A stretch of DNA of 32,264 bases from a virus: the IMG/VR virus record IMGVR_UViG_3300004457_000957, positions 1 to 32,264 of that record; one strand, given 5' to 3'. Position numbers and translations under genes: made by a program. Shown here in pieces: positions 1-32,264 of this stretch. The stretch's first letter is position 1, and each line of letters begins with the position of its first letter. The notes below the pieces were generated by a model. It did not search any database and was not told the DNA's origin. It saw only the letters and a program-made list of their open reading frames with translations.

Positions 1-3000
1 TCTTCTCCACCAAACATATCATGATGTACAATGTATTCAACTTCTGTAGAGTTTGGTCCTCTCTGGAACGTAACGTTAGCCGCTGTTGTTAAATTACTTG
101 GTGTTAGTCCTGGTATAGTAATTGTAAATGCTGTTGAGGAAGCATTTGCAACTGTAAAGTTACCTACTATTTTTGTATCGCTACCACTGTTTGTAATAGC
201 AACTGTGTCACCGTTAGTCAATAAGTTTATACCAACATCATTATTAATTGTTAATGTTGTTGTGTTGCTTCTAGTAAAGTTTGCTGTAGTATATGGGCCA
301 ACTGTAATAGCACTAACAATTTGATTGTTAGCATCATAGGCATATGGAGATGTAGTAATATCAAATACTAAGTTCTCTAATGGTGATAACAGTACAAGTT
401 CTTCTGGTCTTTCTTCACCGTATAATACTCTTTTAAATGTTACGCCGTCAAATCCTTCTACAGTTTCATTATTTTTTCTGTAAGTAACATTACCTGTAAA
501 TGTTCCTATATAATTGTTTACTTCGATACTACTATCAAAAGCACCACCTACATTATTAACATCATCCCAGCCTGCTGAATCCCAACCAAATGCTGTTTCA
601 TACATGTCCTTACCAAAACTACTACCTGAAGTTTTTGTAAATACGTTTGCATCTAATTCTGTACCTCTAAAGCCGCCGCCTACTTTTGTTTTAACTAGTC
701 CTAATGTTTTAACTAATGCTCCACTATTGACTGCCGCAAACATATTTGTAGCATCTTGTGTGTAACTTACATTTGAACTTGCACCTGCACCAAAATATGT
801 ATTGATGTCTTCTACAAATTGTGTTCTAACTTCCTGATCATACTTAAATATTCTTGCTGATGACGTAAAGTTTGCATTTGCTTGTACAGTTGAATTTGAT
901 GATATGTTAAGTAATACAATATTATCTGCTATTAGTTTATTATAACTATTGTATGCTACGTTACTGTTAGCACCTAGCAGTCTCCAATCCACTCTGTCAA
1001 ATACTAATTTAACTTTTCCTGATCTAACAATAGTATTAGCCAATGCATAATTATTGTACCAATTTTTATAATCAGTATCTGTAGACATTATTGTTTGATC
1101 ATCAGTATTGCCTGGGTCAAGTATTCTAACTTTACCTACAACTGGATCTGGATACGGCGGTTTATCAAAGTCACTAATCATTTGACCAGTTATATATTCT
1201 ATTGGTGTTTTCTTGCCGTCTTTGTATTCTCTAATTTTTGCAGTATAGGCTTTTGCTTCTTCCATGTAATCTAATACAGGATTAAAGTTATCTGGACTAA
1301 AGTCTATTCTTGTGTTTAAATCTTCTTCTTCTTTTTCAACATACAAGTAACTTGTTTTAAATGCCCAATCTAATTGTTTTTGTTCACCGTAAGCATACTT
1401 CAGCATCTCAAAGAAGAACTTGTTCCAATACTCAGTGCCTGCAAATACTGTATCTCTTAATAGTACAAGGAATGCTCTTAGTTCTGCTTGTAACGTTGCA
1501 TTGTTAGTATCTGTATAAATTTCTTTTTTAATTCTTACAGTTTCATTTTCTATTGCAATTTTTGTAAACTTAACAGTTTTAGCATTCCATTTCCAAAGAT
1601 GGAATCTATCTGTTGCTGAACCTCTTACCATTACAACTGCACCGTCTGGTAATCCGCTTTGTTTTAATGACTCTAGTTCTTTCTCACTTTGGACATTCAA
1701 TATTGCTTTTTCTTGCGAAGTAAATCTAATATTCTTATTATTAGAATTATCTACTCGTTCAATTGCATACCAATTGCTATCTATAATGTAAGTTCTAGTT
1801 GGCATTGAAGTTGCCCAGTTAGGACTTAGTGATTTAATTTTTTCATTTGCAAGTATTTCATTTAACACTTCTCGCATTACTCTTCTTGCTTCTACAGGAT
1901 TTTTAAATAATGTTTGTCTTGGTCTAAACTTAACACCGTATTTTTCTGCTTCACTTAGTTTGCTATTAGGAACTTCTTCGCTTAATGCATTTACTTCGCA
2001 TAAACTATCAATTAGTTTATTACTAATGTCGCCTGGTACTGAACTGTTATTATCGCCTTCACGTAATAGTTTCCAAGAGTTATGTTTTAATCCTAAAGGA
2101 TTAAGGTTTCTACTAATATTAATTTGTAGTATGTCGTCTTCTTCTCTTAAAGAACTTCCTAAGTTACCTGCAACAACTGATGTGTTACTTACAAATGATA
2201 ACGTATGTAGTCCTTGTCCAATTGGATCTGACAAGTATCTAGCAAGTTCTACTGTTGTGAACTTCCTGTTGTTTTTAATTCCTGCATACCCTGTAATTTC
2301 TTCTTTGTTTTGTATCCAGTAATAGTAATATGCTTTGAAATCACCTGTGTATGAATCGTATTTTACATCTGTAATATAATGCGATCCGTTCCTAGGTGTG
2401 CCTGTTCCTGTATACTCTATTGGTAATTGCTCTGACTCACACCATTCGTAAAGTGTAATACCACTACCTGGCATTGCTTTACCCCAATCTAGCCACCGCT
2501 GTCTGTTTGAACCTTGCTCATACCACTTGTATCTGACTGTTGATGTGTCCCACCAAACTTGGCCTACATTATCTTTACCAAAACTTGACCTTGCAATATT
2601 ATATGCTACTGGATCATTTTCGCCTACATATTCTATTTCTGCTTCTATAAATGCTGGAATGACTCCTTTGAATGGATCCCATAAATGATAATCCATTTCT
2701 TTAGCACCTGTATCATCATCATACAGTAATGCATTCTTAACAAATTTAGAATCTACTAAGTCTGTTTGTGCATTTATTAATGTTCCGTTTTCATAGTATG
2801 ACCATTTGCCACTAACATTATCAATCCAAACATTTGCAAAATCATTTTTACTTGTTGTGCTAATGCCAGCAAATTCTACTGCCGCATTTGCAATATCTGT
2901 TTCTTTATTATATCTTAAACTTTCTAATACAGCAACTCTTGAACTTTGACTGATTCCTCTATTAAGTCTTACTGGTCCGCCATTCTGTGCAGAACGTAAT

Positions 3001-6000
3001 TCGTATTGGTATAAGTCATCGGTAAATGTAACTGTTGCATTACCAAACATACTGTTAAAGTCTGCTGTAAGTGTATCTACACAAACAATTGATATTTCTT
3101 CGTCTATTTGGCCTGTCTGTAATTTATATCCTTCAGCATCTACATAGTCTGAAGCATTGCCTTTTACAGGATTACTTTCAGTGATTGATGTCTCATCAGT
3201 CATATACATACATAATAAATCATTGTTGTATTCTCCTGCTGGTAAACCTAAGTTCTGTAGCATACCTGGAGTTACTTCGTCTAATTCTATACCATCGTAT
3301 ATTGGTGATTCTATTCCTATAAATCCTATACCGCCACCGCCTCCGCCGCCGCCATAGCCTCCGCCACCGCTACCTGGACTGTATATAATTGAAAGATCTT
3401 TAGGATCGTAACCTGAGCCTATTAAACCTTGGTTCATATCATTTACTAAACTAAATGGAATGTCAGTATCAGAAATCAAATCAGGTAAACCTAATGAACG
3501 TTTTGCATCTCCTCTTTCAGAACAGTCAGGTATTTCTCTTGATGTTAAAAATACTCTAGCACCTGTTCCGCCAGCAAATAGACCTCTAATAGGATCGTAT
3601 CCACCTGGTGAGTCTAGTTTTGCATTTTGTCTTAATGGATCATATTGTCCTAAACCTGAGCCTGTGCCTGTGCCATCGTCTTCATCACCAAAGTTTATAT
3701 TATCGTATTCTAATGGAATACCAGTTGTTAAATCACTTGGGAATATTTTATATACTCCTCTGTCAATAACCCTTACACTTATAATCTCACCAACTGGTCT
3801 GCCTTCATTTAGATGTAATAGTGAGTCTGCTGTTACAACACTAATAACTTCAAACTTAGCAACTCTTTCTGGGAAGCCTTTTCCTGAACCTATTTTTGCT
3901 GTGCATGTAGCCGGGGTTGCTGTTGAATTAGGATCTAAATCTATAACTCTAACTTTAGGCGGATTTTCCATTGAATAACCGCTACCTCTATTTGATAAGT
4001 TAACTGAAGTTATTTGTCCATCTTGATTTAGATTCACGCCACTAACTGTAGCACCTGAACCTGGAGTCGATCCATCCCCAATATAAATTTTTACATTTGC
4101 CGCTGAACTGTAACCTGCACCTTGTATACCTACGCATACTTCTGTAATACCACCATGTGGACTAGGAACTGGAGTTCCGCCTACCGCTCTAAGTCTGTCG
4201 CCTACTGAATAGCCATCTCCACCTGATGTTTGTTGTTTGCTTACGTTAAAGAATGTTTTTCCTTCTGTTGAAGAAACACTTCCAAAACTTGCTGAAACAT
4301 TTGTTCCGTCTTCTAAGAATCTTGTGTATGTCGAAGTAACACTTCCAATACTGGTATTATTTGCACCTTGCACTACACCTACTGATGGAGGTACAACTAT
4401 TGCATCATTTGTTCTTGATTCGCCTGATGCAAAACTTCTAACTACATGGAAGTCTAATACTTCTTTATATGCTCCGCCTCTACATCCATCTTTAAATGTT
4501 AATGGTGCGTTAGTACAACTTGTAATTCTAATTGCTGGTTCTTTGTCTTTTGCACTCTTAGTTGCTTTATATCCATTACCTGCTTGACATAATATAGCAT
4601 TCATTGTTGCATCTACGCCGCCACCTGGTATAGTAATTCTTGTTCCATTAATGATTAATTCATCACCTGGAGTAAGATTACCTAGATCGCTTGTTGGTAA
4701 ACAACATTGTGGTGTAGGATATGACAATGGCATGTAGATTGGTTTTGCTGGTCTTAGTATCCCGTCTATTCTTTTCTTAGGAATAAATTTCAATACTGGA
4801 TTAGTATTAAAATCAGCATCATCTGAATTAAATGCTCTGCCGTCTACTTCTACTGGCGGCGCCATTTGATCTACGCCTGGAGCAAAACCTGTTCCTGGAA
4901 TATAACCTGGTGTACCTGGATACTGAACTAAACTAACAATATTGCCTGCACCTATGCCGGACATACTATCTAACTTGTTAGTATCAAATTTGCTTGTAAA
5001 TCTTTGTGTACTAGGATTCCATAGCAAGTCTAGGTTGCCTTGCATACTAGAATAATAGTCATAACTTCTACCTCTAATAGGTCTTGGTGCTATTTCTATT
5101 GGTGCTGGTACCGGAGCACTTAGAGGAATAATTATTCCACCTGAGACTCTTTGGAAACTTGTATTAACATACCTATCTGCACCTAATGGTGTATTGTCTG
5201 GAGTTGAAGGTTGCCATGTTTGTTTAACTTTCTTTCTATAAACACTTGGCAAGTAATTAAATCCGCTTCCTGAAGGATTACCAAATCCTCCAAAGTTATG
5301 CTGGAATGTATACTTGTTCGAAATATGGTACTTGGATATTCCGCCGGCATGTGTTACTTTAGTTTGTGGTGCACCTGCAGGTTGAACAAATGGACTTTGA
5401 TATCCTGTTCCGCCTTTAGTACCAGGGTTACCTGAACCGTAATTTACTTGTCCGTTGTTTGCTGGCAAGTTTGCACCACCCGGTGTTACACCGCTTGTTG
5501 ATGCTAAACCTGTGTCAGTATCGCTTGGATATTCTATATAGTATCTGTAAACATTACTGTCCTTATCAACATCTAATCTTACAAACTCTCCCATTGTAGG
5601 ATCAAAGTCAAACTCTAATACACCACAATACTTAACTTTACCTGAGCCCCCGGCTTGGAAATCTGTTAAATTGCCAGTTGCAGTTGATCGTCCAGTTGGG
5701 CCACCTGGCTTACCATATGGGTTACCTGCGCCACCTGCCTGATACGAACTTGCATAAGCACTAGAACCTGTTCCGCCTGCTCTTGAACCGTAACTATTAT
5801 ATCCGCCTCTGCCGGGCTGTGTTGTTCCAACTGATGCACCAATTGAAGGTGCTAGTAATTCTTGCTTCTCTACATTTGTTGCTTTTCTTATTGTTGAGAA
5901 AGAAGCAGTAGTTGATAGCAATCTACCGCCTGTTGTTGTTTTTGTTGTTGTTTGATAGAAGTCAAATTTGTCTGCCGCACTATACATATCAAATACAACT

Positions 6001-9000
6001 TTAACTCTGCCTTTACATTTAAATCTGTAATGCCATGTATCGTTTACATGCCCTGTATTTGTCGACTGCTGATTCTTTTCTCTCTTTATAAACGAACATG
6101 GTATTGGAGTTGAAACTATTACGTTTGCATTACCTGGTACTGTTGGAACCGTAGTGTTACCTGCAGGAACTGATACATTTGAATTTGATGTTGGTGGTAC
6201 CGGATCTACATAAACTGGAGGTAAATCTGTTCCACAAGGTGTTTTAGCAGTATGTGTAACCATTGCAGAAGGATTAATAACAACTGCACCTGTATTAGTA
6301 CCTGGTCCTTGTGCTACTGTTGATGTTGCTGGAGGAGGTGTACTTCCTGTACTTCCTGCAGGTCCACTTCCTGTTGGTGTTAGTAAATTAGGTATCTTAA
6401 CAAATGTGTTAATATTTGGCCCTTGTGTTGCAGTGGAGCCCATATTTATTAAGAAGTTTTCAGGTATAAAATGTTTTTGTCCGTTAAGATCTACTTCTCT
6501 TGATCCTCCTGCAAACGTATTTTGAATTCCGTTTAAGAAGTACCCAGGGTGTATTTGGACTTTAGTACCTTTGGAAATACCTGTTTTCCAAGTGCTTGTT
6601 TGATTGTCTACCTTACGAGCACTATTATTACCTGTTGCATCTACTTGTTTTACAAACTGTGCTCTTGTTCTTACCCAATTTTGTTTGAGTTTGTTAGTTT
6701 TAAAGTTCTGTTGTCTACCAAAGTAATTTCCTATACCGTTTATATATGCTTTACCATATTGTCCAAAGTCTACTAATGCATCTTGGCCTTTAAGAGCATC
6801 TGCATAGTTTACAATGTTAAGTTCATTAGATCCAATGTATGCTTTAGGGTTAGTAATAATGTTTGGAATAACTGATGTTGGTACTCCTCCAATTACTGGT
6901 ATAGTGACTGCAGGACTAAACTTATTAGGCGTTGTATTTTTCCAACCAGTTGTTAATGCTGTTCCAATATTGTAAGGAATTTTTCCAATAACTGGTGGCA
7001 TTACATGACTTTTAATTTTGCCTGCGTCTACATGAATTGTTTTATTAAGATTTCTTCCTATATTTAAACCATTTTGGAATGCGGCTGGGTTAGCCATCAT
7101 GTTATGTTGTATATTAGTTAAGTATGGTAACTTACCAATAACTTGTTTTGCGTTTATATTAAATCCTGGTATGTGAAGGTTATTAAGCATTGGTATAGAT
7201 ATAGCAAAACTTCCTTCATGTACCATAAAGCCACGTTTAATTTCTTGTTGGAAATTAAAGTCTTGCACCATTGCATCAATACTGTTTGTATTATTAAACT
7301 TAATAGCATTATTATTTAAGTGAACTACATCATGATCTAATGTTGTAAGAACTGGATTGTTATCTGCATTTTGAGATATTGACTGTGTATCATATGGAAA
7401 CACGCCACTTGTAATAATAGTATTTGCATCTGGAATGCTCTTAACTTTATAAACAACATTATAGTATCTCGGATCTATATTATGAACAGCAATTTTCTTA
7501 CCTGCATATCCGCTAGTGATACCGTGTGCTGTTGATGTAATTTTTATTTCTGGTAATAAAACATTTCCTGTGGTAGTGGATGATGTTGCAATATGCTTTC
7601 TAGTAATAACAAAACTATTATGATTAACTGCTTCTGTTGTGTAGTAACCACTATATTCTTTTGCATTAAGTTTTACAACTTCGTTAGAACCAATATCAAT
7701 ATTACTACCACATGTTATTCTTGTTTTACCAAAATAAGTATATGACAAACTTGCCGCTGTATTTTCATTATTTGAAAGTGTAGTATTTGCCGCCATGTCT
7801 TTAACTGCTTGAATACTTGTTCCAGTTTGATTTGTTTCTTTAATTTTAAATGATGTTGCTGTAAGATCACTAATAATAAATGCATTTGCATGTAAAGAAC
7901 AATTTGCACTACCTTCTGCATGTCCAAAGGAAACTGTTTCGCCATCTTCTAATGTAAATGGTATTGTGTTAATTAATATAACGTTGGCACCCGGCACTTG
8001 TGATGTTAATGCTTCTGCTGTTGCAAAGCCACTGGCCGCTGGTGATATACTTGTAATCGGTAATACTGCTGTTGTGTTTGGTCCAATAGCACTAATTGTT
8101 TTCTCTATCATTACTGGCGGATACAAGTTCTTTAATCTAACTTGTTTGTTTTCTATTAATTCTTCGTTTGTCCAAACAACAAATTTATCGCTAAGTTCAC
8201 CGTCTTTAATAATTAGATGGTAGTCTAAGTAACGGCCTGTGTCTGAACCTTGAATAAAGTTAGTATCTATATAATTAAATAAACTATCTCCATTTTTGTA
8301 TAGATATGTTGTAACATCTCCTTGCTCTTGTTCTACAAAACTAACTGTTGTGTTTGCAACTTCTTTAACTTTGTAAACATTGAAGTCTCTGTTTTCTGCT
8401 ATACCAACGTGTATAGTTTCATTTATGTCAGGCTGGAAACGTTGTCCTTCGCCAAACAATCCGCTGATGTCTGGAACACTAAATGTTTGATAATCTACTG
8501 ATCTTTCGTCTACATAACCTGCATTAGGTATATCTAAATACTTAGAATCAGTTACACCAGTGTAGTCAACTTTTCCTGTTGTTGGCCATAAGTTACTTTC
8601 TCTTACGCCAATTGGCTTTCTTAAGAATCTAGTTTGATCATCAATATCAATCAATATAGTTTCGTCGCCTTTTATGTCTGGAGTAATTTCAAATGTTTGT
8701 ATGCTCTTAGTTCTAATTGCAATCTTATCTTGTGTAGTAGTTTTAATACTAACCTTAGCACCTGCTATATCAGTTTTTAATGCACTTGTAAACTCGATAG
8801 TTCCTGACTCTACTAGTAAAATTGTAGCACCGCTTTTAAGCGAGCCACCTTGCAATTCATTAACATTATGTATTGTTAATTGTGTTGTAGTAGATGTGAA
8901 CTGTCTTTTATAATTTGTATTAAGTAATTTATTTCCATTAACAAAAACATCTAAATGTGGGTATGACAAATCAAACAGTTCAATATTTTCTGTTGCTAAT

Positions 9001-12000
9001 GCTATAGGTAATGCAATATTTACATCGCCTGTGAAAACTGTATCGGTACTTACTGCACCTGTAGAATCATTAGGGTCAACACGTTGTATATCTGCTGGCA
9101 CTGATGATGCACTAACAACAAAACTTATTTCGTTTCTTGAGCCTGCATCATATGTATAATGTGTTGTAGGTGTTAATGTTGTTGAATCTATTTTAACAAC
9201 TATATCATTTATTGTTGTTGCACCTGTTCCTAATGTTGCTTCGTTATCTACTGTTGCTACACTATGTCTTTGTCTTGTAGTGTAGTCTCCTTTAGTGATG
9301 TTAATGTTTGCCCAACTGCCGTCGCTATCATTAAGATTAAATTCTTTACCTGTTAGTACAAGTTTGTATCTATTAACAATACTGCCGCCGGATACTTCTT
9401 CACTCTTAACAGTTGTTGCTGTGACATTTGGTAAACTAGCATGAGCAGTAATTGTTGATGCAACTGCTACAATATTCGATGCTGTTGAGAAGTTAAAACT
9501 AATTGCATTTGCAGGACTTGTAAAGTTATCTGTAATAGTAACAGAACCTAAAAGTCCTGTAACGTTTGGACTACTTAACCTGCTACTTTCTGCTGTTGGC
9601 GTTCTAAATGTTAATGAACTATCTGATAAAACCACATTACCTGCCACCACTGTAGCCGTCACAGGCTCCGTGTAACCTTTACCTTGATTTGTTATAGTAA
9701 ATGTACTAAGTGACCCGTTACCTGCTACTACGGCGGTTGCTGTTGCTTGTGAGCCGCCTTGTGCAAGTGTAAGTTCAGTTGGTGTACTTATTTCTAAAGT
9801 AGGTGCAGTAAAATACTTGTGTTGTGGTGATAGCACATCAATTCTATCTATAGCACCTGTTGTATCTTCTGGGAATGCCAAAGTAATTAACTGTGGATTT
9901 TGCTTAACGTCAACTTTATCTATCTTAAGTTCTATAGGTTGATCGTTTTCTAAATCTCCAAACTCACCTGTTTTAATTGCCCATTCAGAGTATAAATTAA
10001 TGTTGCCCTGAACAATGCTATTACTTTTAGCAAGTTTTACAATACTGTTTGCTGTTCCTTTGCCTTGCAAGAAACCTGTATAGAATTCGAATTGTGTATC
10101 ATCATCTATATCTAAATTATTTAAGTAGTCTCTTTCTTGATATCCAAATACCTTTCTTGAAGTATCGTATATTTGTTTCTCTACTGGTATGAATCCTAGT
10201 TCATAATATCTGCCCATTGTTTGAGCCATGTTATCTAAGTTAGGTTTTAATTCATCACCTTGTATAATATAACCTTCTGATAAAAGTTTACCCTGCCAGT
10301 TTGCAGTTTTCTTACCTTTGACTTTTAATCTATTTTGCTTTTGTCCTATAACAGGATCAAAAATTGTATCGTTAAATTCTGTTTTGTTATCTAATATAAG
10401 TATGTGTTCCATTTGTTGTGTAAACAACATGCAACCATAAATTTGAGTACCTTCTGGTGCCTCAATCTGTATTTTATTATCTGTTCTTAATATTGCACAA
10501 TCTTGTGGAGTAATTGCTTTGCCAAACTGATCTAGCAATGCAAATTGATTTCTATCTACTCTGTTTATTTTTGAAATAAACTCTTTGTCTTTTTCAAAAA
10601 CAATTTTTGTCGCAAGTGGCGATAATTCTAAAACATTATTTGTTTCCCATCCGCCTGCAACAAAAAATAAGAATTGCTTACATGCATATATCCAACCACG
10701 TTCTTCGTTTATACTTGAATCGTAATTGCTAAAATTAAAACCTTGCTGTTCTTGATAATTTCCTAAGTCTATTAAAAATTGAAAAACTTCTTGATAACTT
10801 GTAAATTCTGTGTTATAATTAACTCGTTTAACTTCGCCTGTGGTATCTAAGAACCCTGTTGCTTTTACTCCACCTTCTTGTGGTAAACTAGCCAGCGAAG
10901 TCCATAACGTAGACATAAAGGAATCTGCACTTGGAACTAATGTAGGTGCTTGATAGAATCTATCTAAGTATTTTACAATTACTCCTGTGGAGTAACTTAC
11001 ATTTGGTGCCCAGTCAGTAAAGTTAGCAGGAGTACCTGCAACTTCTTCTTGTGTTGTTCTTTTAGTAGTATCAGGTGCTAATGTATTAAAGTAACCAAAG
11101 TTTTTATCGTAACCTTTTACTTTATAGCCATCTACTGTTTTTTCTATAATTACACCACTATAAAAGTTTCTACTCTTATAAGGTGAATTATGTATAAGTA
11201 GATCTATATTTTCTGCTGGAATAATCAAACTGCCTGATGTCCCTGTAGGACTAAATTGGTCTGTTCTTAATATTAATGTATCTTTATCTGTATAACCTGC
11301 AAGCCTATGTCCTAGTTTAACATTTACAGTTTGAAGTTTATTAACAAAGTCTGTTGTAATATTCAAGCCTTGGAACTTTAACCAACTGTAAATAAATTGT
11401 GTATAACCTATATTTGTTTGCAAATCATCTGCGTCTTCAATGCTAACACCATGAACTTTAAAATCTGCATTTGATTTAAAGTCAAAGTATGCTCTTGTAT
11501 CTTTATCTACAAGTTTAAATGATTCTGCTTTTGGTATTACAACATCTAATGGTTGTGCAAATACACTAGCAAACTTTCCTGGCTTTTGTAAAAGCATTGC
11601 TTCTGCAACTGCAAAAGGATAATCCTCAGAATACTTCCATGCATTTTCTACAGGAGCACCGTCGCCTAGTTGCCACGGGTTGTTAATTAATGTTGTATCT
11701 TTGTCAACTGATTCTGTTAGTGTGCTTGTTATTGCACTTGATGTTCCTGTTGGTATAGTTACAGTTGCATCTGTATTATTAGTAATATCAGTTGAGCCTA
11801 AATAATATTTTCCTTTGTAAGTTAAATCTGAGCCTTCATTAACAACTCCGCCTATAACAAATGGGAAGTTATCGTTTGCAACATAGTGCCAAACTTTTGT
11901 TGAAGGACTGTCTACTGTATATGCATAACGTAAGTTGTATACATTTGTTACATAGCCATCGGTATCTGCTAATGCAGTATTGGCTTGGTAGTCTTCTACA

Positions 12001-15000
12001 AAGTGACCTGTGTGTGCACCGCCTGGGCCTGATACTCTTGTGCCTGTTTTAAGTTCAAAAATACTGTTAATAGCAACAACGTTACTTGAAACATTACTTG
12101 CATCACTGTATCCGTATGGCCCGTAAATTGGTAACCCATCGAATGCCCAACCTACTTTTGGCGAAGCCGCTGTTGTGCTCCAAGCATCTAGGCCAGCACT
12201 TGCTGGTGTAATTTGGTAAACTCCTTCTGTGAGGGTTTCGTTATTTTTTACTGCATTGTAATTCCAAACACCCTCAGATTTCCAACTACCTTTAGCAGGA
12301 TTTACAATTGGTACGCCTGTGACTGTAACACCAATAAAGTTGCTTGGTATGTTTTCAGTCGCTTTAGATATTGTGTTATAAGTTACAAGTACAGGTATTG
12401 AATAAGTGTTATCTAAACTGCCACTTGTTATATAAGTGTTGTTGCTGTCATAACTACTTGTTAATTGATCAGTAAGCACAATGCTATTTGTAATTGCATT
12501 TGTATTTGATGTTCTAGCATTATTATATGTGGACACTAATGTTGACGAACCTGTTGCAACAATCTCACCTGGTGATTTTAATACACCGCTACTGTTAATT
12601 GGATAGTAATTACTTAATCCGGATCTTGCATAAGGATTATTTGTTGTGTATCTATCGTCAGTTACATTTTCACTATTGCCTAACCTAATAATACCTAACT
12701 CTAAATCACTCCACATAACAGTATTGCTAAGAGCGTATGTTGTTCCGTATTGTGTTTCCCACCAGGTTGGCTTATCATAGAATCCAAGCATTTCCCATGG
12801 ATGAGTGTGAGGTCTTACTGTATCGTAATAATATTCGTACCAGCCTCTCCAATGTCCTGGAAGATCAGTTGTTCCTTTATAATTCCATGTCCATTTATCT
12901 GTTTCATTATAAAATTCATTTACAACATGGTCTGCTTTATTACTGCCTGTCCAATTTGTAAAACTGTTACGCAACGTGTCATTGTACTCACTGACTTTAA
13001 CACTTGTTCTAAATGCACCTGGTCTAATGTTATGAACACTAAGTTTTGCATGTTGATCTGCATCACGTAATGATTTGAGTGCGGAATTGTATAACCTTAT
13101 TTCAAATTCTAATAATACGTCATCTCTTTTATCTCCGTTAAGAGTAGTTCTACTTCCGTCATGGCCTATAAGTGTTTTGATTGGTGTTTGGAAACTGTTA
13201 TCAGTTTCTATCTTAGGATGGAATAAAGGATATAATCCCATTGTACTTGGTGTCGGTGGACACTCAGCACTATCTCTATCCTTATCATAAAACTTTGCAA
13301 TAATATTATCATCTAGCAAAAAGTCAGCAAGTGCTGTTGCAGTAAATGTAATTTTAATTGGGTTTGTATTATCTATAGTATAATCTTCATCCACAAGTAG
13401 TAAATTATTCTTAGTGCTACTTCTGGTATGATATATTAGCAAACTGTTTTCTAATGTGTTTAGATCAGCATAATTTGTTAATGTATACTCTGTTCTAGCA
13501 ACATCATTTATAATAATAGTTTCTTTTGTAAAGTTATCACCAAAAGGTAAAACATATGAAGTATCAAATACTCCTTTACCTACACTGAATGATTTTAAAT
13601 TTCTTAAAACTGTTTCTAAAGCAGATTCCATAAACAGGCCTGCTTTGTTTAAATCAAAGTTGTTATTATACTTGTCAATTTCTTTGATTAAACGTTTCTT
13701 ATATTTGGTATATTCTCTGCCTACAAATCTAAATGAATCCACTAAGTTGTGTGGCTGGTCATCTAATAAAAACGCACCATGGATTAAATCATCATTTGTT
13801 TTTACAATTAAATCTGCTTTTGAAATATCTTGTGCAATGCTGTTAAAATTATTTTTGCCTAATGCAGAGCCAGTAAAATCGTCTTGCATTTCTAAATACT
13901 TTTTGAAGTGAGGTAAGTATTCAGGTTCTGCAATATTTGTAATAGTAGTATTAAGAGGATTTGATTTCCAACTTAAAGGAATTTCATATCTACTGTTGTT
14001 AATAAAGTTAATACCATCTGTAGTATTTGCTTCTATCTCAACTATGTCTCCTTTCTTAAGACTAAATGTTGTAAATTGTAATGCTCTATTATTATATGTG
14101 TATGCTGTTTGAATAGCATTGTTTACTCGTACAATTACATCTCTACCGCTAGGAGCACTTGTTTTTATAACAGGTACACATCCTATATTATAAATTGTTC
14201 TTTTGTCATCAAAGTCAGTTGTAGTAATTGTGTATTTTGTTTTTACATTCTGTCTTGAAGGAGCAGTAGCACTTTTAAAGTTACTGCTATATTTGTTTGT
14301 TCCGTTTTTAAAGTAATAGTCACCTTTAATAACTGTTACTGTTGAACTACCAAATGACGTATAAGTGTACTGGTCGTTCTTTAAAAAGTCTGTAAAAGTT
14401 ATTTCACTTACAGTTTTATAAGTGCTGTATGAAAGAGGAAAACCTAATTCAGTATCGTTAGCACCTGCACCTACTTTATAACCAAATATTTTTCCACCTT
14501 TAAAACTTGCTTGAGGATATGTACCTGCATTATCTAATGCAACTTTGTTATCGTCATAAAGATTAAATAATGGATCTTGGTTTACTCTTGCTTTACGTTG
14601 GACTTCTTCAAGGTCTCCGCCTTTTAAAATTAATTCTTTACCTAATTGGTTAAAGCCTTTATCAATACTGTAAACATCATTTTCTGCTATTGTAACCGAA
14701 CTTGTTAATGTAATAGAACTGCCTACGCCTGCTACTGTCCAAATTTTAACCCTATCTGTTGCACTCTCATTTGGAAATACAATAGTATCTCCATTTACAA
14801 GTAACCTAGTGTCTACTGTTACGTTGCTTTGTCCTATAATAGCATTCTTATTAAAACTTGTACTTGATACAGTTACTTTACCTTTGTATGTTCCGCCATG
14901 ATTAAAAAGTTCTAAATCTTTACTGAACTCTAAAATTGGTCGTTGTGCTCTATATTTTTTAGCAGGTAAACTATCGCCTGCATCTAAGAAGTTGTCTTCA

Positions 15001-15749
15001 TGGAACCAATGGTTAACTCTGCTCCATGCTGTTCCTGAATCTGCGCCATGCTCTATTACAATATAATCTTTTTTAGTTAAATCAGATCCGCCGTATGCTG
15101 TTGATGTGCTTTGTTCGTAATCAACTAGTCTTATAGATGTGCCTACACCTTGTACTACATATTTTCTATCTATTACAACTGCATCTCCTGGAATAATATT
15201 TACTCCAGTAAACTTAACAATCATTCCGCTTCTAAATGCTTTGCCACCTGTAGGTGTATATGTTTTCTTACCTATGATATCTTTATCAATTGCAATAGCA
15301 TCTGAAATACCTGTAGGCTGAATTGTAATTTCTGTTGGGCCTGTTAAACTCCAAAAGTATTCTTGGTAGTTTAAAAACTTATCAATATTGATAGGTGGTA
15401 AAAATGTTTGGTAGTTACTTGCAAATAGATGGTTATGATCTCTAACTGGTGCACCATAGTTCTTTAAAGTGTCAACAAACTCATCATAAAATATAACACT
15501 ATCACTATTACCTGATACTGTATCAATTGTGTTTATTACTGGACTCAATGCATACTGTTGTCTATCTGCATTGTACTCCCTAATAAAAGAACCTGCTAAC
15601 CCTGACTCTTCTCCAGTCTGGTTACCTATATATCCTGCAAGTGGTATAGTGTTTGCTTTACTAAATAACTGCTCAACTGTGCCTTCAAAGAAGTTCTTCA
15701 ATGCAGGCGTCTGCAGAATTGCTGGTAAAGTTTCTATAATTTTAGCCAT
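1..15749 (-). CDS. Giant virion structural protein (baseplate wedge/fibre, gp7-like), C-terminus beyond window
   Basis: One open frame begins at the ATG at 15749 (MAKIIETLPAILQTPALKNF) and stays open to the left edge, giving at least 5,249 codons. I checked every codon and found no in-frame TAA, TAG or TGA. It starts 3 nt after the gp6 stop with no strong Shine-Dalgarno, so translation is probably coupled to gp6. Landmarks in residues: HTHPWEMLG at about 981-989; a YHYH-like domain at about 1140-1300; a GxGY beta motif near 2020; a Pro/Thr/Gly linker at about 3120-3155; Gly-rich blocks at about 3310-3355 and 3424-3452; GxGY repeats at about 3840-3940; a poly-Gly run at about 4125-4140; DYHLWDPFKG near 4353; and an EQKQLDWAFKTS segment near 4790. 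The last resembles what I remember from cyanomyovirus genes annotated as gp7 or virion structural protein. T4 gp7 has 1,032 residues, so this is at least fivefold longer. Location after gp25-gp6 fits a baseplate part. The exact role (wedge scaffold, fibre or receptor binding) is inferred. No signal peptide or transmembrane segment was noticed. Confidence 0.9.
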   Translation of the reverse strand, partial: MAKIIETLPAILQTPALKNFFEGTVEQLFSKANTIPLAGYIGNQTGEESGLAGSFIREYNADRQQYALSPVINTIDTVSGNSDSVIFYDEFVDTLKNYGAPVRDHNHLFASNYQTFLPPINIDKFLNYQEYFWSLTGPTEITIQPTGISDAIAIDKDIIGKKTYTPTGGKAFRSGMIVKFTGVNIIPGDAVVIDRKYVVQGVGTSIRLVDYEQSTSTAYGGSDLTKKDYIVIEHGADSGTAWSRVNHWFHEDNFLDAGDSLPAKKYRAQRPILEFSKDLELFNHGGTYKGKVTVSSTSFNKNAIIGQSNVTVDTRLLVNGDTIVFPNESATDRVKIWTVAGVGSSITLTSSVTIAENDVYSIDKGFNQLGKELILKGGDLEEVQRKARVNQDPLFNLYDDNKVALDNAGTYPQASFKGGKIFGYKVGAGANDTELGFPLSYSTYKTVSEITFTDFLKNDQYTYTSFGSSTVTVIKGDYYFKNGTNKYSSNFKSATAPSRQNVKTKYTITTTDFDDKRTIYNIGCVPVIKTSAPSGRDVIVRVNNAIQTAYTYNNRALQFTTFSLKKGDIVEIEANTTDGINFINNSRYEIPLSWKSNPLNTTITNIAEPEYLPHFKKYLEMQDDFTGSALGKNNFNSIAQDISKADLIVKTNDDLIHGAFLLDDQPHNLVDSFRFVGREYTKYKKRLIKEIDKYNNNFDLNKAGLFMESALETVLRNLKSFSVGKGVFDTSYVLPFGDNFTKETIIINDVARTEYTLTNYADLNTLENSLLIYHTRSSTKNNLLLVDEDYTIDNTNPIKITFTATALADFLLDDNIIAKFYDKDRDSAECPPTPSTMGLYPLFHPKIETDNSFQTPIKTLIGHDGSRTTLNGDKRDDVLLEFEIRLYNSALKSLRDADQHAKLSVHNIRPGAFRTSVKVSEYNDTLRNSFTNWTGSNKADHVVNEFYNETDKWTWNYKGTTDLPGHWRGWYEYYYDTVRPHTHPWEMLGFYDKPTWWETQYGTTYALSNTVMWSDLELGIIRLGNSENVTDDRYTTNNPYARSGLSNYYPINSSGVLKSPGEIVATGSSTLVSTYNNARTSNTNAITNSIVLTDQLTSSYDSNNTYITSGSLDNTYSIPVLVTYNTISKATENIPSNFIGVTVTGVPIVNPAKGSWKSEGVWNYNAVKNNETLTEGVYQITPASAGLDAWSTTAASPKVGWAFDGLPIYGPYGYSDASNVSSNVVAINSIFELKTGTRVSGPGGAHTGHFVEDYQANTALADTDGYVTNVYNLRYAYTVDSPSTKVWHYVANDNFPFVIGGVVNEGSDLTYKGKYYLGSTDITNNTDATVTIPTGTSSAITSTLTESVDKDTTLINNPWQLGDGAPVENAWKYSEDYPFAVAEAMLLQKPGKFASVFAQPLDVVIPKAESFKLVDKDTRAYFDFKSNADFKVHGVSIEDADDLQTNIGYTQFIYSWLKFQGLNITTDFVNKLQTVNVKLGHRLAGYTDKDTLILRTDQFSPTGTSGSLIIPAENIDLLIHNSPYKSRNFYSGVIIEKTVDGYKVKGYDKNFGYFNTLAPDTTKRTTQEEVAGTPANFTDWAPNVSYSTGVIVKYLDRFYQAPTLVPSADSFMSTLWTSLASLPQEGGVKATGFLDTTGEVKRVNYNTEFTSYQEVFQFLIDLGNYQEQQGFNFSNYDSSINEERGWIYACKQFLFFVAGGWETNNVLELSPLATKIVFEKDKEFISKINRVDRNQFALLDQFGKAITPQDCAILRTDNKIQIEAPEGTQIYGCMLFTQQMEHILILDNKTEFNDTIFDPVIGQKQNRLKVKGKKTANWQGKLLSEGYIIQGDELKPNLDNMAQTMGRYYELGFIPVEKQIYDTSRKVFGYQERDYLNNLDIDDDTQFEFYTGFLQGKGTANSIVKLAKSNSIVQGNINLYSEWAIKTGEFGDLENDQPIELKIDKVDVKQNPQLITLAFPEDTTGAIDRIDVLSPQHKYFTAPTLEISTPTELTLAQGGSQATATAVVAGNGSLSTFTITNQGKGYTEPVTATVVAGNVVLSDSSLTFRTPTAESSRLSSPNVTGLLGSVTITDNFTSPANAISFNFSTASNIVAVASTITAHASLPNVTATTVKSEEVSGGSIVNRYKLVLTGKEFNLNDSDGSWANINITKGDYTTRQRHSVATVDNEATLGTGATTINDIVVKIDSTTLTPTTHYTYDAGSRNEISFVVSASSVPADIQRVDPNDSTGAVSTDTVFTGDVNIALPIALATENIELFDLSYPHLDVFVNGNKLLNTNYKRQFTSTTTQLTIHNVNELQGGSLKSGATILLVESGTIEFTSALKTDIAGAKVSIKTTTQDKIAIRTKSIQTFEITPDIKGDETILIDIDDQTRFLRKPIGVRESNLWPTTGKVDYTGVTDSKYLDIPNAGYVDERSVDYQTFSVPDISGLFGEGQRFQPDINETIHVGIAENRDFNVYKVKEVANTTVSFVEQEQGDVTTYLYKNGDSLFNYIDTNFIQGSDTGRYLDYHLIIKDGELSDKFVVWTNEELIENKQVRLKNLYPPVMIEKTISAIGPNTTAVLPITSISPAASGFATAEALTSQVPGANVILINTIPFTLEDGETVSFGHAEGSANCSLHANAFIISDLTATSFKIKETNQTGTSIQAVKDMAANTTLSNNENTAASLSYTYFGKTRITCGSNIDIGSNEVVKLNAKEYSGYYTTEAVNHNSFVITRKHIATSSTTTGNVLLPEIKITSTAHGITSGYAGKKIAVHNIDPRYYNVVYKVKSIPDANTIITSGVFPYDTQSISQNADNNPVLTTLDHDVVHLNNNAIKFNNTNSIDAMVQDFNFQQEIKRGFMVHEGSFAISIPMLNNLHIPGFNINAKQVIGKLPYLTNIQHNMMANPAAFQNGLNIGRNLNKTIHVDAGKIKSHVMPPVIGKIPYNIGTALTTGWKNTTPNKFSPAVTIPVIGGVPTSVIPNIITNPKAYIGSNELNIVNYADALKGQDALVDFGQYGKAYINGIGNYFGRQQNFKTNKLKQNWVRTRAQFVKQVDATGNNSARKVDNQTSTWKTGISKGTKVQIHPGYFLNGIQNTFAGGSREVDLNGQKHFIPENFLINMGSTATQGPNINTFVKIPNLLTPTGSGPAGSTGSTPPPATSTVAQGPGTNTGAVVINPSAMVTHTAKTPCGTDLPPVYVDPVPPTSNSNVSVPAGNTTVPTVPGNANVIVSTPIPCSFIKREKNQQSTNTGHVNDTWHYRFKCKGRVKVVFDMYSAADKFDFYQTTTKTTTGGRLLSTTASFSTIRKATNVEKQELLAPSIGASVGTTQPGRGGYNSYGSRAGGTGSSAYASSYQAGGAGNPYGKPGGPTGRSTATGNLTDFQAGGSGKVKYCGVLEFDFDPTMGEFVRLDVDKDSNVYRYYIEYPSDTDTGLASTSGVTPGGANLPANNGQVNYGSGNPGTKGGTGYQSPFVQPAGAPQTKVTHAGGISKYHISNKYTFQHNFGGFGNPSGSGFNYLPSVYRKKVKQTWQPSTPDNTPLGADRYVNTSFQRVSGGIIIPLSAPVPAPIEIAPRPIRGRSYDYYSSMQGNLDLLWNPSTQRFTSKFDTNKLDSMSGIGAGNIVSLVQYPGTPGYIPGTGFAPGVDQMAPPVEVDGRAFNSDDADFNTNPVLKFIPKKRIDGILRPAKPIYMPLSYPTPQCCLPTSDLGNLTPGDELIINGTRITIPGGGVDATMNAILCQAGNGYKATKSAKDKEPAIRITSCTNAPLTFKDGCRGGAYKEVLDFHVVRSFASGESRTNDAIVVPPSVGVVQGANNTSIGSVTSTYTRFLEDGTNVSASFGSVSSTEGKTFFNVSKQQTSGGDGYSVGDRLRAVGGTPVPSPHGGITEVCVGIQGAGYSSAANVKIYIGDGSTPGSGATVSGVNLNQDGQITSVNLSNRGSGYSMENPPKVRVIDLDPNSTATPATCTAKIGSGKGFPERVAKFEVISVVTADSLLHLNEGRPVGEIISVRVIDRGVYKIFPSDLTTGIPLEYDNINFGDEDDGTGTGSGLGQYDPLRQNAKLDSPGGYDPIRGLFAGGTGARVFLTSREIPDCSERGDAKRSLGLPDLISDTDIPFSLVNDMNQGLIGSGYDPKDLSIIYSPGSGGGGYGGGGGGGGIGFIGIESPIYDGIELDEVTPGMLQNLGLPAGEYNNDLLCMYMTDETSITESNPVKGNASDYVDAEGYKLQTGQIDEEISIVCVDTLTADFNSMFGNATVTFTDDLYQYELRSAQNGGPVRLNRGISQSSRVAVLESLRYNKETDIANAAVEFAGISTTSKNDFANVWIDNVSGKWSYYENGTLINAQTDLVDSKFVKNALLYDDDTGAKEMDYHLWDPFKGVIPAFIEAEIEYVGENDPVAYNIARSSFGKDNVGQVWWDTSTVRYKWYEQGSNRQRWLDWGKAMPGSGITLYEWCESEQLPIEYTGTGTPRNGSHYITDVKYDSYTGDFKAYYYYWIQNKEEITGYAGIKNNRKFTTVELARYLSDPIGQGLHTLSFVSNTSVVAGNLGSSLREEDDILQINISRNLNPLGLKHNSWKLLREGDNNSSVPGDISNKLIDSLCEVNALSEEVPNSKLSEAEKYGVKFRPRQTLFKNPVEARRVMREVLNEILANEKIKSLSPNWATSMPTRTYIIDSNWYAIERVDNSNNKNIRFTSQEKAILNVQSEKELESLKQSGLPDGAVVMVRGSATDRFHLWKWNAKTVKFTKIAIENETVRIKKEIYTDTNNATLQAELRAFLVLLRDTVFAGTEYWNKFFFEMLKYAYGEQKQLDWAFKTSYLYVEKEEEDLNTRIDFSPDNFNPVLDYMEEAKAYTAKIREYKDGKKTPIEYITGQMISDFDKPPYPDPVVGKVRILDPGNTDDQTIMSTDTDYKNWYNNYALANTIVRSGKVKLVFDRVDWRLLGANSNVAYNSYNKLIADNIVLLNISSNSTVQANANFTSSARIFKYDQEVRTQFVEDINTYFGAGASSNVSYTQDATNMFAAVNSGALVKTLGLVKTKVGGGFRGTELDANVFTKTSGSSFGKDMYETAFGWDSAGWDDVNNVGGAFDSSIEVNNYIGTFTGNVTYRKNNETVEGFDGVTFKRVLYGEERPEELVLLSPLENLVFDITTSPYAYDANNQIVSAITVGPYTTANFTRSNTTTLTINNDVGINLLTNGDTVAITNSGSDTKIVGNFTVANASSTAFTITIPGLTPSNLTTAANVTFQRGPNSTEVEYIVHHDMFGGE
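3330..3377 (-). repeat. Poly-glycine run in the giant protein
   Basis: The minus strand encodes GSGGGGYGGGGGGGGIGFIG at about residues 4125-4144, using mixed GGC, GGA and GGT codons, so this is not a simple one-codon expansion. It is a local GC-rich patch in an AT-rich gene. Likely a flexible linker or polyglycine loop. It precedes the C-terminal third, which carries the DYHLWDPFKG and DWAFKTS segments. Confidence 0.75.
3940..4230 (-). repeat. GxGY beta-repeat segment in the giant protein
   Basis: Three spaced copies of a G-x-G-Y-S signature (GDGYSVGD, GAGYSSAA, GSGYSMENPP) occur within about 100 residues, each followed by a short beta-strand-like stretch (for example VKIYIG and KVRVID). A related copy, GKGYTEP, lies near residue 2020 (about 9680). 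Such repeats are common in tail and fibre proteins of marine T4-like phages and usually suggest stacked beta structure. They are degenerate at DNA level, so this is an old protein repeat and not a recent duplication. Confidence 0.6.
5395..5830 (-). other. Gly-rich segments of the giant protein
   Basis: Two stretches are dominated by Gly with Ser, Thr, Tyr, Pro and Asn: about residues 3310-3355 (includes GRGGYNSYGSRAGGTG and GGAGNPYGKPGGPTG) and about 3424-3452 (includes GGANLPANNG and GSGNPGTKGGTG). They flank a more ordered block containing KVKYCGVLEFDFDP. The spacing of Gly is irregular, so this is not a strict collagen-like Gly-X-Y repeat. Such loops occur in phage adhesin tips and as flexible linkers; which applies here is not shown by the sequence. 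Confidence 0.6.
11847..12330 (-). other. YHYH-like domain inside the giant protein
   Basis: At about residues 1140-1300 of the giant protein the order of motifs follows the YHYH domain family: GVPIVNP, then VWNYNA, then VGWAFDGLPIYGPYGYSD, then GAHTGHF, then FPFVIGG. The core VGWAFDG-PIYGP block is the family's most recognisable part. The YHYH histidine motif expected before this core is absent, and LDAWSTTAA occupies about that place, so the fold is probably kept while the histidine cluster is not. The assignment is made by eye from known family motifs. Bacterial members are mostly secreted or surface proteins of unknown biochemistry, so a structural or adhesion role in a tail protein is inference. 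Confidence 0.7.
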
Positions 15750-15752
15750 TTA

Positions 15753-18700
15753 TTATCTGTCCGCTCTTAATACTTGTTGGTTAATTTTATCTACTATTTC
15801 TATATCGTTTACTGAAGCCGTGCTTAAGAATAACTGATATGGTTCTGCTTTGACTTGGAATAAATCTCCAAATGCTCCGGAAGTATTTTTTGGAAGTATA
15901 ACAATACTACCTATGTTACTGCCTAATCTTTGATGCACAAAACTTGATAATTCTGTAAAGTAAAAAGTCTCACCGTAGTCCCAATTCTTAACATCAAAGT
16001 ATGTGTTAAATGCACTAATGATTTTTGACTTAATCTCATTATCACTCATTGTTGTTCCTGGTAGTTTAACTACTTTAAACTTTGCTTGGTTTGTTGCATC
16101 TGCATCTGTTCCAAATAACAATTTAAATTCTGCACTCTTATAAACAATAGCATCACTGGCATTCTTAAACTCATCTAATTTCTTAAACTCTGTGCCCAAT
16201 TCTGCACTTGTTGGTGGTAACGGATATGTTGTTCCTGGAACATTTTTATATTTTTTAATTTCAGTGCTGTATGACTCTGTTAAAACAAGCATTTCGACTA
16301 TGTTACTAATACTAGGATCAATTCTTACATCGTTAGGTGCAACATGTTTCCATTTTAAAACAACTTCGTCATCGCCTTGAAGTGCTGTATTTTGTCCTGA
16401 TGCTCTACCATTTCTCACAAAATAATCTTTTGATTCGTATGCAGAAATACTATTTGTATTTGTACTACTTTTAACTAGTTCATATACTTTTTCATTTGCT
16501 GTATCGTATAATATTATTCCTGAGAATAAGCCTGATACATTATTAAAACTATCTATGTATGTTGCATCTTTAAGTATAATTACTTTTTGCTCTGATATTT
16601 TAACTGGATCTGAATAACTTGTAGGTCCTACAGTATCTGAGCCTATATCAACTTTTATAACTGTTTCTTTTCTTAAATCTACAATAGCACCTGTTAGTGG
16701 CCTATCATAAGTATATCCATCGAAGTCTTTGTAGTATTCAAAGAATATTAAATCACCTGCACTAACAAAATCTTCAAACTGTAATGGTTCATTAGGAACC
16801 TTATCACCGTCTGAGTCTACTGGCGATACTATAACTTTTCTAGCATCGGTATATCCATCATCATATTTTACAACGTCTGTTATTTCCCAAACTATATCTT
16901 TATCAAGTTTTCTTCTGTCTTGCTTGTATATAACATCAAATTTATCTTGGCTAATAGTACCAGTTCTATCTGTTACAAAAGTATGTCTCATGACTGTTGG
17001 CTTTAAATTACCATCCCAGTTAGTTACAGAAAGTGTTCCTTGGCCTGCGGCAATCTGTGTTGCATTTGCAGTATTTTTTATTCTACCCTGAACTGTGCCT
17101 GATGCTTTGTCTAATGTTGTTCCATTGGATTGTGCAATAAATACTTTTTCAGTTCCGTCTGTCATTTGGTCTCTGTATAAAACATTACCACCTGCATTAT
17201 AAATGTTACTGTTAAACGTTGCAGTAGTAAATGATATGTTTACATTGTTTGGCCAAAAGTTTAAAATGCCTGAACTATTGTTAAGTGTTGCTTTTTGGTA
17301 ATTTGAATTTACTGTAAAAATTCCTGATTGCAACTTATCGTATGGTGCTGTTTGAATTGAGACTGCCTGTGCATCGACAAATAAATTACCTGTTGTTGCA
17401 TCGTCATTGCCACTTCTATAAATTCCTAAATTTGTTCTCCACTGTATTTCTACGTCATGGTATTTTGTATCTCTAGTTCTAAGAGGTATTTGAGGATTAC
17501 CATTTAACGGATCATAATACTGTCCTGTTTCGCTACTGATGTAAACATTGCCTTTACCATCTTGATAATCAGGATGCATACTCCAAGTAAATGTTTCTTT
17601 ACCGCCTGGCTTAAAGTTTACTTTAGTTAAAATAATTTGATCTTTGCCTGCTGAGTTTGTTGTATCAGTTACTTTAATATTTGTAATATTATAAAACTTA
17701 AGATCCTTTTTACTTTGGATAATATATTTCTGTCCTCTGATTGTAACAGTATAACTGTAGTCTGCGCCAACGCCTGGATTATATACAAATTGTAATAACC
17801 AACTAGCATCTAATCCTGTTTCTGATGTATCTTGATTGTATTGTGCATTCCAGGTTGCTGTTTTATTTAAATTGTTGTTAGTAACTACATACCAGTTATC
17901 TAGTTCAGCATCATATCCTAAACCAAATGTTCTTCTGTTTTCTAATTCGTTTACAACTGCTGTTATTTCTGTTGGAGTAAATGTTCTTCTAATTGTTGAT
18001 ACAAATTCATCTGCTCTCCAGCCATGTTGTATTCTTGCACTAAGTTTAATAGGACCAACTGATGTTGATACTCCACTTGACAAGCCGCCATTATTGTCTA
18101 TGCTAACAATTCTAACCCACTTGTACTGCGATACATCTGCTGGGTTTACAAACTTAAGATAGTTATTTGGTGCAAACATCTTAAATGCATTGTTATTAGT
18201 TAATAAGATGCTGTCTATTGTAGTTTTATCTTCTAGGAAGTAACCTGTTACACTATCGCTTACTACTGTAGGCAATGTCATCCATCTAATGTTTGCTCCG
18301 GTTAGTTCCCATTTTGTTTCGTCTTCGGTCTTCCATGACTTTCTAAATTTGTCATAACCAAAGTTTATAAGTTCTTGTTCTTTAAGCATTGCAGGTATCT
18401 GAACTGCTGTTGCTTCTAAAGGTGTAATACTATTACTAAGTTGTAATGTCTTACCTAAATTCTTAATTTCTGAGTACAATGCTCCGTCATTAGCAAATGT
18501 ATCTACATTTTGATATGTTCCAGTTGGGTCATTAATATCAATGTATCTGCTATGACCTGCATGTGTTTTATTAATTGCTTTTAGTTTTGTAATGTTTGCA
18601 CTTTGACTAAATGGAAATACATTATAGTCTTGGGCACTTACCATTCTATTTTGAGTATAATATGTTTGTGGTGCTCTTTCTTTAATTGCTTCTAAGTCTT

Positions 18701-19934
18701 CTGCTCCTACACTATTGCCTACTGGATCTTTCAATGAGAATGTAATTGATAATGTATGGCTCTCACCTGTTTGTGCAACGTAAGGTATACTAACAGTTTG
18801 TAGCCTTGCATCGTCTGGGTAAATGGTATATGATTCTGCATCACTAACTCTATAATAAAATCTAAAGTTACCAAAAGGTATGTTACCAAAGTTACTGTCT
18901 GGGAATCTTATTCTTATTCCGTCATTGTCTAAGTTTTCAATTGAGTAAAGATTTCTTTGATCAAATGCAAGATTATTATAATATAATGTTTGCCCAACAG
19001 TATTTGGAATCTTTTTCCATTCGTTAATTACAACACCAGTGCTGTCAACTTCTTGCAAGAAACAATCTGTTTCATTAATGCCTGCAACTTCTATATCTAC
19101 TGATCTGTTTTCAACTGGTGTATCAAAGTTAAAATTAGCAACTTTAAAATCACCTTGCTTAAACATTAAGAAAAAGCCTGTTGAATTACTGCTAACACCT
19201 AATCCATCATTTTGATAAATTAAGTTAAAATTGTTTGTAGGATTTGGATGTCTTTCAAAATAAACATCATTATCTAAAAAGTCTGGATTAATTACTTCAA
19301 AGTTTCTATTAACACCAGATGTGCTTAAACCAAAGTCAAATGCTAATGTATTTGATATAGGTGTATTAATTTCGTAAAGTTCTGTATTAATGCCTGCTAC
19401 TTTGCCTGCCTTTGCAGGTTGTGAAAATCTATTGTAGGAAGCCATTGCAGAATTTAATATTGTTATAAACTGCTCGTATGCTTCTGGATTATTTGCATCA
19501 TCCCAGAAAACGTTTACATTATTAATGTCATTGCCTAAACTATCTTGTATTGGCTCAGTTGTTGATACTGCATCAACTTTCATTAATCCACTTGCTGGTA
19601 AGTTACGTTTAGGATTGTATCCTAACATTCTTGCAAGTTTAAATACTGAGTCTCTTCGCTCAGCAGTTTCTAAAAAGTTTTCTCTGGTATTAACATCCAT
19701 TCTGAATGCAAGTGACTGAGAAAGAAATGATAGCATTTCTATAATTGCTATGAATTCTGAACTTTCTATATAATCGTTAAATGTCTCTGGAAAATTTGTT
19801 CTAATGTATTCTATAAGGGACGCTCTGACAGTATCAAAATCGTAGGCTTGAAAATCTACTTCGCTAAATGCCTTGTATGCTATTTTCCAATCTTCTGCGG
19901 CAAATAGATTATTTTGTCTTGATATAAGTGCCAT
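15753..19934 (-). CDS. 6: Baseplate wedge protein gp6 (enlarged)
   Basis: Encodes 1,393 residues. In T4, gp6 dimers link neighbouring wedges into the inner baseplate ring. The N-terminus matches the gp6 family (MALISRQNNLFAAEDWKI, then FSEVDFQAYDFDTVRASL and an EFIAIIEMLSFLSQSLAFRMD helix). The C-terminus has the family's NWDYGETFYFTELSSFVHQ and ILPKNTSGAFGDLF segments. T4 gp6 has 660 residues, so about 700 residues appear to be inserted in the middle, probably beta-rich decorations. The start is the ATG one base after the gp25 stop; the GAGGAG that encodes the Glu-Glu near the gp25 end can serve as ribosome binding site at a spacing of 10. The gene ends in tandem TAA TAA immediately before the ATG of the giant gene, and both genes are in the same frame. 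Confidence 0.93.
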   Translation of the reverse strand: MALISRQNNLFAAEDWKIAYKAFSEVDFQAYDFDTVRASLIEYIRTNFPETFNDYIESSEFIAIIEMLSFLSQSLAFRMDVNTRENFLETAERRDSVFKLARMLGYNPKRNLPASGLMKVDAVSTTEPIQDSLGNDINNVNVFWDDANNPEAYEQFITILNSAMASYNRFSQPAKAGKVAGINTELYEINTPISNTLAFDFGLSTSGVNRNFEVINPDFLDNDVYFERHPNPTNNFNLIYQNDGLGVSSNSTGFFLMFKQGDFKVANFNFDTPVENRSVDIEVAGINETDCFLQEVDSTGVVINEWKKIPNTVGQTLYYNNLAFDQRNLYSIENLDNDGIRIRFPDSNFGNIPFGNFRFYYRVSDAESYTIYPDDARLQTVSIPYVAQTGESHTLSITFSLKDPVGNSVGAEDLEAIKERAPQTYYTQNRMVSAQDYNVFPFSQSANITKLKAINKTHAGHSRYIDINDPTGTYQNVDTFANDGALYSEIKNLGKTLQLSNSITPLEATAVQIPAMLKEQELINFGYDKFRKSWKTEDETKWELTGANIRWMTLPTVVSDSVTGYFLEDKTTIDSILLTNNNAFKMFAPNNYLKFVNPADVSQYKWVRIVSIDNNGGLSSGVSTSVGPIKLSARIQHGWRADEFVSTIRRTFTPTEITAVVNELENRRTFGLGYDAELDNWYVVTNNNLNKTATWNAQYNQDTSETGLDASWLLQFVYNPGVGADYSYTVTIRGQKYIIQSKKDLKFYNITNIKVTDTTNSAGKDQIILTKVNFKPGGKETFTWSMHPDYQDGKGNVYISSETGQYYDPLNGNPQIPLRTRDTKYHDVEIQWRTNLGIYRSGNDDATTGNLFVDAQAVSIQTAPYDKLQSGIFTVNSNYQKATLNNSSGILNFWPNNVNISFTTATFNSNIYNAGGNVLYRDQMTDGTEKVFIAQSNGTTLDKASGTVQGRIKNTANATQIAAGQGTLSVTNWDGNLKPTVMRHTFVTDRTGTISQDKFDVIYKQDRRKLDKDIVWEITDVVKYDDGYTDARKVIVSPVDSDGDKVPNEPLQFEDFVSAGDLIFFEYYKDFDGYTYDRPLTGAIVDLRKETVIKVDIGSDTVGPTSYSDPVKISEQKVIILKDATYIDSFNNVSGLFSGIILYDTANEKVYELVKSSTNTNSISAYESKDYFVRNGRASGQNTALQGDDEVVLKWKHVAPNDVRIDPSISNIVEMLVLTESYSTEIKKYKNVPGTTYPLPPTSAELGTEFKKLDEFKNASDAIVYKSAEFKLLFGTDADATNQAKFKVVKLPGTTMSDNEIKSKIISAFNTYFDVKNWDYGETFYFTELSSFVHQRLGSNIGSIVILPKNTSGAFGDLFQVKAEPYQLFLSTASVNDIEIVDKINQQVLRADR

Positions 19935-19935
19935 A

Positions 19936-20304
19936 TTATACTAACTCCTCGTTTATAAATTCTAAGTAAAGTGTGTCTGAAGTTCGTAGCACATTAAATG
20001 AAATATCAACTTCACACCTTACAGTATGATCTTCTACTAACATTCTAATGTCATCAAGTCTAACTCTGCTATCAGTTTCTATAATTCTTTCTATATCTTC
20101 TCTAACATCACTTTCTGTCATGGCATCCATTGGATTCATAATTATATCATGTATCATACTTCCGAAGTTAGGCCTCATGAATCGCTCACCACGTCTTGTG
20201 TAAAAATGGTTAAGTAAGTCTCTCTTAATTAACTCCTCATCACTCAAGGTAAACGGCGCCTTATTCTTATCGACTGTATTGAATCCTCTAAATATTGTTG
20301 CCAT
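19936..20304 (-). CDS. 25: Baseplate wedge protein gp25
   Basis: Encodes 122 residues from the ATG at 20304 (MATIFRGFNTV). gp25 is the small lysozyme-like-named but non-enzymatic wedge core protein that, with gp6 and gp53, forms the wedge core and contacts the sheath. Family features seen: the central LNHFYTRRGERFMRPNFGS segment (about 32-49), which matches the conserved TxxGxR-x-P-x-FG pattern, then an acidic helix (ESDVREDIERIIE) and C-terminal strands. An upstream in-frame ATG at 20325 would add seven residues, but MATIF fits the family better. Neither start has a Shine-Dalgarno. A late-type GATAAATA lies only 5 nt before the chosen ATG, so the message may be leaderless. It is the first gene of the gp25-gp6-giant operon. 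Confidence 0.93.
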   Translation of the reverse strand: MATIFRGFNTVDKNKAPFTLSDEELIKRDLLNHFYTRRGERFMRPNFGSMIHDIIMNPMDAMTESDVREDIERIIETDSRVRLDDIRMLVEDHTVRCEVDISFNVLRTSDTLYLEFINEELV

Positions 20305-20309
20305 ACTAG

Positions 20310-20317
20310 TATTTATC
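20310..20317 (-). promoter_or_regulatory. Late-type promoter motif before gp25
   Basis: The minus strand reads GATAAATA followed by CTAGT and then the gp25 ATG. It differs at one base from the T4 late promoter TATAAATA and shares GATAAATACTA with the plus-strand copy at 27640-27650. Position and orientation suit a promoter for gp25, gp6 and the giant gene. Transcription would begin near the ATG itself. Confidence 0.6.
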
Positions 20318-20364
20318 AAAATCATTAAAAGAAGTTTTAATAAAGATGTATGCCAGAATTACTT

Positions 20365-20390
20365 GCTTTAAACAGCAAAAATAGTAAATA
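20365..20390 (+). promoter_or_regulatory. Weak possible sigma-70-like promoter for the plus-strand island
   Basis: TTGCTT at 20363-20368 and TAAATA at 20385-20390 are separated by 16 bases and lie 30 bases before the first island gene. Both boxes are poor matches to consensus in a very AT-rich stretch, so this is only a candidate. The same bases include a small TTGCT/AGCAA inverted repeat. Confidence 0.22.
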
Positions 20391-20420
20391 TTATTTTTAA
20401 TTAACAACATTGGGGATACA

Positions 20421-20675
20421 ATGTACAACATTCAAAAAGAGTTCGATAAAATTTGGTCAAGAGCCAGAGATGCTAATAAAACAGCAGGTATGGAACGATT
20501 TCGTAAGATCGAAGAAGCAAAAGGTTCCAAATTTAAAACATATGGCATTTACGATGTAAAGTCACATAAGTATGTAACCTTTGATAGTATTAACTTTGCT
20601 GGAAACTATAGGTATGATAAGAATACAAAGCCTAGAGAACTTGCAGATATGGAGTCGCTTATCAGCAATGCCTAA
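20421..20675 (+). CDS. Small protein of unknown function, first gene of the plus-strand island
   Basis: Encodes 84 residues (MYNIQKEFDKIWSRARDANK...). I do not recognise a family. It is charged and soluble, with a basic helical N-terminal half and a C-terminal half that looks beta-rich (YGIYDVKSHKYVTFDSINF). A good ribosome binding site, GGGGA, ends 4 bases before the ATG. There is no signal peptide or membrane segment. Its end overlaps the start of the hydrolase gene by 8 bases, so the two are probably translated together. Strand is opposite to the flanking baseplate genes. Confidence 0.75.
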   Translation: MYNIQKEFDKIWSRARDANKTAGMERFRKIEEAKGSKFKTYGIYDVKSHKYVTFDSINFAGNYRYDKNTKPRELADMESLISNA

Positions 20676-21303
20676 TGTAATTTACATACACGGTGCTAAT
20701 GCTGATTCGGATTCATTTAATTATTACAAACTAAAACTACCAGAGCATGAATCTATTGCTCCAAACTACGATATGTCAGAAGATCCTTTTGATCTTGTGA
20801 TGTCTTTTCAGCGACAAAAAGAAAAAGCATTCGGAAACGAACCTGTAATTATTGTTGGTCATAGTTTTGGAGGAATACTAGGCTCTTGGTATGCAAGTGT
20901 AAATCCAGGCATAGTATCACACTTGATTACTATTGCTACACCATGGGAGGGTACTCCTGTTGCAAGAATATTTGGTTACTTTTGGCGCAATGCTGATGTT
21001 TTTAAAAACAACATGCCAGGTGCTGTTGTTTTAAGTATGTTGCAAGAAAAAACGTTCGAGGGTCCACATACTAATATTATTTGTACTCGAGGAGCAAATC
21101 CAGTTGCAGGTATAGGTGGTAAAGCAAACGACGGTATGATATCGTGTGATAGTCAGGGTGCTACGCCAGTAGGATTCAAAAACACTCAAACACACCATAT
21201 AGAAGCAGGACACAGCGGTGTTCTGTTAAATAATAATGTAACAGAATTGTTACAAATGATAATGATAGGTGAGACAGATGAAAGATTGGTCGACACTGAA
21301 TGA
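20668..21303 (+). CDS. Alpha/beta hydrolase (lipase/esterase-like)
   Basis: Encodes 211 residues from the ATG at 20668 (MPNVIYIHGANADSDSFNYY). A longer in-frame start exists at 20581 but would overlap most of the upstream gene and adds no domain. Visible features: first strand and oxyanion motif IYIHGAN (5-11), nucleophile elbow GHSFGG with Ser66, a probable acid Asp155 in KANDGMIS, and His182 in EAGHSGVL. The Ser-Asp-His order and the late GHSG motif resemble lipases and related acyl-ester hydrolases. The family commonly cleaves ester bonds; the substrate here is unknown. No signal peptide is seen, so it should act in the host cytoplasm unless released at lysis or packaged. It sits between the gp25 and gp5 operons on the opposite strand and looks like a moron-type cargo gene. 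Confidence 0.88.
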   Translation: MPNVIYIHGANADSDSFNYYKLKLPEHESIAPNYDMSEDPFDLVMSFQRQKEKAFGNEPVIIVGHSFGGILGSWYASVNPGIVSHLITIATPWEGTPVARIFGYFWRNADVFKNNMPGAVVLSMLQEKTFEGPHTNIICTRGANPVAGIGGKANDGMISCDSQGATPVGFKNTQTHHIEAGHSGVLLNNNVTELLQMIMIGETDERLVDTE

Positions 21304-21475
21304 CACTCTAGAAGAAATACTTCGACGAGAGTTAATAGAACAAAAACAGCAAAATGATTCTTTGATGGCTCGTATAGAACTGTTAGAAGGTCTTGTCAAA
21401 GACGAACAAGAACAAAAGTATAATGCTTATAAAAGAATCGGTGAGTTAATTAAAGAAACTAACCAACCCGGTTAA
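21278..21475 (+). CDS. Small coiled-coil protein of unknown function
   Basis: Encodes 65 residues from the ATG at 21278, with AGGTGA as a ribosome binding site shortly before it; a GTG at 21269 is the alternative start. Nearly the whole chain is a charged helix with heptad-like hydrophobic spacing (LEEILRRELIEQKQQND and ARIELLEGLVKDEQEQ), so a coiled coil or helical bundle is likely. It overlaps the end of the hydrolase gene by 26 bases, which suggests coupled translation. Its last 17 bases overlap the end of gp5 on the other strand. Function is not recognised. Confidence 0.72.
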   Translation: MKDWSTLNDTLEEILRRELIEQKQQNDSLMARIELLEGLVKDEQEQKYNAYKRIGELIKETNQPG

Positions 21476-23927
21476 ATTTAATTTTTTTTGCCATTGCGCC
21501 CCAACTAAGACCTTCATCGAAACTAGGTAGTGTAATACTGTCAGGTGTTTGAAACAACTCACCATACATTTGGCCTCTTTCAATATAATCACGTCTAGTA
21601 ACAGGACGCCTACTATATCCTACAGTTCCTTTATTAAAGTCTAACATACTATTTGGGACTTTTGAATATTCAGCCGCCTTAACAAGTTGCAATGCTCTGC
21701 TGTTTTTAAAGTTGTCGACACCTACATGATCTGCAAGTAATGTTAAAGATGCCAATTGATTATCTGACAGTTGGCTCTTACCAACATATTCACTTACAAT
21801 GTTACCTGTTTTTCTTAGATCTGATGCAGTCATAAGATTGTTTGCTACGGCGCCTACTCCACCTCTAGTGTCTATAACGAAACTTCCATCCTTAGCAGTA
21901 TAAATTTTACTTAATCCATCTCTCGAAACATCAATCCCTAATTTACTTAATAAAGGACCTGTGTCAGAGCCTGACTTTTCTGCGGCTTGCAATAATGCTA
22001 TACCTTTAGATAAGTCTGCCATTGATGTATCGTTTGTACCAACTCTTTCTCCTGAGGCGTTTACTGCCACAGTTTTAGTTATTGCTTCTATATCGCTAAT
22101 CTTTCTACCTGAAGCAATAATTTTATAGTTGCCCGGAGTCTTAGTAGGAGCCTGTAAAGGCTTAACACCTGCTGTTATAGCCGATACTGCTGTTGCCATG
22201 GCACCTGTTTCTTCTAATTTTTTATTAAATGCAGGAGTAAAGTTTGAAGTTACATTTTTTGATGGTTCGTTGTATAACGGATTGTTATTGTCATCGTACC
22301 CTGTGGATGGTTGGTATCCTGCAGGTGAATTACTATCTGCAGGAGTTTCTCCTTTTGGTCCCAATACACCATTTGAATTAGGTGCCATTGCATCTGCTAT
22401 GCTTTCGTCAGGAACAATACTTGCTTGATTTTCGTTTTCTGGGTCTGCAGGAGTATGCCCTGCAAATGGTTCTGCTGTTATTAAATTAGTAACAATAGAT
22501 TTCATGTTGTATTTTATTCTTTTGCCATCGCCTGGTAATAATGTATCACCTTCACTATCATACTCAGGTTGCTTGTTCATGTAGTCTTCATATTCGGTTG
22601 GCAAAATGTTTTCTAGTAATGAAGCATCATTTACACCTGGCTCTGCTGGACTTGAACCTCCGCTGTTCATAAGCACTTGCTCACCTTTCTCAACAATTTG
22701 GGCACCTTCCATTGTTACATCACCGCCGGCTTTAATACTGTATTTGCCAACGGACTTACTTTTAAATTCGTTTCCTGATAATAATTCTATATCGCCATTG
22801 GCCGCTTCTTGTTTAATACTACCTGATGCATGTGTGGAAACGTCTCCTGCAATAGATCTGTTTATAATACTTGCGCCTGCAATATTTTTAATTTCACCTT
22901 CTGCATCTAAATGTATGCTTCCGCCTGATCCGTTGCCTGCCCCTTTATACTCGCTACCTAATGTATCCATGGCCGCTTTAAGATTAATATCTTTGCCTGC
23001 TTCCAAGTTAATATTATAGTCTGCTCTTATATTAAAATTTTGTTTTGCTCTCATATTAATAGAGCCTTCGCCAAATACATGGATGTCCCCTAAGGAGTTC
23101 ATCTCAATCCATGCTCTACCACTTTTGTTTATTAAATAAATTACGCCTTCATTATCATCTAATAATACCTGGTTGCCTTCTGCACTTCTGATCCTAATTT
23201 GCCTTGAGTCTAAATTATCATCCATTACAAATTGATGACCGCCAAGTCTAATATCAAAGTCTTTCTCTGAACCTGTTATTGCACTCTTACGAGGACCGGG
23301 TGTCAGTATACCAAATACCTCACTTGGAGATTCTCTTCTTGAGCCACTGCTACCAGCACCTCTAGTTGCATCATTAATTAAACCTTGTTTTACTATTGCT
23401 TCAGAAAGTGTATGCTGTACAGGTCTAAATGTATCATTATGTCTTACGTCTTGAGTTCTTTTATTCTTTTCTACTGTGGGTAACAGTTTTGTAGGATCTT
23501 GATAATTTTTTCCTGCAGGTAATCCTGGTACCATGTTTGCAAACATGTCTGGGTATAAACAACTTATAACAAATGGAAACTTTGTGTTGCCGTCACCAAA
23601 TGCAACTAAAACCATATTACCGATGTCCGGTACTTGTCCCCACCAACCATATGATGTCATAGACTGGTCTGGATTTTCAATTTCTTTTCCTACTGATCTA
23701 GGATTGGTGCTACCTGCAAAAGGACTAGTCCATACAGCATCAAAGTATCCGGACTTGCCGGAATCATCAATAGTAAGTGCCGCGATAAAAACTTGCACTC
23801 TGCCTGTTCTACTAACATCAATATTGTTAATAATTTCTGCAACATAGATTCCGTTAAGATACGCCTTTTGATTCCTTTCCTTCATGTTAGGATTCTTGTT
23901 GCTAGATTTATGTATATTATATGCCAT
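21459..23927 (-). CDS. 5: Baseplate hub/tail spike protein gp5-like, with C-terminal lysozyme-like remnant
   Basis: Encodes 822 residues. gp5 forms the trimeric cell-puncturing spike below the hub. Domains by eye: an OB-fold at about 26-126 (GIYVAEIINNIDVSRTGRVQ through WWGQVPDIGNMVLVAFGDG), a linker, then a VgrG/gp5-like beta-prism at about 228-420 with repeated polar strand patterns (for example SINMRAKQNFNIRADYNINL and EAGKDINLKAA). In T4 the lysozyme domain lies between OB-fold and beta-helix; here that position holds only about 100 low-complexity residues. A stretch at about 720-794 (LSDNQLASLTLLADHVG, FKNSRALQLV, YSKVPNSMLDFNKG, RRDYIERGQMY) resembles the C-terminal half of GH24 phage lysozymes, but I see no catalytic Glu region before it. 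So the enzyme may be displaced and inactive. It follows the 838-aa gene with 2 bases between. Confidence 0.85.
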   Translation of the reverse strand: MAYNIHKSSNKNPNMKERNQKAYLNGIYVAEIINNIDVSRTGRVQVFIAALTIDDSGKSGYFDAVWTSPFAGSTNPRSVGKEIENPDQSMTSYGWWGQVPDIGNMVLVAFGDGNTKFPFVISCLYPDMFANMVPGLPAGKNYQDPTKLLPTVEKNKRTQDVRHNDTFRPVQHTLSEAIVKQGLINDATRGAGSSGSRRESPSEVFGILTPGPRKSAITGSEKDFDIRLGGHQFVMDDNLDSRQIRIRSAEGNQVLLDDNEGVIYLINKSGRAWIEMNSLGDIHVFGEGSINMRAKQNFNIRADYNINLEAGKDINLKAAMDTLGSEYKGAGNGSGGSIHLDAEGEIKNIAGASIINRSIAGDVSTHASGSIKQEAANGDIELLSGNEFKSKSVGKYSIKAGGDVTMEGAQIVEKGEQVLMNSGGSSPAEPGVNDASLLENILPTEYEDYMNKQPEYDSEGDTLLPGDGKRIKYNMKSIVTNLITAEPFAGHTPADPENENQASIVPDESIADAMAPNSNGVLGPKGETPADSNSPAGYQPSTGYDDNNNPLYNEPSKNVTSNFTPAFNKKLEETGAMATAVSAITAGVKPLQAPTKTPGNYKIIASGRKISDIEAITKTVAVNASGERVGTNDTSMADLSKGIALLQAAEKSGSDTGPLLSKLGIDVSRDGLSKIYTAKDGSFVIDTRGGVGAVANNLMTASDLRKTGNIVSEYVGKSQLSDNQLASLTLLADHVGVDNFKNSRALQLVKAAEYSKVPNSMLDFNKGTVGYSRRPVTRRDYIERGQMYGELFQTPDSITLPSFDEGLSWGAMAKKIKFNRVG
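21460..21489 (+). terminator. Possible weak terminator between the convergent island and gp5 genes
   Basis: TAACC (21460-21464) and GGTTA (21470-21474) can form a 5-bp stem with a 5-nt loop, followed by an AT-rich spacer and eight T residues at 21482-21489. It lies exactly at the tail-to-tail overlap of the coiled-coil gene and gp5. The stem is short and the T run is 7 bases away, so the call is tentative. Confidence 0.3.
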
Positions 23928-23929
23928 TA

Positions 23930-26446
23930 TTAATTAGACCCGTAATTTTTTTTGTGCTGATCAACTGCATCAGATTTTTTATCTAGTTTACTTGTTTGGT
24001 ATGATGTAAGTTTTACCATATTTAAATCTTGTTTAAACTCTCCATTTTCAAACTTACTTATTGCTTTAATTAACATATATACACCAGATATGAAATATGC
24101 TGTTCCGTCTGCTGACCAGTATCCTTCGTTCATATCTTCGTCATCTACATTAAAGTCAAACAGTCTAGGTGACTGCATATCAAATAATATTACGTTATCT
24201 TGTTTTTGGAATACTACATACTCTTCATTTGATTCGTCTTTTTGACTGCCCATATCTTCTACTACAAGATTTGGTGTCTGCATAGGAGGACCTAAATACC
24301 ATGGGTCTCCTTTTACAAGCATGTCTAAATTTACTAAGAACGCTGGTTCCAATTTTTGTTGCATATAGTAACCCATTAAGTTCTGTCTTGTAGTTCCGTC
24401 AAAAGTTGCTTCACCTAATTCGTTTACAATATGCACTTGTTGGTAGGGTGGCTGAACAGAGTCTGTTGGGTCTTTTCCTTCTTTTAATTTTGCTGTTTTA
24501 GTTGTTCCGGGAACAAGCAAACTATAATTACGTTCTTTATTTTCGTAACTATCTCCTATACCTCTTGCTTTGGCTTTTGCTTTGCCCCAAAGTGTTTCTG
24601 AGTTTATTGCTCCTGCAATATCTCCTACTAAGTCTGCTGAGTAAACATACCCACTTGCTCTAGGATTATACTGAGAACCATCTGATAACTTTTGATTATC
24701 ACTAAATGTTTTGTTTTTTGAGGCCGCTTCTGCTTGGACAATTTGGTTAAGTAGGTTTCTATCTTCTAACACACTTTTAATCTTTAGTGCAGAAACACTA
24801 GATTTATTTTCTATAGCATCTTTAATTTCTTGATTGTTTAAGCCTAATGCTTGGCCTAGGCCTCGTATATCGTCATCCGATGCTTTCCTAAATAATTTAT
24901 CTACTTTAGCCTTATCTCCTGCTTTTAAAACTTTTTCCGTTAAAGCACCGCCTGAAATGTTTTCGTTAAGTGGTGTCTTATCGGTCATTAATGGTGCCGC
25001 TGTAACACTTACATCACCTACTGTTCCCCCGGCGGGAGGCAATAAGAATGCTAAACCATTATCATATTGTATGTTACATTCGTATATTTGATCATTCCTG
25101 CCGCTAAACAAGTAATGATATGACTTGAATACAGATGATTGCAATTCATTTATTCTTGATTGTGTTTCTTCTGCTGTTAATTCGTTCTCTTCCGGGGATG
25201 CTTGAACTCTCTCATCTACACTCTTAAATAAGAATGGCTTGTATGTAATCTTTTTTGCATGAACATTTCTAAAAGTATCAAAGTCTAAGTATTCTGTGTC
25301 AGCATTTACTTTAATCCATTTTGTATAAGCATCTTTCTTTTTTGTTGCATCTGCTTTTTCTGGATCTTCTGCTTGTATTGTTCTTGTGCATGATTCAAAA
25401 AATTCTACATTCATACTTAATAGTACACACATGTAGTCATATAATGTAATTCCTTTCTTTACATTAATAGTATCTTTATATACAGCAATCTCTATTGAAC
25501 TGTCTTCATCCTTTTGAAAGTTTCGTATTTCTTTTCTCATTTGTCTAGGAGTCATGTCTTCCATATTAGGATTAAACTGCCTATTAATAATTTGAGAACT
25601 TTCAGAATTTGCGTTTGTTACAAGTTTTTCGTCTTTGAGTCCAGAGTCGCCGCCAACTAATCCAGTTAAGTCTATTTCAAACTCATCTACAATTTGATAT
25701 TTGTCGTTATTATTTTTATGGTAATCGTTTATGCCTTCAAACAGATTCTCTAAATGTTCAGTAATTGTTTTTCCGGAAGTAGTTAAGTTCTTTGGCATCC
25801 TATAAAAATTATCTTGGAATGGCACTATTGATGTTGGAACACATGATACATCATATGTTGATCCGGAACCATCGATGCTTAAACCAATTTGTGCTAAATG
25901 CATTCTATATCTAAATGGTCCATGCGAGAAAGGCATGCCGCCATCATCAGCATCGTCTAATCCTTCATCGTATCCCTGAAACACTATTTCTAAAAATAAT
26001 GGTGTATCAGTTGCATACGTTGGAATGCCTAATTGCTTTCTTGCTAATAAAATTTGATCTATAAAATTTGCCGCACCTGGTTGAGTAATATTAAAATTAA
26101 TATTCCTTGTGATTAACCCTGAATCAAACTTGGCAATGTTTTCTATAGTTATGTTGTCTATATTATTTCCTGCTGTGACACCTGTCTGTGCAAGAACTAC
26201 AGTATCCGAAGGATCTGCAATATAGTAGTTATTTAAAAAGCCACCTGCTTGTTGGCCCTTCTTTGCCCCACGGGTACGACCTTGGCCTTTATTCTTTTGT
26301 GCCGCTCCGGGAATTGAACCAGTCTTTGGAGGTATCATGTATAACTTAGCACTATATGAATATGATGCGTACTCGTCTAAGACATTACCAGCAACTTCTC
26401 CAACAATAGGATCTAGTATTACTGGTGCTTTTTTCTTCTTTGCCAT
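23930..26446 (-). CDS. Virion structural protein, probable baseplate hub component
   Basis: Encodes 838 residues (starts MAKKKKAPVILDPIVGEVAG). Position between gp53 and gp5, with 2-base gaps on each side, points to the baseplate hub. The N-terminal part has a strand-rich pattern (SYSYSAKLYMIPP, VVLAQTGVTAGNNIDNITIE, LGIPTYATDTPLFLEIVFQG) that I associate with structural proteins of marine T4-like phages. A basic Gly/Gln/Lys loop (about 50-68) and a Lys-rich N-terminus are visible. Later segments are mixed helical and polar, with a long charged middle (about 400-620). It could be the functional counterpart of T4 gp27 but is about twice as long, and I cannot show homology from sequence alone. 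The start has AGG as a weak ribosome binding site and follows the gp53 stop. Confidence 0.8.
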   Translation of the reverse strand: MAKKKKAPVILDPIVGEVAGNVLDEYASYSYSAKLYMIPPKTGSIPGAAQKNKGQGRTRGAKKGQQAGGFLNNYYIADPSDTVVLAQTGVTAGNNIDNITIENIAKFDSGLITRNINFNITQPGAANFIDQILLARKQLGIPTYATDTPLFLEIVFQGYDEGLDDADDGGMPFSHGPFRYRMHLAQIGLSIDGSGSTYDVSCVPTSIVPFQDNFYRMPKNLTTSGKTITEHLENLFEGINDYHKNNNDKYQIVDEFEIDLTGLVGGDSGLKDEKLVTNANSESSQIINRQFNPNMEDMTPRQMRKEIRNFQKDEDSSIEIAVYKDTINVKKGITLYDYMCVLLSMNVEFFESCTRTIQAEDPEKADATKKKDAYTKWIKVNADTEYLDFDTFRNVHAKKITYKPFLFKSVDERVQASPEENELTAEETQSRINELQSSVFKSYHYLFSGRNDQIYECNIQYDNGLAFLLPPAGGTVGDVSVTAAPLMTDKTPLNENISGGALTEKVLKAGDKAKVDKLFRKASDDDIRGLGQALGLNNQEIKDAIENKSSVSALKIKSVLEDRNLLNQIVQAEAASKNKTFSDNQKLSDGSQYNPRASGYVYSADLVGDIAGAINSETLWGKAKAKARGIGDSYENKERNYSLLVPGTTKTAKLKEGKDPTDSVQPPYQQVHIVNELGEATFDGTTRQNLMGYYMQQKLEPAFLVNLDMLVKGDPWYLGPPMQTPNLVVEDMGSQKDESNEEYVVFQKQDNVILFDMQSPRLFDFNVDDEDMNEGYWSADGTAYFISGVYMLIKAISKFENGEFKQDLNMVKLTSYQTSKLDKKSDAVDQHKKNYGSN

Positions 26447-26448
26447 TT

Positions 26449-26748
26449 TTAACCTATTATAGTTTCTAGTACACCCTTGTGAGGTAATCTGATTTGCATT
26501 CCGCTTTTAAAATCTCTAATTGGATCTTCAATTGAATCCGGATTTCTTAAAGCAAATACCCACCACAATCTACTAGAACCATAACGGTCATGAGCCAATA
26601 AGTCCGGTCGTTCATTATATCTTGCTTCTACAACATATATTTCATCATCTGCAGACTTTGGTATTTTAGGTAAAGTGTTTACGTCAAGGAAGCCGTCAAA
26701 CGTATCTGTATCTCGTAAAAAACTATCTCTTCTGTGAAAGTCAGCCAT
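26449..26748 (-). CDS. 53: Baseplate wedge protein gp53
   Basis: Encodes 99 residues. gp53 sits in the wedge core with gp6 and gp25 and helps join wedges to the hub. The diagnostic segment is at about 38-71: YVVEARYNERPDLLAHDRYG followed by LWWVFALRNPD, then DPIRDFKSGMQIRLP, a pattern shared by gp53 and LysM-like baseplate proteins. T4 gp53 has 196 residues; this short form keeps the conserved part. The start codon shares one base with the stop of the preceding gp48 gene (TAATG), indicating translational coupling. Confidence 0.88.
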   Translation of the reverse strand: MADFHRRDSFLRDTDTFDGFLDVNTLPKIPKSADDEIYVVEARYNERPDLLAHDRYGSSRLWWVFALRNPDSIEDPIRDFKSGMQIRLPHKGVLETIIG

Positions 26749-27578
26749 TATACAAATCCTTTATTATAGGCTTTACCAGTAGTAAACTCTCGTAAATCGA
26801 ATCTCTTTCTGAGTTTGTGTGGTGCGTATTGAGGTTTAAGTGTTAATGATATCTCTGATTTTGTTGGAACATAAGTAACTTCTTCTTTGCCACCGCCACC
26901 TACTGATGTAACTACAGGAATGTAATCTACATCTTGTTGTAAGTTAATAGAATATTGAGTTACAATAACTGGAACTTTATTAAATCCATGTTCTCCCAAA
27001 TATTCAAATAGCAATACGGGAGGGGGTGTTCCATACAATCCGTCTTTAACTGAGGCATCACCAAAGAAACTTTTTGTTGCTACTTTAACAAAATGCATAA
27101 CACCTAGTAGATATCTTGCTTCATCAATAGTATTTGCTGTAAATTGACTGATGATTGGATACTCTGGTGGTTGAGAATTAACATAGACATTCAATGGATA
27201 GTTACTGCCTTGGAATTCTTGTGTTGAATAATTTACTGATGCACCATAAAATATGTTTGGAGTATATTGCCATACTAGGCCACCTGTTTGGTATAACGGT
27301 CTAAGCAAGTAATCAATATTTGCCATGTCACCTCTACGGTTCTCATTGGTACTTTCCATCTCTAAAGCACCCTGCCAAAACAAATCTCTACCACCAAACT
27401 TAGGTCTTAGTCTTGCTCTCCAGTCAACTGACTTGGCTGTGCCACGTTGGCTACCCACTCTATCAAACATATCTTGCGAGTTAAGGCTTTTAGTTTGTTG
27501 CTGTCGCAAATCTTTAGATTGCAAACTGCTTGGTGCACTTGCTCTGCTGGCTAATGGTCCGTTTGTCTTGCCTATCAT
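26748..27578 (-). CDS. 48: Baseplate tail tube cap protein gp48-like
   Basis: Encodes 276 residues; T4 gp48 has 364. gp48 caps the hub and starts tail tube polymerisation. Recognisable blocks: RARLRPKFGGRDLFWQG (54-70), a GGLVWQYTPNIFYGASVNYS segment, GSNYPLNVYVNSQPPEYP, FTANTIDEARYLLGVMHFVK, YGTPPPVLLFEYLGEHGFNK and LKPQYAPHKLRKRFDLREFT. These match the gp48 proteins of cyanomyoviruses as I remember them; gp54 is the related alternative. A strong ribosome binding site, AGGAG, lies 6 bases before the ATG. First gene of the gp48-gp53-hub-gp5 operon, with a GATAAATA late motif 17 bases upstream of the start. Confidence 0.85.
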   Translation of the reverse strand: MIGKTNGPLASRASAPSSLQSKDLRQQQTKSLNSQDMFDRVGSQRGTAKSVDWRARLRPKFGGRDLFWQGALEMESTNENRRGDMANIDYLLRPLYQTGGLVWQYTPNIFYGASVNYSTQEFQGSNYPLNVYVNSQPPEYPIISQFTANTIDEARYLLGVMHFVKVATKSFFGDASVKDGLYGTPPPVLLFEYLGEHGFNKVPVIVTQYSINLQQDVDYIPVVTSVGGGGKEEVTYVPTKSEISLTLKPQYAPHKLRKRFDLREFTTGKAYNKGFV

Positions 27579-27595
27579 AAATATCTCCTATAATA

Positions 27596-27604
27596 CTATT
27601 TATC
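27596..27604 (-). promoter_or_regulatory. Late-type promoter motif before gp48
   Basis: On the minus strand the bases read GATAAATAG, continuing TA, one base different from the T4 late element TATAAATA. It lies 17 bases upstream of the gp48 ATG, with the AGGAG ribosome binding site between them. It would drive gp48, gp53, the hub protein and gp5. Confidence 0.65.
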
Positions 27605-27639
27605 GTATTCATTAAAACATACTATAATTAAAGATTCTG

Positions 27640-27650
27640 GATAAATACTA
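27640..27650 (+). promoter_or_regulatory. Late-type promoter motif before gp55
   Basis: GATAAATACTA on the plus strand, identical over 11 bases to the gp25 motif on the minus strand. It is 53 bases upstream of the gp55 ATG and only 1 base before a sigma-70 -35 box. If active, gp55 would transcribe its own gene late in infection. Confidence 0.5.
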
Positions 27651-27651
27651 C

Positions 27652-27679
27652 TTGACATATATATAATTCTGTGTATAAT
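27652..27679 (+). promoter_or_regulatory. Near-consensus sigma-70 promoter for gp55-gp47-gp46
   Basis: TTGACA (27652-27657) and TATAAT (27674-27679) are both perfect consensus hexamers with a 16-base spacer. The -10 box is 24 bases before the gp55 ATG. This fits host RNA polymerase transcription of the sigma factor and recombination genes before the late switch. Confidence 0.75.
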
Positions 27680-27703
27680 GTTGTTAATATCATTGGAGAT
27701 CAA

Positions 27704-28567
27704 ATGGCTAAGAAAGTAAATTATTTAAACAACAAAGACATCTTAAAGCAGATACATAAAAGCAAACTAACATATTGTTACGTCAAAGACGAAAAATACG
27801 AATGGCATGACATTATTTTAGAAGATGTTAAAAAAATTAATCGCAATAGTTTAAAACTTGCAAGAGAAAATCGTGCATCTATTATGCAGTCTCAGGCTTA
27901 CCAAGCCGCAATGCTATTGCATGATACAAAAGACTATAAGAATAAGCCTAAACAAAAAGAGTTTGCAGTAGATCCTAAAAGTATTGCTAAAGAAGATATT
28001 GTGTTCAGAGTAATGACTATGGAGCATATTCCAGACGAGCCAGGTAGAAAAAGAAATCCTAAGAATGAGGCTGAGACAAAAGCAAAGGTAAACTTTCCTT
28101 CTTTCAAACATTATGCTTATGTAAATGACGAAGTAGTAGAAGTCGGAAGAAGTCATTGGCAAGGCAGTATGAGTAATGGTAACTTTTGTGTCGACCATGG
28201 ACAGATTTCTAATGAACTTGGAACTATGTATTTAAAACTAGTTGAAAGGTATTCGCACAGAGCAAACTGGAGAGGTTATACTTATGTAGACGAAATGCGT
28301 GGACAAGCATTAGTGCAACTATCTCAAATTGGATTGCAGTTTAACGAAGCAAAATCGGATAACCCATTTGCATACTATACTGCCGCAGTGAATAACAGTT
28401 TTACAAGAGTATTAAACTTAGAGAAAAGAAACCAAACTATCAGAGATGATATATTAATTGAACAAGGACATTTACCTAGTTACGGCAGACAAATTAAACA
28501 TGAAGAACAAATTCGTTTAATGCGAGAAGCGGCCGAAGAACAGGCAAATAACCCAATAGCAGAATAA
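27704..28567 (+). CDS. 55: Late transcription sigma factor gp55
   Basis: Encodes 287 residues from the ATG at 27704 (MAKKVNYLNNKDILKQIHKS), which has TTGGAG 5 bases upstream. A GTG at 27671 opens the frame 11 codons earlier but overlaps the -10 box and has no ribosome binding site. gp55 is a minimal sigma-70-family protein that directs host RNA polymerase to late promoters. The sigma-like core is at about 167-262: MYLKLVERYS, NWRGYTYVDEMRGQALVQLS, NPFAYYTAAVNNSFTRVLNL and EKRNQTIRDDIL, matching gp55 of marine T4-like phages. T4 gp55 has 185 residues; the extra N-terminal part of about 160 residues contains EDIVFRVMTMEHIPDEPGRK and FPSFKHYAYV, whose role I do not know. No C-terminal region 4 is seen, as expected for this family. 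Confidence 0.88.
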   Translation: MAKKVNYLNNKDILKQIHKSKLTYCYVKDEKYEWHDIILEDVKKINRNSLKLARENRASIMQSQAYQAAMLLHDTKDYKNKPKQKEFAVDPKSIAKEDIVFRVMTMEHIPDEPGRKRNPKNEAETKAKVNFPSFKHYAYVNDEVVEVGRSHWQGSMSNGNFCVDHGQISNELGTMYLKLVERYSHRANWRGYTYVDEMRGQALVQLSQIGLQFNEAKSDNPFAYYTAAVNNSFTRVLNLEKRNQTIRDDILIEQGHLPSYGRQIKHEEQIRLMREAAEEQANNPIAE

Positions 28568-28571
28568 ATTT

Positions 28572-29588
28572 ATGGCCCAACTGTTTAAGACAGCGGCTTG
28601 CTTTACGGATATACATTACGGATTAAAGCAAAACAGCCGCTTACATTTAGATGACTGTCGAAGGTATATAGAATGGTTTATTGCAGAAGCAAAAGCCAGA
28701 GACGCAGAAACCTGTATATTTTTAGGCGACTGGATGCATCATAGATCAAGTGTTAATGTTGCAACAATGAATGCAACTATTAAAGACTTAAAATTACTCA
28801 ACGATGCATTTGAAACTGTTTACTTTATAACTGGTAATCATGATCTCTATTACAGAGATAAACGTGATATGAACAGTATTGAGTATGCTCGTGACTTATC
28901 TAACTTTGTTATGGTAGACGACATGTATGAAAAAGATAATGTCGCTATTGTGCCGTGGTTAGTAGGAGACGATTACAAAACTGTTTCTAAAATGAAGTGC
29001 AAGTATATGTTTGGTCACTTCGAATTACCTTACTTTAAAATGAATGCAATGGTAGAGATGCCAGACCATGGAGGCATAAATGATAAAATGCTCAGTGGTC
29101 CAGAATATGTATTCAGTGGGCACTTTCATAAAAGACAATACAAAAACAACATACATTATCTAGGTAATGCATTTCCCCATAACTATGCAGACGTTGGCGA
29201 TGACGAACGTGGTGCAATGTTTTTAGAATGGGGAGGCGAGCCACAATATGTAAACTGGACTAAAGGTCCTAAGTATAGAAAGTTTACATTAAAACAATTA
29301 CTAGATGATCATCAAAATTTATTAGACGAATACACCTATGCAAGAGTAATACTTGATGTAAGTATTAGTTACGAAGAAGCAAACTTTGTCAGAGAAAAAT
29401 TTGCAGAACAATATGGAGTAAGAGAATTACAACTTATTCCTGTAAAAGAAGAAGAAGAGTTTGAAGGCGGAGATATAACATTTGAAAGTGTTGATCAAAT
29501 TGTTGTTACACAATTAGACACTATCGAGAGTAATCTCGTTGACAAACAAACACTTATAGACATTTACCATAGCATAGAAATAGATTAA
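28572..29588 (+). CDS. 47: Recombination endonuclease subunit gp47 (Mre11/SbcD-like)
   Basis: Encodes 338 residues; T4 gp47 has 339. With gp46 it forms an SbcCD/Mre11-Rad50-like nuclease that resects DNA ends for recombination-dependent replication and helps degrade host DNA. The metallophosphatase motifs are all present: FTDIH (Asp13, His15), GDWMHH (Asp53 and His), GNHD (88-91, Asn89 and His90), GHFE (148-151) and GHFH (183-186). The C-terminal part is an acidic dimer/capping region. The start lies 4 bases after the gp55 stop; the stop shares a base with the gp46 start (TAATG). Confidence 0.95.
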   Translation: MAQLFKTAACFTDIHYGLKQNSRLHLDDCRRYIEWFIAEAKARDAETCIFLGDWMHHRSSVNVATMNATIKDLKLLNDAFETVYFITGNHDLYYRDKRDMNSIEYARDLSNFVMVDDMYEKDNVAIVPWLVGDDYKTVSKMKCKYMFGHFELPYFKMNAMVEMPDHGGINDKMLSGPEYVFSGHFHKRQYKNNIHYLGNAFPHNYADVGDDERGAMFLEWGGEPQYVNWTKGPKYRKFTLKQLLDDHQNLLDEYTYARVILDVSISYEEANFVREKFAEQYGVRELQLIPVKEEEEFEGGDITFESVDQIVVTQLDTIESNLVDKQTLIDIYHSIEID

Positions 29589-31357
29589 TGTTAAAAATTA
29601 AAAACGTATCAGCAAAAAACTTTATGAGTGTTGGCAACAACACACAGGCAGTTAATTTTGATAATTGCCAACTAACACTTGTACTAGGTCACAACTTAGA
29701 CATGGGTGGTGATGGTAGTAGAAACGGTACAGGTAAGACTACTATTATTAATGCACTAAGTTATGCTCTTTATGGAGAAGCACTAACAAACATTAGACGT
29801 GATAACTTAATTAACAAGACCAACGGTAAAGGGATGATTACTACCGTTGAGTTTGAGATCGAAGGTAAGGCATATCGTATAGAAAGAGGAAGACGTCCTA
29901 ATGTGTTGCGACTTTTTATAGATGGCACAGACACTTTAGATAACGAGCAACAAGGCGACAGTCGAGAAACACAAAAAGAAATAGAAAAGATTATTGGGTT
30001 CCCACATAATATGTTTAAGCATTTGATTGCATTAAACACTTACACAGAGCCTTTCCTCAGTATGAAAAACAATGATCAACGAGACATGATTGAGCAGTTG
30101 TTAGGTATTACTGAGTTGTCCTCAAAAGCAGAAGTATTAAAAGTAAGACAAAAAGATACTAGAGATAGTATCAAAGAAGAAGAACTGCGAATACAAGCAG
30201 TACAAAATGCTAATGAAAACATAGAAAAAAGCATTAAAGAAATTGAAAGCAGAAGCAAAGCCTGGCAAGCAAATAAGAATAATAAGTTGCAAGAACTAGG
30301 CAATGCAATTATAAAATTAGAAACTATCGACATTAACGAAGAAGTTAAAAACCATAGTATTGTAGACGATATCAATAAAAAAATGACTGATATAGATTCG
30401 CTTACTGCTGATGAAAAAAGATTACTAAGCAGTATTAAAAGAAGTTCAACAAAACTATCAGAACTAGAAAGTAACTTGGAAAGTGCTAAAGCAGGTGTTT
30501 GCCCAACATGTGAGCAGACTACAGCACATTTAGATACTCATGAGGCTTATACGCAAGAACTAGTAGAGAAAATTGAAACAGAAGCAGAGTATCTTAAAGA
30601 TCTTAATGATCAACTTTCAATTACACAAACAGCAATATCAGAGTTAGGTACTATACCTAACTTACCGCAAACAGAATATTCTAAACTTGCTGATGCTTTA
30701 CAACATAAACATAATTTAGAAACAATGACTGGCCAGTTAGGTGAAAAAGCAGAAGAAGATAATCCTTACACAGATCAGATAATAGGTTTAAGAGAATCAG
30801 GCATTCAAGAAATAAGTTTTGAAACTATGAACGAATACACTTATTTGCAAGAACATCAAGAGTTCTTATATAAACTACTAACAAGTAAAGATAGTTTTAT
30901 CCGTAAAAAGATAATAGATCAGAACATATCATATCTTAATCATAGGTTAGCATACTACCTAGAGAAGTTAGGCTTGCCACATGATGTAAAATTTGCAAGT
31001 GACCTAGGTGTAGAAATAACAGAATATGGTCGTGACTTAGACTTTGATAATCTAAGTAGAGGCGAACGTAACAGACTTATTTTAGGACTATCGTGGGCAT
31101 TCAGAGACATGTACGAAAGTCTTAATAGGCCAATGAACTTGTTGTGCATTGACGAACTTATTGATAGTGGCATGGATTCAATGGGTGTAGAGAATGCATT
31201 AGGCGTTCTTAAAAAGATGCACAGGGAACAGGGCAAAAATATTATGCTCATTTCTCACAAAGAAGAACTAGTCGGTCGTGTAAATAATGTATTGACAGTC
31301 GTTAAAGAAGGCGGCTTTACATTGTACAACACCGACACAGAGTATATTGATGCCTAG
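29588..31357 (+). CDS. 46: Recombination endonuclease subunit gp46 (Rad50/SbcC-like ATPase)
   Basis: Encodes 589 residues; T4 gp46 has 560. It is the ATPase partner of gp47. Visible motifs: Walker A GDGSRNGTGKTT (41-52, Lys50), an internal coiled coil interrupted by the zinc hook CPTCEQ (Cys305 and Cys308), the ABC signature LSRGERNRL (489-497), Walker B LLCIDE (Glu523), a D-loop GMD (528-530) and the switch His557 in LISHKEE. All key residues are intact, so it should be active. The gene is coupled to gp47 by a one-base stop/start overlap and overlaps the next gene by 8 bases. Confidence 0.95.
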   Translation: MLKIKNVSAKNFMSVGNNTQAVNFDNCQLTLVLGHNLDMGGDGSRNGTGKTTIINALSYALYGEALTNIRRDNLINKTNGKGMITTVEFEIEGKAYRIERGRRPNVLRLFIDGTDTLDNEQQGDSRETQKEIEKIIGFPHNMFKHLIALNTYTEPFLSMKNNDQRDMIEQLLGITELSSKAEVLKVRQKDTRDSIKEEELRIQAVQNANENIEKSIKEIESRSKAWQANKNNKLQELGNAIIKLETIDINEEVKNHSIVDDINKKMTDIDSLTADEKRLLSSIKRSSTKLSELESNLESAKAGVCPTCEQTTAHLDTHEAYTQELVEKIETEAEYLKDLNDQLSITQTAISELGTIPNLPQTEYSKLADALQHKHNLETMTGQLGEKAEEDNPYTDQIIGLRESGIQEISFETMNEYTYLQEHQEFLYKLLTSKDSFIRKKIIDQNISYLNHRLAYYLEKLGLPHDVKFASDLGVEITEYGRDLDFDNLSRGERNRLILGLSWAFRDMYESLNRPMNLLCIDELIDSGMDSMGVENALGVLKKMHREQGKNIMLISHKEELVGRVNNVLTVVKEGGFTLYNTDTEYIDA

Positions 31358-31778
31358 TCCATGGAAATTTAATAATAAAACAGTAGACACGTTACCAGAA
31401 GATTGCGAAGCATTTGTATATCTAATTACAAATAAAGACAATGGCAAGATGTATGTTGGTAAGAAACTTGCTAAATTCAAAACAACCAAGCCTCCCTTAA
31501 AAGGAAAAAAGAACAAACGTCGTGGTACTAAAGAAAGCGACTGGAAAACCTATTGGGGTAGTTCAGATCATCTAAATGCAGATGTAGAATTACTAGGCGA
31601 AGACACCTTTACCAGAGAAATTTTATATTTTTGCCCTACCAGAGGCATAGCAAGTTACCTAGAAGCAAGAGAACAATTCGAAAGAAAAGTCTTGCTATCA
31701 GACGATTATTATAACGGAATCATCAATGTTAGAGTAGGTGGTTCACAAATACTCAAAGAGCACTTCAAGAAGATATAA
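31350..31778 (+). CDS. GIY-YIG-like endonuclease
   Basis: Encodes 142 residues from the ATG at 31350; a TTG one codon earlier is a poorer start. The N-terminal motif FVYLITNKDNGKMYVGKK (22-39) is a GIY-YIG variant (VYL for GIY, YVG for YIG). Further family-like parts are SDWKTYWGSS (63-72), a conserved FTREILYF helix region, and YLEAREQFE (103-111) with Glu105 or Glu108 as the likely metal-binding Glu. A basic Lys-rich segment at 40-62 may contact DNA. There is no separate DNA-binding repeat domain, unlike the longer homing nucleases such as I-TevI. It starts inside the end of gp46 and is probably translated with it. It may be a free-standing homing or repair-type nuclease; the choice is open. 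Confidence 0.75.
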   Translation: MPSPWKFNNKTVDTLPEDCEAFVYLITNKDNGKMYVGKKLAKFKTTKPPLKGKKNKRRGTKESDWKTYWGSSDHLNADVELLGEDTFTREILYFCPTRGIASYLEAREQFERKVLLSDDYYNGIINVRVGGSQILKEHFKKI

Positions 31779-32134
31779 CTATATATTGATTAAGGCACAT
31801 CAGACGTAAAGTCAAAGCAAGGCACACACAGGACTATACACCGGCCCCAACAGAGGCATTGAATATCTGGCTCCTCGACAATCCGGCAATGGAAACACCC
31901 GGTGCGAGAATTGGAGATGTATAGCGGCAAAGATACAAACACACGACAAACAGTATTAAAAGAATGTAGGCAATGAGAAAAAGCAACCTACAAGTTTGTG
32001 TAACCAAACTCTACCAGGTTACATAAATTTCCGTGAGACACGAGACGGTAGTGTATGGGGACAGAAGGCTCACTGGTTCCTAATAGCACCCGAGTTAGAG
32101 ATGGTAATGGTTCACTTGATGAGACCTTTCATTG

Positions 32135-32154
32135 TTCTCCTTGCTTAAGGAGAA
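32135..32154. other. Perfect 8-bp hairpin containing a Shine-Dalgarno-like arm
   Basis: TTCTCCTT, loop GCTT, AAGGAGAA. The 3' arm on the plus strand is an ideal ribosome binding site, followed by AATT-like spacing and an ATG that opens only a five-codon frame (MAQVT). No T run follows on either strand, so it is not a standard intrinsic terminator. It could be a stem of a structured RNA or a translational control hairpin. Confidence 0.5.
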
Positions 32155-32247
32155 TTATGGCTCAAGTTACTTGATAAGTAAAACAAAAGAAAAACTTTCA
32201 AACAAAAGAATATGTGAATGAAATGAACATATGAATGTAGTTTGGAA

Positions 32248-32262
32248 AGACACGAAGTGTCT
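32248..32262. terminator. Hairpin at the right edge, possible terminator
   Basis: AGACAC, loop GAA, GTGTCT: a perfect 6-bp stem with a tight loop. Only two bases follow in the window, so a T run cannot be judged. It could terminate the gp55-gp47-gp46 transcript. Confidence 0.3.
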
Positions 32263-32264
32263 AT

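Follow-up and report, generated by a model that had tools for sequence, protein, structure and literature searches.

Background

In phage T4, gp7 (1,032 aa) is encoded after gp6, and gp8, gp9, gp10 and others are kept as separate genes. In cyano- and pelagimyophages gp7 is reported to be substituted by VrlC (PMC7029224). Much larger proteins are encoded directly after gp6 in the RaK2-like phages, namely RaK2 gp070, CBB_236, 121Q gp582, Munch gene 262 and XaC1 312 (3,323–3,342 aa), and related giants are present in MIJ3 (PA5oct/MIJ3 type; 3,857 aa), the Salicola phage SCTP-2 (gp140; 3,807 aa), Vibrio 2.275.O (gene 424; 3,771 aa), Atu_ph07 (gp180; 4,449 aa) and Phosso (294; 4,555 aa). Giant structural proteins of this widespread phage group currently carry the label 'hypothetical' or are grouped with 'head and packaging', which is the PHROG category of family 10938.

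The initial annotation of the locus studied here proposed a check of virion proteomics, and for two cultured orthologues the published mass spectrometry is positive. CBB_236 was found in the virion with 21 peptides and 7.72% coverage (PMC5259590, Table 4), and phAPEC6 gp245 (381.88 kDa) with 17 peptides and 7.6% (PMC7247149, Table 1), so that coverage in the two is 7.6–7.7%. The latter is taken as an orthologue because it and the adjacent protein (131.18 kDa) agree in mass with 121Q gp582 (381.87 kDa) and gp583 (131.21 kDa), respectively, within 0.03 kDa.

Here we describe a still larger protein of this kind. The comparison assigns the giants to the baseplate cluster, at the gp7 position, and separates a conserved scaffold from the parts that are swapped. 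The window, that is, the whole stretch of DNA analysed, is a complete IMG/VR record of 32,264 bases.

Extent and constraint of the giant frame

On the minus strand of the window, a frame starting with an ATG at 15749 runs without a stop to position 3 (3..15749; 5,249 codons), where its 3' side is cut by the contig edge. Such a frame, open at the edge and too long to be due to chance, had been claimed in the initial annotation; both points are borne out, since the read-through is free of stops and the probability of 5249 stop-free codons at the base composition of the window is about 10^-180. The further claim that the protein is at least five times the size of T4 gp7 is right by length, gp7 being about one fifth as large as the window giant and without detectable sequence similarity to it. 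Because the window is the entire record, the 3' end was taken from relatives. The giants of G002 (5417 aa; 92.6% amino acid identity to the window over 5236 aligned residues) and G001 (5403 aa; 84.6% over 5218 residues) are complete, and since the window protein aligns up to residue 5257 of the former, the window giant lacks some 160 residues at its end. The mass of the complete protein, taken from G002, is about 592 kDa.

A stop or frameshift in other reads of the same locus had been named as evidence against the frame. The frame is open over its 4016 codons in L004, another IMG/VR record (100% identical to the window at the query stretch and 99.7% in core I, see below), and complete in G001 and G002, the gene being single in these two and in the window. 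The dN/dS ratio between the window and G002 was 0.06–0.25 in all 21 segments of 250 codons, and that between the window and G001 was 0.08–0.54, with the maximum at residues 2001–2250. Because the ratio is low in every segment, the giant frame must be translated and constrained along its whole length, and purifying selection acts all along it.

Family membership

By profile, the window giant falls in PHROG 10938, a virion protein family of 3324 positions, which matches residues 1–1999 (E = 1.2e-234), 1750–3749 (E = 2.1e-48) and 3250–5249 (E = 6.9e-73). The top match in the phage collection is the PA5oct/MIJ3/Paride group, with 31–32% over 85% of residues 1–1999. The ten cultured relatives that were translated, those named above, are 3,323–4,555 aa long and all shorter than the window giant; each of the ten has one gene, with three conserved cores (I, II and III) arranged as in the single frame of the window. 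In short, the giant is real and ordinary in kind, its family being a known virion family, yet it is enlarged in comparison with all ten cultured relatives examined. To judge from its sequence, it is an enlarged, modular form within the known, little-studied PHROG 10938 family.

When core I was searched by itself (tblastn, E ≤ 1e-5), 57 of 50,697 phage records matched, all of them longer than 280 kb except for two partial Klebsiella records (86 and 110 kb). As core I matches almost only records of this size, the window phage is probably, by analogy with its relatives, a jumbo phage. A cyanophage origin was considered, as 353 records matched residues 1–1999, and was rejected: the YHYH domain alone draws in 300 phage records, all of them cyanophage, but cyanophages account for none of the 57 records matched by core I. 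VrlC resembles the window giant in that it reportedly occupies the place of gp7 in other T4-like phages (PMC7029224) without being gp7. Of the giant, only the YHYH domain matches cyanophages.

Gene neighbourhood

The initial annotation compared the giant with T4 gp7 and with the wedge and fibre functions of T4-like phages, and the neighbouring genes do place it within a T4-like baseplate cluster, in the gp7 position. The giant comes right after a gene for a gp6-like baseplate wedge subunit (15753..19934, minus strand; 1393 aa; PHROG 10646, E = 0; PHROG 219, E = 1e-18), with a gap of 3 nt between the gp6 stop codon and the ATG of the giant. Farther upstream on the same strand are genes for a gp25-like baseplate wedge subunit (19936..20325; PHROG 261/43), a gp5-like hub with an endolysin-type match at its C-terminus (21459..23927; PHROG 13211, 10457), a virion structural protein of the hub region (23930..26446; PHROG 11190), a baseplate wedge subunit that is gp53-like by its place (26449..26748; PHROG 7145) and another virion structural protein (26748..27578; PHROG 12050). 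The plus strand carries genes for a gp55-like late-transcription sigma factor (27671..28567; PHROG 12791), a gp47/SbcD-like nuclease subunit (28572..29588; PHROG 100) and a gp46/SbcC-like subunit (29588..31357), the last of which was assigned by gene order (as in MIJ3) and by reading of its translation only.

As far as the respective stretches reach, the gene order of the window recurs in MIJ3, Munch, XaC1 and 121Q, and the order hub–gp25–gp6–giant is found in CBB and RaK2. The giant adjoins gp6 in nine of the ten cultured relatives. The exception is SCTP-2, in which the gp6 match (at 231,305) and the giant (127,770–139,193) are about 92 kb apart, so that the linkage of the two genes is not universal. 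A tail-fibre match is present in a separate gene downstream of the giant in G001 and G024, and in G001 genes of about 209 and about 644 aa follow the giant.

Layout of the giant protein

An alignment of the window protein with 12 uncultured and 10 cultured relatives gave the following layout, all on the minus strand. Core I (residues 1–1050; 12600..15749), conserved in the cultured jumbo-phage relatives, is followed by an insert (residues 1051–1345; 11715..12599), which is missing in all ten cultured relatives aligned and holds a YHYH domain (PF14240; residues 1117–1299; 11853–12401; 64.7 bits against a cut-off of 25). Next come core II (residues 1346–2010; 9720..11714), a variable middle of 2,274 residues (2011–4284; 2898..9719) and the conserved core III (residues 4285–5249; 3..2897), which runs past the contig edge. 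The cores together comprise about 2,700 residues, many of them invariant, and show at least 43% identity to 11 uncultured relatives in 28 of 36 blocks of 75 residues; in the middle, identity is at most 42% in 26 of 30 blocks, with one partly conserved block at residues 2326–2560 (8070–8774). Eight G-x-G-Y motifs occur in the window protein (mean of 1.7 and maximum of 6 in 500 shuffles), and modules of this repeat lie at about residues 3844–3926 (3972..4220). Stretches rich in G also occur in the middle.

The YHYH insert and the fast-changing middle make up the extra length of the window giant over its cultured relatives. The middle is 182–486 residues long in eight cultured relatives, namely 182–184 in the RaK2-like giants, in place of the 2,274 of the window, and 222–486 in MIJ3, SCTP-2 and Vibrio 2.275.O. 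In Atu_ph07 and Phosso, which share the G-x-G-Y motifs with the window, it is enlarged to 1,430 and 1,423 residues, respectively, and the pieces of Atu_ph07 have diverged from the window (24–39% identical). In the uncultured relatives, it spans 1,992–4,178 residues. To judge from these alignments, the family has grown by insertion between the cores. A Pfam search of 11 middles, that of the window included, detected no domain in eight, the window among these; GLEYA and PA14 domains were found in two (G003 and G008), and Ig/cadherin-like domains together with Hint matches below the cut-off in G005. GLEYA was also found above its cut-off in the middle gene of G012 and below it in G045, and Pfam detected nothing at the end of the first gene of G012.

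For the YHYH domain, the function of a metal-dependent hydrolase has been predicted, with a proposed metal site of a conserved histidine triad and an aspartate (PMC7824862). In an alignment of 13 members (those of the window, G001 and G002 being nearly alike), D1204 and D1253 are kept in all 13, and no histidine column is kept in 12 or more. As the histidine columns are not conserved, an enzymatic role of the insert in the giant family seems doubtful.

Structure prediction

The AlphaFold model of core I is of mixed alpha/beta type (mean pLDDT 80.4, pTM 0.66), and that of core III is poor (68.9 and 0.33). Foldseek detected no PDB match for either model at E ≤ 0.001, and PDB sequence searches with six queries yielded nothing credible (best E = 0.031) and no solved relative. 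In VIA-align, core I matched small domains from many proteins of phage tails, connectors and baseplates, mainly through a beta domain at residues 738–824 (13278..13538) and in some rows through residues 501–589. The former domain aligned with the P1 baseplate chain 9vzk_Y (Z 9.2, rmsd 2.3, 78 residues) and with 8ck1_B (Z 9.4, rmsd 3.3, 76 residues). The T4 baseplate chain 5iv5_A was also matched by core I (Z 6.3, rmsd 2.8, 72 residues), below the level that the tool rates as trustworthy, and bacterial pilins matched its small domains at lower Z. The matches of core III are confined to its final beta domains (974–1053 of the model for the best row, 8jov_1; Z 11.0, rmsd 2.2, 79 residues), which sit in the G002 part past the window end. 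In BFVD, the best row for core I was a 'YHYH domain-containing protein' of an uncultured phage (E = 3.1e-83), and the best rows, a structural protein of Atu_ph07 included, look like members of the same family. Tail fibres are present among the weaker rows.

Size range and split genes

In a first set, giant genes were taken from 17 of the 34 contigs with a match. Thirteen of the 17 are complete and intact (5,178–7,548 aa) and two extend past the contig end, while the gene of G012 is split and that of G015 broken. With further complete giants of 6,236 (G024), 7,219 (G042), 7,914 (G045) and 5,265 aa (G064), the family extends beyond the window giant, to 7,914 aa; the initial annotation had counted the window protein among the largest phage proteins, and relatives of up to this length are larger. 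A true split in G015, whose frame breaks at codon 2058, was rejected, as G011 is identical to it in the tree segment and intact; the break thus looks like an error.

The second set was a choice of 50 of 126 loci, in 48 records (G001 again included), which were searched with both the core I and core III alignments. Core I was found in 44 of the 48, core III in 47 and both in 43. In 37 of these 43 records, both cores lie in one frame of 3,719–7,915 codons (near-duplicates counted; the frame of G049 runs into the end of its contig, and in G057 the last piece of core III is in another frame). The first ~470 residues have their own gene in two (G023 and G026), and core III is wholly or mostly in a separate gene in four (G025, G033, G047 and G055). 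At all of these junctions, and at that of G012, a stop codon is followed by a new start, with no frameshift overlap. Introns at the split points were considered and rejected, an Rfam search of seven stretches giving no match.

The cut falls at a shared place in G033, G047 and G025: the last match of their upstream genes is residue 4846 of the unsplit 7548-aa protein of G003, and their downstream genes begin to match at residues 4945, 5026 and 4906, respectively. G025 has a second break near residue 4160 of G003, and the split of G012 also lies in this middle, between a last match at 4112 and a first one at 5021. Homologues split at conserved positions had been named in the initial annotation as evidence against a single giant gene; they do exist, in a minority (six of 43 plus G012, three of them sharing a cut), and the gene is nonetheless single in the window, G001 and G002. 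In a tree of 52 core III segments, for which the tool gave a long-branch warning and from which G023, G026 and G055 were left out, the split G012, G025, G033 and G047 fell in one poorly resolved group of eight, which also holds the unsplit G003, G045 and G042 as well as G028, the N-terminal part of which is off the contig. All ten cultured single-gene forms lie outside the clade of uncultured ones. By parsimony, the single gene would be older and the splits later.

The first genes of G023 and G026 are 70.6% identical, and at their junction a domain of about 66 residues is duplicated, with one copy in each half. In G047, the end of the first half is formed by an intein/Hint domain (PF14890; score of 50.5 bits, cut-off 35.8), and G005 has a Hint-like domain at residues 3064–3190, below the Pfam cut-offs. 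A model built from these two Hint domains matched only the same two among the 50 chains or chain pieces scanned, and nothing in the window. Such natural split versions could aid a piecewise solution of the structure.

Relation to T4 wedge proteins and proposed role

Starting from the gene position, the family, the core–insert–core layout, the selection and the virion presence of two cultured orthologues, we propose that the giant serves as a baseplate wedge scaffold at the place of gp7 and carries its own host-facing arm, a reading to which we give a probability of about three in four. Cores I–III would form the portion in contact with gp6 and with adjacent wedges, probably with one giant chain per wedge, and the YHYH insert, together with the middle of 2,274 residues, would point outward as an adhesion arm, which lineages may swap and enlarge through inserted domains. 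The arm would bind a receptor, and the chain would remain single and uncut in the virion. Because the window middle has no Pfam domain, its adhesive role is suggested by analogy with the PA14/GLEYA and Ig-like domains of some relatives. Likewise, as there is neither gp7 sequence similarity nor a PDB fold match at E ≤ 0.001 for core I or III, the case that the giant works like gp7 comes from its position and from gp7 not being found. The distance between giant and gp6 in SCTP-2, the poor model of core III, the unconserved YHYH histidines and the PHROG category 'head and packaging' also speak against the proposal.

A different reading, put forward in the initial annotation, is a fusion of several wedge and fibre functions, with gp7, gp8, gp9/10 and fibre genes that are separate in other T4-like phages joined in one. 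The placement after gp6 speaks for it, as do searches of 11 giant-bearing genomes: the gp7 profile (PHROG 964; one stray match among 14 bacterial and archaeal control genomes) was found in three of three T4-type controls and in none of the 11, and the gp8-type PHROG 438 and gp10 PHROG 958 gave no full-length match in any of the 11. The gp6 profile (PHROG 219) was found in three of three and ten of the 11 (missing in G024). Moreover, a stretch of PHROG 438 (about 185–301) matches within the giants of Atu_ph07, Phosso and, weakly (E = 0.002), G024. T4 gp8, however, matches PHROG 438 at 3–86, 139–185 and 441–478, so that this stretch represents a shared module and not gp8, presumably the same modules as the G-x-G-Y repeats of the window. 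PHROG 958 matched none of the giants in whole-genome searches; a gp10-like C-terminal stretch lies in a fibre gene of MIJ3 (partial PHROG match), a second partial one within a 2243-codon frame of the same phage, and a weak one in Vibrio 2.275.O. In profile–profile comparison (hhalign), five segments of the giant gave no match to T4-type gp7, gp8, gp9 or gp10 (best E = 0.13), against E = 1e-4 and a probability of 57% for the gp6 control. Without such similarity there is no support for a fusion of T4 wedge genes, which is also at odds with the one gene and constant core order of all ten cultured relatives, with growth by insertion between the cores, and with the position of the mid-split forms among uncultured relatives. 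We therefore consider it improbable, although diverged versions of gp7, gp8 or gp10 may escape detection by sequence.

That one chain is made and then cut or spliced into smaller virion proteins is suggested by the intein/Hint domain at the end of the N-terminal half-gene of G047, by the subthreshold one of G005 and by relatives that encode parts in separate genes; since the Hint model matches only these two, and not the window, we regard a polyprotein, too, as improbable. A tail fibre or adhesin that merely happens to lie downstream of gp6 would account for the adhesion-type domains of some relatives, the G-rich stretches of the middle and the distance between giant and gp6 in SCTP-2, but hardly for the conservation of about 2,700 residues, many of them invariant, in three cores, for the adjacency to gp6 in nine of ten cultured relatives, or for the separate gene with a tail-fibre match downstream of the giant in G001 and G024, and seems distinctly improbable. 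Tape measure proteins are likewise very long, and the frame of the window ends at a contig edge; yet the mixed alpha/beta model of core I and the baseplate synteny argue against a tape measure, and the open frame on other contigs and the purifying selection against an assembly artefact, so that the chance of either is practically negligible.

The wedge scaffold with a host-facing arm leads to a testable model, that of a contractile baseplate rebuilt round one chain. A bolder version, which we put forward very tentatively and think rather doubtful, is that one chain of 0.59–0.87 MDa per wedge does the work of T4 gp7–gp12 and spans the baseplate from its inner part to the edge that faces the host. 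The single chain would then be optional: in sister lineages, where the gene is divided (in some at a common position), the two parts would be held together or rejoined via the 66-residue domain pair (G023 and G026) or the Hint/intein (G047).

Occurrence of the family

The literature searched, subscription papers and preprints aside, yielded no account of the uncultured members or of giants in this size range. A scan of IMG/VR with the core I alignment yielded at least 599 matching stretches, of which at least 586 are relatives, so that the family is common there. The record title of one distant family member names the Red Sea.

Gene breaks and Hint/intein-type domains in the giants of relatives

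In two uncultured relatives, G023 and G026 (DNA stretches L209 and L210), in which the giant baseplate protein is split into separate genes, a domain of about 66 residues is present twice, with one copy on each side of the break between a gene of 789 or 815 codons and the giant gene after it. A Pfam scan of the G023 junction pieces gave zero matches; the domain looks like a pairing domain left as a remnant of gene splitting. G047 (L211), also with a split giant, carries a Hint/intein-type domain (PF14890; 50.5 bits, cut-off 35.8) in its N-terminal half-gene at residues 4872–5025 of 5038, the extreme end of the split half. A domain of the same type was recognized in the giant of a further relative, G005 (residues 3064–3190), with scores under the Pfam cut-offs. 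These domains of G047 and G005 could cut or splice the chain.

Neighboring genes and genomic setting

In the Salicola phage SCTP-2, another very large gene (3,096 codons; L038:4606–13896) immediately precedes the giant, in the place expected for gp6, and gp6 itself is located elsewhere in the genome. In G024 (L219, a contig of 250,519 bases), a search for PHROG 219, the gp6 family, found no match, and the gp6 place is occupied by a 1,509-codon gene. For the gp6-like neighbor of the giant in Vibrio phage 2.275.O (L073:9983–13846), the annotation lists a carbohydrate-binding module 5/12, and thus wedge genes besides the giant may take up binding domains.

G064 (L206, L208) encodes a family member of 5,265 aa on a 335-kb contig assigned to a Neomarinimicrobiota MAG, a second contig of which contains the same family match. 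Either a jumbo phage was binned with this genome, or the assignment hints at the host.

PHROG 10938 (the giant's family), 11190 and 12050 are categorized as 'head and packaging'; because their genes lie within the baseplate cluster in the window, this category looks wrong. Between gp25 and gp5, on the strand opposite to theirs, the ORF at 20581–21303 (+) encodes G-H-S-F-G-G, a motif typical of alpha/beta hydrolases, and is possibly an esterase gene inside the baseplate cluster. The ORF at 31347–31778 (+), adjoining gp46, resembles a GIY-YIG nuclease in its motif by eye.
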